A DNA stretch of 64,000 nucleotides from Desulfopila sp. IMCC35008. GTDB taxonomy: Bacteria > Desulfobacterota > Desulfobulbia > Desulfobulbales > Desulfocapsaceae. The notes beneath the pieces are model-generated. The model was not told where the DNA came from and searched no databases. It saw only the letters and a list, made by a program, of their open reading frames with translations. Location of the stretch: assembly GCF_010646885.2 (NCBI RefSeq), contig NZ_CP050700.1:4924501-4988500 (forward strand), read 5' to 3'. Within the stretch, counting starts at the first letter, position 1. Each line of letters starts with the position of its first letter. Both the position numbers and the translations under genes were made by a program. Shown one piece after another: positions 1 through 64,000 of this stretch.

Positions 1-572
1 GGGATGTATTTAAGCTTTAACGGATCACCACCTGCTGCCTGGATAACCATGGCAGGAACGAGGTGGTCCATACCGCCTTTAACTGAACCACCTGCTATCT
101 TGACTGATTTCGGATCTTTATTGAAGTCAGCAATCACGTCCTTCATGGAAGTATACTTGGAATCTTTCGGCACAACAAATGCAGCATAATCAGCAATCAC
201 GGAAGCAATCGGGGTGAGATCACGGAATGACTGCGGGAACACACCGGTGAGCGAACGGATAATAATCGGGGTTGAGTTAACCAGCAGGGTATTCTCCTGA
301 CGGGCAGCCGTTGAAATCAGATGATTCAGCGCTTTACCGCCACCACCGCCTGACATATTCTCAAAAGAAGTCTGACCAACAAGTTTGGAATCAAGCAAGG
401 CTTTTCCGACACCGCGGGCCGTACCGTCCCAACCGCCGCCTGCGCCACCGGGAATAATAAAATGAATCTCTTCAACATCACTGGACATTGCCGGGGTGGA
501 AAGCATACCCAACACCATACAACCTGCCGCAAATCCGGACATCAACTTACGAAATGTACTCTTTTTCTTCAT
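1..572 (-). CDS. Tripartite tricarboxylate transporter substrate-binding protein (TctC family), partial
   Basis: About 190 N-terminal residues are visible; the gene continues beyond the left edge. The ATG at 572 is preceded by AGGAG nine bases upstream. The first ~30 residues form a signal peptide (KKK, hydrophobic core, AMS cleavage region). The mature start contains FIIPGGAGGGWDGTARGVG, the typical ligand-pocket opening of TctC/Bug proteins. TctC proteins bind carboxylates such as citrate or other small acids in the periplasm and deliver them to TctA/TctB membrane subunits, which would lie left of the window. The divergent CitA/DcuS-type kinase pair is a likely regulator. Family assignment is firm; ligand unknown. 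Confidence 0.9.
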   Translation of the reverse strand, partial: MKKKSTFRKLMSGFAAGCMVLGMLSTPAMSSDVEEIHFIIPGGAGGGWDGTARGVGKALLDSKLVGQTSFENMSGGGGGKALNHLISTAARQENTLLVNSTPIIIRSLTGVFPQSFRDLTPIASVIADYAAFVVPKDSKYTSMKDVIADFNKDPKSVKIAGGSVKGGMDHLVPAMVIQAAGGDPLKLKYI

Positions 573-806
573 GAAGTGTCTCCTGATGAAAGTTTCAACG
601 TAGCCCCAACCCTCTGACAGAAGGACGATGGGCATCGTTTTCGGTTGCCGTGACCGGGACACAAACCATCCTCCCCCGGACCACAGCCTGATGAATGGTA
701 TTGACATCTTTCACGATGACTCAGTAAAAGTAAATGATCGGCACGTAAAGAGTTATTTATCCGTAAAAATCTTTTTGTTCATTCTGTTCACGCACACATT
801 ATCGAT

Positions 807-2489
807 ATGGATCACCACAACAACATCACCTCCGGCAGCTCCACAGATGGTGGAACAACCCGGCAAAAACCGATGAAGCTGCAAAATAAGATGATCCTGC
901 TTATCGTCGGGTTGCTGCTTCTGGTGGCAACGATCGGGGGCATCTTTTCCCTGCATATCATCTCCTCCATCCTGGAGGAACAGATCGGCAGCAGAGCACT
1001 GAAGGTTTCGCAGACCGTTGCCAAGATACCCCAGGTGCAGGAAGACCTGCTGAGAGATGATTACACCCTGTCAAGCCTGCAGCAAATTATCGAGCCGATC
1101 CGTAAGGAAACAGGGGCACAGTTTATCGTTATCGGTGACAAAAACGGTGTTCGCTACACCCACCCGGTAACAGCGCGGCTGGGTAAAAAAATGGTTGGGG
1201 GCGACAACCATCGGGCACTGGAGAAAGGACTTTCCTACATCTCCAAGGCGACCGGCACCCTGGGACCCTCCATCCGGGGCAAAGTGCCTGTTTTTTCTGA
1301 TGCAGGCGAGATCATCGGCATCGTCTCTGTCGGCTATCTAATGGAAGATGTCAAAGCAATTATCCGAAGCTACCAGCTCCGAATCATCTCGGCCATCACC
1401 GCCGCCATCCTGCTTGGGGTTGGGCTGACCATCAAGATAACCGGCAACTTGAAAAAAGCAATTTTTGGTCTGGAGCCGGAAGAAATCGGCACCCTTTTAA
1501 AGGAGAAGACCGCCACCCTCGAGGCGGTGCGTGAAGGCATCATGGCTGTCGATGCCAAGGGGTGCATCACCACGATTAACCAAGCAGCCTTCGACACCCT
1601 TAACATCAAGTACGACCCTGATATCATCGGCAAACAGGTACAGGAAGTGTTTCCCGAAACCCGGATGCTGGAAGTGCTTGAGACAGGTGAAAGCCAGCTT
1701 GATAAAATCCTCAATCTCGATGAGAAAGAGATTATCGTCAACCGACTCCCAATCATCATGGGCAACAGGGTGACAGGCGTGGTCTCCTCCTTTCGGGACA
1801 AAAGCGAGCTGGACACCATGGCCAAAAAGCTCTATCAGGTCCAGAAATATTCGGAAATGCTGCGGGCCCAGACCCATGAATACTCCAACAAACTGCACAC
1901 CATCTCAGGACTGATTCAGATCGGTGCCTCTCAGGAGGCGATCGATCTCATCGGCAGCGAGACATCAGGGTACCAAAAACTCATCACTTCACTGATGACC
2001 ATCGTACCCGATCCTGTTCTTGCCGGAACCATCCTCGGTAAGTATAACAAGGCACGTGAACTTAAAATCGAGATGATCGTCGATCCGGACTCTTCCATGA
2101 GAGACATCCCCGCCCATATCAAGAGACAGGGGCTGGTGACAGTCGTCGGCAACATCCTTGATAACAGCTTCGAGGCAGTCTGCAGGCCGGAGGCTATTGA
2201 CAAGAAGGTCCGACTCTCGATGACGGATCTGGGCAACGACCTTATCTTTGAGTTTGACGACTCCGGCCACGGTATAGGCCAGGATAAATGGCAGGAAATA
2301 TTTGTGAAAGGCTACACGACCAAACAGGAAGACGGCCACGGCATGGGCCTCTACCTGGTGGAAAAAGCCATTATCAGGATGGGCGGCAATATCAGTGTCG
2401 GCGTATCGGAGCTTGGCGGCACGGCGTTTACAGTAATAATCCCTAAATCAGAAAAGGCAGATGAAGACCATTACAACACTTATTGTTGA
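807..2489 (+). CDS. Sensor histidine kinase, CitA/DcuS type
   Basis: Membrane kinase of 560 residues. A first transmembrane helix lies at about residues 30-50. A periplasmic sensor of the CitA/DcuS PAS-like fold follows (about 50-190), then a second helix near 195-215, a cytoplasmic PAS domain (about 240-350), and a kinase core. The phosphoacceptor region reads RAQTHEYSNKLHTISGL, the DcuS/CitA hallmark with its conserved H. ATP-binding motifs NILDNSFEA, DDSGHGI and GHGMGLYLV are intact. The family senses extracellular di- or tricarboxylates. It overlaps the response regulator by 29 bases, so they form one operon. No clear ribosome site precedes the 807 ATG; the in-frame ATG at 873, just before the first helix, is an equally good start. 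Divergence from the TctC gene suggests it controls that transporter (inference). Confidence 0.93.
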   Translation: MDHHNNITSGSSTDGGTTRQKPMKLQNKMILLIVGLLLLVATIGGIFSLHIISSILEEQIGSRALKVSQTVAKIPQVQEDLLRDDYTLSSLQQIIEPIRKETGAQFIVIGDKNGVRYTHPVTARLGKKMVGGDNHRALEKGLSYISKATGTLGPSIRGKVPVFSDAGEIIGIVSVGYLMEDVKAIIRSYQLRIISAITAAILLGVGLTIKITGNLKKAIFGLEPEEIGTLLKEKTATLEAVREGIMAVDAKGCITTINQAAFDTLNIKYDPDIIGKQVQEVFPETRMLEVLETGESQLDKILNLDEKEIIVNRLPIIMGNRVTGVVSSFRDKSELDTMAKKLYQVQKYSEMLRAQTHEYSNKLHTISGLIQIGASQEAIDLIGSETSGYQKLITSLMTIVPDPVLAGTILGKYNKARELKIEMIVDPDSSMRDIPAHIKRQGLVTVVGNILDNSFEAVCRPEAIDKKVRLSMTDLGNDLIFEFDDSGHGIGQDKWQEIFVKGYTTKQEDGHGMGLYLVEKAIIRMGGNISVGVSELGGTAFTVIIPKSEKADEDHYNTYC

Positions 2490-3144
2490 AGACGATGAGA
2501 AGATTGCCGAAATCCAGCGTATTTTCACCGAAAAAATTGAGGGGTATTCCGTAATCGGTATTGCCCACACCATCCATGAAGCCAGTGAGATGATACGTAT
2601 ACTCGAACCGGACCTGGTGCTGCTCGACATCTTCTTTCCGGACGGCAACGGCATCGACCTGCTCTGGAAAATCCGCTCCGACAACACCAGGACCGATGTT
2701 GTGCTCATCACCGCTGCCAAGGAAGTAGAATTCTTTGAGGAGGGTATGCGCGGCGGGGTCTTCGATTACATCCTGAAGCCCCTTGTCTTTAACAGGTTTG
2801 CGGCGACTCTAGAGAAATACAGGAGCCATAAGGAAAAACTCACCCGGATGCAGAAAGTCAGCCAGCGGGATGTGGACCGGCTCATGCACCAGGCAACCAA
2901 AACAAGCTCCCCAAAAGACGAACTCCCGAAAGGGATCGATCCGATCACACTGGAAAAGATAACCGGCCTCATGGAAGACATCGGGAAAAATGGCATCAGC
3001 GCTGAAAAGGCGGGGCTCACCATCGGCGTCAGCAGGACCACCTCGAGGCGTTATCTCGAATACCTGGTTTCCAGCGGGGTTATTGTTGCCGATCTTGATT
3101 ATGGTACCCAGGGACGACCGGAGAGGTTGTACCGGGTTAAATAG
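2461..3144 (+). CDS. Response regulator, CitB/DcuR type
   Basis: A 227-residue transcriptional regulator. The N-terminal receiver domain (1-125) has the acidic pair in VEDDEK, the phosphoacceptor Asp in LVLLDIFFPDGNG and the conserved Lys in YILKPL. The C-terminal half (about 155-225) is the helix-turn-helix seen in CitB/DcuR proteins, with GVSRTTSRRYLEYLVSSGV. Start and kinase stop overlap, and this order is typical of CitA-CitB pairs. The partner is the kinase just upstream; the likely target is the divergent TctC-type transporter gene. A decayed copy of its 3' end lies about 1.25 kb downstream. Confidence 0.93.
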   Translation: MKTITTLIVEDDEKIAEIQRIFTEKIEGYSVIGIAHTIHEASEMIRILEPDLVLLDIFFPDGNGIDLLWKIRSDNTRTDVVLITAAKEVEFFEEGMRGGVFDYILKPLVFNRFAATLEKYRSHKEKLTRMQKVSQRDVDRLMHQATKTSSPKDELPKGIDPITLEKITGLMEDIGKNGISAEKAGLTIGVSRTTSRRYLEYLVSSGVIVADLDYGTQGRPERLYRVK

Positions 3145-3210
3145 GACAATTTTCCTAATAATTCATATCCAAACAGTATCAGTACTCCCATCATACCCTA
3201 TCGACATGTA

Positions 3211-3245
3211 ACAGGTCCCCCGGGGATTGCACCCGGGCAACCTGT
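3211..3245. terminator. Stem-loop after the two-component operon
   Basis: Perfect outer arms ACAGGT/ACCTGT enclose inner arms CCCGGG/CCCGGG around a 7-base loop. It lies 66 bases past the response regulator stop, between convergent genes. No T-run follows, so it is at best a bidirectional or factor-assisted terminator. Confidence 0.45.
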
Positions 3246-3316
3246 TCGTCTTGACTGCCGATTATCTACTTGAAGTGATGAACTGAAGCAGTGTGGAAAG
3301 AAAGGTGATGCGTAAT

Positions 3317-3814
3317 TTATCGTTTCCCTCCACCACCTTTTCCGCCGCCCTTGCCGCCATTATTACCACCGCCGTTTCCACCACCACTTCCGCCGCTACT
3401 TCCACCGCCGTTACTGTTGCCACCATTACCCTGGCTGCCGTTCCCACCTCTGTTCCCACCTGAACTTCCCGAGCCGGACTGGCTGCCGCCTTTTTGTGCT
3501 CCGGTTGCCGAAACGGTCGTTCCCTGCTGATCTGCCCTGAGTCTCATCTGCTCTTCGTGTCTTTGCCTGAATTGATTTCTCGCCTGTTCTGTCTGAAGAG
3601 CCAGGTACTGTCTTTTGTATTCCTCTATCTCCTGAGGAGTCATGAACTCTTCACAGCATATTTTTAGCCGATCCCTGTCCCGTGTCTGCAGGTAAAGTGG
3701 ATCATCTTTGTGAATCTGAAGTCTATCCCTTTGCTGATCTACAGCCAGCGCAGCGGATGCCGTAATGAGACAGGTTCCGATTATTCCAAGACATATTTTT
3801 TTTGATACTTTCAT
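3317..3814 (-). CDS. Exported protein with glycine/serine/asparagine-rich C-terminal tail
   Basis: A 165-residue protein I do not recognise. Residues 1-24 are a good Sec signal peptide (KVSKK, hydrophobic core, ASAALA cleavage). Residues 25-95 are charged, helix-prone and rich in R, Q and E (for example EEYKRQYLALQTEQARNQF), with adjacent cysteines in ICCEE. From about residue 105 to the end it is almost only G, S, N and K, ending GGGGKR. Such a layout fits a small periplasmic or surface protein with a disordered tail. The ATG at 3814 is preceded by a purine-rich stretch (GGAGG) nine bases upstream, which supports translation. It converges with the response regulator gene. No function is claimed. 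Confidence 0.7.
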   Translation of the reverse strand: MKVSKKICLGIIGTCLITASAALAVDQQRDRLQIHKDDPLYLQTRDRDRLKICCEEFMTPQEIEEYKRQYLALQTEQARNQFRQRHEEQMRLRADQQGTTVSATGAQKGGSQSGSGSSGGNRGGNGSQGNGGNSNGGGSSGGSGGGNGGGNNGGKGGGKGGGGKR

Positions 3815-4293
3815 GTCAACCTCCGTAAGAGAAGATCTGCCCGGTTCTCATACAGCGTTCACAGGCCATACCGGTTGCCGGGCCGTTATTCGATGTTATT
3901 TGGTTATGTTCGGGAAATTCACCGAACAGGGAACTTGTGTCATCTCTCGCTAAATCAGGGAAAGGCAGCCTGACAAGCGAACTTCTTTTAGGGGACTTTG
4001 GGGACAGTACCCTGCTGTAATTAGAAACGTGTTTGCTGTGAGAAGGTTACGGACAAACGGGCATGACATTGAAAAAAGTAAACAGAGATACGCCCACCAG
4101 CCGGAGTGCCGAAAGGCAGGAAAAAAACTGCCAGACCAGTGTATAATTGATTAGATATCAATGATATTGAACTACATTTTAAGATCTGACAGATAATAAT
4201 CGGGAGAAATCCCATTGCAATAAGTTTTTACTGCTATAGGTAATCCCTCTTTTTAGTCAGTATAACTTGGCCCGAAATTCTCATGAACATTGT

Positions 4294-4371
4294 TCGTCGT
4301 CAGCAGGACGTTATTGAGATGTTATCTCGAATACCTGGTTTCTAACGGGGTTATTGTTGCCAATCTTGGTT
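4294..4371 (+). pseudogene. Relic of a CitB/DcuR-type response regulator 3' end
   Basis: These ~78 bases align with 3024-3101 in the intact response regulator. The strongest block is GTTATCTCGAATACCTGGTT, followed by near-identical sequence encoding the last helix-turn-helix segment. A TAA replaces a sense codon in the aligned frame, and no receiver domain is present upstream. It is a leftover of a duplicated or recombined paralogue. Confidence 0.65.
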
Positions 4372-4420
4372 ATTTTTTTCAAAAAGCTACCAGTCACCTG
4401 ACACGCTTGCAAACAGCATA

Positions 4421-4592
4421 TTATTGGCACTTCTGATACTGTTTATAGAGCAGCACCGCCCCCCAGGCAAGAGCAACCAATACCATGATGGTTCCTGTCA
4501 CAAAACTCATTCCGGCAATGAAATGATCATACTTCAGCAGTCCAGTCTCGGTAAGCAGAAACTCCCCATCATGAAAGCCATACGGCGAAGAG
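4421..4592 (-). pseudogene. Possible C-terminal fragment of a membrane protein
   Basis: The minus strand has an open frame of about 56 codons without a start. It reads a polar segment (YGFHDGEFLLTETGLLKYDH), then one strongly hydrophobic helix (MSFVTGTIMVLVALAWGAVL) and a short basic tail before TAA. The frame is closed upstream by a stop. The composition looks like a genuine C-terminal membrane helix, but I cannot name the family. Given the neighbouring regulator relic it may be part of the same decayed locus. Confidence 0.3.
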
Positions 4593-4675
4593 TGCCCTTA
4601 GTTCCCGCCAAGAAGAGGTAGGGATAACGCTCTCGCATCATTGATGTAAGGGACCAGATCAAAGATTCTCACAAC

Positions 4676-4687
4676 GAAACATGTTTC
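4676..4687. promoter_or_regulatory. Palindrome, candidate activator site
   Basis: GAAACATGTTTC is a perfect 12-base palindrome about 265 bases upstream of the sigma-54 promoter. It could be a second binding site for the operon's AcoR-type activator. Inference only. Confidence 0.35.
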
Positions 4688-4762
4688 AATTTGATACACA
4701 TCGCCTTGGAACTACGCTTTCCGAGGTGCAAGGATAGACATATCTGAACGTTGTATCATAAT

Positions 4763-4781
4763 GAGACACGACACGTGTCTC
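4763..4781. promoter_or_regulatory. Inverted repeat, candidate upstream activating sequence
   Basis: GAGACACGACACGTGTCTC has perfect 8-base arms around a 3-base spacer. It sits about 165-180 bases upstream of the sigma-54 promoter at 4944, a usual distance for an enhancer-type activator. The likely binder is the AcoR-type protein encoded at 12293-14206. Confidence 0.55.
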
Positions 4782-4943
4782 TTAGTATTACAAATTGAAA
4801 TTCCTGAGAAACAATCCTATCAAAACATCTTCCCCTGCTGTCAGGAGATGTAGACTTTTTTGCATTTCCAACGTGCACTTACGCATTATACCTTTTCTCA
4901 CTCCCCCTAGTCCCAACAACAAAACGACAGAGAAATCATCAAA

Positions 4944-4959
4944 TGGCACGATTGTAGCT
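4944..4959 (+). promoter_or_regulatory. Sigma-54 promoter of the dehydrogenase/TRAP operon
   Basis: TGGCACGATTGTAGCT matches the -24/-12 consensus TGGCACNNNNNTTGCW at all key positions but one; GG and GC are exactly ten bases apart. Transcription would start near 4970, about 65 bases before the first gene. The palindromes upstream and the sigma-54 activator gene at the end of the operon support it. Confidence 0.7.
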
Positions 4960-5035
4960 AGGAATTTCCACGATACTATAACCGATTGAGTACTCCTCAG
5001 AAGAGGCGCCGCTCGATCTAAACGGAGATGAGCGT

Positions 5036-6157
5036 GTGAAGAAAGCTGACATAATCGTTATTGGCGGGGGGATAATGGGTGCATCCGCAGCACTTGGCAT
5101 CATCCGTGAGGGAGCTGGAACAGTGGTGATGTTCGATGAGCAGCTTCCAACCCAGAGACTCTCCCGAGGCAATTTTGGCCTAACCTGGTTTATGTGCAAG
5201 GGCGCAAATAACCCTGTCTATGCAAGATGGAGTCGCATGGCGACCACAATGTGGCCAGAGTTTGCTGCAAAGCTCAAAGAAGAAAGTGGCTACGATGTAG
5301 AACTCGAGTGGAATGGCGGCGCCCTGCATGCAATTGGTAATGAACAGTTTCAGGCGTATGCGGAATCGGTTGATAACCTGAAGAAGGTGTGTAGTGATGA
5401 TGGCCTCGACTACCCGGCGAGGATGGTGGACCGAGAAGAGTTTGCATCGATGATTCCTGATATGCAACTTGGGGATGAGGTGACCGGCGCAATGTATAGC
5501 CCTGAGCAGGGACATGTGAACCCTCTTACACTTTTGGCAGCGTTGCGTGGTGCCTTCCAGAATAAAGGAGGTACCTATTTCGGTGGCCTCAGCGTATCAG
5601 CCATCGAACCGAATGGTGACGGCACAGTTACCGTGAAAACCGCTAAGGGAAACTATCAATGTAATAAGCTTGTGGTTGCTGCAGGTCACGGTTCTTCAAG
5701 GTTATTGAGGAATCTTGGATCAAAACTCAACATATACCCCCAACGTGGACAGTTGATTGTAACTGAGCGAGTTAAACGGGTTCTTCGCTTCCCAATACTC
5801 GCTGTACGTCAAACCATGGATGGTACTTTCATGATTGGTTTATCAACAGAAGATACGGCTCATGATACCCAGGTAACCATCGAGGCAATGAAGAGTCAGG
5901 CCAGCAATGCCATAAAACTCTTCCCTGAACTTGCGAAAATCAACTGGGTCCGGGCCTGGGGGGCAATCAGAGTAATGACACCCGATGGTGGGCCTATCTA
6001 TGACAGGCTTTCTGAACATGAAAACATCTATGTTATTGCCGGCCATTCTGCAGTGACACTGGCCCCTGTTATAACCAAACAGATCGCTTCCTGGATACTG
6101 GAAAAAGAAGAGGCCTCCCAAATTTCACACTTCAGTAATGGACGGTTCAATGTTTAA
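5036..6157 (+). CDS. FAD-dependent oxidoreductase, DAO family (HcnC/sarcosine oxidase beta-like)
   Basis: A 373-residue flavoprotein of the glycine/D-amino acid oxidase fold. The FAD-binding Rossmann motif IIVIGGGIMGASAAL lies at residues 5-19. The C-terminal FAD-contacting segment (about 315-350) carries the family pattern TPDGGPIYDR and IAGHSAVTLAP. The start is a GTG at 5036 with GGAGATGAG just upstream. With the next two genes it matches the subunit sizes of HcnABC-type membrane-linked dehydrogenases (also D-hydroxyproline, opine and sarcosine dehydrogenases), where this subunit oxidises a C-N bond. It overlaps the next gene by 20 bases. It is first in the operon behind the sigma-54 promoter. 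Substrate is not predictable. Confidence 0.88.
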   Translation: MKKADIIVIGGGIMGASAALGIIREGAGTVVMFDEQLPTQRLSRGNFGLTWFMCKGANNPVYARWSRMATTMWPEFAAKLKEESGYDVELEWNGGALHAIGNEQFQAYAESVDNLKKVCSDDGLDYPARMVDREEFASMIPDMQLGDEVTGAMYSPEQGHVNPLTLLAALRGAFQNKGGTYFGGLSVSAIEPNGDGTVTVKTAKGNYQCNKLVVAAGHGSSRLLRNLGSKLNIYPQRGQLIVTERVKRVLRFPILAVRQTMDGTFMIGLSTEDTAHDTQVTIEAMKSQASNAIKLFPELAKINWVRAWGAIRVMTPDGGPIYDRLSEHENIYVIAGHSAVTLAPVITKQIASWILEKEEASQISHFSNGRFNV

Positions 6158-6440
6158 ACACGACTCATCGACATCAACTTCAATTGAAGTAATTCTGGAC
6201 GGTAAGCCCACTGCAGTTCCTGCTGAGATGAATGTAGCTGCCGCCTTGCTTGCTATCGGCAAAATAGAGTCGAAGATATCCCCTACCTCCCACAAACCTT
6301 GTTCTCCACATTGCCTGATGGGCGTATGTTTTGAGTGTCTGATGGAAATTAATGGCGTCCAACGCCAAGCATGTATGACCAGTGTCACAGAAGGAATGGT
6401 CATCAATCGCAATCTTGGAGAAGAGGGAGGGCAATCATGA
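6138..6440 (+). CDS. Small [2Fe-2S] subunit (HcnA-like)
   Basis: A 100-residue ferredoxin-like subunit. The cluster ligands are in CSPHCLMGVCFECLMEI plus the later Cys in RQACMT, the layout of the HcnA/SoxA N-terminal ferredoxin domain. It passes electrons between the flavin subunits on either side. The start lies within the end of the preceding gene, and its TGA overlaps the next ATG (ATGA), so the three subunits are translationally coupled. About 15 extra N-terminal residues precede the domain; the ATG at 6153 is an alternative start. Confidence 0.88.
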   Translation: MDGSMFKHDSSTSTSIEVILDGKPTAVPAEMNVAAALLAIGKIESKISPTSHKPCSPHCLMGVCFECLMEINGVQRQACMTSVTEGMVINRNLGEEGGQS

Positions 6441-7876
6441 GCAACCATTACGATACGATTGTTATCGGTACCGGTCCTGCCGGTCTTACTGCAAGTTCCA
6501 ACCTGGCCGAAATGGGTTTAAAGGTGTTGACCCTTGATGAACAAAACCGAATAGGAGGCCAGATATATCGCAATGTTGAGAATGCATCGGTTACCAATCT
6601 TGTGAAAATGGGAGAGGAATACCGGCGTGGACTCGACCTTGCCGAGCGCTTCAAGAAAAGCGGAGCCGAGTATCTTGGTAATGCCTCTGTGTGGAATGTA
6701 GAGCGGGAAGGCCGGGTTTGTTATTCACGGAATGGTGTGTCTGAACGCATAACTGCCAATTATGTGATTGTGGCAACAGGTGCAATGGAACGGCCAGTAC
6801 CTATCCCGGGCTGGACCTTACCGGGAGTAATGGGGGCGGGAGCGGTCAACGGTCTCGCGAAAGAGGCTGATCTCTCTCCTTCAGGCACTGTCGTTCTCGC
6901 TGGAAGCGGCCCTCTCCTCTTGCTCGAAGCCGCCCTGTTAATTGAGAAAGGAGTGAAGATTGCGGCAATCCTTGAGACAACCCCGAAGATACCTTCCCCA
7001 GCGATTCTCCCCCACGTTCCCAAGGCAGTTCTTGGTACTAAATTCCTTCTGAAGGGAATGAAAATGCTCCTTGATATCAGAAAATCAGGGGTGCCTCATT
7101 ACAAGGGTGTTACGAACCTAAAGGCACTCGGTGAAACCAGGGTTACAGGTGTGGAGGCTGATTGTGCCGGGAAAAAATTGAGCTTTAACAGTGACATGCT
7201 CCTCGTTCATTTCGGCGTAATTCCGGATAGTCATATATACCGACTCCTCGGCTGTCATATGGAATGGGAGGAAAATCAGCGATACTGGTATCCTTCTACT
7301 GATGAGTGGGGGCGCACTAATTTTGAACAGATCTTTGCCGCAGGGGATGCTACCGGGGTATCCGGGGCTCTGGCTGCGGAGTACAAAGGGGAGCTCGCCG
7401 CATTAGAAGTCGCACATTGCCACGGTATCATTCCACAATACGAGCGTGACTGTCTTGCCAAGCCTATCTTGAAAGAGCTGCAACAGGACGGCTACCCAAG
7501 GCCACTCATTGATGCGTTTTTCGCGCCTGATCCCAAGCGATTTTCCTTTGAGGACACTACGGTTCTCTGCAGGTGTGAAAATGTCACAGTCGGTGATGTT
7601 CGCAATGTCGTAAGCGAAGGAGTGACCGACTTGAATGAAGTGAAAACCATAACACGATGTGGTATGGGACCTTGTCAGGGTCGAATGTGCGGCCCGGCTC
7701 TTGGAGAGATTGTTGCTGCCGAACGCGGCAGTTCAATCCCTGCCGCAGGGTTGCTCACCATTCGTCCACCACTCAAGCCGATACCTCTTGAGGAAGTTGC
7801 AGCCATGCCAATAGAGTCAGGAGGCGTCGATCCGGCGAACCTTTTTAAAAATCAAAGCAAAAAAGTGGGACACTAG
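6437..7876 (+). CDS. FAD/NAD(P)-binding oxidoreductase with BFD-like [2Fe-2S] domain (HcnB-like)
   Basis: A 479-residue flavoprotein. The N-terminal FAD motif is VIGTGPAGLTASSNLAEMG (about residues 9-27). A second nucleotide-binding motif VVLAGSGPLLLLEAA occurs near residue 155, and the FAD motif IFAAGDATGVSGALAAEY near 300. The C-terminal part (about 375-425) has the bacterioferritin-associated-ferredoxin type cluster ligands CRC, then CGMGPCQGRMCG. This is the HcnB/OoxA/SoxA-like electron-transfer subunit. I chose the ATG at 6437, which overlaps the previous stop; the longer open frame from 6371 has no ribosome site and runs inside the preceding gene. Nine bases separate it from the RidA gene. 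Confidence 0.88.
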   Translation: MSNHYDTIVIGTGPAGLTASSNLAEMGLKVLTLDEQNRIGGQIYRNVENASVTNLVKMGEEYRRGLDLAERFKKSGAEYLGNASVWNVEREGRVCYSRNGVSERITANYVIVATGAMERPVPIPGWTLPGVMGAGAVNGLAKEADLSPSGTVVLAGSGPLLLLEAALLIEKGVKIAAILETTPKIPSPAILPHVPKAVLGTKFLLKGMKMLLDIRKSGVPHYKGVTNLKALGETRVTGVEADCAGKKLSFNSDMLLVHFGVIPDSHIYRLLGCHMEWEENQRYWYPSTDEWGRTNFEQIFAAGDATGVSGALAAEYKGELAALEVAHCHGIIPQYERDCLAKPILKELQQDGYPRPLIDAFFAPDPKRFSFEDTTVLCRCENVTVGDVRNVVSEGVTDLNEVKTITRCGMGPCQGRMCGPALGEIVAAERGSSIPAAGLLTIRPPLKPIPLEEVAAMPIESGGVDPANLFKNQSKKVGH

Positions 7877-7885
7877 GAGTCGATT

Positions 7886-8245
7886 ATGAGCACGATTACC
7901 CGAATGGAAACATCTGAACGGATGAGCAAGATTGTTATTCACAATAACACAATTTACCTGTGCGGTCAGGTCGGTGCCGATCTGGATGGTCCTGTTTCCA
8001 TGACAGCACAGACGGAAAATATGCTCTCCAGGGTTGACTCCCTGCTTGAGCAGGCGGGAAGCAGCCGAGAGCTGATTCTCTCCGCAACCATTTATGTCAG
8101 GGATATGAAAGATTTTGCTGAAATGAACGCTGTTTGGGACAATTGGGTTCCCGAAGGACATGCTCCGGCACGAGCTTGTGTTGAGGCACGAATGGCGCGG
8201 CCTGATCTGCTGGTTGAAATCTCGGTTATAGCAGCGATGAGGTAG
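7886..8245 (+). CDS. RidA/YjgF family reactive-imine deaminase
   Basis: A 119-residue RidA-family protein, slightly short of the usual ~130. It shows the family core [11 protein letters not shown] near residue 30, [19 protein letters not shown] near 55, and [19 protein letters not shown] near 95, where the Arg contacts the substrate carboxylate. RidA enzymes hydrolyse imines or enamines to keto compounds and ammonia. This is logical beside a C-N-oxidising dehydrogenase that yields an imine. A GGAG site overlaps the previous stop. Confidence 0.9.
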
Positions 8246-8345
8246 TAAAAGCATAGCGAGAACAAAGATTCACGACAGAAATATTCTTTTGAGAACCAGG
8301 GGATTCGGTATCAAAAGAAATTAATACGGCTCAAAGGAGAAGAGC

Positions 8346-8855
8346 ATGGAGAGATTCTTTAAATATGTACTGCCCCTGCTAATCAGCGTCGTCGCAGCAA
8401 TGGAATTTTACCAAGTCCTCATGCGGTATGTTTTTGAACTTCCAGTCATGGGGCTCGATGAACTTTTGATCTATCCAACCCTCTGGCTCTATCTCCTTGG
8501 AAGTGTTAATGCCGCCCGAGAAGATACGCAAATCAAAGCAAACGTTCTTGATGTCTTTTTAAAGACTGAAAAATCTCGTCTGGTTGTTCGTGTTATCGCA
8601 GACATTATGTCCGTGACAGTTTCCTGCTGGCTTACCTACTGGGCATGGGATTATTTCAAATATGCAAGGCGAGTGTGGAAAGAGAGTCCCACACTGTACA
8701 TCCCGACTTTCTGGGCTGAGTGCTCCCTGTTCATCGGGCTTACACTCATGACCGCCTATAGTGGATACTATCTTCTCAAAAATGCCAGGCGGTTATTCTC
8801 GCAGGCACCTCTGCAGCCTGCAGAACCACTTCTCCAGCCTACAAAGGAGCTCTAG
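8346..8855 (+). CDS. TRAP transporter small permease (DctQ family)
   Basis: A 169-residue inner-membrane protein with four predicted helices (about residues 6-26, 42-60, 82-104 and 122-146). It carries the DctQ-like signatures MRYVFELPVMGLDELLIYPTL and REDTQIKANVL. DctQ supports the large permease. AAAGGAGAAGAGC is the ribosome site. The stop lies one base before the DctM start. It belongs to the catabolic operon and imports its substrate. Confidence 0.88.
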   Translation: MERFFKYVLPLLISVVAAMEFYQVLMRYVFELPVMGLDELLIYPTLWLYLLGSVNAAREDTQIKANVLDVFLKTEKSRLVVRVIADIMSVTVSCWLTYWAWDYFKYARRVWKESPTLYIPTFWAECSLFIGLTLMTAYSGYYLLKNARRLFSQAPLQPAEPLLQPTKEL

Positions 8856-8856
8856 A

Positions 8857-10161
8857 ATGGAAATTGTAACTGTTTCTCTTTTGGCATTGGGTGTTCTCGT
8901 TCTTATGCTCAGTTTTGGTGTTCCACTACCATTCTGTTTTGGCGGAGCACTGATGGCCATGTATTATTTAGGCGATGCAGCAATGGAAGGCACCATGGTA
9001 TGGGGCTATTCCCAGCTTGCTAATCCTGTACTGCTCTGTATTCCACTCTTTGTCTTTGCCGGTACTATCATGAGCGAAAGTGGTATTGCCGCAAGCCTAT
9101 TGAACTTTGTCAACGTATTCGTCGGACGAATACGCGGTGGGCTTGGAGTTGTTGCATCAGTGAGTTGTGCAATAATCGGGGCAATTTCAGGAAGCGGCCT
9201 CACCGGTGTCGCTGCCACCGGCCCATTACTGATTCCGGAAATGGCAGAAAAAGGATACCCACGGGGATATGCAACCGCGCTTGTGGCAAACTCTTCTGTA
9301 CTCGGGTTGCTCATCCCACCCAGTGTTACCATGATTATCTATGGCTGGGTTACTGACACCTCAATTCTTGCCTGTTTTCTTGCCACTCTCGGACCAGGCC
9401 TGTTTATCACCTTTCTCTTCTCGGTTGTTAATCTCGTCATGGCGAGAAAGTTCCCGCTAAAACTGGATCCTCCATCTACAAAACAGGAAATACTAAAAGA
9501 AGGAATTAGCTGTACCAGCAGGGCAATTCCAGCTCTCATCATGCCGCTTATCATTCTCGGCGGAATTTACGGTGGGATCATGACACCCACCGAAGCAGCT
9601 GCTGTTGCAGTCATCTATGCTATTCCTGTCGGTTTTCTGGTCTACAAAGGCCTGAGCTGGGAGACATTTCTCAAGGCGGCAAAAAGTTCTGCCACAGCAG
9701 TCGGGGCCATCATGGTTATGATTATCTTCAGCCTGATGCTCAGCCAGATCTTCGTTATGGAAGACGTTCCCCAGGCCCTGGTCGAAGGCATCTTTACGAT
9801 CACGGATAATAAGGTCTTATTACTCATCCTCATCAACTTCCTGCTATTTTTTGTCGGCATGATCGTCAACGACATTACAGCGATCATTCTTATCGCCCCA
9901 CTGCTACTCCCCTTAATGGAAGCCATTGGCGTTTCGCCAATCCAGTTCGCAGCCATTATGGGAGTGAACACTGCGATGGGTGGTGTTACCCCTCCATACG
10001 CATCTATTCTCTACCTCGGTATTCGAATTGGTAAAGTAGAATTTTCAGAAGTAATTAAGCCTGCAATGATTCTCATAGTTTGTGGGTATATGCCGGTTGT
10101 CTTTTTAACGTCTCTTTGGCCTGATTTGTCTCTGTTTTTCCCGAGACTCTTCGGTTATTAA
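8857..10161 (+). CDS. TRAP transporter large permease (DctM family)
   Basis: A 434-residue, very hydrophobic protein with about 12 helices. Family patterns include FAGTIMSESGIAASLL, SGSGLTGVAATGPLLIPEM and NTAMGGVTPPYASILYLG. DctM performs sodium-coupled substrate import with DctP and DctQ. I chose the ATG at 8857 behind AAAGGAGC; a longer open frame from 8761 overlaps the DctQ coding region in another frame and is not credible. Confidence 0.92.
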   Translation: MEIVTVSLLALGVLVLMLSFGVPLPFCFGGALMAMYYLGDAAMEGTMVWGYSQLANPVLLCIPLFVFAGTIMSESGIAASLLNFVNVFVGRIRGGLGVVASVSCAIIGAISGSGLTGVAATGPLLIPEMAEKGYPRGYATALVANSSVLGLLIPPSVTMIIYGWVTDTSILACFLATLGPGLFITFLFSVVNLVMARKFPLKLDPPSTKQEILKEGISCTSRAIPALIMPLIILGGIYGGIMTPTEAAAVAVIYAIPVGFLVYKGLSWETFLKAAKSSATAVGAIMVMIIFSLMLSQIFVMEDVPQALVEGIFTITDNKVLLLILINFLLFFVGMIVNDITAIILIAPLLLPLMEAIGVSPIQFAAIMGVNTAMGGVTPPYASILYLGIRIGKVEFSEVIKPAMILIVCGYMPVVFLTSLWPDLSLFFPRLFGY

Positions 10162-10188
10162 TCACCAACAACTTATCAGGAGTATGAA

Positions 10189-11187
10189 ATGACAAAGCGT
10201 TTTATGGTCAGTATGATCGTTCTGGTTGCCAGCGTCGCCGTAATGGCAGGAAGCGTTCAGGCCAAAACAATGAAAATTTCTCATGTAAGGCCTCAGGGTA
10301 CAGCTATCGACAAAGATCTCCGCTGGTTTTCAGACACCTTGAAAGAAGCATCAGGCGGGAAAATGAAAACCAAGATCTATCCTGCCAGTGCGCTGGGTGA
10401 TTACACTATCGTTCAGGAGCGGGTTGGTCTAGGCGCTGTAGACATGGCGTGTCAGCCACCATCATCTGCCGCAGATAAGAAATTCCAGCTCGTCTATTTT
10501 CCTTATATGGTAAAAGACTGGGTTCAGGCAAAGAAGAACTATTCTGCAGGTGCACCTCTGCGTAAAGTAGTTGAAGATCTTTACGCAAAACAGGACATTC
10601 ATCTCCTGGCTGTATGGCCAGTATACTTTGGCGGCATTGCCTTTAATACTGAAGTGAAAGAATACGGTAACCCAAACGCCTCAAAGGGTGTTAAGCTGCG
10701 GGTTCCACCAATGAAGACCTTCCAGCTTCTTGCTGATACAACTGGTTACCTTGGAACTCCAATTCCATTTTCTGATGCATTTACGGCAGTTCAGACCGGC
10801 GTTGTTGACGGTGTTATCGGTTCCGGCGCAGAAGGATATTATTCCTCCTTCAGGGATGTAACTAAATATTACCTGCCGTCCAACACGCATTTCGAGGCAT
10901 GGTACCTCATAATCAGTAAAAAACAATTCGACAAACTTTCCGCTGAAGAACAAAAACAGCTGCAAAATGTTGCGACCCAATTCGAAGATCGTCGATGGGA
11001 TGTTGCGGAAGCTGATCAGGCTGCGAATGAAAAACGCCTTGCTGATTACGGTGCTGAAATCTTAACAATCAGCGACGAAGAAATTGCTGCGACCGCTCAA
11101 AAGATTCAGTCCGTTGTCTGGCCGCAGATTCTTGATGATGTTGGTAAAGAATGGGGCCAGACCGTTCTTAACGGCATCGTTGAATAA
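10189..11187 (+). CDS. TRAP transporter substrate-binding protein (DctP family), copy 1
   Basis: A 332-residue periplasmic binding protein. The signal peptide (residues 1-25) ends SVQA-KTMK. DctP features include the N-terminal strand MKISHVRPQGTAIDKDL, ASALGDYTIVQERVGLGAVD, and the conserved Arg in VKLRVPPM that normally pairs with the substrate carboxylate. AGGAG precedes the ATG. It captures the operon's substrate for DctQM. It shares the unusual WPVYFGGIA segment and overall layout with the next gene, so the two are tandem paralogues. Confidence 0.92.
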   Translation: MTKRFMVSMIVLVASVAVMAGSVQAKTMKISHVRPQGTAIDKDLRWFSDTLKEASGGKMKTKIYPASALGDYTIVQERVGLGAVDMACQPPSSAADKKFQLVYFPYMVKDWVQAKKNYSAGAPLRKVVEDLYAKQDIHLLAVWPVYFGGIAFNTEVKEYGNPNASKGVKLRVPPMKTFQLLADTTGYLGTPIPFSDAFTAVQTGVVDGVIGSGAEGYYSSFRDVTKYYLPSNTHFEAWYLIISKKQFDKLSAEEQKQLQNVATQFEDRRWDVAEADQAANEKRLADYGAEILTISDEEIAATAQKIQSVVWPQILDDVGKEWGQTVLNGIVE

Positions 11188-11200
11188 GTAAAGAAGCTCA

Positions 11201-11234
11201 TCTTCGCTGCCAGACAACAGGCTGGCAGCGAAGA
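11201..11234 (+). promoter_or_regulatory. Intercistronic stem-loop between the two dctP genes
   Basis: Perfect 13-base arms (CTTCGCTGCCAG core) around an 8-base loop, with no T-run after it. It starts 13 bases past the first dctP stop. Such hairpins usually protect the 3' end of abundant binding-protein mRNA and lower downstream expression (known for other transporter operons; inferred here). Confidence 0.6.
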
Positions 11235-11261
11235 CGTATATTCAACCAACGGGAGCTCCAA

Positions 11262-12266
11262 ATGAAAAAGAGTACTATCGCCCTGCTTCTAGGTTTTTTT
11301 CTTGCTTTTTTTCACAGTGGCACATCACACGCCGACACATCAAGAAGTTGGAAAGTTGGACATCTGCGCCAATCCGGTTCAGCCATAGACAAGGATCTGC
11401 ATCAGTTTATTGAGCAGGTTAAAAAGAAAACCGACAACACGTTCTCATTTGACGTGTATACGGGAAACAGGCTGGGAGATTATTCTGTTGTTCAGGAGCG
11501 TGTATCTTTTGGTGAAGTGCAACTCTATGTCGGACCGCTCTCCACATCCATTGACAAACGATTGTTACTGGCAACCATACCGTATCTTGTTAACAATTGG
11601 GCAGAGGCACAGCAGGTTTATACCCAGGGCAGTGACCTCTTTAACACCCTTGCCATATTTCTCAAAGAACAAAACATCAAATTACTTGGCGGTTGGCCCG
11701 TCTATTTTGGAGGCATTGCCCTTACAAAAAAGCCGGCTCAACCGGGAAACCCTGATGTATCTAAGCACATGATACTCCGCGTTCCGCCTATCAAAAGCTT
11801 TGAGTTATCCGCCAGGCAACTCGGCTACACGCCATATCCGATTACCTGGACCTATGCCAAAATGGGACTGAAGACAGGGATGGTTGCCGGTATGATTGGT
11901 GGGGGAGCTGAAGGATACAGCGGCCTGAAAGACCTGGTAAAATACTATCTTCCTGTAAAAGACCATTTTGAACACTGGTTTATATACATGAATTTGGATA
12001 ATTGGAACAACCTTTCACCACAGGAACAAGAACTTTTCATTAAGACAGCTAGTGAAATTGAGCAACGTCGTTATCGTGTTGCACCGGCTCAGGAAAAAGA
12101 GAGCATCGAACAGCTTAAAAGGCAGGGAACAGAAGTAATAGAGCTCAGTGAAAAAGAGCTTAGAGCCATGAGAACGAAAGTTGAGAAAAACGTTTGGCCA
12201 CTGCTTGAAAAAGAGATTGGCGAATCGTTTAGTCAGATCATATCCGGCGTTAAAAAACTCCAGTAA
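11262..12266 (+). CDS. TRAP transporter substrate-binding protein (DctP family), copy 2
   Basis: A 334-residue DctP-like protein with a signal peptide ending near SHADTS. It aligns along its whole length with copy 1: GHLRQSGSAIDKDL, RLGDYSVVQERVSFGEVQ, GGWPVYFGGIALT, and MILRVPPIKSFEL with the conserved Arg. Many pocket-region residues differ, which suggests a second ligand or affinity for the same permease. A GGGAGC site precedes the ATG. It is the last gene of the operon; the sigma-54 activator gene converges on it 26 bases later. Confidence 0.9.
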   Translation: MKKSTIALLLGFFLAFFHSGTSHADTSRSWKVGHLRQSGSAIDKDLHQFIEQVKKKTDNTFSFDVYTGNRLGDYSVVQERVSFGEVQLYVGPLSTSIDKRLLLATIPYLVNNWAEAQQVYTQGSDLFNTLAIFLKEQNIKLLGGWPVYFGGIALTKKPAQPGNPDVSKHMILRVPPIKSFELSARQLGYTPYPITWTYAKMGLKTGMVAGMIGGGAEGYSGLKDLVKYYLPVKDHFEHWFIYMNLDNWNNLSPQEQELFIKTASEIEQRRYRVAPAQEKESIEQLKRQGTEVIELSEKELRAMRTKVEKNVWPLLEKEIGESFSQIISGVKKLQ

Positions 12267-12292
12267 CTTTTCAATATTAAAACAACTGTAGT

Positions 12293-14206
12293 CTACTTTC
12301 TCTCCAGCCCATACTGCTTTACCTTTCGGTAAAGCGTTGCCCGTGAAATTCCCAACCTCCTTGCGGTTTCAGCCATGTTTGATTGTGTTTCACTCAATAT
12401 GGCTGAAATCATTTTCTGTTCCATCTCCTGCAATGTTCCGGGGTATGCAATTTTTTCACCGGAGGACGATTCTGAAATTCCAAGATCTTTGCCTGTAATT
12501 TTTTTGCTATCACTGACATGGAGTGCTCGCTGGATAGTGTTTTCGAGCTCACGAACATTGCCTGGCCAGTTATATGAAATAAGTGAATCACAGCCATCCT
12601 GTGTGAAGCGGCACTGTGGGTCATTCTTTTTCAGAAAATAATTCGCAAGAGTCATGATATCTTCAGCTCCTCTTTCCCTCAAAGATGGAATTCGGATTTG
12701 CAGGATATTAAGGCGATAATAGAGATCCTGCCTGAACTTATTCTGTCCCACAGCTTGAGATAAATCGACATGGGTTGAGGCTATGATTCTGGCATCCGTC
12801 TGCACCACCTTGCGAGCACCGATAGGTTGAACTTCTCCTGTCTGTAAAACCCGGAGTAGCTTAACCTGCATATCATGGGGCATATCCCCTATCTCATCAA
12901 GTAGAATGGTTCCACCCGTTGCGAGTGCAAACTTGCCGGGCCGGCCACCTTTTAGTGCTCCGGTAAATGCTCCTTCCACATATCCGAATAATTCACTCTC
13001 TAGCAGTTCCCCTGGAATTGCACCACAATTGATCGGCACAAACGGTTTTTCTGTTCGCTGTCCTCCATTGTGGATCGCCTGGGCAAACAACTCCTTTCCT
13101 GTTCCGGTCTCTCCGAGAAGCAGTACCGTCGAGTTTGATTGGGATGCACGTTTGGCGAGTTCAACTGCCTCAAAAAAGAGCGGGGATGTACCAATCAGAG
13201 AGTCAAAAGTAAAGAAAGGTTTTGAACCGGAAATTCTATTGTAGAGTTTTCGGATATTGTTAAACTCAGCAAAATCGAGAACAGCTCCGAGAAGCTTTTC
13301 GTCGGCTGATATGACAGGTTGAGCCGAATAAAAAAAGTGAACATCTCTGTTCTCGTCCTGAATATGGCATTCTCTGTTTTTCCAGCGATGCGGGTGCTTT
13401 TGAATGCTTTTCAGGTCGACATCAAGATCGCCGAGCGTAGATATTGCTTTTCCTTCGAGCTCATCGGATTGAAGGATTTCTTTACCCTGACGATTGATTT
13501 TCCTGATAATCAGATCCTTATCAAGCGTTAGAAGACCTGTTCCTGAAGATTCGATAACGCTATTGAGAAAACCAATATAGAGAGACATCTCTTTATTGCG
13601 CCGCAGCAGTCTCAAGTGTCTTTCAATAGAACGAGCCGCAGATGTTATCATTATAAGAGTATGGGGATGAACCAGGCTCTGATCTCCGAACACAACCAGA
13701 ACCCCCTGCAGAACCCCCTGATGACCAAAAATCGGTGCGGCCGAACTGATGAGGGCCTGAGCTCGCTTGCAGAAATGGTCTGTACTGTGCAGTTGAATCG
13801 AAACCTGCAGGCGAAGGCACAGGCTAGTTGCCGTAGTGCCGACATCTTTTTCTGTCCAACGATAGCCAGGGGCAAACTGGCGGGCTGCTGATCGCAACTT
13901 GGGTTCATCGCTGCCGGCCAGGTGAAGTATATACCCTTCGTTATCGGCAAATCCCACAAGGAAATCGTCTGGAGACATCAAGTCATAAAATTCTTTGATC
14001 GTTGCAAATACAACATCCAGAACATCCTTATTTTCAAGCCTTCTCTCTTCAAGCTCAGAAGAAGACAGTTTAATATCTTCCAGATCTCGAAATTCACTAT
14101 TAATACCATATGCTTCAGAGCGCCTGTGGGATTCCTCAATCACCTTTTTCATCTGTTCAGGTGTTGGGATGGTACCTTTAGGTATAGTAGTTTCCATGAA
14201 TCTCAT
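12293..14206 (-). CDS. Sigma-54-dependent activator, AcoR type
   Basis: A 637-residue enhancer-binding protein. An N-terminal GAF-like sensor (about 60-190) is followed by a PAS-like domain (about 205-320). The AAA+ core (about 345-570) has Walker A GETGTGKE, the sigma-54 contact loop GAFTGA and Walker B GGTILLDEIGD. The C-terminal Fis-type helix-turn-helix is AETARRLGISRATLYRKV. No receiver domain is present, so it senses a small molecule directly. Convergent to the TRAP operon, it is the natural candidate for binding the palindromes at 4676 and 4763 and opening the sigma-54 promoter at 4944. The ATG at 14197 is an alternative start. Confidence 0.92.
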   Translation of the reverse strand: MRFMETTIPKGTIPTPEQMKKVIEESHRRSEAYGINSEFRDLEDIKLSSSELEERRLENKDVLDVVFATIKEFYDLMSPDDFLVGFADNEGYILHLAGSDEPKLRSAARQFAPGYRWTEKDVGTTATSLCLRLQVSIQLHSTDHFCKRAQALISSAAPIFGHQGVLQGVLVVFGDQSLVHPHTLIMITSAARSIERHLRLLRRNKEMSLYIGFLNSVIESSGTGLLTLDKDLIIRKINRQGKEILQSDELEGKAISTLGDLDVDLKSIQKHPHRWKNRECHIQDENRDVHFFYSAQPVISADEKLLGAVLDFAEFNNIRKLYNRISGSKPFFTFDSLIGTSPLFFEAVELAKRASQSNSTVLLLGETGTGKELFAQAIHNGGQRTEKPFVPINCGAIPGELLESELFGYVEGAFTGALKGGRPGKFALATGGTILLDEIGDMPHDMQVKLLRVLQTGEVQPIGARKVVQTDARIIASTHVDLSQAVGQNKFRQDLYYRLNILQIRIPSLRERGAEDIMTLANYFLKKNDPQCRFTQDGCDSLISYNWPGNVRELENTIQRALHVSDSKKITGKDLGISESSSGEKIAYPGTLQEMEQKMISAILSETQSNMAETARRLGISRATLYRKVKQYGLERK

Positions 14207-14567
14207 TGATGCAGTGTTAGAAATATCCAGAGGTGCAACTCTCTAGCCTCATACTCAACCAGTCATATCACAGTTTGCAGCTTACCCCGACTAGTCTTTT
14301 GACACCATGTTTTTTACTTACAGAAATACACTATTACATTGGGATAGCAGGTGGCTGATGGAAGCACCATCTTCACCCAGGGAGTAATTAGGGTTCAATA
14401 ATAATGGTGGGGGCGTGAGAGCTGATATCTGTTGATACAATGGCAATCAATAGGTCGTTACGCCTGCAAACTTAACATCGTGAAAAGTGGATGTTCAGAA
14501 TGATCCTGCTATAAAAGAGTGGACACTCTGTTAAGCCAATATTATGAAAATTGACAGGAGGAAAGAC
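14207..14567. other. Intergenic region, nothing recognised
   Basis: Between the activator gene and the transposase relic I see no credible gene. The last ~55 bases (from about 14510, ATAAAAGAGTGGACACTCTG) resemble the left end of an IS3-family element, but no matching right end is visible. Confidence 0.5.
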
Positions 14568-14723
14568 ATGAGTGTTCAACGATGAAAATACGACTCTGAT
14601 TTCAAAAGAAATTGTGTTCGCCTGACAGAATATCCTGATCGAACAGTCAAGGAAGTGGCAGCAAATCTCGGCATCTTTCTAGACCTTCTCTATAAATGGT
14701 GTCGTTTTCGCAATATAGTATGA
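14568..14723 (+). pseudogene. IS3-family transposase OrfA relic
   Basis: After an ATG behind GGAGG, the frame is broken by an early TGA and then reads KYDSDFKRN, RTVKEVAANLGI and LLYKW. This is the N-terminal helix-turn-helix of IS3-type OrfA proteins (usual form: KRNAVRL..VKEVAENLGIS..LLYKW). It stops after about 45 codons, next to the protease gene's 3' end. No OrfB remains. It marks an old insertion at the edge of the NRPS cluster. Confidence 0.75.
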
Positions 14724-14724
14724 T

Positions 14725-16344
14725 TTATTGCAGTTTGCGTAAAGCCTTCAGCAGGGCCTTTCCTTTCGGTGTTCCCAGACCGCTGAGGGGATCCCATCCC
14801 GGACCGGCATTATAGGCGCCATTATTACCGATGGTGATGTCATTAAACAGATCCTGCCGCTCAATTAACTGAAGCCGGTAGAGAAGCGGATTAAGATAAC
14901 CAAGGCGATTGCCTACCCCTTGATTGAGCCTGGCGATCAGGGCGGCCCAGAGCGGAGCGGCTGCACTTGTTCCACCACCTTCCTCGACCATCAAAGCTTT
15001 GCCCTTTTTCTCTTCTACGGCAATCAGGATACCAGAGAAAAAGTTGTCCGCATGGGCGGCAACATCCGGAAAGCCACGACCGGCCCGCGTCCAGGTGGCA
15101 TCTTTTTTTACATAGACACTGCCTGGCCAGGCAGGATTAGCCGAATACGGAACATGGGCGACCTGCTGCCACTGAGGCAGCTGAAAATACTGGCTTACGC
15201 CTCCTCCCGTGACAAGCCCACCAAAGGCACGGGCATCCCAGGCAACTTCAGCATAACGGCCTAGCGGTTTGGTCGTGCTGATCAGCGTGGTGCCGCCGAC
15301 GGCAAGAACATAGGGACTTGAGGCCGGAAAGTAGGCATGAGCCAGGCAATCCGGGGCACCTGCACCGGATCCCAGGTCACCTGCTGCAGCGGTCACTGTT
15401 ACTCCTAAAAGAGCCGCCTCGCTAAACAAACGGTTGTGAAGATGCATGACTTCTTTTCTCTCTTCATCTTCATAGAATGCGAAGCTCACCGAGAGGATAT
15501 CCGGTCTGTGGATAGGATCGTGGATGGCAGTCGCCATGGCCTCGTACCATCCACGGGGTGAATTGTCAGCGAGGTAAACGACAATCTTGGCTCCCGGCGC
15601 CATACTGCCGGCCACCTCAATATCCATGGTCACTTCAAAATCGGACCGCTGCGGTGGCGTAAAGCCTCCAACCGGCACAGTAACGATCTCGGGGAGCGGC
15701 TTGCCGAGGGCAGAGAAGTAAGCCTTGAGCACGTTCCGCTGAAAACCCATGTCAAATGCAATAATGGCAATGGTCTGTCCTTTGCCGTCAAGCTCTTCTG
15801 GGAAATCATAGAGTTGAGCCAGTTGTGGAGGTGTATAGCTTTGTACTCGAAAACTCGGGATTTGAGGGGGTTGTGGTGTAGCCTGGGCGTGGTTGGTTGG
15901 TTCTTTTTCCTCGGAAAAGATATGTGCAACCCGTTTTGCTACCTCTTTCGGCAGGCTATCCAAGGTGTCTAAAGACTCTTTCGTACCACTCAGGGTGATA
16001 AGTCGGCTGGCCAGGTCAACCCGCTGCATGGTCAGTTGGTTGTCATTGGCAAAGGTTTTAATCAGTTGAAGATCCGCAGCATCAATCCCATAAATACGGC
16101 CGAAATCCTTTCTGCTCAGATAGTGTCGTTTTTGGGGTGACGTCACACTCATCTGTACCAGGGTCTGATCATCAATTGCCGGAGCACTGACTGGAGGACG
16201 CAGCAACAAGGTGCGTTGTTCAAGCTCACCTGCGTGAACCATCACCGGGCCGGCTGTGCCAAGCAGAATCCAGCAAAACAGTATAAAGAACCACAGGGTG
16301 CTGCGATTGCCTCTGCAACTACGAATACAAGTATATGTTTTCAT
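14725..16344 (-). CDS. S53 family (sedolisin/kumamolisin) serine-carboxyl peptidase precursor
   Basis: A 539-residue secreted protease precursor. Residues 1-40 form a long signal peptide ending near MVHAG. A Pro-kumamolisin activation domain follows (about 55-150; HYLSRKDFGRIYGI). The catalytic domain (about 180-539) contains the Glu/Asp pair in DFEVTMDIEV, the oxyanion Asp in AAGDLGSGAG, and the catalytic Ser in GGGTSAAAP. The C-terminal calcium-site region reads NAGPGWDPLSGLGTPKG. All catalytic residues are present. S53 enzymes act best at acidic pH. It lies downstream of the thioesterase-bearing NRPS on the same strand, 120 bases away; whether it belongs to the cluster is open. Confidence 0.92.
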   Translation of the reverse strand: MKTYTCIRSCRGNRSTLWFFILFCWILLGTAGPVMVHAGELEQRTLLLRPPVSAPAIDDQTLVQMSVTSPQKRHYLSRKDFGRIYGIDAADLQLIKTFANDNQLTMQRVDLASRLITLSGTKESLDTLDSLPKEVAKRVAHIFSEEKEPTNHAQATPQPPQIPSFRVQSYTPPQLAQLYDFPEELDGKGQTIAIIAFDMGFQRNVLKAYFSALGKPLPEIVTVPVGGFTPPQRSDFEVTMDIEVAGSMAPGAKIVVYLADNSPRGWYEAMATAIHDPIHRPDILSVSFAFYEDEERKEVMHLHNRLFSEAALLGVTVTAAAGDLGSGAGAPDCLAHAYFPASSPYVLAVGGTTLISTTKPLGRYAEVAWDARAFGGLVTGGGVSQYFQLPQWQQVAHVPYSANPAWPGSVYVKKDATWTRAGRGFPDVAAHADNFFSGILIAVEEKKGKALMVEEGGGTSAAAPLWAALIARLNQGVGNRLGYLNPLLYRLQLIERQDLFNDITIGNNGAYNAGPGWDPLSGLGTPKGKALLKALRKLQ

Positions 16345-16464
16345 TTTTCACCTTTTCAAAAGCGCTCAACAGATAAGTGATCTTATCATTTTTTCAAGGG
16401 ACTCACACCATCTCCGGCGGTCAGTATCTCTGCTTCAGACAACCCTTTGTTACAGCTAATTCTA

Positions 16465-19400
16465 TCAAACCGGCTTATCAGGATGACCCTCTAGAAATTC
16501 GGCCAACACCGGAGCCAGTTCGGCAACTCGTGGCTGCTGCAGGATTGAATAATGATCTCCTCCCAGATCATGAACCGTGACCTGTTGGGCCGCAAACTGT
16601 TGCCAGCCAAGGGTAGCATCAGACGGACGAAGAGCTGCTGCCTCACGAGAGACAAACAGCAGGACCGGGCCGCCAAAGCGTTGGTGTTTATGATGACTGA
16701 CAATCCGCCCATTGTTGCGGATCAGCTTCAATAGTCGATGCACCCGGCCCGTATCCAGGTCAGGGGGCACCAACCGGGCCTCCCGTGCCTCCTCGAGCAG
16801 GTTCTCGATTTGCTTTTCTGCAGGGAGGTCCGCCAACCTTTGCCAGTCAATATCCAGACCTGCCCCGACTATCTCTTTGAGCAGATCGAGGTTATTCGGT
16901 TCGGGCTCAATTCCATCTGCTTCCGCTATCAGGCAATCAATCAGCACCAGACAAACATGCTCTTTTTCCTTATGTAGGCGACAGGCCACTGCATGGGCGA
17001 CATGACCACCAAATGACCAGCCAAGAAGTCGATAGGGGCCACGCGGCTGGTGACGGCGAATAGCCGCCAGATATTCTTCAGCCATGGCATCTACCGTAGG
17101 TGCAGGCAGCTCACCTTCTTCCAGACCACGCGCTTGCAGACCATAGCAGGGTTGGTTGCTGCCAAGTTGCCGGGCCAGTCCCTGATAACAGAGCACCGTT
17201 CCTCCACCTGGATGGACCATATAAATCGGTAACCGCTTCCCGCAGGACTGGAGTGGCACCAGAAACGCCGAAGAAAGCTGATGTTCACCCCGTTTCAGAA
17301 AGAGGGCCATTGCCTCGATGGTGGAATATCTCATGAATTCTGACAGGGAGATATTCCGACCAAAAGTCTGCTCCATACGACTCAGACAACGCAGCGCAAG
17401 CAGGCTATGACCGCCTGCTGCGAAAAAATCACTGATGACGCTGACCCGATCCTGCTCCAGCAGTTCCCGCCAGATATGACTCAGTGCCAGCTCGACGCGG
17501 TCACGCGGCTCAACAACCTGGTCCTGATCCAGTTGCGGTTCACTCCCCGGCTCAGGGAGACGGTTGCGGTCGATCTTGCCGTTGGGGGTCAGAGGCAGCT
17601 GCTCAAGCAACACGAAGCGTGCCGGGATCATATACCCCGGCAGGGTCCTGCCCAGATAAGTGCGGAGATCACTGGAGGATGGGGGTTCCAGGCCGCTCTC
17701 GACATAGGCGATGAGTTGCACTTCATCACCAAGCTGCCGGGTGGTTACCAGACACTGACTCACTGCCCGATGGCCGACCAGGGCAGCTTCGATCTCCCCT
17801 AATTCGATACGGTATCCACGCAGTTTCACCTGATGATCGAGCCGGCCCAGAAAGATCAGCTGGCCATCACTTGCAAAGCGCACCAGATCACCGGTTCGAT
17901 ACAGCCGGCCAGCTCCGTTGGGATTTGCGATAAAACTCTCGGCCGTCTGCTCCGGCCGGTTGATATACCCTCGCGCAAGCCCTGCACCACCGAGACAGAG
18001 TTCACCGGCAGCACCGATGGGCACCGGCCGTAATCGGGAATCCAGGACAGAGGCGGTCGTTTGGCTGATCGGCACTCCAATGGTGGGCTCGCCGCTAAAG
18101 CCACGCTCCAGCCTCACCCAGGTCGAGTAGGTGGTGTCCTCGCTCGGGCCGTAGAGATTATAAACCGCCTCTACCTCGCTGACGGCGAATATTTCCCGGA
18201 CCAGAGCCCCCTTGAGCGGCTCACCCGCCAGATTGACGGTACGCACTGTCTCCGGGATTGCCCGATGGCGGACCAGTTCGGTCATCACCGAGGGCACGGT
18301 ATTGATCAGACTCACCGATACCTTGTTATCTTTCAGCGACAGACCGTTTTCCACAAGCACCACACAGCCGCCACGGCTCAGGGGAAGGAAGATCTCGAAG
18401 ACTGAGAGATCGAAGCAGACCGAGGTAGAGGCCATCACCCGGCAGAGCTCATCTTCGCTATAGACTCGACCGGCCCAGTCGAGCAGGGCGACGACGCTGC
18501 GGTGTTCGATGGCCACCCCCTTGGGCAGACCGGTGGAGCCGGAAGTATAGAGGATATATGCGAGATCGCTGCTGCTCCCCGCCTGGGAAAGCGGTGCCAT
18601 TGGCTCATGTTCCTGCTGGTCGTCGAGCCAGAGGATCGTCCGTTCCTCACCGTCCAGCAGCCCCGACAGGGAATCCCTGAACTGCCTGCGGCTTACCACG
18701 ATACTGACTTCGGCATCCTGGAGCATAAAGGCCAGCCGTTCCCTCGGATAGGAGGGATCTAGGGGCACATAACAGCTGCCGCTTTTTAGAATGGCAAGCA
18801 GGGCAATGATGAGTTCGGGGCTACGATCACAATAGACCCCCACCCTCGCCTCAGCCCCAGCACCGGCCCCCTGCAGCTGGCGGGCTATCTGCTCTGCAGC
18901 CCTGTCCAGCTGTGCATAACTGAGGACCTGTCCGTCGCACTCCAGGGCCGGAGCTTCAGGGCTGTGCCTTACCGCGGCTGCAAACAGCTCCTCGATCCTA
19001 AGGGCAGTATCGGCAGACTCAGCCGGATGGGACAGCGCATTCCAGTCGGCCAGCTGAGCCTCCTCTTCAGGACTGATGAGGTTCTGCGCGACCAGAGGTT
19101 TACCCTGGCAGCGGCTGAATTCCAGGAGAAGAAAACGCAGATGGTTAATGAAGCGATCAAGATCACCACTGCAATAATAGCCAGGTATCGTGGAGAGGTG
19201 CATTACCAGCTGGTCTCCCCCACCGACGATCAAAGTCAGAGGATAGTGCGTTCGTTCCTCCCCCCTTAAGCCCGTAAATTGCAACCCGGCTGTCTTCTCC
19301 CCTGTCGCACTCAAGGTGGGATAATTTTCAAAGATAAGCAGACTGGCAAAGAGTGGCTCCGGCCTTGAGATATTGCATAAGCTCTGCAAATCGGTCAATG

Positions 19401-22400
19401 CCATATAGCAGCTTTCCTCACGCTGGTGCTGACGCTTGTGCAAATGGCGAAGCCATGATCCCAACTCCTGCGACGGGTGCCATTCTACTCGAACCGGCAC
19501 AGTATTGATGAAAAGGCCAATCATATCTTCCACCCCGTCCAGTTCCGGACTACGCCCGGAAAGAGTGGTGCCGAAGAGGACTCGATCCTCTCCACTGTAT
19601 GTCCCGAGCAGTAGCCCCCATGCTGCCTGGAAGATAGTATTCAAAGTAACTCGCTCTTGCCTTGCCAGGTCCTGCAAACGCCTGCTTACTTCCCGGCCCA
19701 AGGAGAGTTTCACCTCCGTCCCTTCCATGATCGCCTCGCCCTGGGGCAGTGGCGTCGGGGCTGAAAAACCCTCCAGCTCCTCTCGCCAGAATTCGACCGA
19801 AGCGGCATCATCGCGCTGCTTAAGCCAGGCAATATAGTCGGCGTATGGTCTGGGAGCCTTCAATGAAGAGTCAAAGACCTGGTAATGGTTCAGCAACCTT
19901 TTCAGCAATAATGGCAGCGACCAGCCATCAAAGAGGATGTGATGGCAACTGATGAGCAGGGTTGCCTGCGTTTCCCCAAGAAGGATCAACTGGCAGCGCA
20001 GTGGAACTTCTTTTTCCAGAACGAAACCTCTGACCCGGTCCTCCTGCTTGAGCAGCTGTAACCGTGCTCCCTGCTTGCTCTGGTGAAGATGACGCCAGTC
20101 AATTGTCTGCCAGGATGGTTTGCCCCCCTGGAGAACCAACTGCAAGGGTTTTGCCAATTCCCGCCAGAAGAAACGGCTGCGGAGTACTCCGTTCTCGGCC
20201 ACCAGCTGGTCCCAGGCCCATTCCAACTGTTGCGTGTCTAAGCTCCCTTCAAGCTGGAGTTCGAACTGTTCAAAATAAGGTCGGCCCTCCAGTTCCTGCA
20301 GGGAATGGAACAGCATCCCCTCCTGCATCGGCGACAGTGGATACAGGGCCTCACAGCTCTGGCCACCCTTTACCGTTTGCCCAAGCAGGTGGTCAAGCTG
20401 TTCCTGGTCCAAACCAGCCAAGGGGAAGTCTGCGGGTACGGCGATGTCAGTCTCCGGCAATTGGCTGAGTGTTGCCAGATCCTGCAACACCTCTTCAAAG
20501 ATCCCTGCCAACTCAATGATGTTTTCCCGTGCATGCAGATTTCGACTGTAACTGAAATCCATGACCAGCTGCCGGTCAACCAGCATACCACTGATAATCA
20601 GCACATGACCACGCCGACGTTCCAGAGCCAGTGGGTGCCCCGGTGATTCATCCGCCACCTCCATCAGAGGAAATGTCCCCTTCCCCTTATCCTGCTGGCC
20701 AAAATAATTGAAACTCACTTCCGCCGTATCCAACTCCTCCAGCTGGTTTTGCAGTTTTTTATCTGGAGAAAGAAAGCGGAGGAGGCCGAAACCAATCCCC
20801 TGACGGGGAATACTGCGGAGCAGATTTTTTATCTTCTTCAGGTCCTGTAGCAGCCCCTGGCCTGTGAGCTCAACAGGAAACGGAGCAAGACTGGTAAACC
20901 AGCCGACAGTGCGCGACAAATCGATATCCTCAAACAGATCTACCCTGCCATGACTCTCGATATCGATGAGCAGCCGCCTGCAGGTTGACCATTTCTGCAA
21001 AGCCAAACCAAGTGCAACGAGGAGGATTTCATGGGGCCGCATGGTAAAACACCAGCCCATATCTCCCAGCAGCTGGTGACTAAGATTCGGATCAATAATG
21101 TGTTGCAGGTGCTCCTCGGAAGAAATGGTGTTTTTGTCTGGACCAACGATAAAGTCCCGCGGCAGCGGTTCACTGCCGCCAGCAAGAATATCCAGCCAGA
21201 ATTGACGCTCCGCCTGTTCTATCCTGCCAGCACTGTGCTGCAGCCGTCCGGCCCATTCAAGGTAAGAACTGCTCTTCGCTGGCAACTGTGGTTGCCGCCC
21301 GGCTGCCAGCTCTTCATAGAGATGCTGAAAATCAACAAAGAGAATCTTCCAGGAAACCGCATCCACCAGCAGATGATGGATGACAAAGAGTAACCGGCCC
21401 TGATGAGAGGCTCCGTAATCGAAGTAGGCCACCTGGATAAGCGGTCCTCGTTCGAGATCAAAGCCTGCCTGCAATCCATTGCAGATCTCGTCCAGCTTCG
21501 CCGGTTTCTCCTCTGCTGAATAAAGGCTCAGGTCGTAGATGCTGAACGGCAGCACCGCTGCAGAATCTGATTCACTGGCTTGCCATCCCATTTCAGTTTT
21601 GACAAAATGATGGCGCAGGACATCATGGTGCTCCATGAGACAGGTCAAGGCCTGCTCCACCAGCTCAGGCTGCAGGGATTCTACCACCTTGAAGAGAAAG
21701 GAATGGTTGAAATGATGTTCAGCCGGACTCTGACGATTGAAAAACCAGTGCTGGATCGGGGTTAACACCGTCTTATCGAGAACCTGCGTTCTCTCTACCA
21801 ACGGCTGCTGCCGATCGCTCTCGGTCACGCAACGGGCCAGCTCATGTATGGTCTGGTGCTGAAAGAACTGCCGGGTAGTCACCGTCAGCCCCTCCTGGGC
21901 GGCCCTGGCAACAATCTGGATACTTCGTATCGAATCTCCCCCAAGCTGGAAATAATTATCATGGATACCGACCTTATCCAGCCCCAGAACCTCAGCCCAG
22001 CAACGAGCCAGGATCTGTTCTGTGGCCGTGACAGGTTGCCCCGCCTTGATCGCGTCATCTTGCCTGGGAGACTCGGGCAACGGCAGATTGCGATAATCGA
22101 TTTTGTTGTGTCGGGTCAAGGGAATATCTGTCAGCGGCATAAGGCCTGCAGGGATCATATATTCCGGCAAGTGAACACGAAGATATTGATACAATATATC
22201 TGGAGATATCTCATCATCTGCCGGAATGTAGTAACCGCACAGCTGCCTTGTTCCCGCCGGAGTACGATAGGTCTTAACCAGGGCTTGACACACCTGGGGG
22301 TGCTGTCCAAGAACAATTTCAATCTCGGCAGGCTCAATACGAAAGCCACGCAATTGTATCTGCTGGTCGATCCGGCCGAGGAACTCCAGGTTCCCATCTT

Positions 22401-25134
22401 CTCGCAGCCGCGCACGATCTCCGGTCCGATACAACATGCCAGGCCCGAAAGGGTTGGCAATAAATCGTTCTGCCGTGAGATCCGGGCGACGATGATATCC
22501 CAGAGCCAATCCTTCACCTGTAAGGCAGAGTTCGCCTGCCATACCCATGGGAAGCAGCCGCATTCTGCGATCGAGGATGCAGACACCGGTATTGGCTATA
22601 GGGCGCCCGATTGGTGGTACTCCACGTTCTCCTGTTCCCGGCTGGAGAACAATGGAGGTGGCAACCACTGAATATTCACTTGGCCCATAGTTGTTAACCA
22701 GCTGGAATGGCAAACCTGCCGGTGGATAATGGTGGAGCCGGTCACCACCCGTAAAAAGGAACTGCAGGCAACAGTTTTCAGGCCAGGGCAGCTGTACTGC
22801 CTGCTCGGCAAGCGGAGTCGGCATAAAAGCATGAGTAATCCCCCGCCCTGTCAATCGCTGCACCAGACCGGCAAGATCCTCAATCTCGGTATCCTCGAAA
22901 ATACTGAGTCCGGCTCCGGCCGCCAGGCATGGCCAGATTTCCCAGATCGAAGCATCAAAGGCGGGCGCAGCAAGCTGGGAGAGCTCGCTTTCCGGTTCGA
23001 TGCCAAAGGTTTCAATATGCCAGTTGATGAGATTGTTGAGGCCACGATGGGGAACGACCACCCCCTTCGGTGTGCCGGTTGAACCAGAGGTGTAAATCAC
23101 ATACACCGGGTCATCTACAGCGGCTGGAGGTGGCTGCTGAAAGACCAGCTCGGTCCCCTCATCCTCTTCCTGATTCAGGGCCATCCGCTGAATCGAAGCA
23201 GGAAGATTATGGGACCGGTTGGATATGACATGCTGAACTCCGGCATTATCAAGAATTGCAGTCAGCCTTTGGTCGGGATGTGATGGATCCAGTGGCAGAA
23301 AGGCTGCGCCGGTCTTGAGGATCGCTAACTGGCCGATCACCAGGGCAGGGCTGCGCGGGAGGATCAACGCTACTATCCCGCCTGGACCGACGCCCTCTTG
23401 CTGCAGCCGTATTGCCAGCCGAAAGGCTCGCTGCTCCAGCTCACCGTAACTCAGACTCTGGCCGCGGTAACGCACAGCAGGTCGCTGCGGCCTTATTCGG
23501 GCATGGGCTGCAATCCGCTCCACCAGCTTCAGGGTGTAATCGCTCCGCCCTGTGTGTAACTGCGCTTTTGTCTGCCTGGCCTCTGCTTCGGTCAGGAAAG
23601 TGAGGTCAGCAAGAGGATTGTTCGGGTATCTGGTTACTTGACCAAGGAGCTGGAGGAAATGATCACAGATTCTGTTTATTGTATTCGGAGTAAACAGCAG
23701 GGCATTATACTGGAACCGTCCGTGAAGAAGAGACCCTGCCTCTTCCATCACCAGAATCAGGTCGAACTTGGCTGCAACACTCTCCGGGGTAAGGGTCTTA
23801 AATTCCAGCCCTTCCAGGGATTCTCCACTGTCCGCCCCGTGCTGCAACACAAAAACACTTTGAAACAGGGGCGTATAGCTGAGATCCCGTTTCGGGTTAA
23901 GGGCATCAACCAATTGTTCGAAGGGCAGGTCCTGATGTCCATAGCCTTCAAAAGCGACCTTCCGCACTTGTTCCATGAAACGGTGGAAGTCGCAATCCTG
24001 CTCAGGTTGTAGGCGCAGGCAAAGCATGTTGACGAAAAAGCCTATCAACCCCTCTATCTCACTGCGATTACGATTAGCGATGGGAGTACCGATCACCAGA
24101 TCATCCTGACCGGAATAACGCTGAAGCAAAAGGGCAAAAGCTGCTATCAATGTGATAAACAGGGTGGAACCACTGCTCCGGCTTAATGACCGCAGTTGCC
24201 GGGTCAGCCCTTCTTCCACCGTAAAGCTGTGCAGTCCCCCATCGAAACCACGGGCTGCGCCCCGGGGTCGGTCAGTGGGAAGATTCAACAGTTCGGGAGC
24301 ACCGCTTAATTGTTCGCGCCAGTATCGAAGCTGCTCGGCAAAGACCCGTTGTTGCGCCTCCGCCCGCTGCCACAGGGCAAAATCACTATACTGCACAGGT
24401 AGCGGTGCCAATGGGGAGGCATGCCCCTGACTGAAAGCCTGATAGAGAGTGACAAATTCGTGCAGCAAAATCCCCATCGACCAGCCATCGGCTGCAATAT
24501 GATGCACGGTCAACAATAGCAGACGCTGTCCGCCGCAGATGCGGAGTATACGCACCCTCAGTAGTGGCGGTTGTCCCAGATCAAAGGGTCTGGTTGCCTC
24601 TTCGTTTGCCACCCGCTGCATTGCCTGCTCAGGCGTTTCTCTTTCCAGGACAGTCAACTCCTCTATGCTCACGAGGTTGGAGAGGACAGCCATGGTATGA
24701 ATGCGCTGGCGAGGCTGCCCTTCCTCAACGACAAATGAGGTGCGCAGTGTTTCATGTCGATGTACAATCTCATGAACGACACGACTGACAATATCCTCAT
24801 TCAGATCTCCGCACACCAGCATAGCCAGGGGGATATTATACACCGCTCCCGGCCCCTCCAGCTGCTCGAAAAACCAGAGCCGCTGCTGAGCAAAGGACAT
24901 CGGCAGCGATTGCTGGGAACGCCGCTGTGGTCGGATAAAGGATGCCTCAGAACCAAAGGAGTAACCGCCGCTGCGGAGAAATTCGATCAGTTTCGGTTTG
25001 GCCAGGCCCAGTTGCCGGCGCAATGAAGAGCTCAGGCTGCCTTTTGGGGCACGAACCACCAGCTGATCACCGTCAAGCCGCAAACGAACACCACAGCCCT
25101 TAAGTTCTCTTAATAACTCTTCAATCACTATCAT
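16465..25134 (-). CDS. Terminal NRPS: dock-C-A(Leu)-PCP-E-C-A(Ala)-PCP-TE
   Basis: 2,889 residues, last station of the line. It has a TubC-type N-terminal docking domain (1-58). C domain: about 80-510, HHIAADG. A domain: about 534-1015, 9-residue code DAWFFGNVV by my alignment to GrsA, Leu-like. Then PCP (LGGDSI, ~1067) and an epimerisation domain (1125-1560, HHLLVDA). The second C domain opens YPLSPMQEGMLFH, the form that accepts a D residue (~1610-1990, HHILFDG). The second A domain (~2020-2528) has code DLFNNALTY (Ala/Gly), then PCP (~2580) and a type I thioesterase (2630-2889, GWSFGG) that releases or cyclises the product. The start overlaps the previous stop as ATGA. The second A domain is nearly base-identical to one in the 37890-50189 gene. 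Confidence 0.95.
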   Translation of the reverse strand: MIVIEELLRELKGCGVRLRLDGDQLVVRAPKGSLSSSLRRQLGLAKPKLIEFLRSGGYSFGSEASFIRPQRRSQQSLPMSFAQQRLWFFEQLEGPGAVYNIPLAMLVCGDLNEDIVSRVVHEIVHRHETLRTSFVVEEGQPRQRIHTMAVLSNLVSIEELTVLERETPEQAMQRVANEEATRPFDLGQPPLLRVRILRICGGQRLLLLTVHHIAADGWSMGILLHEFVTLYQAFSQGHASPLAPLPVQYSDFALWQRAEAQQRVFAEQLRYWREQLSGAPELLNLPTDRPRGAARGFDGGLHSFTVEEGLTRQLRSLSRSSGSTLFITLIAAFALLLQRYSGQDDLVIGTPIANRNRSEIEGLIGFFVNMLCLRLQPEQDCDFHRFMEQVRKVAFEGYGHQDLPFEQLVDALNPKRDLSYTPLFQSVFVLQHGADSGESLEGLEFKTLTPESVAAKFDLILVMEEAGSLLHGRFQYNALLFTPNTINRICDHFLQLLGQVTRYPNNPLADLTFLTEAEARQTKAQLHTGRSDYTLKLVERIAAHARIRPQRPAVRYRGQSLSYGELEQRAFRLAIRLQQEGVGPGGIVALILPRSPALVIGQLAILKTGAAFLPLDPSHPDQRLTAILDNAGVQHVISNRSHNLPASIQRMALNQEEDEGTELVFQQPPPAAVDDPVYVIYTSGSTGTPKGVVVPHRGLNNLINWHIETFGIEPESELSQLAAPAFDASIWEIWPCLAAGAGLSIFEDTEIEDLAGLVQRLTGRGITHAFMPTPLAEQAVQLPWPENCCLQFLFTGGDRLHHYPPAGLPFQLVNNYGPSEYSVVATSIVLQPGTGERGVPPIGRPIANTGVCILDRRMRLLPMGMAGELCLTGEGLALGYHRRPDLTAERFIANPFGPGMLYRTGDRARLREDGNLEFLGRIDQQIQLRGFRIEPAEIEIVLGQHPQVCQALVKTYRTPAGTRQLCGYYIPADDEISPDILYQYLRVHLPEYMIPAGLMPLTDIPLTRHNKIDYRNLPLPESPRQDDAIKAGQPVTATEQILARCWAEVLGLDKVGIHDNYFQLGGDSIRSIQIVARAAQEGLTVTTRQFFQHQTIHELARCVTESDRQQPLVERTQVLDKTVLTPIQHWFFNRQSPAEHHFNHSFLFKVVESLQPELVEQALTCLMEHHDVLRHHFVKTEMGWQASESDSAAVLPFSIYDLSLYSAEEKPAKLDEICNGLQAGFDLERGPLIQVAYFDYGASHQGRLLFVIHHLLVDAVSWKILFVDFQHLYEELAAGRQPQLPAKSSSYLEWAGRLQHSAGRIEQAERQFWLDILAGGSEPLPRDFIVGPDKNTISSEEHLQHIIDPNLSHQLLGDMGWCFTMRPHEILLVALGLALQKWSTCRRLLIDIESHGRVDLFEDIDLSRTVGWFTSLAPFPVELTGQGLLQDLKKIKNLLRSIPRQGIGFGLLRFLSPDKKLQNQLEELDTAEVSFNYFGQQDKGKGTFPLMEVADESPGHPLALERRRGHVLIISGMLVDRQLVMDFSYSRNLHARENIIELAGIFEEVLQDLATLSQLPETDIAVPADFPLAGLDQEQLDHLLGQTVKGGQSCEALYPLSPMQEGMLFHSLQELEGRPYFEQFELQLEGSLDTQQLEWAWDQLVAENGVLRSRFFWRELAKPLQLVLQGGKPSWQTIDWRHLHQSKQGARLQLLKQEDRVRGFVLEKEVPLRCQLILLGETQATLLISCHHILFDGWSLPLLLKRLLNHYQVFDSSLKAPRPYADYIAWLKQRDDAASVEFWREELEGFSAPTPLPQGEAIMEGTEVKLSLGREVSRRLQDLARQERVTLNTIFQAAWGLLLGTYSGEDRVLFGTTLSGRSPELDGVEDMIGLFINTVPVRVEWHPSQELGSWLRHLHKRQHQREESCYMALTDLQSLCNISRPEPLFASLLIFENYPTLSATGEKTAGLQFTGLRGEERTHYPLTLIVGGGDQLVMHLSTIPGYYCSGDLDRFINHLRFLLLEFSRCQGKPLVAQNLISPEEEAQLADWNALSHPAESADTALRIEELFAAAVRHSPEAPALECDGQVLSYAQLDRAAEQIARQLQGAGAGAEARVGVYCDRSPELIIALLAILKSGSCYVPLDPSYPRERLAFMLQDAEVSIVVSRRQFRDSLSGLLDGEERTILWLDDQQEHEPMAPLSQAGSSSDLAYILYTSGSTGLPKGVAIEHRSVVALLDWAGRVYSEDELCRVMASTSVCFDLSVFEIFLPLSRGGCVVLVENGLSLKDNKVSVSLINTVPSVMTELVRHRAIPETVRTVNLAGEPLKGALVREIFAVSEVEAVYNLYGPSEDTTYSTWVRLERGFSGEPTIGVPISQTTASVLDSRLRPVPIGAAGELCLGGAGLARGYINRPEQTAESFIANPNGAGRLYRTGDLVRFASDGQLIFLGRLDHQVKLRGYRIELGEIEAALVGHRAVSQCLVTTRQLGDEVQLIAYVESGLEPPSSSDLRTYLGRTLPGYMIPARFVLLEQLPLTPNGKIDRNRLPEPGSEPQLDQDQVVEPRDRVELALSHIWRELLEQDRVSVISDFFAAGGHSLLALRCLSRMEQTFGRNISLSEFMRYSTIEAMALFLKRGEHQLSSAFLVPLQSCGKRLPIYMVHPGGGTVLCYQGLARQLGSNQPCYGLQARGLEEGELPAPTVDAMAEEYLAAIRRHQPRGPYRLLGWSFGGHVAHAVACRLHKEKEHVCLVLIDCLIAEADGIEPEPNNLDLLKEIVGAGLDIDWQRLADLPAEKQIENLLEEAREARLVPPDLDTGRVHRLLKLIRNNGRIVSHHKHQRFGGPVLLFVSREAAALRPSDATLGWQQFAAQQVTVHDLGGDHYSILQQPRVAELAPVLAEFLEGHPDKPV
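17549..19098 (-). repeat. A-domain-sized direct repeat, copy 1
   Basis: 1,550 bases, aligned without gaps to 38218-39767. Reading the two copies I find one difference (GGGCAGC versus GGACAGC near 17789, Ala to Val). It covers precisely the C-A linker to the a10 end of the Ala-type A domain. Flanking sequence diverges at once. Confidence 0.95.
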
Positions 25135-28100
25135 AAAATAAACTCTTCCTCATCACCCGATTGCTCCGCAGTAGTTGTCAACCGCAACATATCGATATGG
25201 CGAGCCAGGTCGATCAGGTCCGGTTTTTCAAACAGTAGCTTGAGAGGCAGTTCCACATGGAGCCTGTCACGGATGCGGCTTATCACCCTGGTGGCAAGCA
25301 AGCTATGACCGCCGAGGTCAAAAAAGTTCCGGCAACTGCCGACATTTTCCAGGCCGAGCACTTCACACCAGACTGCGGCAAGAGCCTGCTCTGTCTCACT
25401 TTGAGGCAAGACGGAGTCATCAGCTGCACTTTCAACATCCATGGCCGCCAGCAGATGCCGATCAATCTTGTTATTACGGTTTAAAGGGAGACGTTCCAGC
25501 CAATGGAAGGCAGCAGGCAGCATAAAAAATGGCATCTTCTCCTTCAGTCCGAGCCTCAGACGTTCCTGCCAGGGCTGATCAATACCGACAGCAGGATCAA
25601 GCACGACAAAGGCCACCAGTTTTCCCTCCTTATTGTCTCCATTATGCAGTACCACTGCACAGTCGGATACGGTCTCTAGAGAAAGAAGAGCCATTTCGAT
25701 CTCGGCTGGCTCAATCCGGAAGCCGCGGAGTTTGATCTGCTGGTCGGCCCGACCGAGAAACTCTACGCTGCCGTCACGGAGATATCGTGCCAGGTCGCCA
25801 CTCTTGTACAGACGGCCGGGACCAAAAGGATTGGTAATGAATCGCTCCTGGGTAAGCTCTTCCCTGTTGAGGTATCCAAGGGCCAGCCCGGGGCCGCCGA
25901 TATAAAGTTCCCCTGCAATACCGATGGGAACCGGTTCCCTTTCTTCATCAAGAATGAAGAGGCTTGTATTGGCAAGTGGACGGCCAATGGGGATGGTTCC
26001 AGCCTGAGGAGCGACGGTCCGCACCTCCTGCCAGGAGGCAAAAGTAGTGGTTTCTGTAGGACCGTAGACATGGAGCAGTCGTTCTGGTGCACCTTGTTCA
26101 AGAACCCGACGCACTCGTTGCGGGTCAACTGCCTCCCCACCAAACAGCAGACAGCGAAGACCTGAGCAAGCTTCCGGACAACTATCGGCCAGCTGGTTGA
26201 ACAGAGCTGTTGAAAGAAAAAGGATATCGATTTTTCGATGCGAAAGTTCTCGGGCCAGCTGTTCAGGGTCGAGCAGTACTGTTTTTTCAATAATAACCAG
26301 ACAACCACCATTAAGCAGCGGTCCCCATATTTCAAAGGTAGCAGCATCAAAGGCAGGTGATGCTGCCTGCGCCACTCTGTCACCCGGTGCTATCTGGAGA
26401 TAATCACTGCTGCGCACCAGTCGATTCACAGCTCGCTGCGGTATCACCACTCCTTTGGGAGTACCGGTGGAGCCTGAGGTATACAGAATATAGGCTGGCT
26501 GGTCGCCACCACTCGCCACAGAAGGGTTATCTGCACCGGCTTTTTCTGGTTCGGCTTCCAGTGCATGGAGGTCAAACATTGGGATATCAATGGGGATAGG
26601 AAGCAATGGATATGTCTCCGGGACATAAAGTAGAAGAGCCGGACCGGCATCCTCGAGTATTACGTGCAGACGGGAGGGTGGAGAATCACAGTCCAATGGC
26701 AGATAGATGCCACCTGCCTTGAGCACAGCAATCATGGCCACAATCAGCTCCACCGAAGGCCGAAGACAAAGGGCCACCGGCTCTCTCACCTGCAGTCCCT
26801 GATCCAACAACCAATGAGCCAACCGATTAGCCCTCACATTAAGCTCATCATAGGTCATCACGGAATCTCTACAGACGATGGCTATTTCCTGCGGTCGCAG
26901 CGATGTCTGCTCCTCGAACAACCGGGTCATCGGAATGTCGGCGTCGAAATCCGACGATGTCTGGTTCCAACTGTAAAGCAGCCGCTCTCTCTCCTGCTTG
27001 CTGATCAGCTGCAGATTCTTGAGTTCAGTTTCGGGCAGCTCGACAATTTGCTGCAGCAGCCGCTGGAAATGGCAGCCGAACCGTTCAACCGTGTCCGGTT
27101 CAAAAATATCACTGTTATACTCGAAAACCCCGGTGATCCTTGAACCGTTTTCCTGCATGAGCAGGCTCAGATCAAATTTTGAGGTATTCTGCTCAAGCAG
27201 CATCGGCTCAATGTGCAGACTGTCGAGCTGTAACTCACTGGTCGGTGTATTCTGCAGAGCAAATGTTACCTGAAACAAAGGAGAGTTTCTCAAGTCACGC
27301 TCGGGCACCAGGGTTTCCACCAGTTTTTCAAAAGGAAGTTCCTGGTGAGTAAAATCTTCGATACAGTTCTTTTTAACCTGGGAAAGCAATTGTATGAAGG
27401 TCGTCCCGGCTTGGATGGTGAGCCTGAGCGGCAGCGTGTTGACGAAAAAACCGATCAACGGTTCAAGTTCCTCTCGGACCCGGCCTGCCACCGGGGTGCC
27501 GATGACCAGATCCCTGGCACCTGTGACACGCTCCATCAACACGGCAAAGGCGCTCAGCAGCGTCATAAACAGGGTGACACCCTGCTCCCGGCTCAGCTGG
27601 CGAAGAGCACTGCTCAGTTCCTCCGACAGGTTGCAGGACACCTGACCACCACGACCACTCTGCTGCTCAGGCCGTAACCGGTCAGCGGGCAGCTCAAGAA
27701 ACTGGGGTGCCCCCTCAAGCCGCCTCTGCCAGTAATCAAGTAGCTGCTGCAGCCGTTCACCCTGCAGCGTTTCTTCCTGCCAGGCTGCGAAGTCAGCGTA
27801 TTGAACCTCCAACTCCGGCAGCGCCACTGTCTCTTTAAGGCTGCAGGCGTGGTAATTATAAGTCAACTCGTTGATAAAGACGCCCATGGACCAGCCATCA
27901 AAAATAAGATGGTGGACAGTGAAAAGGAGTACATGCTCCTGCTCCTTGAATTGTAACAGGTCCAGGCGCAGCAGCGGTCCCCGGCGTAAATCAAAGGGTT
28001 CATTTCGCTGTTGATGAGCAAGCTTTTCCAGGGCGGCCTGCCTGGAAAGATCATCCAGTGAGCGAAGATCGTGATAATGGAGGAGATCCACGGCCTGTTC

Positions 28101-28331
28101 GCTTATGAGCTGGCACGGTACTTCGTCAATGAGATCGAAGGTGGTGCGGAAAATCTCGTGCCGTTCCTGAATAGCCAGAAGTGCCTGCTTCAGTGCTGCA
28201 CAATGCAGTTTGCCATGTAGGCGAATGGCATGGGTGATATGGTAGACAGTCGCCAGAGGATCGAGACGCTGCAGGAACCAGAGACGCTGTTGCGCCGAGG
28301 ACATAGGAAAAACAAAAACTTCTTCAGCCAT
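25131..28331 (-). CDS. One-module NRPS: C-A(Ile/Val)-PCP
   Basis: 1,066 residues. The C domain starts almost at the N-terminus (SSAQQRLWFLQRL, ~10; HHLIFDG ~143), so no docking domain is visible. The A domain (about 468-955) has TSGSTGTPKG and VYGPTETTTF; my 9-residue code is DAFFLGVTF, in the Ile/Val group. The PCP (LGGHSLLATRV, ~1010) is intact. AGGA precedes the ATG at 28331. It follows the radical SAM gene by 54 bases and overlaps the terminal NRPS by 4 bases. It adds the residue before Leu in the collinear reading. Confidence 0.94.
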   Translation of the reverse strand: MAEEVFVFPMSSAQQRLWFLQRLDPLATVYHITHAIRLHGKLHCAALKQALLAIQERHEIFRTTFDLIDEVPCQLISEQAVDLLHYHDLRSLDDLSRQAALEKLAHQQRNEPFDLRRGPLLRLDLLQFKEQEHVLLFTVHHLIFDGWSMGVFINELTYNYHACSLKETVALPELEVQYADFAAWQEETLQGERLQQLLDYWQRRLEGAPQFLELPADRLRPEQQSGRGGQVSCNLSEELSSALRQLSREQGVTLFMTLLSAFAVLMERVTGARDLVIGTPVAGRVREELEPLIGFFVNTLPLRLTIQAGTTFIQLLSQVKKNCIEDFTHQELPFEKLVETLVPERDLRNSPLFQVTFALQNTPTSELQLDSLHIEPMLLEQNTSKFDLSLLMQENGSRITGVFEYNSDIFEPDTVERFGCHFQRLLQQIVELPETELKNLQLISKQERERLLYSWNQTSSDFDADIPMTRLFEEQTSLRPQEIAIVCRDSVMTYDELNVRANRLAHWLLDQGLQVREPVALCLRPSVELIVAMIAVLKAGGIYLPLDCDSPPSRLHVILEDAGPALLLYVPETYPLLPIPIDIPMFDLHALEAEPEKAGADNPSVASGGDQPAYILYTSGSTGTPKGVVIPQRAVNRLVRSSDYLQIAPGDRVAQAASPAFDAATFEIWGPLLNGGCLVIIEKTVLLDPEQLARELSHRKIDILFLSTALFNQLADSCPEACSGLRCLLFGGEAVDPQRVRRVLEQGAPERLLHVYGPTETTTFASWQEVRTVAPQAGTIPIGRPLANTSLFILDEEREPVPIGIAGELYIGGPGLALGYLNREELTQERFITNPFGPGRLYKSGDLARYLRDGSVEFLGRADQQIKLRGFRIEPAEIEMALLSLETVSDCAVVLHNGDNKEGKLVAFVVLDPAVGIDQPWQERLRLGLKEKMPFFMLPAAFHWLERLPLNRNNKIDRHLLAAMDVESAADDSVLPQSETEQALAAVWCEVLGLENVGSCRNFFDLGGHSLLATRVISRIRDRLHVELPLKLLFEKPDLIDLARHIDMLRLTTTAEQSGDEEEFIL

Positions 28332-28385
28332 GGAATATCCTGTTGATGCAAAGGTTACGTCTTAGCCGGGCCGCCCCGGTTGCTC

Positions 28386-30386
28386 TCAATTAGGTCGTTC
28401 AACCTTGCGGCCGCGTCGTGGCAGTCGCTTTATTACGTCTGGTGTGCCAGGAGTAACAGCAGATGACACTGCAGCTTTTTTCTCGACCTGTTTCAGGGCC
28501 AGGGTCAGATCGCAGGTCATTGTCGGTGGATTACTCGCTGCCACAAGACTCATAAACAGTTCCCCTTCCTTGAACAGCAGCCGGTGCTTCTGCAAAGCCT
28601 CGAGGGCCGCCGTTATCCCGGAACCAAATTCGACGATGAGCTTTTCACATCCGGCCTGTTGCTCAAGCCGCCTGAGCAGAACAGCCTCTTCCGCACGTAA
28701 CACAATTGTGCGTCCAGCATCAAAGCGCGAATCAAAGACCTGCTGCTCGTCGAGAAAATGGAGCTTTGGCCGCTCCTTGTTCTCCGGCGCGTACCAGCTG
28801 TTGAGCCAGGCCGTAACCTTCTCTCTCAACTGCTGCAGCCAACGACTCAACTGCAGGGCGTATTCGGCCCGGCTGTTGTGGTCAGCAAAGAAATAGGCCA
28901 ATTGAGACAGGCTCTCCTCATCAAAAGGATACGTTAATCCATAAAAATCGTAAGGATGCAGATCTAGTTGATACTCAACGGCCTGCTTGAAGTAGAGGCT
29001 AAATCTGTCGAACCGGATCGGGTAGGCCCCGGTCGGTGGCGGCAGGTGATGCAGCGTGGGGATATCCTCCAGATATTTCAGATATACCTCCTCGTCAGTA
29101 TCGGGCAGTCCAACCAGCAGGTTCCAGAATGGATAGACATCGCTGAGCAGGCAGTTTTTAAGAAAACGCAGATTGCCGAATGCACTGGTCCCTTTCCGCA
29201 TCAATTTGAGCAGTGGCGTTGACAGAGCCTCAATGCCCGGTTGGACGAACTTGGTCCCCGCCCGCGAGAGCACTCTCAGTTCCTCCAGCGATAGATCAGA
29301 TTTGGTTTCGTAAAAAAGCAGTGCACCACCGGGGGCTTCGAGATGGGGAAAAAGTTCCTTCAGATAGACCCGGGGAACGATATTGTCAACACCATCGAAA
29401 CGCCTGCAGCGATCACCATAACGGTCGAACAGGACAGCAAACTGTTCCCGGGCCCGCTCCGGGCTCATGTGACGGTACCTGAGGGAGGCCCCATTCACCC
29501 CGCAAAAACTGCACTGACAGCGCTCCCCCCAACTGCAGCCGGTGGAAGTCTGGAACAGCAGAGTGGGCTCGAGGGTGGTCGTACCGTAATGTCGGTCAAA
29601 GGCCTCAAGGAAATCATCATAATCGAGATCAACAAGATGCTCAAAATCACGCTCCGGACCACGTTCAACCGGTTCACCTGTCTTGTTCTGTGCAGACCGC
29701 GGATTCACAGAACTGAAAACTCCTTCAAGCTGCTGACAGGATTCTGGCTGCCCTTCAATCAGGTGGCCGACCAACCTGGGAAAATTTTCCAGGGCCGGCC
29801 CACCGAAAACGAAATCGATCGCCTCAACATTGCGGGCGATGGCATCACCCATTGGATACTCACAGTTCGGACCGCCCATGACCGTTATAATGTTTGCCTT
29901 GCGCTCCTTGAGCATTCGAGCCATGGCAAAAGATGACACATTCTGACTGAACAAAGAGGTAAAACCTACAAGATCAGCCTCAGCTAAATGATAACGGTCG
30001 ATCAGTTCGTCCAGAAAGGACGAGAGCTGGAGCCTCTTCTCCCGAATAGTCCGACGAATCTGCGCCGATTGAGCATCACCACCGTTATGATAACGCCGGA
30101 AATAATCATCGCTATTGTCCTCCAGCCAAGGGAATGCCGCCTGGCGAAAGAACCAGTCCCCCAATCCTGAAACCAGCCCTTCCATACCAAGGATGAACTG
30201 GTATGCCTCATGACCACCGAGAAAGTGGATGAAGTCGTAATTGAGATAGACAATTTCCACCTGTACCTGCGTACCGTGGACATCCCGGAGGACGGTCTTC
30301 AGCTGGGTCAGAGCCAGGGAGGGGACATCCGGGGCGGCGAAAGGCATATTAAGCAGACGAATGACGCAGGTTCGTTTATTCGACAT
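28386..30386 (-). CDS. B12-binding radical SAM protein, RiPP-maturation C-methyltransferase type
   Basis: About 666 residues from the ATG at 30386, which overlaps the upstream NRPS stop by 11 bases; a GTG at 30437 with AAAGAGAG upstream would add 17 residues. The N-terminal B12-binding-like domain (about 1-230) has VIRLLNMPFAAPDVPSLAL, VGFTSLFSQNVSSFAMARML and VMGGPNCE. The radical SAM domain (about 290-500) carries a non-standard C-x7-C-x2-C motif, GCSWGERCQCSFCGVNG. PGIEALSTPLLKLMRKG and WNLLVGLP follow. These match, from memory, the RiPP maturation radical SAM C-methyltransferase family (TIGR03975, rSAM_ocin_1). I see no precursor peptide here. Sitting between NRPS genes, it probably methylates carbon on the nonribosomal peptide or a precursor. 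Confidence 0.88.
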   Translation of the reverse strand: MSNKRTCVIRLLNMPFAAPDVPSLALTQLKTVLRDVHGTQVQVEIVYLNYDFIHFLGGHEAYQFILGMEGLVSGLGDWFFRQAAFPWLEDNSDDYFRRYHNGGDAQSAQIRRTIREKRLQLSSFLDELIDRYHLAEADLVGFTSLFSQNVSSFAMARMLKERKANIITVMGGPNCEYPMGDAIARNVEAIDFVFGGPALENFPRLVGHLIEGQPESCQQLEGVFSSVNPRSAQNKTGEPVERGPERDFEHLVDLDYDDFLEAFDRHYGTTTLEPTLLFQTSTGCSWGERCQCSFCGVNGASLRYRHMSPERAREQFAVLFDRYGDRCRRFDGVDNIVPRVYLKELFPHLEAPGGALLFYETKSDLSLEELRVLSRAGTKFVQPGIEALSTPLLKLMRKGTSAFGNLRFLKNCLLSDVYPFWNLLVGLPDTDEEVYLKYLEDIPTLHHLPPPTGAYPIRFDRFSLYFKQAVEYQLDLHPYDFYGLTYPFDEESLSQLAYFFADHNSRAEYALQLSRWLQQLREKVTAWLNSWYAPENKERPKLHFLDEQQVFDSRFDAGRTIVLRAEEAVLLRRLEQQAGCEKLIVEFGSGITAALEALQKHRLLFKEGELFMSLVAASNPPTMTCDLTLALKQVEKKAAVSSAVTPGTPDVIKRLPRRGRKVERPN

Positions 30387-33300
30387 AGGGTTTTCGTTCC
30401 AATATGGATTGTTTTGTTGTTGGTCGTTGACCGACACGCTCTCTTTTCTTTAGTTGCGGCGTGTTGAGACTGGTTAGAGACTGCGAATTCTGGTTAACTA
30501 AAGCTGCCAGACCGGCTGGCGTCGGAGCAGTAAAAAGCCACCGCAAGGGGATCTCTTTTTCTAAATGACGGCGGAGGCGGGCAAACAGCCGGGTGGCCGA
30601 GAGAGAATGTCCACCCAGAGTGAAAAAATTATCATCTCTTCTTACTTGTTCTACGTCAAGCAGCTCCGCCATCAACCGGGCAATAAGCATCTCGGTAGTA
30701 TCCTCGGTGAAAGACTCGCCTGCTGATTGCTCTTGTGGTATCAAGGATATTGCCTCCAGCTCGGACAGTTGTCGACGCAGGAGCTTGCCGTTTATGCCAC
30801 GCGGCAGCTTTTCAACAAGCATGAAACGACCAACCCTCATGTAGTCAGGAAGATATTTTGCCAAGATCAGCTGTACATGTTCAAGCCGTGGCGTTGGGGT
30901 GACCTCCAGATAGGCGGTCAGGGCCGGCTCTCCTGAAGAATCGGGCTGTACAGTTACACCTGCGCTACTGATCTCCGGCAGCTTTTCCAAAACAGCCTCA
31001 ATCTCTTCCAGCTCGATCCTGTAACCGCGCAGCTTGACCTGCTGATCACTGCGGCCAGAGAAGAGGATACTGCCGTCATCAAGGAACCGGCCAAGATCAC
31101 CCGTTCGGTAGAGTCGCCCCTCGGCAAAGGGGGTAGACACAAATTTTTGGTTTGTCAATTCAGGTTGATTGAGGTAACCAGGGGACAAACAGGCGCCGCC
31201 GACATGGATTTCCCCGATACTGCCGAGAGGGACCTCATCACCGTGACCGTCAAGGAGACGAACCGTGACATTACTGACGGGTCTTCCAATGTCAACCCGT
31301 GCAGCCCCAGGCTCAACTTTGCAGCAGGTGGCATTTATGCAGGCCTCGGTAGGGCCATAAAGGTTATAGAGTTCCACTTCAATAGTCTGATGCAGGTGTG
31401 CGGCCAGCTCAGCTGTCAGAACTTCGCCACCGCAGAGAATTCGGCGCAGACTGCTGCATTCGCCAAGACGCCCATCCTCCAGCAACATTTTCAAAAGAGT
31501 CGGCACCAGGCGCAACTGAGTGACCTGGTGACGCCTGATCATAGCTAACAAATAATCCGGTCGTCGTTGACCGTCCGGCTCAGCAATCACCAGGCGAGCC
31601 CCGCTGGTCAGGGTGGCAAACAGCTCCCAGAGAGAAGGATCAAACCCCAGCGGAGTCTTGAAAAGAATCACATCATCTGGTTCGAGAAGGAGCTGCTGTT
31701 CCGCCCAACGAAGATAATTGCAGATCATCCCGTGAGTAATCACTACTCCTTTGGGCCGACCGGTAGAACCTGAGGTGTAGAGCACACAGACCGGGTCCTC
31801 CGATCGACAGGGGGCCTCACACACCTCTGCCGGATCAGGTTCCTGTTGCGCCTTTTCCATAATCAACAGCGGTATTTTTTCACTGTCTACGAATTCCACA
31901 GCAGTCTGCTCCAACTCGGCCTGGCTCAGCACCGCATCCACCTTCGCTTCACTGATCATGACCTGCAACCGTTGCTGTGGCAGTTGCGGATCGAGGGGGA
32001 GATAGGCTGCACCACTCTTGAGAATGGCCAGCACGCCGATAACCTGTGCCGGACTGCGCTCCAGGTACAAGCCGACAACATGTCCACGTCTGACCCCTTT
32101 GGCCCGCAGATAGCTGGCTGCAACCCGCACTCGCCGCCCCATTTCGTCATAGGTCATGGCTCCCGTGTCCCAGGTCAGGGCAGGCCGTTGGGAGTAGCAT
32201 TGCCCGGCACGACCGAGCAAGTGGAGAAGATTTTCAGGCCGTTGCGATGGCTCCACTGTTTTGTTGAAGGTGCGCAACAGCTGACGTGCGGAAGCGGTCT
32301 CAAGGGGAAGTTTGCTGATCATCCTTTGTGCATCATCAGCCACCCCTTGAAGGAACACAAGGAAACGCTCACACCAGCGAGCCATGGTAGACTTAAAAAA
32401 GAGATCGGTACGATACTTCAGTTCACCCTCCACTCCATGATCACCTTCACTGAGAAAGAGAACTATATCGAACTTGACGGCCTGATATTCCTGTTCGAGA
32501 CTTGCAATCTGTAAACCTGTAAACTCCGGCTGACGCAGCTCTACATTCTGATAGGAGAGCATCACCTGAAAAATTGGGCTGTGGGACGGATTCCGTTCCG
32601 GCCGTAACTGTTCCACCAGGAGCTCAAAAGGAAGATCCTGGTGGGCATAGGCCTCAAGGGCAGTCTCCTTCACCTGCTGCAGCAAGGTTATAAAGTCCTG
32701 GTTGCTGCCGAGATTGATTCGCAGAGGCAATGTATTTATGAAAAAACCGATCAGGCCTTCCAGGGCCTGTTGGTCACGCCCAGCCACAGGTGTACCAATA
32801 ACCACATCCTGCTGACCACTGATCCGACCAAGGAGCACAGCGAAGGCTGCAAGATACAGCATGAATGGTGTTGCCCCGGCCGATTTGATTACTGTCTGCA
32901 GTTGCCGGTGTAAGGTGAGAGGGATGTGAAATCGTTCAACCCCTCCTTCATATTCAGGTTCCGGTGGCCGCGGCAGGTCAGTGGGCAGTTCCAGACAGGG
33001 AGGAATTGATTCGAGCTGTCCTTTCCAGTAGCCCACGAGCTGCTCCAGCCGCATCCCCTGGAGTTGTTCATGCTGCCAGATGGCGAAATCGGCATACTGT
33101 ATCGGAAGAGGAGCCATATCCGGAGGCTGATCGACAATAAGACCGTTATAGAAAAGAGCCAGTTCATTGATCAGCACTCCCATGGACCAGAGGTCGGAGA
33201 TGATGTGATGCATGGTCAGCAGGAGCAGATGGTGACATGGGCCAAGGTGAATCAGGCTCGTTCGCAGGAGCGGTCCCTGGGCAAGATCAAAGGCCTGCGC

Positions 33301-36300
33301 CGCCTCCTCTTCTGCCAATTGCCGCACGGCCTTCTCTCTTTCAGCATCATCGAGACTGCTGAGATCGACATGAATAAGGGCTCCCTCGCAGTACTCGAAA
33401 ATGTTTTGCTGCGGATGACCGTCGACAGCAGAAAAAACAGTCCGTAACGACTCGTGCCTGTCCACCAGCATCTGTAGCGCCGTCTGAAGATGATCTTCGC
33501 GCAGATCGCCACGCAGCTCAAACACGGCTGGCATGTTGTAGGAAGGGTTCGCCCCGAGAAGCTGATCCAAAAACCAGAGCCGTCGCTGAGAGAAAGAAAG
33601 CGGCAGGGGTACAGTCCTTCTACCTGCCTTAATGGGCTGAAATACCGCAGGAGCGATAGCCTGCTCCTCAAGATGTCCGGCCAGGAGGGCAACTGTCGGA
33701 TATTCGAAAAGCAGCCGAACATTCAGCTCACGCTGCAGCTCCTCGCGCAGACGGGCCATTACCCGGGCAGCAAGGAGCGAATGCCCACCCAAGGCGAAGA
33801 AGTTATCCAGCACACTGACCTGCTCGCACCCCAGCAGTTCAGACCAGATTCGGGCAAGAGTGCTCTCCAGCCGGGTTGCAGGTGCCTGGTACTCGCCAGC
33901 GGAGATCTGGACGGCCTCCTCAAGGGGCGGCAGGGCTGCCCTGTCAATCTTTCTGTTGGGGGTCAGAGGAAACTGACTCAGCAACACAAAACCGGAGGGC
34001 AGCATATATTGCGGCAAACAATCGATCAGATACCGCTGCACACGATCGACCAGTAAAGTACTTTGCTTCTCCTGCCTGGCTTTCTGGCCGGGCCTGTTAA
34101 AATAATTGAGATACAGCTCTGAATGGGCCTTGATATCGTTCGGGGTGGTGGTGATGGGCACATCGTTTAGATGGAGCACCGTATCGTAGCGAAAACCATT
34201 CATCTCATTAAAATAGAGGCCTTCCTTGGGCAAAATATCGACACCGGCCAGCACTGGTTGGCGTGCCGCCAGTTCAGGAAAAAATGCAGGGTCGACGAAC
34301 AACTCTTCCTCGCGGTCCACAGCCTCGGCAACGCGGCGTTTAAGCTCTTCTGCAGTACAGTCCGCGCCACCTCGGAAAGACTGCACCGAGGTATGGAAAT
34401 CTTCTATTTTGGTGTAATCAAGCAGATCACCCAAAAAGATTGCACCGCTCGGACATACCAGTTTCAAGGCCTGTGCCAGCACTCCCAGCAGGTATTCTGC
34501 ATTGGGGAAATACTGGATCACTGAGTTGAGCACCAGGGTATCAAATGAAGCAGCAGGAAGATCAGCCAACTCATGAGCTGCACCTTGACGCAGCTCGACA
34601 TGGGCAAGTGTTTTGTCTCTGCTCCGCAGTCGATCGATCCGATCAAGGGCCTCCGAGGAGAAATCGCAGGCAAGATAGCGTTTGCACCCCGGGGCGAGCC
34701 GGGCCAGAAGCATGCCGCTCCCCACCCCGATTTCCAATACCCGCTGGGGCTTAAGCGCACTGATACGGGCCACGCAGCGCTGCAGCCATTCCTTCATTTC
34801 CTCATCTGGGATAGGCAGCCCGGTATAACTGCTGGTCCATCCACTGAGATCAAAGGTCGGATCTGACGCAACCGCATCGTCTGCCTCATCATAAGCTGTG
34901 TTCCAGATCTCCTGCCACTGCTCCAGCTGCTGGCTCCCTGTTTCCGTATCATCCCTGGTCTCGGTCCAGTTCGGTATGAGGTACGCAACCAAGCGTTCTT
35001 CCCCTTCCTGATCGCAGCAAAGGTGGACTACCGCACCCTCCACTTCCTCATGCAGAAGCAGGGTGTTTTCGATTTCACCGGGCTCAATGCGAAATCCACG
35101 AAGCTTCACCTGCTGGTCATTACGGCCGAGGAATTCGAGCTGCCCGTCGCCGGCAAGACGGGCCAGGTCACCTGTTTTATACAATCTTGCTCCGGTAACC
35201 GTTGAAAAAGGGTCCGGGATAAATCGTTCGACGTTGAGTTCCGGGCGGTTATGATAGCCTCTTGCCAGACCTGTCCCCCCGATATAGAGATCACCGACAA
35301 CACCTAAAGGGACCGGCTGCAGCATACTATCCAGGACATAAATGGTTGTATTGTCGATGGGCCGCCCGATGGGCTCTATACCGTTGTGAGACAACCGGGT
35401 GCGACTGCCAAAACGATAAACAGCCGACCAGATCGTGGTTTCGGTGGGACCATAGAGATTCCAGACCTCACCACCGCCACTTTGCAGGTAGTCAGCCAGT
35501 TCGCTTGCCATGGCCTCGCCACCGCAGAGAATACGCAACTGTGAATCAGGGTGCCAGCCACTGAGCTGCAACAGCCGCCAGGTCGCGGGCGTGGCCTGCA
35601 TGATCGTAACCTTCCTCGTCTTAAGCAACCGCTGAAGGGCATAACCGTCAGTAGTGTCTTCACGATTGGCAAGAATTACCCGCCCCCCTTTAAGCAAAGG
35701 CAGGAACAGTTCCAAGGCGGCAATATCAAAGGAGATAGTTGTCACGGAGAGGAAACGATCGTCCTCTCCACATCCAGGCACCTTACCCATAGAGGATAAA
35801 AAATTCACCAGGGAACGATGCTCGATCATAACCCCCTTGGGTCGACCGGTGGAGCCGGAGGTGTAAATAACATAGGCAATATCTGTTGCTGTGACCTTGT
35901 TCCGGCTCCCCTGTTCATCCGGAAATGTGAGCCCTGTTGCGTCTTCAGGTTCGTGATCCAGCAAGAGCAGTCTCCAATCTCCGGTGGGTAGAGTTTTGGC
36001 CAGGGAAGAGTCACTGAGCAATACAGGGGCCTGGCTGTCAGCCAGCATATAGGCCAAACGCTCGGCCGGAAATCCAGGATCCAATGGAAGATAAGCTCCA
36101 CCGGCGATGAGGGTGCCGAGCAGTGCCACCGGCAGATCCAGATTCCGCTCCAGGCAGATCCCTACCAGTTTTCCAGGCCCTATACCATAATGTCGAAGTC
36201 GGGCAGCCAGCTTATCGGCCTTGTTAATGAGTTCGGCATAGGTCAGGTAACGACCATCACACTCCACGGCTATCCGCTCCGGACCACTCCTCGTCTGTAC

Positions 36301-37893
36301 CCCAATCAGTTCGTGCAGGCAGGCATCAGCCGGGAAATCTGCGGTGGTTGCGTTCCATTGAGTGAGATATTCCCTGTCATCCTTTCCCACCAGCGAAAAT
36401 CGAGAGAGACGTTTCTCCGGCTCAGCCACAACCTGCAGCAGCAGCCACTGCAGCTGAGCGGCCAACCGTTCTATCGATTCCGCTTCGAAGAGGTCACGGT
36501 TGTATTCCAGCTCGCCTGCCAGGCCTTCCTTTCCTTCAGCCAGGGTGAGAGTCAAATCGAATTTGGCCGTAACCCGCGACTGCTCCAGCTGCCGGATGGA
36601 GAGCGGCCCCAGTTCGAGTTCTTCCTCCGGAGTATTCTGGAAGATCATCATCACCTGGAATACTGAGGAATGGCTGAGGCTGCGTTCCGGTTGCAGGATC
36701 TCGACCAGGTGTTCAAAAGGGAGATCCTGATGATCATAGGCGTTACGCGCAGTTCGCGCCACCCGCTCAAGCAACTCGTTGAAAGAAGGATCACCGGAGC
36801 AGTCGAGGCGCAGGGCCAGGGTGTTGACAAAAAATCCGATCAACCCCTCCAACTCGCCACGATTACGGTTGGCAATAGGTGAGCCGATCACCAGATCATC
36901 CTGGCCACTCAAACGATGCAGCAGCAGGCCAAATCCGGCAAGCATGGACATGAACAGGGTTACCCCTTTTTTGAGGCTGAGCTCATGCAGATCCATACTG
37001 AGCTGCCCTTCAAGTTGAAAGCGGACCACTGCCCCGTTGAAAGTCTGAATCGGTGGTCGTGGTGCGTCGAGTGGCAGCTGCAACAACTGAGGAATGGAAT
37101 TAAGGGCCTGCTGCCAATATTCTATCTGACCGGCCATCGCCCCCCTGGCATATCGGTGCCGTTGCCAGAGCGCAAAATCCGCATACTGGAGCGGCAGATC
37201 CGGCAGCTGCGCGGTCTTATTGGCGGCAAAAGCTGTATATAACGTGCCCAGTTCTCGCACCATTACACCCACAGACCAGCCGTCCGATATAATATGGTGC
37301 ATAGAGACGAGCAATACGTGGCGATAATTGTCGCAACGCAGAAGACGAGCACGCAATAGAGGGCAACAGCTGAGATCAAAGGGAAGCTGGGCCTCATTGT
37401 CGCTCAGACGTTGAACGGTCTTGGCTTGTTCTTCATGCGATAAAGAGGTGAGATCAGTAAGCGGCAGTGCCAGAGTAAGCAAAGGCAACACCTGTTGCCT
37501 GGGCTCCCCAGAGCGATCGGGAAAAGAGGTCCTTAGAATCTCATGCCTGTGAACCACGCCGTTAAGAGCCCGCTCCAAGGCAGGATAATCAAGCGGGCCC
37601 TGAAGTTCCACGGCAAAAAACATATTATAGACGGAGTTGTAACCTTCCAGCTGATCAAGAAACCAGAGCCGCAATTGGGAAAAGGAGAGCGGTACATCAG
37701 AGTCCCTTGAGCTCACCGGAATAACAGGCCTTTCCAAAAGAGACAGAATGGCGGCCTTGTGCTTGGACAGCTGAACACGCAACTCCTCGGTCAGGACTCC
37801 TTTTGGAGCCCTGCAACGCAACTGCCCCTGCGCAACCCAGAGCTTCACGCCTTTGCTGTCGAGAACCTCCATGAATGCAGTGATCGATTTCAA
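30376..37893 (-). CDS. Two-module NRPS: dock-C-A(Gly)-NMT-PCP-C-A-PCP
   Basis: 2,505 residues. TubC-type docking domain 1-55. C domain ~71-500, HHIISDG. The first A domain starts ~528 with code DILQLGLIW, a glycine code. An N-methyltransferase lies between a8 and a10 (about 970-1250; VLEIGVGSGM ~1055), so N-methylglycine is predicted. PCP ~1371. The second C domain (~1434) reads HHIISDLWS, with Leu replacing the usual Gly after the Asp. The second A domain (~1890-2370) has code DPWRLGLIN, which I cannot assign. PCP ~2430. The start is a TTG overlapping the previous stop (TTGA) behind GAGGAG; the ATG at 37872 is the fallback. A polar tail ends the protein. Confidence 0.94.
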   Translation of the reverse strand: MKSITAFMEVLDSKGVKLWVAQGQLRCRAPKGVLTEELRVQLSKHKAAILSLLERPVIPVSSRDSDVPLSFSQLRLWFLDQLEGYNSVYNMFFAVELQGPLDYPALERALNGVVHRHEILRTSFPDRSGEPRQQVLPLLTLALPLTDLTSLSHEEQAKTVQRLSDNEAQLPFDLSCCPLLRARLLRCDNYRHVLLVSMHHIISDGWSVGVMVRELGTLYTAFAANKTAQLPDLPLQYADFALWQRHRYARGAMAGQIEYWQQALNSIPQLLQLPLDAPRPPIQTFNGAVVRFQLEGQLSMDLHELSLKKGVTLFMSMLAGFGLLLHRLSGQDDLVIGSPIANRNRGELEGLIGFFVNTLALRLDCSGDPSFNELLERVARTARNAYDHQDLPFEHLVEILQPERSLSHSSVFQVMMIFQNTPEEELELGPLSIRQLEQSRVTAKFDLTLTLAEGKEGLAGELEYNRDLFEAESIERLAAQLQWLLLQVVAEPEKRLSRFSLVGKDDREYLTQWNATTADFPADACLHELIGVQTRSGPERIAVECDGRYLTYAELINKADKLAARLRHYGIGPGKLVGICLERNLDLPVALLGTLIAGGAYLPLDPGFPAERLAYMLADSQAPVLLSDSSLAKTLPTGDWRLLLLDHEPEDATGLTFPDEQGSRNKVTATDIAYVIYTSGSTGRPKGVMIEHRSLVNFLSSMGKVPGCGEDDRFLSVTTISFDIAALELFLPLLKGGRVILANREDTTDGYALQRLLKTRKVTIMQATPATWRLLQLSGWHPDSQLRILCGGEAMASELADYLQSGGGEVWNLYGPTETTIWSAVYRFGSRTRLSHNGIEPIGRPIDNTTIYVLDSMLQPVPLGVVGDLYIGGTGLARGYHNRPELNVERFIPDPFSTVTGARLYKTGDLARLAGDGQLEFLGRNDQQVKLRGFRIEPGEIENTLLLHEEVEGAVVHLCCDQEGEERLVAYLIPNWTETRDDTETGSQQLEQWQEIWNTAYDEADDAVASDPTFDLSGWTSSYTGLPIPDEEMKEWLQRCVARISALKPQRVLEIGVGSGMLLARLAPGCKRYLACDFSSEALDRIDRLRSRDKTLAHVELRQGAAHELADLPAASFDTLVLNSVIQYFPNAEYLLGVLAQALKLVCPSGAIFLGDLLDYTKIEDFHTSVQSFRGGADCTAEELKRRVAEAVDREEELFVDPAFFPELAARQPVLAGVDILPKEGLYFNEMNGFRYDTVLHLNDVPITTTPNDIKAHSELYLNYFNRPGQKARQEKQSTLLVDRVQRYLIDCLPQYMLPSGFVLLSQFPLTPNRKIDRAALPPLEEAVQISAGEYQAPATRLESTLARIWSELLGCEQVSVLDNFFALGGHSLLAARVMARLREELQRELNVRLLFEYPTVALLAGHLEEQAIAPAVFQPIKAGRRTVPLPLSFSQRRLWFLDQLLGANPSYNMPAVFELRGDLREDHLQTALQMLVDRHESLRTVFSAVDGHPQQNIFEYCEGALIHVDLSSLDDAEREKAVRQLAEEEAAQAFDLAQGPLLRTSLIHLGPCHHLLLLTMHHIISDLWSMGVLINELALFYNGLIVDQPPDMAPLPIQYADFAIWQHEQLQGMRLEQLVGYWKGQLESIPPCLELPTDLPRPPEPEYEGGVERFHIPLTLHRQLQTVIKSAGATPFMLYLAAFAVLLGRISGQQDVVIGTPVAGRDQQALEGLIGFFINTLPLRINLGSNQDFITLLQQVKETALEAYAHQDLPFELLVEQLRPERNPSHSPIFQVMLSYQNVELRQPEFTGLQIASLEQEYQAVKFDIVLFLSEGDHGVEGELKYRTDLFFKSTMARWCERFLVFLQGVADDAQRMISKLPLETASARQLLRTFNKTVEPSQRPENLLHLLGRAGQCYSQRPALTWDTGAMTYDEMGRRVRVAASYLRAKGVRRGHVVGLYLERSPAQVIGVLAILKSGAAYLPLDPQLPQQRLQVMISEAKVDAVLSQAELEQTAVEFVDSEKIPLLIMEKAQQEPDPAEVCEAPCRSEDPVCVLYTSGSTGRPKGVVITHGMICNYLRWAEQQLLLEPDDVILFKTPLGFDPSLWELFATLTSGARLVIAEPDGQRRPDYLLAMIRRHQVTQLRLVPTLLKMLLEDGRLGECSSLRRILCGGEVLTAELAAHLHQTIEVELYNLYGPTEACINATCCKVEPGAARVDIGRPVSNVTVRLLDGHGDEVPLGSIGEIHVGGACLSPGYLNQPELTNQKFVSTPFAEGRLYRTGDLGRFLDDGSILFSGRSDQQVKLRGYRIELEEIEAVLEKLPEISSAGVTVQPDSSGEPALTAYLEVTPTPRLEHVQLILAKYLPDYMRVGRFMLVEKLPRGINGKLLRRQLSELEAISLIPQEQSAGESFTEDTTEMLIARLMAELLDVEQVRRDDNFFTLGGHSLSATRLFARLRRHLEKEIPLRWLFTAPTPAGLAALVNQNSQSLTSLNTPQLKKRERVGQRPTTKQSILERKPYVE

Positions 37894-40800
37894 AGCGTAA
37901 TCTCCTCTTCATCATCCGCCACGCCATCCAGGGGTTGTTTGAACAAGCGTATGGCCGAATCGATACGTCTGGCAAGCTCAGAAAGCGTCGGAGCCTCGAA
38001 GATCAAGGCCAGCGGCAGAGGCACGGCATATCTTTCCTGTAGCCTGGAAATGAGTCGGGTAGCTATGAGACTGTGTCCTCCTGATTCAAAAAAATTGTCG
38101 TGCCGCCCCACATATACGAGATGGAGCAGCTCGGCAAAGATCTCGGCTATCTCTTCTTCCCTGCCAGGATATGGTGCCTGGTCATCAGTTTCAACAGCAG
38201 CCGGCACTCGCTCCGAGGGCTCAGGGAGACGGTTGCGGTCGATCTTGCCGTTGGGGGTCAGAGGCAGCTGCTCAAGCAACACGAAGCGTGCCGGGATCAT
38301 ATACCCCGGCAGGGTCCTGCCCAGATAAGTGCGGAGATCACTGGAGGATGGGGGTTCCAGGCCGCTCTCGACATAGGCGATGAGTTGCACTTCATCACCA
38401 AGCTGCCGGGTGGTTACCAGACACTGACTCACTGCCCGATGGCCGACCAGGACAGCTTCGATCTCCCCTAATTCGATACGGTATCCACGCAGTTTCACCT
38501 GATGATCGAGCCGGCCCAGAAAGATCAGCTGGCCATCACTTGCAAAGCGCACCAGATCACCGGTTCGATACAGCCGGCCAGCTCCGTTGGGATTTGCGAT
38601 AAAACTCTCGGCCGTCTGCTCCGGCCGGTTGATATACCCTCGCGCAAGCCCTGCACCACCGAGACAGAGTTCACCGGCAGCACCGATGGGCACCGGCCGT
38701 AATCGGGAATCCAGGACAGAGGCGGTCGTTTGGCTGATCGGCACTCCAATGGTGGGCTCGCCGCTAAAGCCACGCTCCAGCCTCACCCAGGTCGAGTAGG
38801 TGGTGTCCTCGCTCGGGCCGTAGAGATTATAAACCGCCTCTACCTCGCTGACGGCGAATATTTCCCGGACCAGAGCCCCCTTGAGCGGCTCACCCGCCAG
38901 ATTGACGGTACGCACTGTCTCCGGGATTGCCCGATGGCGGACCAGTTCGGTCATCACCGAGGGCACGGTATTGATCAGACTCACCGATACCTTGTTATCT
39001 TTCAGCGACAGACCGTTTTCCACAAGCACCACACAGCCGCCACGGCTCAGGGGAAGGAAGATCTCGAAGACTGAGAGATCGAAGCAGACCGAGGTAGAGG
39101 CCATCACCCGGCAGAGCTCATCTTCGCTATAGACTCGACCGGCCCAGTCGAGCAGGGCGACGACGCTGCGGTGTTCGATGGCCACCCCCTTGGGCAGACC
39201 GGTGGAGCCGGAAGTATAGAGGATATATGCGAGATCGCTGCTGCTCCCCGCCTGGGAAAGCGGTGCCATTGGCTCATGTTCCTGCTGGTCGTCGAGCCAG
39301 AGGATCGTCCGTTCCTCACCGTCCAGCAGCCCCGACAGGGAATCCCTGAACTGCCTGCGGCTTACCACGATACTGACTTCGGCATCCTGGAGCATAAAGG
39401 CCAGCCGTTCCCTCGGATAGGAGGGATCTAGGGGCACATAACAGCTGCCGCTTTTTAGAATGGCAAGCAGGGCAATGATGAGTTCGGGGCTACGATCACA
39501 ATAGACCCCCACCCTCGCCTCAGCCCCAGCACCGGCCCCCTGCAGCTGGCGGGCTATCTGCTCTGCAGCCCTGTCCAGCTGTGCATAACTGAGGACCTGT
39601 CCGTCGCACTCCAGGGCCGGAGCTTCAGGGCTGTGCCTTACCGCGGCTGCAAACAGCTCCTCGATCCTAAGGGCAGTATCGGCAGACTCAGCCGGATGGG
39701 ACAGCGCATTCCAGTCGGCCAGCTGAGCCTCCTCTTCAGGACTGATGAGGTTCTGCGCGACCAGAGGCACGTGCGGTGCTGCCACCAGAGTTTTCAGCAG
39801 ATGAAGCAGATGGTCTGCCAGGCAACGGATGGTCGCTGCCCGGAACAGGTCAGGATTGTATATGAATTCGGCCCGCAATCCTGCATCTTCCTGGAAGCAA
39901 TGAAGTTCCAGGTCAAAACGGCTGGCCAGGTTATCCGGCTCCACTGGCGCAAGCCGTAATTGCTCAAGTTCCAGGTCACCAAGAGGGACATTCTGCAGGG
40001 CGAAAAGTACCTGAAAAAGAGGATTTCGGTCGAGACGCCTCTGCGGTTGCAGAGCCTCAACCAGTTGTTCGAAAGGGATATCCTGATGGGCATAAGCGTC
40101 AAGAGTCATTCGCCGAACACGTGCCAGCAACTCACTAAAACTCGGCGTACCACTGATATCACCACGCAGCACCAGGGTGTTTACGAAAAAACCGATGAGT
40201 CCTTCCAGTTCCTGTCGATGGCGATTGGCAATTGGTGATCCGACCACGATATCCTCCTGGCCGGTGAAACGACTGAGCAGAATCATGAACCCTGTCAACA
40301 GGGTCATGAAAAGGGAACAGCCCTCCCTGGTGCTTAAATGTTCCAATTCCCGCAGCAAAGCCTTGGAAATGTGCACTTGCAGTCGGGCGCCACGAAACGT
40401 CTGCCGCTCAGGCCGTGGAAAGTCGCTTGCCATCTGCAATTCGCTGAAATCCTCGAGCTGATGTCGCCAATAGGCCAACTGCCGCTGCCGCTCTTCTCCC
40501 TGGAGAAATGCTCTCTGCCAACAGGCGTAGTCAGCATACTGGATGGAAAGCGGGGGCAGCGAAACAACTTGTCCCAGAGTCTTACTGCGATAGTGTTCTG
40601 CCAGTTCATGGGTCAGCACCCCCAGAGACCAGCCATCTGCGACGATATGATGCAGGGCCAGTAAGAGCCGATGCTCCTCATCGCTGAAACGGATTACCCG
40701 GGCACGTAAGAGTGGTCCGCAACTCAGGTCAAAGGGTTCGGCAAAAAAGGCCGCCATCAATTTCTTGGCTTGCTCCTGTTTGTTATGCTCAGGAAGCATT

Positions 40801-43800
40801 GCGATATCATCGAGTGGGACAGGTATCTCCAGGGCTGGAAGAATCCGCTGGAAGGGTTCACCGTCGCGCTGATCAAAAAGCGTCCGCAACACTTCATGGC
40901 GAGCCACGATACCGGCCAGACTCTTCCGGAGGGCATCAATATCAAGCAAACCACTCAATCCGAGGGCGAGAGGCATGAGATACCCCTCCCCCTGTTCGAG
41001 GTGGTCAAGAAACCAGAGCCGCTGCTGAGCATAGGAGAGTGGCGGGTCGATAGTTCCCTGTCGGCGCGTTATCTTTACAGACTGCTGTTCCGCTGCCAGA
41101 GAAAGCTCAGCTGCCAGGGAGGCAATAGTCGGAGCCTCGAATACCTGCCGCACTGCCAGTTCCCGCCCGAAGATCCTGCGAATTCTGGAAACTACCTGCG
41201 TGGCAAGCAGGCTGTGACCGCCAAGATCGAAGAAATTGTCATGGATACTGATCTCGTTTAGATTGAGGACCTCCTGCCATATAGCGACCAATTGCTCTTC
41301 CGTCGATGTCCGCGGCTCGGCCGGAGGCGTGCGCCGTTCAGGCGACGACCACACAGGATCAAGAAGGGCAGTTCGATCTATCTTTCCGTTGGTGGTCAAG
41401 GGAAAACGCTCAAGAACCGTATAATGAGAAGGAAGCATATAATCGGGTACGTGTTTGCCCAGATGAACACGCAGCTGCGGCACCAGCACTCTCGAGAGTT
41501 CTCCCAACAGGGGATTATTGCAATAGTTCTGCAAACTGTGGGAGAAAATCTTGCTCCGTACAGGTGGCCAGGCCAATGGCGGCGACGTCTCGGGTCGATA
41601 GAAAATGGCGTCAAGTTCGAGATTTTCATAGCTCCCTTCTGGCCAGAAAAGACGCAACCTCCACCCCTTGTCAGCGGCAAGTTTATGTAGGTCTGCAGGG
41701 GTCGGCAGCTCAGACGAAACCTTCGATAATCCTTCGCTAATCTCGATGAGCGAGCTATTGGGGTCGGCGCGGCCGATAAGCTCTTCCACGTTCCGCTCCC
41801 GACCGAGGATTGGGTTTGGAATCCTGGTCACCGCCAGACATGATTCAGTTGTTCCCGTAAGCCTGCTTGCCAGGTTTTCAAAGGTCCTGCCCTGGTGATG
41901 CCAATCGAGCACGACAGGCCTCACAGCCTCAAAAGGCTTGCCAGGCTTACGCAACAGCAGATCATAACGAAAGCGGCTTAACTCGTTGTCATAGCCACCG
42001 CCTTTGGGCATCATTCCCTGAAGTTCCAGGCCACCACAACAGGTGTTGTCGAGAAAGAACTCAGGATCTACCAACAGCTCTCGCTCGGCCGCCACAGCAC
42101 GAGTGGCCCGCCGTCGAAGATCAGCAACAGTAACTGTCCCTCCGGAAGACTCCGCATGATACCGCTCCAGTGAGAGATGGAAGGTTCGCAGCAGCCTGAA
42201 GTTACGCAGGTCGCCGAGGAAGAGATATCCACCAGGAGCCAGCAGTTGGCTGAGATGCTGCAGAACATCTTGAAAATAATTGATGCTCGGAAAATACTGG
42301 ACAACCGAGTTCAGGATTATAGTATCAAAAACAGCGGGTGCAAGCATCTCCAGCTGATCTGCCCGCAGTTCCCTGATGTCCACACTGGCCAACTGGGGAC
42401 GACTGCCGCGCATCTGCTCCAGCTTTTGTACGGCCTGGGTAGAAAAATCCGTCGCCAGATACGTCCGGCAATGGGGGGCCACATAGGCCATGATCATACC
42501 GGTGCCGCTGCCTATCTCCAGCACCTGCTGCGGTTGAAGATCTAATATCTTTTCACCCGTTATATCGAGCCATTGATGCATCTCTTCAACAGGAATTGCC
42601 TCACCGGTGTAGCTGCTGTTCCAGCCAACAAGGTCAGGATCGGTCCCTGCGGTCTGTGGCGTCTCACCATAGGTCTCTTCATAGAGTTGCTGCCAGTGCT
42701 GCAAATGGTCCTGTTGCCAGGTATTGCCAAGGGCATCGACACCACTCATACCCTGGTGAGCGACGATACAGGCGCTCAGCTGCTTGTCTCCTGCTCCTGC
42801 GTTATCTCCTGCTCCTGCGGAATGAGGAAGTACCAGGGCATCGGCAACCAGCGGATGGGTCCGTAGCTGCGTTTCAATCTCTGCCGGCTCAACGCGGAAA
42901 CCTCGGATTTTGACCTGCTGATCAAGACGGCCTAGAAACTCAATGCTGCCATCATTTAGAAACCGCGCCCGATCGCCACTGAGATACAGCCTGGGTGAAT
43001 GGTCTTGATTGGCAAAAGGGTTGACAATAAAGCAAGCGGCAGTCAGTTCTGCGTTACCCAAATAACCTCGGGCCAGGCCGTCGCCGCCAATACAAAGTTG
43101 CCCTGCCACGCCGACTGGCACCTGCTGCAGTGACTCATCAAGAATATAAACCCGTGTGTTATCAATTGGCCTGCCAATTGGGATGGAAGAACGTCTGCAA
43201 TCATTCTCGCTGATGGTATGGCAGCAGGTAAATGTAGTAGACTCCGTCGGCCCATAACCATTGATCAGCCGACAGTCTGGCAACTGTTGCAGGGCCATCT
43301 TTAGATGGCGGGAAGAGAGGATATCACCGCCCGCCAGCAACTGCTTCACTCCCGCAAGAGACTCCATACCCTCTTCCACCAGCAGATGGAAGAGACCTGC
43401 TGTAAGCCATAGGCTTGTTACACCCATCTCGCATATGCAGCGTCCCAACTCGGCCAGGGAAGGCCTGCCTGCAGGAAGCAGGGCAAGACATCCACCGTTA
43501 AGCAGAGCCCCCCAGATCTCAAAGGTAGAAGCATCAAAGGCGAGAGGTGAGGCCTGGAGAAACACATGGTCCGAAGAAAAATCGGCATATGATGTCCCCT
43601 TGACCAGGCGCACGACTCCCCGTTGGGTGATCATAACACCTTTCGGGACACCACTGGACCCTGAGGTAAAAGAGACATAGGCAAGATCCAGGGAGGTGGC
43701 GGGGACAGGGATTGCTTCCTGATTGTATGCCATATCAGTACAGACAATGCCCCCTGTCGGGGTTGCTGCAAAGACAGAGACGGCGAGTTTCGGCAGCATT

Positions 43801-46800
43801 GCCGCCAGAGACTGGTCAACGATCACCGCGCCGATGTCGGCCTGCTCAAGAATTGCGGCATGCCGTTCGGCGGGGGCAGCCGGATCCAGGGGAAGATAGG
43901 CACCACCGGCCAGTACAATTGCAAGCAGGGCCGTGATCATCTGGGGTGATCGCTCCATGGCTATTGCAACCAGCACATCAGGCCCTACGCCACATTTCCG
44001 TAAGTCTGCGGCCAGTGCTTCCGCCTGCCTGGCCAGCTCTCCGTACGATACATAACCGCCCTGCCAGCGCAGGGCAATCGTCCCTTCCTGTTCTGCCACC
44101 TGGTGCCGAAAGAGATCGGCCAGTGTGGCTTCCGCCGGATAGGAGGTATCACGCCCACTCCACAGCTTGAGTTGCTTGATTTCCTCTCGTCCCAGCATCG
44201 GTAAAGCAGATAGCCTGGTGTCCGGCTTTTCTCCTATTCCGTCAAGCATGGTGTGGAAATGGTTTACCAGCCGTCCGATGGTTACCGCATCAAACAAATC
44301 CCGGTTATAGATGAAACGCCCAACCAAGTCACCATCCTCCGGCCACAAATGGACCTCCAGATCAAAACGTACCGAATCAGCTTCTTCTTCCCAGGCGCTC
44401 ACTTCCAGTCCAGGAATTCCCCCCTGAAACGCGGGCCCATTCTGAAGAGCGAAGATTACCTGCACCAGCGGGTTCTGATTGAGGCGGCGAGGCGGCTGCA
44501 ACTCTTCAACCAGCTGTTCGAAAGGGATATCCTGATGGGCAAAGGCAGCAAGAGCGGTCTGGCGCACCTGAGCAAGCAGTTCGCTGAAAAGCGGGTCACC
44601 CGATAAGTCACCACGCAGTACCAGAGTGTTGACAAAAAAGCCGATCAAGTCCTCGATCGCACTGTTGTTTCTATTGGCTATGGGTGAACCGACTACAATA
44701 TCTTGCTGCCCGGTGAAACGACTGAGCAGCGTCATAAAAGCTGCCAGCAGCGTCATATAGAGCGTAGAACCATGCCGGCTGGACACTTCCTCGAGAGAAC
44801 AAAGCAACCGGGCCGGGAGACACACCTTCATGGTTTCTCCCCGGTAGCTCAGCCGCTTCGGCCGTGGCCGGTCTGTGGGTAACTCCAGCTCGGTCAGGTG
44901 ATGAAGCTGCTGCCTCCAGTATTCGAGTTGTTCACTGTAGCGTGCACCGCTCAACCAACTCCGTTGCCAGACGGCAAAATCAATATACTGGACCGGCAAA
45001 TCCTGCAGAGGCGAAGGCCGGTTCCCGGCAAAGGCCTGGTAGAGCAGAGTCATTTCGCGGTGGAGGACTCCCAGAGACCAGCCATCGGAAATGATATGGT
45101 GCAGGGTGAGGAGCAGCAGGTGATCCTCGTCCGCCAGCCGGATCAATACTGCCCGAATGAGGAAGCCATTACTCAAATCAAAAGGCCTGGCTGCCTCCTC
45201 TCGGGCCAGAATTCGGGCCTGTTCCAACCGTTCTTCAGGCTCAAGACTGCTCAGATCATGGAATACAAGCGGTAGCGGCTGCGGCGAATCAATCTGTTGC
45301 AGCGGATGACCATCCTGCTCAAGAAAACGTGTGCGAAGAGTCTCGTGACGCCTGATCAGTTCATGAAAGACCTTTTTGAGCTGCTGCCGTTTGATCCTGC
45401 CTTGCAGCCGCAGTGCTGCAGGGCAGTTATAGAAAGGGTTACCGGGCACCAGCCGGTCGAGGAACCATAGCCTCTGCTGGGCAAAAGAGAGCGGCAATCC
45501 TCCATATCTTTTGATGACCTGGTCCCGATCGACCTGCTCAAGCGGTGGCAACATCTGAGACTCGAAACCGTGTGACCTTTTGATACGACCTGCCAAACCG
45601 GCCAAAGAAGGGTGTTCAAAAACAGCCTGAACCGGCAGCTCAATCTCGAAGTGAATACGGATTCTCGACACCAGCCTGGTGGCCAGAAGACTGTGGCCAC
45701 CTAACTCAAAAAAATTACTGAGACGGCTGACCTCAACCACCCCCAGCAGCTCTTTGAAGATCTCTGCCAGGCCTTCCTCAACCTCCCCAAAAGGCGGAAC
45801 AACATCGCCGTCATCACCAGCAGCAGGTTGCGGCAAGGCCTTTCGGTCGATCTTACCGTTTACAGTCAGGGGGATTCTCTCCAGGAAAACAAAACGGCCG
45901 GGAATCATATAGGCAGGAAGGATCTCTGCCAGCCAATCACGCAATTCGGCAGCGGCCACGCTCTGTCGACAGCAGGTATAAGCCACCAACTGATAATCAC
46001 CACCGCCACCATCCAGCGCAACAACCACCCCGCCAGTAACTGCCGGATGTTCTAACAGCCTGGCCTCGATTTCTACCGGTTCGATGCGATAGCCGCGGAT
46101 TTTGACCTGCTGATCCATCCTCCCCAGATATTCCAGGCTCCCATCGACCAGATAGCGGGCAAGATCACCGCTGCGGTAAACCCTCTCTCCGGGACGGAAT
46201 GGATCCGGCCGGAAACGCTCACCATTGAGCTCAGGCCGGTTGAGATACCCTCGAGCCACACCGGAACCGCCAACCCAGATTTCACCGCAGACGCCTTTTG
46301 GCAGTAACCGGCCCTGCTGGTCGAGCAGGTAGATCCAGGTTGTTGGGATTGGCCTGCCAATGGGACTGATCGTTGCAGAGAAATCCTGCCTGCCCAGTTC
46401 GTGGAAAGTAGCATGTACCGTTGTTTCGGTAATACCATACATGTTGACCAACCTCACAGCTGGGAAGTCCTGGGCAAAGGCAAGAATTCGCTGGGGTGTC
46501 AGCACCTCGCCACCGAATATTACCAATCGCAGGGCCGTCTGCACATTATCGGCAGTCTTATGGTTGAGCAGCTCTTCGCTCAACTGATAAAAAGCACCCG
46601 GAGTCTGATTGAGTACAGTAACCCCCTCCTGCAGTAACAACTGGGCAAACAGCGCAGGATCCTGGCTCTGCTGACGTGAAACCATGACAAGACGGCCACC
46701 GGTGAGCAGGGCTCCAAAGATCTCCCAGACCGAGAAGTCGAAACAGCAGGAATGAAACAGGGTCCAAACATCACTGGAATCGAAATCATAAAGTGAGTTA

Positions 46801-49800
46801 TCGTTAAAAAGGAGGCGCACCACATTGCGATGTTCAACCAACACCCCTTTGGGTTGACCCGTAGACCCGGAGGTGTAGATGCAGTAGGCGAGGTTGTCCG
46901 GCAACACTTTACAAACAGGCGGTGTGGATGTCATTTTTTCCTGCAGCGGGTCATCAGCCCTGATACGCTCAACTCCCGCTGTTGGTAGTCGCTCGTCGAG
47001 ATCCTGATTACTGATCAGATAACCGACACCGCTGTCTTGAAGCAGGAACCTCAACCGTTCAACCGGCAACTCAGGATCAAGGGGTAAATACGCCCCACCA
47101 GCCTTGAGCACCGCCAAGATGGCAATGATAAGCTCGGGTTGTCTTGGCAACAGCAAAGCCACCAGCTCCTGGTCACCGACACCCTTGTCCCTGAGAAGAT
47201 GGGCCAATCGATTGGCCCGCTCTTCCAGTTCTGCATAGGTGAAGTGCTCCGAACCGCAAGACAGGGCAATATGTTCACTATTGGCTGCGACCTGTGCGGC
47301 AAACAACTGGTTAAGGGTCGACTGCTGCGGCCAATTCGCACTGGTGACGCTCCACTGGCTGAGCTGCTCGCCACGTTCCGTTGAATCGAGTAATTCGACC
47401 GCACTAATGGCCCGTTGAGGCCGGCCAACGAGCTGGAGTAACAGCCTCTGGAAATGAGCGCTCAACCGCCTGGCGGTCGCCTCGTCAAAGAGGTCACGAT
47501 TAAACACCAGGTTTCCCTGCAACTCATGTCCCTGCCTTGAGAGGGCCAGGTGCAGATCATACTTCCCGTGGCCGATACCGGTCTGAAGAAGCCGGCTCGC
47601 CTGTCCCGCCATTGCTGGCATCTCCCGGGCAGTGCAACAGGTGAAGAGGACATCGAACAGGGCAGTTCGGCTCATGTCTTTGGCCGGCTGCAGTTTCTGT
47701 ACCAACAGGTCGAAAGGCATCTCTTCATATGCCTGATCGGCTAGAAGTTTGCTATCCAATTGAGCACAGAATTCTAAAAACGAGAGTTTCTCAGATGGTC
47801 GACAACGCAGCACCTGGAGGTTGGCAAGAGGACCAAACATATTATATCCCGGCCGACTCCTCAAACCCGCCTGTCGTCCTATTACAATCTCCTCCTGGCC
47901 GGTATATCGCTGCAATAGAATCAGCAGGGCCGCAAGGAGCAGGGTCTCCGCCGGCAGGTCACTCTCCTTGGCAAGTTTGGCAATCGCATCGTTTTCCGTA
48001 CTCTTCATGCAGAATGGAATACGACCGGCACGAAAGGTGTGCACCGGCGGCCTGGGCCTGTCGGTAGGCAGCAACAATGGCTCCACCTTGCCCCGCAGCT
48101 GATAACGCCAGTGCAAGAAAAGAGGTTCAATGACCGTGGCGGGCAAATGAAGCTGCCAGAGGAGATAATCACCGTAATCCGGTACATTATCCATGGAGAC
48201 CGGTTCCCGGCCGTCATAAAATGAAGCCAGTTCCCGGGCCAGCAGCTCAAGACTGTTCAAATCACAGATTATCTGATGGACACTTACCAGCAGCAGGCTC
48301 TGATTTGCGTTGCAAAAGAGCACCGCCCGGGCCAGAGGAGCATGCTCAAGATCAAAAGGATGCTGGTTCGCTTCCAAGGCGAGTTCAACAAGCTCTCCCA
48401 TCGACAGCGTATCTGCGGGTTCTTCAAGATGCAAAGCAATCTCCGCCTGAGGCTCGATCAGCTGGTGCACCTCTCCTTCGATGGTTTCAAAACGTGTTCG
48501 CAGCAACCTGTGGCGGCCACTCAGCTTGTTCAGGGATGTTTGCAGACGCTGTTTTTCCAACCGGCCTTCAACCTCTATCAACAGGGGGAAGTTGTGGTAA
48601 ACAGGACTGTGCGGATAAACGTTTCCCCGCTCGAATCGGTCGATAAACCAAAGCCTTTGCTGGTGGTAAGACAGGGGAAGCATGGCGGAGCGTGGCCTCT
48701 TATCAATGGCAGGATAGTGTGGCAGCGGTTCAAGGGCGAGTCGCTCCAAGGGTATATCCGAGCTTTCCCCAACCTGAGCAGCCAGGCGCTGGAGCTGAAG
48801 ACACATCCGTCCGATGGTGTCACTGTCAAACAGGTCACGGTTATACTCGAAACCACCCCTGAGCTGTCCCTCCTCCTCGGCCAGGAACAGGGTAAGATCG
48901 AATTTTGCGGTATGACTGTCGCTCTGCAGGGGACTCAGTCTCAGCCCTGTGAGAGGAGCCTCCTCAGGGGTCTGGTTACGAAAGACGAACCAGGTCTGGA
49001 AAATCGGCGAAAAAGATGGGTTACGCTCAGGGTGTAGCTCCTCCACCAGTATCTCAAAGGGAACTTCCTGGTGAGCGTATGCCTCGCGGGCAGTAGTACT
49101 CAACCGCCCCAACAGCTGATAAAACGAAATCCCCGGGAAAAAACGGATACGCAGAGCCAGACTGTTAACGAAAAAACCGATCAGTGACTCTATCTCTTTA
49201 CGGCCGCGCCCGCCGGCCGGGGTGCCGATGACCAGATCGTCCTGAGAACTGAAGCGGTTGAGGATAACGGCAAAAAGGGCCAGGCTGACCATGAACATGG
49301 TCGTAGAGGTCTGCCTGCTGACTCGCTGAAGGGCAGCCGTTACGGTTTGGTCCAGCTCAAAATGACAGGTGGCGCCATGATAGCTTTGTCGCTGCAGTCG
49401 CGGCCGATCCCAGGGAAGTGTCAAGAGAGGCGGTGCACCCGCCAGCTGGTTACGCCAGTAATCAGTCTGCTGCCGCAACCTCTTTTTCGTCAGCCATTTC
49501 TGCTGCCACACAGCATAATCGGCATACTGGATGGTAAGCGGCTCAATAACAGCATTCCTGCCTTCCAGCATGGCATTGTAAAAGAGACTCAGTTCACGCA
49601 ACAGGATCGACATTGACCATCCGTCACTGATGAGATGATGCATGGTGAGCAGTAAGACATGATCCGTATCACTGCACCGCAGCAGGAAGGCACGCAGAAG
49701 CGGCCCCGTCCCGACATTGAAGGTTTGCTGACCCTCGATTTTTACCCGACGAAGAACCTCCTCTTCCTTTTCCTCGATCGACAGACCACCCAGGTCAACA

Positions 49801-50189
49801 AGCGGTAAATCCAGGCCGGAAGGAGGTTCGATTATCTGTACAGGTTCACCATCCTCTACGGGAAATCGAGTGCGAAGAGTTTCATGGCGACTGATAATGG
49901 CATCGAGCGCCCCCCGCAGGGCCTCATGGTCTAATGACCCATGCAGTCGAAGATGGCATGGAACGTTATAAACCGAGCTTTGTGAATCGAGTTTTGCCAG
50001 CAACCACAAGCGCTGCTGCGAGAGTGCCAGGGGAAATGAACGACCGTCTCGCGACTGCACCGCTATCTCCAGCCGGTTCGAGTCCATCTTTTCTGCCATG
50101 ATCAACTTCTCCAGGGCCCGGCGCTTCTCCGGAGGGAGACGGCTCAGACGGTCCATCAAAGAGGTATGGTCCTGATGATCAGCGGCCAT
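37890..50189 (-). CDS. Three-module NRPS with tandem C domains: C-C*-A(Thr)-PCP-C-A(Val)-NMT-PCP-C-A(Ala)-PCP
   Basis: 4,099 residues from the ATG at 50189, behind GGAGAAGG and overlapping the methyltransferase stop by 11 bases; a longer frame to 50252 lies inside that gene. A short helix (LSRLPPEKRRALEKL) starts it. C1 (~50-480) has HHLISDG. A second C-like domain (C*, ~503-945) has HQIICDL instead. A1 (~960-1450) code DFWNIGMVH, Thr. PCP ~1500. C ~1567, HHIISDG. A2 (~2027-2940) code DAFWLGGTF, Val, with an N-methyltransferase after a8 (VLEIGSGTGM ~2560). PCP ~2993. C ~3055, HHIVADG. A3 (~3475-3990) code DLFNNALTY, Ala/Gly, is the base-identical copy of an A domain in the terminal NRPS. PCP ~4040. 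It accepts the PKS product. Confidence 0.95.
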   Translation of the reverse strand: MAADHQDHTSLMDRLSRLPPEKRRALEKLIMAEKMDSNRLEIAVQSRDGRSFPLALSQQRLWLLAKLDSQSSVYNVPCHLRLHGSLDHEALRGALDAIISRHETLRTRFPVEDGEPVQIIEPPSGLDLPLVDLGGLSIEEKEEEVLRRVKIEGQQTFNVGTGPLLRAFLLRCSDTDHVLLLTMHHLISDGWSMSILLRELSLFYNAMLEGRNAVIEPLTIQYADYAVWQQKWLTKKRLRQQTDYWRNQLAGAPPLLTLPWDRPRLQRQSYHGATCHFELDQTVTAALQRVSRQTSTTMFMVSLALFAVILNRFSSQDDLVIGTPAGGRGRKEIESLIGFFVNSLALRIRFFPGISFYQLLGRLSTTAREAYAHQEVPFEILVEELHPERNPSFSPIFQTWFVFRNQTPEEAPLTGLRLSPLQSDSHTAKFDLTLFLAEEEGQLRGGFEYNRDLFDSDTIGRMCLQLQRLAAQVGESSDIPLERLALEPLPHYPAIDKRPRSAMLPLSYHQQRLWFIDRFERGNVYPHSPVYHNFPLLIEVEGRLEKQRLQTSLNKLSGRHRLLRTRFETIEGEVHQLIEPQAEIALHLEEPADTLSMGELVELALEANQHPFDLEHAPLARAVLFCNANQSLLLVSVHQIICDLNSLELLARELASFYDGREPVSMDNVPDYGDYLLWQLHLPATVIEPLFLHWRYQLRGKVEPLLLPTDRPRPPVHTFRAGRIPFCMKSTENDAIAKLAKESDLPAETLLLAALLILLQRYTGQEEIVIGRQAGLRSRPGYNMFGPLANLQVLRCRPSEKLSFLEFCAQLDSKLLADQAYEEMPFDLLVQKLQPAKDMSRTALFDVLFTCCTAREMPAMAGQASRLLQTGIGHGKYDLHLALSRQGHELQGNLVFNRDLFDEATARRLSAHFQRLLLQLVGRPQRAISAVELLDSTERGEQLSQWSVTSANWPQQSTLNQLFAAQVAANSEHIALSCGSEHFTYAELEERANRLAHLLRDKGVGDQELVALLLPRQPELIIAILAVLKAGGAYLPLDPELPVERLRFLLQDSGVGYLISNQDLDERLPTAGVERIRADDPLQEKMTSTPPVCKVLPDNLAYCIYTSGSTGQPKGVLVEHRNVVRLLFNDNSLYDFDSSDVWTLFHSCCFDFSVWEIFGALLTGGRLVMVSRQQSQDPALFAQLLLQEGVTVLNQTPGAFYQLSEELLNHKTADNVQTALRLVIFGGEVLTPQRILAFAQDFPAVRLVNMYGITETTVHATFHELGRQDFSATISPIGRPIPTTWIYLLDQQGRLLPKGVCGEIWVGGSGVARGYLNRPELNGERFRPDPFRPGERVYRSGDLARYLVDGSLEYLGRMDQQVKIRGYRIEPVEIEARLLEHPAVTGGVVVALDGGGGDYQLVAYTCCRQSVAAAELRDWLAEILPAYMIPGRFVFLERIPLTVNGKIDRKALPQPAAGDDGDVVPPFGEVEEGLAEIFKELLGVVEVSRLSNFFELGGHSLLATRLVSRIRIHFEIELPVQAVFEHPSLAGLAGRIKRSHGFESQMLPPLEQVDRDQVIKRYGGLPLSFAQQRLWFLDRLVPGNPFYNCPAALRLQGRIKRQQLKKVFHELIRRHETLRTRFLEQDGHPLQQIDSPQPLPLVFHDLSSLEPEERLEQARILAREEAARPFDLSNGFLIRAVLIRLADEDHLLLLTLHHIISDGWSLGVLHREMTLLYQAFAGNRPSPLQDLPVQYIDFAVWQRSWLSGARYSEQLEYWRQQLHHLTELELPTDRPRPKRLSYRGETMKVCLPARLLCSLEEVSSRHGSTLYMTLLAAFMTLLSRFTGQQDIVVGSPIANRNNSAIEDLIGFFVNTLVLRGDLSGDPLFSELLAQVRQTALAAFAHQDIPFEQLVEELQPPRRLNQNPLVQVIFALQNGPAFQGGIPGLEVSAWEEEADSVRFDLEVHLWPEDGDLVGRFIYNRDLFDAVTIGRLVNHFHTMLDGIGEKPDTRLSALPMLGREEIKQLKLWSGRDTSYPAEATLADLFRHQVAEQEGTIALRWQGGYVSYGELARQAEALAADLRKCGVGPDVLVAIAMERSPQMITALLAIVLAGGAYLPLDPAAPAERHAAILEQADIGAVIVDQSLAAMLPKLAVSVFAATPTGGIVCTDMAYNQEAIPVPATSLDLAYVSFTSGSSGVPKGVMITQRGVVRLVKGTSYADFSSDHVFLQASPLAFDASTFEIWGALLNGGCLALLPAGRPSLAELGRCICEMGVTSLWLTAGLFHLLVEEGMESLAGVKQLLAGGDILSSRHLKMALQQLPDCRLINGYGPTESTTFTCCHTISENDCRRSSIPIGRPIDNTRVYILDESLQQVPVGVAGQLCIGGDGLARGYLGNAELTAACFIVNPFANQDHSPRLYLSGDRARFLNDGSIEFLGRLDQQVKIRGFRVEPAEIETQLRTHPLVADALVLPHSAGAGDNAGAGDKQLSACIVAHQGMSGVDALGNTWQQDHLQHWQQLYEETYGETPQTAGTDPDLVGWNSSYTGEAIPVEEMHQWLDITGEKILDLQPQQVLEIGSGTGMIMAYVAPHCRTYLATDFSTQAVQKLEQMRGSRPQLASVDIRELRADQLEMLAPAVFDTIILNSVVQYFPSINYFQDVLQHLSQLLAPGGYLFLGDLRNFRLLRTFHLSLERYHAESSGGTVTVADLRRRATRAVAAERELLVDPEFFLDNTCCGGLELQGMMPKGGGYDNELSRFRYDLLLRKPGKPFEAVRPVVLDWHHQGRTFENLASRLTGTTESCLAVTRIPNPILGRERNVEELIGRADPNSSLIEISEGLSKVSSELPTPADLHKLAADKGWRLRLFWPEGSYENLELDAIFYRPETSPPLAWPPVRSKIFSHSLQNYCNNPLLGELSRVLVPQLRVHLGKHVPDYMLPSHYTVLERFPLTTNGKIDRTALLDPVWSSPERRTPPAEPRTSTEEQLVAIWQEVLNLNEISIHDNFFDLGGHSLLATQVVSRIRRIFGRELAVRQVFEAPTIASLAAELSLAAEQQSVKITRRQGTIDPPLSYAQQRLWFLDHLEQGEGYLMPLALGLSGLLDIDALRKSLAGIVARHEVLRTLFDQRDGEPFQRILPALEIPVPLDDIAMLPEHNKQEQAKKLMAAFFAEPFDLSCGPLLRARVIRFSDEEHRLLLALHHIVADGWSLGVLTHELAEHYRSKTLGQVVSLPPLSIQYADYACWQRAFLQGEERQRQLAYWRHQLEDFSELQMASDFPRPERQTFRGARLQVHISKALLRELEHLSTREGCSLFMTLLTGFMILLSRFTGQEDIVVGSPIANRHRQELEGLIGFFVNTLVLRGDISGTPSFSELLARVRRMTLDAYAHQDIPFEQLVEALQPQRRLDRNPLFQVLFALQNVPLGDLELEQLRLAPVEPDNLASRFDLELHCFQEDAGLRAEFIYNPDLFRAATIRCLADHLLHLLKTLVAAPHVPLVAQNLISPEEEAQLADWNALSHPAESADTALRIEELFAAAVRHSPEAPALECDGQVLSYAQLDRAAEQIARQLQGAGAGAEARVGVYCDRSPELIIALLAILKSGSCYVPLDPSYPRERLAFMLQDAEVSIVVSRRQFRDSLSGLLDGEERTILWLDDQQEHEPMAPLSQAGSSSDLAYILYTSGSTGLPKGVAIEHRSVVALLDWAGRVYSEDELCRVMASTSVCFDLSVFEIFLPLSRGGCVVLVENGLSLKDNKVSVSLINTVPSVMTELVRHRAIPETVRTVNLAGEPLKGALVREIFAVSEVEAVYNLYGPSEDTTYSTWVRLERGFSGEPTIGVPISQTTASVLDSRLRPVPIGAAGELCLGGAGLARGYINRPEQTAESFIANPNGAGRLYRTGDLVRFASDGQLIFLGRLDHQVKLRGYRIELGEIEAVLVGHRAVSQCLVTTRQLGDEVQLIAYVESGLEPPSSSDLRTYLGRTLPGYMIPARFVLLEQLPLTPNGKIDRNRLPEPSERVPAAVETDDQAPYPGREEEIAEIFAELLHLVYVGRHDNFFESGGHSLIATRLISRLQERYAVPLPLALIFEAPTLSELARRIDSAIRLFKQPLDGVADDEEEITL
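38218..39767 (-). repeat. A-domain-sized direct repeat, copy 2
   Basis: Partner of 17549-19098, 20,669 bases apart in the same orientation, one visible base difference. Boundaries fall in the C-A linker (LVAQNLISPEEEAQL) and just after a10 (NGKIDRNRLPEP). Confidence 0.95.
42787..42822 (-). repeat. Two tandem 18-base units inside the Val module
   Basis: Two copies of TCTCCTGCTCCTGCGNNA in a row encode AGAGDN-AGAGDK in the loop between the a8 part of the A domain and the inserted N-methyltransferase. A small slippage expansion in a flexible linker. Confidence 0.8.
47340..48690 (-). other. Second, degenerate C-type domain (C*) in tandem
   Basis: Domain-level annotation within the three-module NRPS. 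It begins LSYHQQRLWFIDRF and continues through the whole C-domain fold to LVFNRDLFDEATARRL. The active-site motif HHxxxDG appears as HQIICDLNS: second His and Gly are replaced, while the first His and Asp remain. It follows a normal C domain directly, with no A or PCP between. Confidence 0.85.
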
Positions 50190-51144
50190 GAACCTTCTCC
50201 CAGTGCTGAATGAAGTAGATATCAATTCCCTTTTCCATGTCGCAAAAGGCACGGGAACCTTCCAGACCGAGAAAATCGCTCATCATCTCCTGGTCATTGG
50301 CCTGCGGAAATGCGCCCAGGTGAACGTCTCCTGTCGCCCGACAGGAGAGCAGGACATTAGCAGTAATATCCCTGTCAAGCATGAGCTGCAAGCCCAGATC
50401 CCTCAGAAATGCGGTGCTGCGTGATTTCTTCTCCCGGGGCAGAATATCGCTGTAGAGGAAACGGCCGCCAGGCCGTAGAACGCGTGCGACCTCACGGTAA
50501 AAGCTATCGATCTCCGGATAATTATGAGACGACTCCAGATTGGTCAAACAGTCAAAACTGCGATTCGGAAACGGCAGGTGTTCGGCATCTCCAACCAGAA
50601 AATGGGCTTGATCCGCAGGTGCATTGTCACGGCAAAAGGTAATCGCCTCGCGACAAAGGTCGATGCCCGTCAAGCGTTCAGGTTGAAAAAGGTTTGCCAG
50701 GGTATCAATGGTACCGCCTCGACCACAGCCCACATCAAGCAGCTCCACGCCCTCCAGCGGGGATCCTCCGACCATCTCCAGCACCAGATTGACGCAAGCC
50801 CTGTTGATGACCCGTTCAGGCAATTCAACCACCCGCTCAGTCGGTGAGCCGTCATCCAGAAAACCGATATTGAGGAACCGGGCATGTTGTCTATAAAGGC
50901 TGCTGTTAAGCTGCCGACTGATAGTGGTGTAAAACTGCTGTGTCTTCTCTTTGACCTCTATTGCTGCAGGTACCTTATCCTGCAGCAGCTGCGCTTTACT
51001 GATCACGTCTTGCGCCGGTTCAGCGGCGGATGAAACATCAGCCAACTCTGTCGGCACCTGCTGCCCGGCCTTGCGCAACGCTGCTTCCAGAACCTGACGT
51101 TGTCTTGGGGAGAGTTTCGAGAGTCGTTGCTGTAGGATATTCAT
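50179..51144 (-). CDS. Discrete SAM-dependent methyltransferase
   Basis: 321 residues from the ATG at 51144, whose first base overlaps the PKS stop (TGATG) behind GAGG; a TTG one codon earlier is possible. The class I methyltransferase domain lies at about 120-270: motif I VELLDVGCGRGGTID, then LTGIDLC, VGDAEHLPFPNRSFD and VARVLRPGGRFLYSDI. The N-terminal ~30 residues (LSKLSPRQRQVLEAALRK) look like the helix at the N-terminus of NRPS proteins that follow PKS modules, and may dock on the PKS tail. It could O- or C-methylate the beta-hydroxy ketide unit made just before it. Target inferred from position only. Confidence 0.88.
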   Translation of the reverse strand: MNILQQRLSKLSPRQRQVLEAALRKAGQQVPTELADVSSAAEPAQDVISKAQLLQDKVPAAIEVKEKTQQFYTTISRQLNSSLYRQHARFLNIGFLDDGSPTERVVELPERVINRACVNLVLEMVGGSPLEGVELLDVGCGRGGTIDTLANLFQPERLTGIDLCREAITFCRDNAPADQAHFLVGDAEHLPFPNRSFDCLTNLESSHNYPEIDSFYREVARVLRPGGRFLYSDILPREKKSRSTAFLRDLGLQLMLDRDITANVLLSCRATGDVHLGAFPQANDQEMMSDFLGLEGSRAFCDMEKGIDIYFIQHWEKVHGR

Positions 51145-54100
51145 CAAAAGTCCTCTTTGCCGTCCAGGATCGCCTGCAGGTCCTCCTCGGACATCTCTTC
51201 TACCTTATCGAGCATCCGTGAAAGCTTATCCAGTTCCCCTTCCGCTTCAACCATTGCCTGGCAGAGTTTCTGAGACAGAGTTTCAACAGTCGGTTCCTCG
51301 AACAGGATATGGACAGGAAGGGTGGTGTGGAAACGATCATTGAGCTGCGCTACGACCTGGATGGCCAGCAGCGAGTGGCCGCCTAGATCGAAAAAATCGT
51401 CATGACGGCCAATCTCAGCAAGTCCGAGAATATCCTGCCAGACCTGCGTTACCACCTCTTCCACCTCCCCCGAAGGCATACTGTAAGCAACGTCAAGAGC
51501 GGGACGCTGGTGACGGGCCGGTGAGCTGGCAGTACCAGGGGCGTTAAGAACTGAAGAGAGCCTGGCCTCTTTCAGCCGCATACCAAGATCCCGTGTAGAG
51601 ACAAGAACCTGCCCTTTCGGTAATGCGGTCAGCAGTCGTTCAAGTGCGTCCATACCTTCCTGAGGTCGAATCAGAAAATCTACCGACTCATTTGTATCGT
51701 CGGCCCAGCCATCCCAATTTATAGTAAGCCAGGGTATATCCGACCTCAGGTTCTGTTCATGAACCAAAGCGTCAAGAGCAAGATTGGCCGCACTATAGCT
51801 TGCAAAGCCGACACCACCCAGCAACGCGGAAAGCGAGGAAAAAAGAATGCAGCAACCAACCCGACGCCCCTGCACCGCCTCAGCCAGCGCAGCCACCCCA
51901 TCGACTTTGGCTTGAAAGTGACCTTCCAGCAGCTTTTCGGTGCATTCAGCCAGGGGTGCCAGAGACCCGCTGCCGGTCACACCAGCCAGGTAAAAGATGG
52001 CATCAAGGCCTTCAAACTGCTCCTCGGCATGTGCCAGGGCATTTTCGAGGGCCGGCCCGTCGGTGACATCAACCTCAACAATCTCAAGCACCGCCGCCTT
52101 TTCGCGAATCCGTTGCAGTCGTGACTGCTGGGACGAGGAAATGTTTTCTACTGAACGACTGAGCAGGACCAGTTTCGCTTCCCGGGTCACTGCAAGATGT
52201 TCAGCCAGATGCAGGCCAAGACGGCCCAACCCACCAATCAGGAGATAACTGCCACCCTTTTTGCTGGTCGTTCCCCCAGCGGCGGCAGGCAGGGAAAGCG
52301 ACTGATATGACTCCATCCAGGGGTGTCCTCCGCGCAGGGCTATACTACAGGTGACATCCTGGCGCCTCAATTCCCGCGCCAGCAGTTCTGCCGACTCCGC
52401 AACAGCAGCCGTAGTCTCCAGATCGATGCTACGGCAACGGATTGCCGGAATTTCCTGGGGAATCACCCGAATTGCGGCCAATAAGGGGACTGAAGCAGGA
52501 TCGAGGTGTTCATTTCCGCTAACATCGTGAAGCCCGCTCCCTACCGCAACCAGAGAGACAGTTGGATTGAGCAGTGGCTGACAGGCCGTCGCCAGGTACA
52601 GCAGACTGGAAAAAGTCAAAGATCGATGCTGCCGTGACAGCTCCTGCCCGGTGAGATCGGGAGGCGGGGCAATGGACCAGAGGTGGACCATCCTTTGCAA
52701 TTGAGGCCACGCTGCCCCCAAATGCGAAAAAAGGCGAACATAATCATGTGGTTCATCCGGCCGGATACCATAGGTATTCGGCCCATCCACCTGAAACTTT
52801 TCCGCAGCACTGACCCGGAAGACCTGATTACCATTCTGGCGCAGCTCATCTACCAGAGCCTTGACCAGGGGGGTCTGTTCCCCAAACAGAAGCCAGGGCT
52901 TATCATCACCTGCCCCGGCAGGCAATACACATCGTTTCCAGGTCGGCAGCGTAAACCAGTCCTGCAGTGATAAACGGGTGGTCGGCAACATCTCAGGCAC
53001 GACCTGTGACAATGGTTCAAACCAGTAGCGTTGCCTGGAAAAAGGGTAGGCAGGCAGGGGAATACGTTGATGCTGTTGACCATCACCAAAACGTTGCCAG
53101 TCAACATAGACACCAGAACACCAGAGTTTTCCGAGGGAAGCCAGTATCCCGGACACAACCTGATCCTTCTTTATAGCAGGTACAACGCTGACAACCTCCT
53201 TTTCACCCTGCAGGTGCCAAAGCTCGCTGACCTCCTTTTCTGAAAAAGAGCCGAACAGTACCACAATCTCCCCTGGTATTACAGTATCTGTAACCGGCAA
53301 CTCATTATCAACTCTGAGGGGGTGTAAAACCGCCTCAACCGCCAAAGCCATCCCCTCTTCAAGGCTCATCTCTTTTTTAAGGCAAGCCGCAACGGCCTGT
53401 CCGACTCCGACACCAACACAATCAACCGGTTCTATCCCCCAGTTGACCAGAAGACTGGCCAGGGAAAATTCCAGAAGGAAGAGAGCCTGTTGTTGCAAAT
53501 GCGCCAACGTTGTGCGGGTAAAAAGAACACTACGTAATTGTTCGCGTAACTCTTTCGGCAGCTGATCAAGACAGTTTTCTATCTCCTTTTGAAACTGTGG
53601 GAATTCCGCAGCGAGCAGCTGTCCCATCTCGGGAGATAAAACAGTCGTGCCCGATATAAGAAAAACCACCTCCGGCTGTCTGCCGTCACTGCTCACAGGC
53701 AGCACCGCAGACTCTCTATCTCCGGCCTCTTCGAGCTGGGCTATTGCGCCTACCCTGTCTGTGCAAACCAGGGCCCGGCGATATGAATAATGCTCTCTGC
53801 CAACCTGGAGGGTATAGGCAACGTCCGCCAGGTTGATGTTCTCCTCGTTTTTGAGGTGCCGTCCTAGGTTATCAACAGCCCTTCTGAGTTCCTCCTCTCC
53901 CGCTGCCGAAACAACAAGCAATTGAGGTGCGCTGTCTCTTCTGGTGGTTGATAACGGCGGAGCTTCTTCCAGCACGAGATGGGCATTGGTGCCACCGATA
54001 CCAAATGAACTGACTCCGGCCCGGCGAATCCCATTAATGCCCTGCCAATCCCTGAGATGGGTATTGACAAAAAATGGTCCTGCCTGCATATCGATATCAG

Positions 54101-55253
54101 GATTTGGCGTCTCAAAATGGAGACTGGGCGGAATTTCACCGTGGTGGAGTGCCAGAACAGTCTTGATCAAGCCGGCAATACCTGCTGCGGTATCGAGGTG
54201 ACCAAAATTACTTTTGACAGAACCGAGGGCACAATGTTTTTCATGTCCGCCGCTGCTTCGAAAGGCCCGCATCAGGGCCGCGATCTCAATCGTATCACCC
54301 AGAGGCGTTGCAGTACCATGGGTTTCCACATAGGAAATAGTGGTCGCATCGATATCTGCCATGGTCAGAGCCTCACGGATAACCGCGGTCTGACCGTCCA
54401 CCCCTGGTGCCATGTAGCCAACTTTGACTGCACCGTCATTGTTGACAGCCGAGCCCTTGATCACCGCATAAACACTGTCACGATCTGCAAGGGCATCGTC
54501 GAGCCGTTTCAATACAACCAGTCCTGCACCGCTGCCACCGATAGTTCCCTGGGCACGTGCATCAAAAGGCCTGCAGTGACCATCCGGGGAAAAGATCATT
54601 CCATCCTGATGGAGATACCCCATGGTCTGCGGTACACTTATTGACACCCCGCCGGCCAGGGCCACATCGCACTCACCGCCGAGCAGTGCCTGGCAAGCCA
54701 GATGGACCGCCACAAGAGAGGTGGAACAACCGGTCTGCACATTGATTGCCGGTCCGGTGAGATCAAGTTTATAGGCAACCTTGCTGGCGAGAAAATCTTT
54801 GTCATTGAGACTGACCGCCTGGTAATAGGCCAGAGGACCGAGACGCTCACGATCTGGGATGATGCAGTGGAGCATGTAGGTACTTGACGAACAGCCTCCG
54901 TACACCCCGACAACTCCCTCGACCTGACGAGGTCCGTATCCCGCATATTCCAGAGCCGTATAAGCAGTCTCAAGAAAGAACCGCTGCTGGGGATCCATCA
55001 GCTCCGCCTCGGTGGCGGTATATCCGAAAAAACCGGCATCGAACAGGTCAATACCATCCAAAACCGAACCGGCCGCGACATAGCCTGGCTTTGACGAGAG
55101 TTTGGGATCAACCCCGGCTTCGAGTAGCTCATCAGGAGTGAAACGCCGGATAGACTCCACGCCGTTGCGCAGGTTGCGCCAGTAGTCATCCACCGAAGCG
55201 GCACCGGGGAAGCGACACTGCATTCCGATAATTGCGATATCCGTCTCTGCCAT
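51144..55253 (-). CDS. Type I PKS module: KS-AT(degenerate)-KR-ACP
   Basis: 1,369 residues. The ketosynthase (1-430) is intact: Cys in TGCSTSLVAVH (~174), His in ETHGTATPLGD and SNFGHLDTAAG. The acyltransferase region (about 528-700) is shortened, and its GHSxGE site reads GVGVGQ, so catalytic Ser and preceding His are lost. The ketoreductase (structural part ~760-1000, catalytic ~1000-1190) has GGLGRLG and FASYSAANLAL with Tyr and Asn, so a beta-hydroxyl is expected. The carrier domain has LGGHSLLAIQ (~1294). The C-terminal acidic helix (EEMSEEDLQAILDG) is a likely docking segment. The malonyl unit must come from another AT. AGGACA precedes the ATG. Confidence 0.94.
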   Translation of the reverse strand: MAETDIAIIGMQCRFPGAASVDDYWRNLRNGVESIRRFTPDELLEAGVDPKLSSKPGYVAAGSVLDGIDLFDAGFFGYTATEAELMDPQQRFFLETAYTALEYAGYGPRQVEGVVGVYGGCSSSTYMLHCIIPDRERLGPLAYYQAVSLNDKDFLASKVAYKLDLTGPAINVQTGCSTSLVAVHLACQALLGGECDVALAGGVSISVPQTMGYLHQDGMIFSPDGHCRPFDARAQGTIGGSGAGLVVLKRLDDALADRDSVYAVIKGSAVNNDGAVKVGYMAPGVDGQTAVIREALTMADIDATTISYVETHGTATPLGDTIEIAALMRAFRSSGGHEKHCALGSVKSNFGHLDTAAGIAGLIKTVLALHHGEIPPSLHFETPNPDIDMQAGPFFVNTHLRDWQGINGIRRAGVSSFGIGGTNAHLVLEEAPPLSTTRRDSAPQLLVVSAAGEEELRRAVDNLGRHLKNEENINLADVAYTLQVGREHYSYRRALVCTDRVGAIAQLEEAGDRESAVLPVSSDGRQPEVVFLISGTTVLSPEMGQLLAAEFPQFQKEIENCLDQLPKELREQLRSVLFTRTTLAHLQQQALFLLEFSLASLLVNWGIEPVDCVGVGVGQAVAACLKKEMSLEEGMALAVEAVLHPLRVDNELPVTDTVIPGEIVVLFGSFSEKEVSELWHLQGEKEVVSVVPAIKKDQVVSGILASLGKLWCSGVYVDWQRFGDGQQHQRIPLPAYPFSRQRYWFEPLSQVVPEMLPTTRLSLQDWFTLPTWKRCVLPAGAGDDKPWLLFGEQTPLVKALVDELRQNGNQVFRVSAAEKFQVDGPNTYGIRPDEPHDYVRLFSHLGAAWPQLQRMVHLWSIAPPPDLTGQELSRQHRSLTFSSLLYLATACQPLLNPTVSLVAVGSGLHDVSGNEHLDPASVPLLAAIRVIPQEIPAIRCRSIDLETTAAVAESAELLARELRRQDVTCSIALRGGHPWMESYQSLSLPAAAGGTTSKKGGSYLLIGGLGRLGLHLAEHLAVTREAKLVLLSRSVENISSSQQSRLQRIREKAAVLEIVEVDVTDGPALENALAHAEEQFEGLDAIFYLAGVTGSGSLAPLAECTEKLLEGHFQAKVDGVAALAEAVQGRRVGCCILFSSLSALLGGVGFASYSAANLALDALVHEQNLRSDIPWLTINWDGWADDTNESVDFLIRPQEGMDALERLLTALPKGQVLVSTRDLGMRLKEARLSSVLNAPGTASSPARHQRPALDVAYSMPSGEVEEVVTQVWQDILGLAEIGRHDDFFDLGGHSLLAIQVVAQLNDRFHTTLPVHILFEEPTVETLSQKLCQAMVEAEGELDKLSRMLDKVEEMSEEDLQAILDGKEDF

Positions 55254-55388
55254 ATTTGTCCTATAAATTCCTTATTACAGATTATTTACATTCATACTCT
55301 CGTCAGGTCCCCTGAGGCTTAAAAAGACTCTTTTGGTATAACAGCAAATCCCGATGTGCCTTCCGTTGACCTGAGTTCGTGATGTTAC

Positions 55389-58300
55389 TTAATTCCTGTT
55401 CTTGTTCATGTTTCTCCGCATCAGGCGCTGCCGTGCCAAAGTCCTGCTTCGTTCAGTGCGACGCTCGGCCCGCTTTTCCCCCTCATCTTCGGCTTCGTTG
55501 TTTTCCCCTGCTCCTTCCAATTGTAGAGCCAGGCGCGCAATGGTCGGAGCCCGGAACATGTCGACCATCGAAACAGGACGGTTTAAAAGAGTTTGCAGTT
55601 TTTTGTTGAGTTGCACCATCAGGATCGAGTTGCCGCCCAGTTCAAAAAAATTATCATGGATGGAAACCTGCTCCACAGCCAGGAGTTCTTGCCATAGACT
55701 GCCTATACGCTGCTCCAGCAGAGTGCGCGGTGCGACCCTGTTCGCTGGCGCTCGAGAGGTACCGCCCGGTGCTGGCAAACGACTGCGATCGACCTTGCCG
55801 TTTGCGGTGAGAGGAAATTGTTCCAGGATAACAAAGGCTGCAGGAAGCATATACTCCGGCAGAACCTGTCTGAGTATCCCCTGGAGCTCATCTTTTATTG
55901 CCTCAGCCTGCTCCTCCAGCAAGAGATAGGCAACCAGGTGCTTGTCCAGGTTTGAGCCGGTCGAAACCACCAGGGCGTCCTTGATTTCCGGAAGATTGCG
56001 GAGATGGCTTTCGACCTCGCCGGGCTCAATACGATAACCGCTGATTTTTACCTGATGGTCGATCCTGCCCAGGAACTCAATTCGACCATCCGGCAGGTAA
56101 CGGCATAAATCGCCGGTACGATAGAGCCGTCCGCCACCCCCTTCAGTTGCAAAGGGATCGGCAACAAAACAGTCCGCGGTCAAACCCGGATTTCCGAGAT
56201 AACCTTGAGCCAGACCATCGCCACCGATATAGAGTTCACCAGCCGTACCGACCGCAACAAGCTGTCGATCGGGATTAAGTATATAAGCCCTGCTGTTGGC
56301 AACCGGTCGACCGATCGGTATGGTCCGCAGACCCGGTTCTACGGCCCTCATTGGATAGCAGCAGCTAAAAGTAGTGCCCTCGGTTGGGCCATAGCCGTTG
56401 ATCAACACCAGTTCAGGGCAGGACTGCAGTAATCGAGTGACGTGGCCGGGCGAGAGGATATCTCCACCAGCCAGGAGCTGCCGCACACCGGCAAAATCAG
56501 CCACCTGCTCGTCGACCATCAAATGAAACAAACCGGCGGTGAGCCAGAGGGTCGTGATCCGCTTTTCACGGATAACCCGGCCTAACTCCGGCAGCGACGG
56601 AACACCTGCAGCCATGACCTCCAAGCTGCAGCCATTAAGCAGTGCTCCCCAGATCTCGAAGGTGGAAGCATCAAAAGAGAGCGGTGCAAATTGCAACATT
56701 CGCTCCTGAGGACCGAGATCGACATAATTACTGTTGCGCACCAGCCGAATCACCGCCCGCTGGTCCACCACCACTCCTTTGGGGCTGCCGGTGGAACCAG
56801 AGGTATACATTATATAGGCCGGGTCAGCGGCCCTGTTTACCAATGGTGGGTTTGCAGCAGATTCTCCCTCAAGTACCGAACTGAGCTGATCGAGCAGCAT
56901 TACCTGGCGAACACCTTCACCCAGGGTACAACGCCGCCTAAGCCTTTCTTTACGCGGCAGGAAGGCCAATCCGGTTATCTCCTTCAGCTGTTCATCTTCC
57001 CAGGGGGTACCGTTATTGGACAGCGATGTGGCAATAATATCTCGCATAATCAGTTCCCCTTCACCCAATACCACCAGGTCAAGATTCACATCGGAGAGCA
57101 GGGTGGCAAACTCACTTGTTGCATAAGGTCCGCCCGTCACGATCTGGGCCTCGGGACACCATGCTCGCAGAAGAGATACGGTCTCATGGAAGAAATGGCG
57201 ATAAAGGGAAAGGGTGCGGATACCAATGATCTGCGGACGAAAATCGACGACCTCCTTTTCCAGCGCCGCAAAGGAGTCGAAATCGACCATGGCCTTGCGA
57301 ATGCGGCCATCCAGTCTTTCGCCGAATTCACGATTGAGATAGGTGAGCAGGGATATCAACCCCAAAGGAGCCTCAACCAGTTCATTAAGCTGATAATTAC
57401 TATCGCTGAAGAGCTGAGATAGATCCAGGAGCAAGAGACGCAGGGGTTCCTTCGCTTGCCTCGTTTTGGGAGCTGACTTCCTGGGATTCACCTCCACTTC
57501 CTGGCGTATCGCGGTCATCGGTTCCGGCCTTGACGGCGGCTCTGCCTTGATGAGCTGCAGCACCTCTGGATAATCCTCGAGCTTGCCAGGGAGATAGGTG
57601 GCGTATTTAGCCATGATCTCCTCATGTGAAAGCACCTTTTTCTGAGCTGGAATCACCGCCTGCAACCGTTCTTCGGACAAGAAATAGTCGTTGAGATAAC
57701 GGTTCTGGAACTCACGGGCAAAAGCTGCTGAAAAAGGCATCGTCTCTCCTGGGTCGTGATAGGAGAGATAGGCGGAGCGCTCAATGGCCTCACGGCTGAC
57801 CCCGTGGGCAATTGCCAGTTCTGCCATATCGGTATTGGGGAAAATCTTCAGGGCATTAAGTGTCGGGAAATGTAACCAGTGAACGTTTCTAATAAAATCC
57901 AGCGTCTGCTCCACCTCAGCCTCGGTCTCGGTCGGGAAGCCGAACATGGTAAAAAGGTCGAGAATGATCTGGGGGTGATGAGAGGTGATATGGCTTATAG
58001 TAGCCTGTAACCGGTCAATGTTGAGGTTCTTTCCGATCAGCTTCTGCAACCGTGGAGAAGCCGTTTCCAAGGCCAGGGCCATCTGTATTACCCCGGCCTC
58101 AGCCATCAAATCAATCTGCTCGGCGTTTAGCAGATCACCTTTCAGGCCGTTGGGGAAAAGAATCCGCAACTTCAGGTTATGCTGGAGCACCAGCTCGAAA
58201 AAACGGCTGCTGTTTCGACGATCGAGGTTGAAAATGTCGTCGATAAAGCTGAAGGTATCATACCCCTTGTCATAATGCTGCCGCACTTCGGCAAAAATGT

Positions 58301-61300
58301 TCTCGGCTGAACGGATATGATGCACTTTGGGCCAGATTTTATGGCAATAACGGCACTTGAAGGGGCAGCCACGAGTGGCATAGATACTAATGTTGCGACG
58401 AACACAGGCCTCACCGATATATTGGTCGTATTTGTGGTAATCGACCAGAGAACGATCAGGATAGGGTAGACTGTCCAGATCCTTGATCGGTTCCCTCCTG
58501 CCGGTCTGGATCAGTTCGTCATCGAGCAGCTGCAGTTGTTGCAGGGTCGTAAAAGGCTGCATTTTAAGAATGGGGCTGCAACTGATAACCAAACCTGCCC
58601 CACTGTCCTGCAGGAGGCGTCGAACCCGTTCCTGTGGCCATTGCGGGTCAAGAGGAAGATAACAGCCTCCGGCTTTGACCGTCGCCAACATTGCCGTCAC
58701 AATTTCCGGGGAGCGTTCATCAAGAAGAGCCACCACTGTACCCCGCTGCACACCATGACGCCTCAGCAGATGGCTGAGTCTGTTGACACGGGAATTGAGT
58801 TCACCATAGCTCAGTTCCTGCCCGGCAAATGAAAGGGCCAGCCGGTGAGGTGCCACAGCGGCGTGTTCTTCGAATAGTTGCTGCAGGGATGCATTTCTTG
58901 GGTAATCGCTCGCTGTGGCGTTCCAGTCTATCAGCAGCTGCTCACGCTCCCTGTCTGAAAGGGGGCTGAAGAAACTGTGATCATCGTCCGGGGTCAGAGC
59001 CATTGCCTCTAACGCCCTGCTGTAGTAACCGGCAATAGCCCGAACCTGATCAACAGCCAACTCGAGACCATTATAATCTAGGTCAAGGCTGATCTGGCCG
59101 GAGACAGGGTCAAGACCGAAGTCAACACCGAGAACGAAATTGGTTTGCTCGAAGAATTGTTCATCCAGGACCTGGATACTATCGTCAAGAGCCAGCAGTT
59201 TTTCGTAAACATGAAAATGAGTGAAGTTAAAGGCACTTTCAAAAAGCGTTCGCCCATTGAAACTTCGCTGGATTTCTGTCAGCGGATACCGGCGATAGGG
59301 CATACTCTCCTGTTCGATAACGTGCACCCTATGTGCCAGGGTTCGCCAGCTCTCTGAGGTCAGATGAACACGAAACGGCAGGGTGTTGAGGAACAGCCCG
59401 AGAACCCGGTCCCCCTCCTCTTCGGCCAGACGACCGTTTTGGACCAGTCCGGTAACCACGTCCTCCTGGTTGCAGAGAAAGCCCATAACACGTATATGGG
59501 CAGCCAGCAGCAGGCTCTTGAGTGGCAGTCCTTCCTGCCTGGCCAGGGAGCGCAGTTGTTCAGAGACCACAGCGGAGATATCGACCGGTTCTATGCCAAG
59601 ACGCTCCACTCGTACTTCGCCCTCGTCCTGCAAAGGAAAGCCAGGCCAGCGGGGCAGGCCGACAAAACTCATGTCGGCGAGAGTCTTCCGCCAGAACCGG
59701 GCAGAAGCAGTATCGACCGTGGCCTGCTGTTCTGCGGCAATAAAGTCCCGGAACAGGAGTCGAGGCGCGGGTTGCAGGACAATCGTTCTTCCCATGTCAG
59801 CCAGATAGTGGCAGAACAGTTCGGTAAGCAAAGCGGCGACACTCCACCCGTCAAGGATAGCATGATGGAAACTGAGGCTCAGGCTGCAGCGGTTTTCTCC
59901 CCGAAGGTGAAGACAAAAGCGCAGAAGCGGGGGGCGGGACCAATCAAAACCATTGCCTTTTTCTGTGGCAATCCATTGACGTACTGCTTCATCTTGCTCC
60001 GTTTGGGTGATGTTGCGCAGATCGATAATATCTAAAATTGATTCAACATGTCGATGAACCAGCTGAAGCGGTCTGCGAAAACGGCTCAGCTCGAATCCGG
60101 TCCGCAACACCGGATGGGACTGGACCAAAGTTGATATAACCCTCCGTATTCGTGATACATCAAGTGGGAAACGAAGATGCAGGCTGAAGATATCGTGATA
60201 GACAGGTGAATCAGGGCTGAATTCGCTATGGAACAGCATTCCACCCTGCAGGGAGCTCAGAGGATAGGCATCCTCCACCTCGTCGGTCAACTGCGCCCGC
60301 TCCTTTTCATCTAAAAGAGCAAAGGCGTGGGAGGCCTGCCGGGAGACCAGCTCTTCTTTCCCGACCAGTCGACAGGCAAGCTGAGCGATGGTCGGCCAAT
60401 GAAAAACATCCCTGATCTCTGCGGCCAGATCAAGCTGCTTGCGAATAGCACCAACCAGGCGTAAAACCTTGATGGAATCTCCGCCAAGAGCAAAATAATT
60501 GTCGTGGATACCGACCACCTCCCGGCCAAGGAGGTCCTGCCAGAGGATGACCAACTGGCCCTCCAGGGGGGTGCGCGCAGCCTGATAGATGCCGTTATCG
60601 GCTATCAGCGTACCCTCTCCTGCCTGCGGATCAGGCAGAGCCCTGCGATCAAGCTTATTATTGACGGTCAGCGGAAGCTCTGCCAGCCGGACAAAATAGG
60701 CCGGCAGCATGTACTCGGCCAGCCGGCCGCGAAGATGGCGGCGCAGAGGCTCGAGTTCCACCATTTGCTCCATTACCAGATAGGCAATGAGATGTTGTTC
60801 ACCCTCATCATTGTTACGGGCAACCACTGCTGCCTCACTCACCGCCGGATGATCCAGCAGGGCCGCCTCTATCTCTCCTGGCTCGATGCGATAACCACGC
60901 ACCTGCACCTGCTGATCGTTGCGGCCAAGATATTCCAAAGTACCATCCAGCCGGTACCTTCCCAGGTCGCCGGTCCGATAGAGCCGCTCCCCATTGACAA
61001 AGGGGCTGACCAGAAAGTGTTCAGCAGTGAGTTCTGCCTTCTCGTGATACCCCAGGCAGACGCCGTCACCGCCGACATAGAGCTCACCTGTAACTCCGGC
61101 CGGTACAGGGTGGCCCGCATCGTCACAGATATACACCGTGACCGTAGGCAAGGGGGAGCCGATGGGACTGCTGCCGTCGGCCTCGAAGATATCAGCCTTT
61201 TGCAGCGGGTACCAGGTCACATGGACCGTGGTCTCACTGATGCCGTACATGTTAATCAGTTGGACCTGCTCCAGAGGGAAACGGCGAACCCAGCCCTTCA

Positions 61301-64000
61301 GAGTAGCAGGCTCGAGCCGATCACCCCCGAATATCACCAGACGCAGGGCCCGGAGCTCAGCCCGATTATCCTCGGCCACCCGGCTGAGGTTGGAAAAACT
61401 GCCGGGAGTCTGGTTGAGAATAGATACCTGGTGGCGGTCCAGCAGCGCCAGGAACCGCTCGGTATCACGGACTTCTTCCACGTCCGGAACGACCAGGCGA
61501 CCACCGCGGAGCAGGGCCCCGAATAGTTCCCAGACCGAGAAATCAAAACAGGCCGAATGTGCCATCACCCAAACGTCTTCAGAATCGAAATCAAAGGGAA
61601 ATGCATCATTGAAGAGCAGCCGGACCACGTTGCTGTGACTGACCACGCAGCCCTTCGGCCTGCCGGTGGAACCGGAGGTGTAAATGATATAGGCGGGCGA
61701 GTGGGGGAGAATGCTCCGGGCTTTTTGTGCCGCCCCGCAACCAGGCAGCTCAGCTGGATCGATCTGGATCATGCTCTCTACTACGGGCAGGGCCTGGTCA
61801 CTCAGTAGCAGACGACAGCCGCTGTCCTGTAACATGAACAGCTGACGCTGCTCGGGATAGCGAGGATCAACGGGGACATAACAGCCCCCTGCCTTGAGAA
61901 CACCCAAGATAGCAGCAATAAGCTGAATCGAAGGATGCAGACAGACCCCCACCGCTTCACCCGGTGCCAGTCCCTGCTGCTGCAGCCCGCTGCAGATCCT
62001 CGCCGCCAGCTCATCGAGCTCACGGTAACTGCACTGCTCCTCACCTCTGACCAGAGCGATTGCCTCAGGAGTGCGACAGGCCTGCCGGTCGAATAAACTC
62101 ACCAGAGTGGCCGATTGCGGCCACTGGCTTGGTGCGGGATTGCAGCCGACAGTCAGCTCTTCTCGCTCACGGTCATCAAGAATAAGATGTGGATCCAGAC
62201 AGCGTTCCGGATTCTCTGTGAGATGCTTCAATATGCTGCGGAACCAGTTAACAAGTGATTCCAACTGGTATGTACTGTAAATCCCGGCAGCTGCGGCAAT
62301 TCGTATTCGGGTCACAGAGCCGGTTCGGCTGATGGTGAAGACCATGCCGGTGTCGGTGTTCTCAAACCCCTCTTCCACCAGCGGATTCCGCAACTCGATC
62401 AAATCATCCAGACCGGCGGCAACATGAAAATCAACATAGTTGAAAAGGATATCAAAGAGCCGCTGTTCAGAGCCACCGGCCCCAACAAGACTGCTGATCT
62501 CACTTAATGGGAAACGATCATGAAGACGGATCTCAACAAGCTGATCACGCAGTTTATGGACAAGGTGCTGACCGCTCAAGTCGTTACGGAGGTGGATCCG
62601 GAGTGGTACACTGTTCAGGAAACAACCGAGTATTTCGTCACTCTTCTCGATTTCCGGCCGATTATGGCTCACCAAACCAAATAACAGATCGGAGCGATTG
62701 GTGGTAAAACGCAGTAAGGCGGTAAATGCAGCAAGAAAAAGAGGCTGCTCTCCAGTCTGCAGGACCATACCTGCTTTTGCTACCTGCCTGGTAAGTTGCC
62801 GATCAAGATCGACCTGATATTCTGTAACTCCCCGGTTGCTTCTCCTGTTTGCTGATCGTTGCAGCGGGAGCGGCGTAAGCTCCCAGTCACGCAGGGTCTG
62901 CTGCCAGAAACTCACATGACCAGGCCAGTCTTTGTGGGCCATCTGCTCTGTGACAAAATCCCGGTAACTGCCTGCAAGCGGGCTTGGACGAAAATCAGGA
63001 TTCCGACCTAAAGCCGAAGTAGTACGCAGCAACTCATTAAGCATGGCAGCATTGGACCAACCATCGAGAATCGCATGATGGAATGACCAGAGCAAACCAT
63101 ACTCCTGATCACCGAGAGAATACAGACTGAACCGCCATAATCCAGGTCTCGCCGGGTCAAAAGGGGCTGCCAGATCATCCTTCTGCTTCATGCGGAGGTG
63201 CTGCCGTTGCTCCTCCCTTTCAGAGAACTGCAAATCCTCATAAGTCAGATAGTCAGCGATAGGTTTATCCAGGCGGCGATGAACGAGTTGAAGCGGCTCG
63301 TCAAAACCAGCCAGGGCAAATCCGGTGCGCAAAATTGAATGACGTTCAACCAGCAGTTCGAGGGCCCTGGCGAAACGTATCGGATCAAAATCGTGACTGA
63401 CGAACTGGATATAGAACTGGTCATGATACACCCCCTGCCCGGCGGCAAGAGCATGATAGATCATGCCGAGCTGGATGTCGCTCATCGGATAGAGATCCTC
63501 TACACCATCTAAAGGAATCGTCTGATCTTCCTTGAGTTGTAAATGCTTCCGCATTTTTTCCAGCTGCTGATAGACCGGTGCCAGATCTGGCCCGTCTGTC
63601 AGTAGCTGGTCCGCTTCAAGAAAACCTGCGAGCTGGGCCACAGTTGGGTAGCGGAAAAGAGCGGCAAGCGGCAAACGCCGGCCCAATGTACGCGCCATAT
63701 TGTCGGCCAGGCGTAAAACCTTGATGGAATCTCCGCCAAGAGCAAAATAATTGTCGTGGATACCGACCACCTCCCGACCAAGGAGATCCTGCCAGAGGAT
63801 GACCAACTGGCCCTCCAGGGGGGTGCGCGCAGCCTGATAGATGCCGTTATCGGTTATCAGCGTGCCCTCTCCTGCCTGCGGATCAGGCAGAGCCCTGCGA
63901 TCAAGCTTATTATTGGCGGTCAGCGGAAGCTCTGCCAGCCGGACAAAATAGGCCGGCAGCATGTACTCGGCCAGCCGGCCCCGAAGATGGCGGCGCAGAG
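55389..64000 (-). CDS. NRPS (partial, open at right edge): ...A-PCP-C-A(Thr)-PCP-C-A(Val, split by radical SAM-B12)-PCP
   Basis: At least 2,869 residues; no true start in the window. Residues are numbered here from the internal Met at 63962. End of an A domain, then PCP (LGGDSI, ~78). C ~155-590, HHAILDG. A ~620-1105, code DFWNIGMVH, Thr. PCP ~1161. C ~1237-1680, HHAILDG. The last A domain starts ~1694, breaks off after a2 (~1795) and resumes at a3 (TSGSTGSPKG, ~2385). The gap holds a radical SAM domain (CPFKCRYC ~1867) and a B12-binding domain (~2174-2334). Its code after the insert is DAFWLGGTF, Val. PCP (LGGNSI, ~2775). An Arg-rich tail (~2815-2857) meets the PKS. Both C domains open like D-accepting or dual types (YPxSxxQxGM), yet no E domain is visible before them. 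Confidence 0.95.
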   Translation of the reverse strand, partial: LRRHLRGRLAEYMLPAYFVRLAELPLTANNKLDRRALPDPQAGEGTLITDNGIYQAARTPLEGQLVILWQDLLGREVVGIHDNYFALGGDSIKVLRLADNMARTLGRRLPLAALFRYPTVAQLAGFLEADQLLTDGPDLAPVYQQLEKMRKHLQLKEDQTIPLDGVEDLYPMSDIQLGMIYHALAAGQGVYHDQFYIQFVSHDFDPIRFARALELLVERHSILRTGFALAGFDEPLQLVHRRLDKPIADYLTYEDLQFSEREEQRQHLRMKQKDDLAAPFDPARPGLWRFSLYSLGDQEYGLLWSFHHAILDGWSNAAMLNELLRTTSALGRNPDFRPSPLAGSYRDFVTEQMAHKDWPGHVSFWQQTLRDWELTPLPLQRSANRRSNRGVTEYQVDLDRQLTRQVAKAGMVLQTGEQPLFLAAFTALLRFTTNRSDLLFGLVSHNRPEIEKSDEILGCFLNSVPLRIHLRNDLSGQHLVHKLRDQLVEIRLHDRFPLSEISSLVGAGGSEQRLFDILFNYVDFHVAAGLDDLIELRNPLVEEGFENTDTGMVFTISRTGSVTRIRIAAAAGIYSTYQLESLVNWFRSILKHLTENPERCLDPHLILDDREREELTVGCNPAPSQWPQSATLVSLFDRQACRTPEAIALVRGEEQCSYRELDELAARICSGLQQQGLAPGEAVGVCLHPSIQLIAAILGVLKAGGCYVPVDPRYPEQRQLFMLQDSGCRLLLSDQALPVVESMIQIDPAELPGCGAAQKARSILPHSPAYIIYTSGSTGRPKGCVVSHSNVVRLLFNDAFPFDFDSEDVWVMAHSACFDFSVWELFGALLRGGRLVVPDVEEVRDTERFLALLDRHQVSILNQTPGSFSNLSRVAEDNRAELRALRLVIFGGDRLEPATLKGWVRRFPLEQVQLINMYGISETTVHVTWYPLQKADIFEADGSSPIGSPLPTVTVYICDDAGHPVPAGVTGELYVGGDGVCLGYHEKAELTAEHFLVSPFVNGERLYRTGDLGRYRLDGTLEYLGRNDQQVQVRGYRIEPGEIEAALLDHPAVSEAAVVARNNDEGEQHLIAYLVMEQMVELEPLRRHLRGRLAEYMLPAYFVRLAELPLTVNNKLDRRALPDPQAGEGTLIADNGIYQAARTPLEGQLVILWQDLLGREVVGIHDNYFALGGDSIKVLRLVGAIRKQLDLAAEIRDVFHWPTIAQLACRLVGKEELVSRQASHAFALLDEKERAQLTDEVEDAYPLSSLQGGMLFHSEFSPDSPVYHDIFSLHLRFPLDVSRIRRVISTLVQSHPVLRTGFELSRFRRPLQLVHRHVESILDIIDLRNITQTEQDEAVRQWIATEKGNGFDWSRPPLLRFCLHLRGENRCSLSLSFHHAILDGWSVAALLTELFCHYLADMGRTIVLQPAPRLLFRDFIAAEQQATVDTASARFWRKTLADMSFVGLPRWPGFPLQDEGEVRVERLGIEPVDISAVVSEQLRSLARQEGLPLKSLLLAAHIRVMGFLCNQEDVVTGLVQNGRLAEEEGDRVLGLFLNTLPFRVHLTSESWRTLAHRVHVIEQESMPYRRYPLTEIQRSFNGRTLFESAFNFTHFHVYEKLLALDDSIQVLDEQFFEQTNFVLGVDFGLDPVSGQISLDLDYNGLELAVDQVRAIAGYYSRALEAMALTPDDDHSFFSPLSDREREQLLIDWNATASDYPRNASLQQLFEEHAAVAPHRLALSFAGQELSYGELNSRVNRLSHLLRRHGVQRGTVVALLDERSPEIVTAMLATVKAGGCYLPLDPQWPQERVRRLLQDSGAGLVISCSPILKMQPFTTLQQLQLLDDELIQTGRREPIKDLDSLPYPDRSLVDYHKYDQYIGEACVRRNISIYATRGCPFKCRYCHKIWPKVHHIRSAENIFAEVRQHYDKGYDTFSFIDDIFNLDRRNSSRFFELVLQHNLKLRILFPNGLKGDLLNAEQIDLMAEAGVIQMALALETASPRLQKLIGKNLNIDRLQATISHITSHHPQIILDLFTMFGFPTETEAEVEQTLDFIRNVHWLHFPTLNALKIFPNTDMAELAIAHGVSREAIERSAYLSYHDPGETMPFSAAFAREFQNRYLNDYFLSEERLQAVIPAQKKVLSHEEIMAKYATYLPGKLEDYPEVLQLIKAEPPSRPEPMTAIRQEVEVNPRKSAPKTRQAKEPLRLLLLDLSQLFSDSNYQLNELVEAPLGLISLLTYLNREFGERLDGRIRKAMVDFDSFAALEKEVVDFRPQIIGIRTLSLYRHFFHETVSLLRAWCPEAQIVTGGPYATSEFATLLSDVNLDLVVLGEGELIMRDIIATSLSNNGTPWEDEQLKEITGLAFLPRKERLRRRCTLGEGVRQVMLLDQLSSVLEGESAANPPLVNRAADPAYIMYTSGSTGSPKGVVVDQRAVIRLVRNSNYVDLGPQERMLQFAPLSFDASTFEIWGALLNGCSLEVMAAGVPSLPELGRVIREKRITTLWLTAGLFHLMVDEQVADFAGVRQLLAGGDILSPGHVTRLLQSCPELVLINGYGPTEGTTFSCCYPMRAVEPGLRTIPIGRPVANSRAYILNPDRQLVAVGTAGELYIGGDGLAQGYLGNPGLTADCFVADPFATEGGGGRLYRTGDLCRYLPDGRIEFLGRIDHQVKISGYRIEPGEVESHLRNLPEIKDALVVSTGSNLDKHLVAYLLLEEQAEAIKDELQGILRQVLPEYMLPAAFVILEQFPLTANGKVDRSRLPAPGGTSRAPANRVAPRTLLEQRIGSLWQELLAVEQVSIHDNFFELGGNSILMVQLNKKLQTLLNRPVSMVDMFRAPTIARLALQLEGAGENNEAEDEGEKRAERRTERSRTLARQRLMRRNMNKNRN
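56935..58575 (-). other. Radical SAM plus B12-binding insert within an A domain
   Basis: Domain-level annotation. About 545 residues lie between the A-domain strand GAGLVIS (after a2) and GVRQVMLLDQ (before a3). Order: linker IKDLDSLPYPDRSLVD; radical SAM core with RGCPFKCRYC (C-x3-C-x2-C), FIDDIFNLD and ALETASPRLQKLIGK; C-terminal helices to ~57470; then a B12-binding domain with LLLLDLSQLF, QIIGIRTLSLY, VTGGPYATSEFATLL and VVLGEGE, ending EITGLAFLPRK. In ordinary B12 radical SAM proteins the B12 domain comes first and GLAF... runs into the DLDSLPYPDR linker. Here the order is reversed, a circular permutation. Confidence 0.9.
60455..60748 (-). repeat. Direct repeat of A-domain end/PCP, copy 1
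   Basis: 294 bases that match 63707-64000 with about seven differences (offset 3,252). They encode the last part of the A domain (LAEYMLPAYFVRLAELPLT) through the PCP serine region of two consecutive modules. Confidence 0.9.
63707..64000 (-). repeat. Direct repeat of A-domain end/PCP, copy 2 (reaches window edge)
   Basis: Partner of 60455-60748. Still matching at the last base of the window, so the repeat probably extends into the upstream A domain. Confidence 0.9.

Follow-up and report, generated by a model that had tools for sequence, protein, structure and literature searches.

The window analysed here, a stretch of 64,000 nucleotides from Desulfopila sp. IMCC35008, carries part of a nonribosomal peptide synthetase (NRPS) whose 6957-aa frame runs without a stop; the host genome is a complete single contig of 6.3 Mb. 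The last of the six modules has an adenylation (A) domain that is split by a radical SAM (rSAM) domain and a B12-binding domain. The features of this module, together with one further protein of the same cluster, are given below in window coordinates.

55389..63962, continuing to 76262 outside the window, minus strand: NRPS open frame (6957 aa, six C-A-PCP modules), from sequence and domain matches
58932..60284, minus strand: C domain of the interrupted module, HHAILDG intact
58572..58874, minus strand: N-terminal part of the A domain, motifs a1-a2, ending just past a2
56907..58547, minus strand: the insert, a circularly permuted rSAM-B12 domain of 547 aa between a2 and a3
57543..58547, minus strand: radical SAM domain of the insert, opening with the PIKDLDSLPYPDRSL linker
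58344..58367, minus strand: CPFKCRYC, the CX3CX2C 4Fe-4S motif
56913..57467, minus strand: B12-binding domain of the insert, GGPYAT and VLGEGE motifs conserved
55794..56873, minus strand: C-terminal part of the A domain, a3-a10, Val-type code DAFWLGGTF(K)
55515..55700, minus strand: PCP of the interrupted module, GGNS serine present
28386..30437, minus strand: B12 rSAM protein encoded on its own in this cluster, separate from the insert (TIGR03975, 449 bits versus a cut-off of 282)

The first-pass annotation had described a single frame running from a1-a2 through rSAM and B12 domains and back into a3-a10 and a PCP, and the motifs, the Pfam domains and the absence of a stop bore this out. It had placed the insert at 56935-58575; the location stands but the exact limits do not, and are better set at about 56907-58547 on the minus strand. 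Motifs a1-a10 are complete, yet split by a catalytic domain within one frame, which is the hallmark of an interrupted NRPS adenylation domain. Pfam found C, A and PCP domains beside Radical_SAM (PF04055, whole-protein 3.2e-18) and B12-binding (PF02310, whole-protein 3.2e-6). The PF02310 score of the window insert was 27.4 bits in one search, below the cut-off of 32.1, and 33.6 bits in another, above it; the relative L087 reached 47.6 bits. The ten-residue code of the window A domain, DAFWLGGTFK, is Val-type, in agreement with the valine proposed earlier for this module. All codes were read against a GrsA ruler. Directly downstream of the interrupted module lies a KS-KR-ACP polyketide module (51144-55253, minus strand) with no acyltransferase match, and upstream of the NRPS, outside the window at 76701-82506, are three genes that resemble an RND efflux trio (outer-membrane factor, pump and adaptor).

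With its CX3CX2C domain and B12-binding Rossmann domain, the insert would be placed by sequence among the class B (B12-dependent) radical SAM enzymes. In that class the B12 domain is N-terminal to the rSAM domain, whereas the order in the insert is reversed. The cluster cysteines are conserved in 58/59, 59/59 and 59/59 insert copies, and GGP and GEGE of the B12 domain are retained in all 59 aligned copies. Two further residues of the insert, Arg444 and His454, do not vary within the family and do not occur in the standalone relatives that were aligned. Standalone relatives were scored with separate family-derived profiles for the two halves of the insert, and B12 came first in every one in which both halves matched (in L067, for example, B12 at 57-183 and rSAM at 201-436), in contrast to the rSAM-then-B12 order of the insert. 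The NCBIfam alignments were concordant, with insert residues 9-219 falling on BchE 155-362 and residues 424-532 on KedN5 49-154. The DLDSLPYPDRSL linker, which forms the B12-to-rSAM joint of standalone enzymes, stands at the start of the insert, whose other end is that of the B12 domain. The permutation cut therefore lies at that linker; the old termini are connected by a variable linker of about 40 aa. A cut at this point would place both ends of the insert close together, and neighbouring termini would suit placement in a surface loop of a host domain. The permutation would thus have a structural reason, since loop insertion needs adjacent ends. No earlier B12 radical SAM enzyme seems to be known with a circular permutation.

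Structure prediction was consistent with such an arrangement. The AF2 model of the interrupted A domain (34-row alignment) had a pLDDT of 87.3 and a pTM of 0.87, and the sole stretch below 50 pLDDT was the rSAM-B12 linker. Foldseek matched this model to A domains, the match to 4d4i covering 1038 columns at TMt 0.91; the A fold is thus modelled as closed over the insert, the point that the first-pass annotation had proposed to settle by prediction. Modelled alone, the insert had a pLDDT of 89.2 and a pTM of 0.90. The A domain is therefore predicted to fold around an insert that is itself a compact unit. In the VIA/Foldseek match list, which was filled by rSAM matches and hardly probed the B12 half, the top match of the insert was AprD4 (Z 19.8; 275 residues at 3.0 A; model 11-296 aligned with chain 156-439), and the next B12 rSAM enzymes were MgmA (a Gln C-methylase), TsrM, OxsB, CysS and TokK, most of which are methylases. 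AprD4, a dehydratase, is the nearest solved relative by sequence and by fold. AprD4, MgmA, TsrM and OxsB share the rSAM fold with the insert but carry a B12 (or B12-like) domain before it and lie outside NRPSs. In NCBIfam the insert reached no family cut-off; the best score of any was ApyD at 103 bits (cut-off 750), and C-methyltransferase families were likewise below threshold (TIGR03975, 42.7 bits, cut-off 282; KedN5, 37.6 bits, cut-off 700). These weak matches were to methylases (PhpK, KedN5, MgmA) and non-methylases (BchE, AprD4, ApyD) alike.

The insert is not peculiar to the window. We found 64 distinct copies in ten genomes, and a scan of about 85,000 genomes with a single protein, based on six short peptide patterns and thus leaving room for spread beyond the groups found, returned nine loci at 44-55% identity whose open frames are NRPSs. 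The richest genome, the Aminicenantes MAG G259, holds 29 full-length copies by table count, and G260 and G261 hold 12 and 8; the automatic counts of 35 (G259) and 20 (G260) include fragments and one standalone each. Many relatives are MAGs; the copy numbers given are minimum values or could be affected by binning errors. A whole-genome profile search of 142 members of the class of G259 gave copies in seven. Among 297 genomes sampled phylum-wide around G259, the full insert was present in G259 only, and the other eight matches were standalone relatives that matched the rSAM part. Genome G258 has one copy and is the only carrier among 80 genomes in its phylum, while in the class of the window genome 2 of 258 genomes have the insert, namely the window genome and one genus-mate. 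Plasmid and phage collections yielded no full insert, only standalone enzymes or partial query matches. The rSAM-B12 inserts are a real family, previously undescribed as far as our literature search shows.

The search for rSAM and B12 domains between a2 and a3, suggested at the outset, placed 48 of the 64 copies at that site; at least seven lie between an A domain and its PCP, and nine, several of which are truncated at a contig end, are unclassified. L048, counted among the 48, lies behind an intact A domain as well. The displaced copies are of two kinds. In the first, C-A-[A N-half stub-rSAM-B12]-PCP, the insert is preceded by an N-terminal stub of an A domain (L064/L106, L041/L107, L058/L108 and L095). 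In the second, A-[rSAM-B12]-PCP, it follows the A domain directly (L025, L022 and L051), L022 having a degenerate A-like stretch before the insert. Copies behind an intact A domain, with or without the stub, suggest that the insert needs a nearby A domain or PCP and not a split A domain, and the stub-bearing copies suggest that insert and A N-half can move together. Consistent with this, similarity among inserts was tracked better by similarity of the A N-half (r 0.41-0.47) than by that of the A C-part (0.36-0.38), correlations to which whole-module inheritance also contributes. Judged from these arrangements in sequence, the insert is a mobile part, found inside an A domain or behind an intact one.

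Reviews of interrupted A domains describe methyltransferase, oxidase, ketoreductase/reductase and monooxygenase inserts only (PMC11355689, PMC8949500), and a search of the open-access literature (PMC) found no NRPS into which a radical SAM domain is built; subscription papers or preprints could describe one. Within this scope the earlier statement that no B12 rSAM enzyme is known inside an NRPS holds, and the proposed new class of interrupted A domain is supported by an intact B12 rSAM enzyme at a2-a3, a type of insert missing from those reviews. The circular permutation, the many relatives, the copies behind an intact A domain and the spread of A-domain codes are additions to the first-pass annotation. 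Interrupted A domains themselves are already known; the rSAM-B12 auxiliary enzyme and its permuted form are new as far as we found. The nearest architectural precedents, TioN and MarQ (PMC11355689), share the a2-a3 site and a cis-acting, SAM-using tailoring insert in the A domain. The domain inserted in these two is a SAM methyltransferase of the classical type that methylates sulfur, whereas the window insert is a 547-aa 4Fe-4S/B12 radical enzyme, with PF04055 and PF02310 in place of that methyltransferase. A domains interrupted at a8-a9 (N-/O-methyltransferase or Ox; TioS, KtzH, IndC) are likewise bifunctional and modify the loaded residue, but at another site, by other chemistry and without B12 or Fe-S. 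The closest functional precedent is DscE, a B12 rSAM C-methyltransferase that C-methylates Val in the nonribosomal peptide discodermin in trans (PMC12858407), which agrees with the earlier remark that B12 rSAM methylases are otherwise separate proteins. DscE is a protein of its own and works on the finished peptide in vitro (PMC12858407), whereas the insert is built into the NRPS.

We infer that the chemistry of the insert is C-alkylation, and we think it rather probable that the insert serves as an in-line (cis) B12 rSAM tailoring domain that alkylates the PCP-bound residue at carbon by radical chemistry, probably with a methyl group. Methylation of a PCP-bound residue is favoured because CysS and TokK, which are also B12 rSAM methylases but separate proteins with the normal B12-rSAM order, have been solved with pantetheine-bound substrates, so that carrier-bound substrates are feasible for such enzymes, and because DscE methylates a Val of a nonribosomal peptide. 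The A domain of the window module would activate Val and load the PCP, whose arm would then be brought to the insert. The 4Fe-4S cluster would cleave SAM to a 5'-deoxyadenosyl radical, which would abstract a side-chain hydrogen at an unactivated carbon; C-beta is the most likely site, with the enzymes of polytheonamide and bottromycin as guide. Methylcobalamin would supply the methyl and convert Val to tert-Leu prior to condensation. In other modules the insert would act on a loaded Thr, Ile, Leu, Pro-like, Asn-like or Glu-like residue. The standalone protein at 28386-30437, a RiPP-type C-methyltransferase of TIGR03975 with the normal B12-rSAM order, counts for the C-alkylation reading. It seems to be a second C-methylation enzyme, one that works in trans in the manner of DscE on discodermin, and may be the DscE analogue of this cluster.

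The codes of the host A domains bear on this proposal in both directions. They are those for Val, Thr, Ile, Leu, Pro-like, Asn-like and Glu-like residues, with some unassigned, a diversity that rules out a single substrate for all inserts. The insert tree required 18 changes of A code, compared to 34 in shuffles (minimum 29). An insert phylogeny that follows the code is what one would predict for a domain working on the loaded residue; the agreement could instead stem from whole-module duplication. The wide range of codes points to no single reaction and counts against the C-alkylation reading, as do the weak NCBIfam matches to methylases and non-methylases and a dehydratase as the nearest solved relative.

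The serious rival to C-methylation is an in-line B12 rSAM domain that catalyses some other radical reaction (dehydration, desaturation, ring formation or rearrangement) with no methyl added, which we consider unlikely on balance. The best match in sequence and fold is a diol dehydratase, AprD4, BchE and ApyD match no less well than methylases, and the inserts differ by up to about half their residues and could catalyse different reactions. Nevertheless, methylases of the MgmA, TsrM, CysS, TokK and PhpK types match about equally, and the hydrocarbon residues specified by Val, Ile, Leu and Pro codes offer little to dehydrate. Far less probable is a substitute for an epimerase or N-methyltransferase, where action at C-alpha or N would account for the absent side-chain preference. 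Such activities are already present in some of these modules: in L077 and L087 the PCP of the interrupted module is followed by an E-type domain (HHLVIDxVSWRIL), which makes epimerisation unlikely, and the A domain of L020 also has a SAM methyltransferase at a8-a9, which makes N-methylation unlikely; moreover, a B12 domain has no evident use in epimerisation. That the insert is a dead or structural relic of a decayed fusion is more improbable still. Frameshifts or a stop split a few copies (L094, L101), but catalytic residues are kept in 58-59 of 59 copies while the flanking A parts average 36-49% identity, and the insert has a confident predicted fold. An assembly or frameshift artefact, which has the MAG origin of many relatives in its favour and nothing further, has a negligible chance and is ruled out as far as these data go, because identical junctions recur in independent assemblies of ten genomes and the host genome is a single contig, so that neither a frameshift nor a misassembly explains the architecture.

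Modification of unactivated carbons in nonribosomal peptides is known from separate enzymes acting before or after assembly. If radical C-alkylation by the insert is true, cis modification at a named residue would be predictable from sequence, and the domain could perhaps be moved between modules; its occurrence inside and behind A domains, with the stub or lacking it, suggests that such moves have taken place in nature. We put at about even the chances of the broader proposal, in which the mobile permuted domain would be a per-module radical C-alkylation unit with which Aminicenantes writes C-methylation of many residues into its NRPS modules, a single genome holding as many as 29 full-length copies. 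The family marks Aminicenantes as a rich source of unexplored peptides, and the domain could be used to search for the origin of tert-Leu and other C-methylated residues.

Several other features were noted in the relatives. The intact A domains before the displaced inserts of L025, L022, L051, L064 and L058 share the code CVQY[IV]AHVVK, in which Cys replaces the amino-group-binding Asp235 and thus perhaps indicates an unusual substrate. L020 (aa 1520-1959) has a doubly interrupted A domain, with rSAM-B12 at a2-a3 and the SAM methyltransferase at a8-a9, and L106 (aa ~4760-5070) has an ordinary SAM methyltransferase at a2-a3 of a neighbouring module, as in TioN. A second unusual insert lies at a8-a9 of L091 (G259 C657; aa 1490-1824 of a 2010-aa frame) and is a relative of WbuX-like PP-loop amidotransferases (TIGR03573, 75.5 bits, under the cut-off). 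It occurs together with the rSAM-B12 insert in L091 and also, by their partial ends, in L059 and L104; L091 and L059 have the code DPWYIGT[IV]NR. The genus-mate of the window genome has a WbuX-like insert without rSAM-B12 (L065:5724-10064, aa 942-1265). Many Aminicenantes NRPS subunits (L021, L024, L050, L057, L060, L075 and others) start with the C-terminal half of a condensation domain, lacking HHxxxDG, and at several such loci the preceding subunit terminates in a full C domain; the half-C start may be a docking device.

Follow-up and report, generated by a model that had tools for sequence, protein, structure and literature searches.

In interrupted adenylation (A) domains of NRPSs, an enzyme is located between two core motifs of the A domain; in TioN and MarQ, a methyltransferase lies between motifs a2 and a3 (PMC11355689). 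Carbon methylation by B12-dependent radical SAM enzymes is known from other settings: DscE, a stand-alone enzyme of this kind, methylates a valine (+14 Da) in discodermin, a nonribosomal peptide (PMC12858407), CysS from the cystobactamid pathway, which involves an NRPS, acts on a substrate bound to a carrier (PMC8992657), and bottromycin and polytheonamide contain Val, Ile and Pro residues methylated by class B radical SAM enzymes (PMC11285071). In canonical class B enzymes, the B12 domain precedes the radical SAM domain (PMC11285071), a general statement on the class from which we take the N-terminal position of the B12 domain in CysS and TokK. Our searches of the open-access literature found no radical SAM insert in an A domain, with the reviews listing methyltransferase, ketoreductase, oxidase and monooxygenase inserts only. 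Given this absence from the open-access reviews, and considering that DscE acts in trans, we count the radical SAM insert described below as a new form of interrupted A domain.

The insert was found in a 64,000-nucleotide stretch (hereafter, the window) of the closed, 6.3-Mb genome of Desulfopila sp. IMCC35008. The NRPS gene that carries it runs on the minus strand, as do all other features for which coordinates are given, from a start at ~76238 (extended window numbering) to a stop at 55389, in agreement with the coordinates and strand given in the preliminary description. The product is ~6950 amino acids (aa) long, the gene occupying positions 55389..64000 of the window, and its six modules carry the code DAEDIGAMYK followed by codes for Gln, Gln, Thr, Thr and Val, the insert-bearing valine module being the last. 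This module comprises a condensation domain (58932..60275; best PF00668 stretch 1230-1677 of the ORF 55389-63962, with the motif HHxxxDG), the N-terminal part of the A domain with motifs A1-A2 (58530..58901; placed by the motif DPQWPQERV at 58649-58623 and by the AF2 model), the remainder of the A domain with motifs A3-A10 (55773..56933), and a peptidyl carrier protein domain (55512..55727; PP-binding match, LGGNS motif at 55640).

The A domain motifs of the valine module are intact (A3 YTSGSTGSPKG, A4 FDAST, A5 NGYGPTE, A7 LYRTGDL, A8 and A10 NGKVDR). The Stachelhaus code extracted from the interrupted domain, DAFWLGGTFK, is of the valine type, with a single substitution relative to DAFWIGGTFK, the textbook code for valine. 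The half spanning A3-A7 is most similar to the uninterrupted DAFWLGGTF domain of a 4120-aa NRPS (57%), compared with 39-49% for the other A domains of the cluster. Hence, the split A domain with a valine code, which the preliminary description had proposed, was confirmed both when the code was checked on the interrupted domain and by its closest relationship within the cluster to a second Val-type A domain, and activation of valine by the interrupted A domain is a well-supported prediction. In the AF2 model of the 1050-aa interrupted A domain (pLDDT 85.8, pTM 0.87), the A fold, like the core motifs, is kept on either side of the insert. The solved A domain 4d56 aligns over the full length of this model, leaving a gap where the insert lies (TMt 0.92, rmsd 3.1), which supports a modelled A-domain fold that is intact around the insert.

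The insert itself (56934..58529) spans ~530 aa between motifs A2 and A3 and consists of a radical SAM domain followed by a B12-binding domain, as delineated by Pfam, by NCBIfam searches with the native and reordered sequences, by a 65-sequence alignment and by AF2. The first domain matches Radical_SAM (PF04055) with 66.9 bits, and its predicted barrel, in line with the fold matches, harbours the CxxxCxxC [4Fe-4S] motif CPFKCRYC (58344..58367), the second and third cysteines of which are invariant in the alignment and the first nearly so. The C-terminal B12-binding (Rossmann) domain (56950..57455; motifs PLG, GGPYATS and GEGE) matches PF02310 with 33.6 bits (cut-off 32.1) in a six-frame search of the genome, whereas a scan of the long protein gives 27.4 bits and so falls short of this value; the domain is conserved across the 65 sequences and displays an alternating strand/helix pattern in the model. 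The GC content of the insert is slightly lower than that of the flanking A domain (0.52 vs 0.56).

The order of the two domains, radical SAM before B12, is shared by the window insert and its 64 aligned relatives and is the reverse of the canonical class B order. We swapped the two halves in silico, solely as a test of permutation. In the canonical order, single B12 radical SAM profiles match the insert continuously (e.g., BzaD 20-415 and BchE 42-362) and score higher than in the native order, which, together with PF02310, points to a class B-type B12-binding domain. Against TIGR03975, the insert scores 43.1 bits in native and 55.4 bits in reordered form (cut-off 281.85), and no NCBIfam cut-off was passed in either form, so that the insert belongs to no named NCBIfam family. 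The AF2 model of the insert (pLDDT 86.9, pTM 0.87) has as its nearest solved folds AprD4, which is the best match, MgmA, the methylthiotransferase family, TsrM, OxsB and CysS; the fold alignments (VIA-align) cover mainly the radical SAM part and neither confirm nor deny the placement of the B12 domain. Among the structure matches, CysS and TokK were solved with pantetheinylated substrates. Assignment of the insert as a class-B-type (B12 and radical SAM) enzyme acting in cis is well supported.

Consistent with the preliminary description, the split A domain is followed by a PKS module that has KS and KR and lacks DH (51144..55253). Pfam matched KS, KR and ACP in this module, with the KS and KR active-site motifs present, and found no DH or ER. 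The AT is a remnant, with no PF00698 match and GVGVG where GHSxG is expected; since it is dead, malonyl must come from elsewhere. A search for a trans-AT revealed no AT elsewhere in the cluster, the other ATs in the genome being one PKS AT and one 358-aa FabD-like AT. The layout, with a valine A domain ahead of KS and KR and without DH, is as expected of a statine-forming pair; a working AT, also expected of such a pair, is lacking. Next comes a SAM-dependent methyltransferase (50179..51147; PF08241, with an Mtf2-like match below the cut-off), for which O-methylation of the beta-hydroxyl is a possible role, followed by further NRPS modules that contain domains of the N-methyltransferase type, a stand-alone, canonical B12 radical SAM enzyme of the C-methyltransferase family TIGR03975 (28386..30437; 449 bits, cut-off 282) and a final NRPS with a TE. 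RND efflux genes lie upstream, and the whole assembly line would handle ~14 residues.

The features read from the sequence, namely, the Val-type code, the intact A domain, the two domains of the insert (radical SAM and B12), the KS-KR pair lacking DH and the dead AT, would fit a route for which we infer methylation as the reaction, C-beta as its position, a carrier-bound substrate at the time of reaction and a supply of malonyl in trans. The A domain of the valine module would load L-valine onto its carrier protein, the built-in class-B-type enzyme would C-methylate the carrier-bound valine to tert-leucine, and the downstream KS-KR module, using malonyl supplied in trans, would extend the residue and reduce the ketone, yielding a beta-hydroxy-gamma-amino (statine-type) unit that may also be O-methylated. 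We hold this explanation, in which the insert is one copy of a wider cassette, with moderate confidence. Methylation is suggested by class B chemistry, by the activity of CysS on a carrier-bound substrate and by Val, Ile and Pro being known targets. Several observations count against it: we identified no conserved residue of the insert that fixes methylation or its position; AprD4, to which the insert is closest in structure, is not a methylase but a diol dehydratase; the AT of the PKS module is dead; and C-beta methylation of Thr and Glu, which are also encountered among the host codes (see below), is not established in the cited literature. Of the product proposed in the preliminary description, the statine-like unit remains plausible, given the KS and KR active-site motifs and the lack of DH, whereas its designation as a statine analogue exceeds the evidence. 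So does the 'protease-inhibitor-like' character, the unit being internal to a long assembly line. We also note that an extra C-methyl might instead stem from the TIGR03975 enzyme.

A scan of 84,980 species, followed by reading of the ORFs, yielded 76 loci related to the insert. The insert is inside an NRPS in 49 of these, and about 20 encode stand-alone proteins of ~550 aa with the same reversed domain order. Dozens of other NRPS genes contain the insert in the same place, with 41-52% identity over ~520 residues, which excludes a chance occurrence, and the A2-A3 insertion site is common to nearly all of the ~49 other NRPS loci. The NRPS-embedded inserts span at least six phyla, with cases in Aminicenantes/Acidobacteriota (including two dozen loci in one MAG), Desulfobacterota, Bacillota (including the cultured Clostridium puniceum), Bacteroidales, Thermoflexales and Elusimicrobia; the lineages are mostly anaerobic, which suits an oxygen-sensitive enzyme. 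No full-length relative was detected by tblastn on plasmids, and the viral collection contained one weak, partial match.

The host A domains carry codes for Thr (8-9), Pro (6-7), Ile (5), Glu/Gln-type residues (3) and Val (2, including the window), as well as Asn, Leu and Tyr-like codes and several with no amino acid call; the C. puniceum locus (L078) has a Glu-coded host. As a test of C-beta-H by host codes, Gly, Ala and Ser are absent from the readable interrupted codes, whereas the 66 uninterrupted ones include 3 Gly and 3 Ser; this sample is too small to carry weight, and the sorting by motifs misfiled a few interrupted domains as uninterrupted (e.g., L047, L057 and L059). Since its hosts include A domains with Thr, Pro, Ile, Glu, Asn and Leu codes, the insert is not valine-specific; it is more probably a mobile device for carbon methylation than an enzyme dedicated to valine. 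In the phylogenetic tree, all inserted forms, along with a stand-alone form from an NRPS cluster (L102), make up one clade, apart from the other stand-alone forms, and the insertion state changes once, compared with at least 22 changes of host specificity. Apparently, the cassette entered an A domain a single time and subsequently reached A domains with many different specificities. The insert of the window falls, with weak support, beside Thr- and Tyr-coded inserts and not with the other Val-coded insert, its exact place not being firm because many inner branches are weak. Accordingly, tert-leucine at the valine residue, as put forward in the preliminary description, retains the backing of predicted valine activation, a class-B-type cis enzyme and the DscE precedent, but a specificity for converting valine to tert-leucine does not, considering the mixed host codes and the weak Thr/Tyr grouping.

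Host codes ranging over Thr, Pro, Ile, Glu and Asn would also be expected if the insert were an active B12 radical SAM enzyme with a different chemistry (hydroxylation, desaturation, rearrangement or cyclisation) on the carrier-bound residue, in which case no tert-leucine would be formed. B12 radical SAM enzymes with other chemistry exist, OxsB and BchE among them, and AprD4 is the best fold match; furthermore, profiles of the BchE, ApyD, P-methyltransferase and AprD4 types score alike on the insert, far under every family cut-off. However, C-methylation is the commonest chemistry of class B enzymes, most of the characterised ones being methylases (see also PMC8992657); moreover, the closest B12-containing structures include the B12 methylases MgmA, TsrM and CysS, and Val, Ile and Pro, all known C-methylation targets, are among the host codes of the insert. 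We thus regard a different chemistry as possible but doubtful, and favour a reading in which the insert is a cassette that acts in cis to C-methylate the residue on the carrier, in the window probably converting valine to tert-leucine. Epimerisation was considered as a role and set aside, as nothing links the insert to D/L logic.

The cassette can also be found in decayed hosts, within one clade. In L048, L050, L054, L064, L067 and L092, an intact A domain with the unusual code CVQYIAHVVK or one near it, in which the usual Asp235 is Cys, precedes a truncated second A domain with the insert and then a carrier. Comparison of 5 of these loci showed that the inserts are 63-74% identical while the A remnants have decayed to 24-42% (with poor alignment scores), indicating that the insert is under selection in its own right; the PCPs are 37-53% identical. 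For pairs whose hosts are intact, identity is 38-63% in the flanks and 57-66% in the insert. The presence of the insert in a dead A remnant beside an intact A domain further indicates independence from the adenylation activity of its host, and in L074 the insert lies between the A domain and the carrier protein. Both arrangements could mean that the insert acts on the peptide chain as it grows, or on a residue from another module, and not on its own aminoacyl-carrier. Yet in all of these loci the insert is within one module, directly before the carrier domain of that module, and methyltransferase-interrupted A domains act on aminoacyl-carrier species (PMC11355689); we consider such a target unlikely. 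Retention of the insert while A remnants decay in sister clades, along with its full set of catalytic motifs, makes it very unlikely that the insert is a non-catalytic relic and that any C-methylation is due to the TIGR03975 enzyme at 28386-30437, even if a complete RiPP-type C-methyltransferase is present in the cluster and the stand-alone DscE C-methylates a released nonribosomal peptide. Methylation of the loaded residue by the insert is our preferred reading, and we see about an even chance that these loci represent an undescribed, phylum-spanning form of interrupted A domain, in which a mobile B12 radical SAM cassette of reversed domain order, derived from a single entry, C-methylates whichever residue is loaded and outlives the decay of its host A domain.

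NRPS engineering knows N-, O- and S-methyltransferase inserts that act in cis; a built-in radical C-methylation domain would methylate unactivated carbons, residue by residue. Judging from the decayed-host loci, the cassette may also act on a residue that a different A domain has loaded; this is relevant to using the cassette as a portable part. Tert-leucine occurs in the anticancer leads plocabulin and hemiasterlin, in which its biosynthetic origin is unknown (PMC12858407), and one possible route to it that merits a search is an embedded radical SAM domain. The insert is open to testing owing to its cultured carriers, Clostridium puniceum DSM 2619 and Desulfosediminicola flagellatus IMCC35005.

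Among related proteins, the stand-alone forms with radical SAM followed by B12 (L079-L091, L093-L097, L103 and L106), from Pelagibacteraceae and other marine Proteobacteria, share the reversed domain order with the insert, at 36-42% identity over the full length, but are found outside NRPSs, several of them adjoining LuxE, LuxC, FabA-like, AMP-ligase and transketolase genes. PoyB, PoyC and the BotRMT enzymes are B12 radical SAM enzymes that C-methylate Val, Ile, Pro and Phe, but in ribosomal peptides, and PoyC has a Cx7CxxC motif (PMC11285071), whereas the window insert has CxxxCxxC. CysS and TokK are similar to the insert in kind, being class B radical SAM methylases; unlike the insert, they are stand-alone and their substrates are aromatic or a carbapenam. 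DscE is a separate protein and methylated the released peptide in trans in vitro, whereas the insert is built into the NRPS. TioN and MarQ resemble the insert in having a tailoring enzyme in the same A2-A3 loop, which in their case works in cis on the loaded residue; theirs is an ordinary SAM-dependent S-methyltransferase, whereas the window insert, ~530 aa long, is a B12 radical SAM enzyme with two cofactors.

Among the loci bearing relatives of the insert (numbered L), those designated L055 and L049 carry two or three inserts on one assembly line, in modules differing in specificity, with Thr, Ile and Glu specificities in the insert-bearing modules of L055. The A-domain code CVQYIAHVVK, or one close to it, occurs at eight loci (L048, L049, L050, L054, L064, L067, L074, and L092), in every case with a radical SAM insert in the same module. 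A domains of this type have Cys in place of Asp235 and may activate a substrate devoid of an alpha-amino group.

The reversed-order enzyme is also found as a separate protein. In [Clostridium] polysaccharolyticum (L102), it is encoded within an NRPS-PKS cluster, adjoins another B12-rSAM-like protein and is basal to the inserted forms in the tree of insert relatives. Stand-alone radical-SAM-then-B12 proteins are further encoded by SAR11, SAR324 and other marine Proteobacteria (L080, L084, L089, L096, and L103), where the recurring neighbours are AMP-ligase, LuxE, LuxC, FabA-like, SPASM radical SAM, SDR and split transketolase genes; this gene set looks like an undescribed pathway yielding a modified surface or acyl compound.

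In the window, all remaining genes considered lie on the reverse strand. The PKS module (51144-55253) retains an AT remnant (residues ~530-770) with GVGVG instead of GHSxG, and no trans-AT gene was found within its cluster. The NRPS downstream of it (37890-50252) has 4 condensation-type matches versus 3 A domains, with a surplus C or E domain at its start. A subtilase-like protein gene (14725-16344) lies directly downstream of the last, TE-containing NRPS gene. The embedded insert is not the only B12 radical SAM enzyme of this NRPS cluster: the gene at 28386-30437 encodes another, of canonical type, which belongs to TIGR03975 (449 bits), a family of RiPP C-methyltransferases. This arrangement recalls that of DscE, the stand-alone B12-rSAM of discodermin biosynthesis (PMC12858407).
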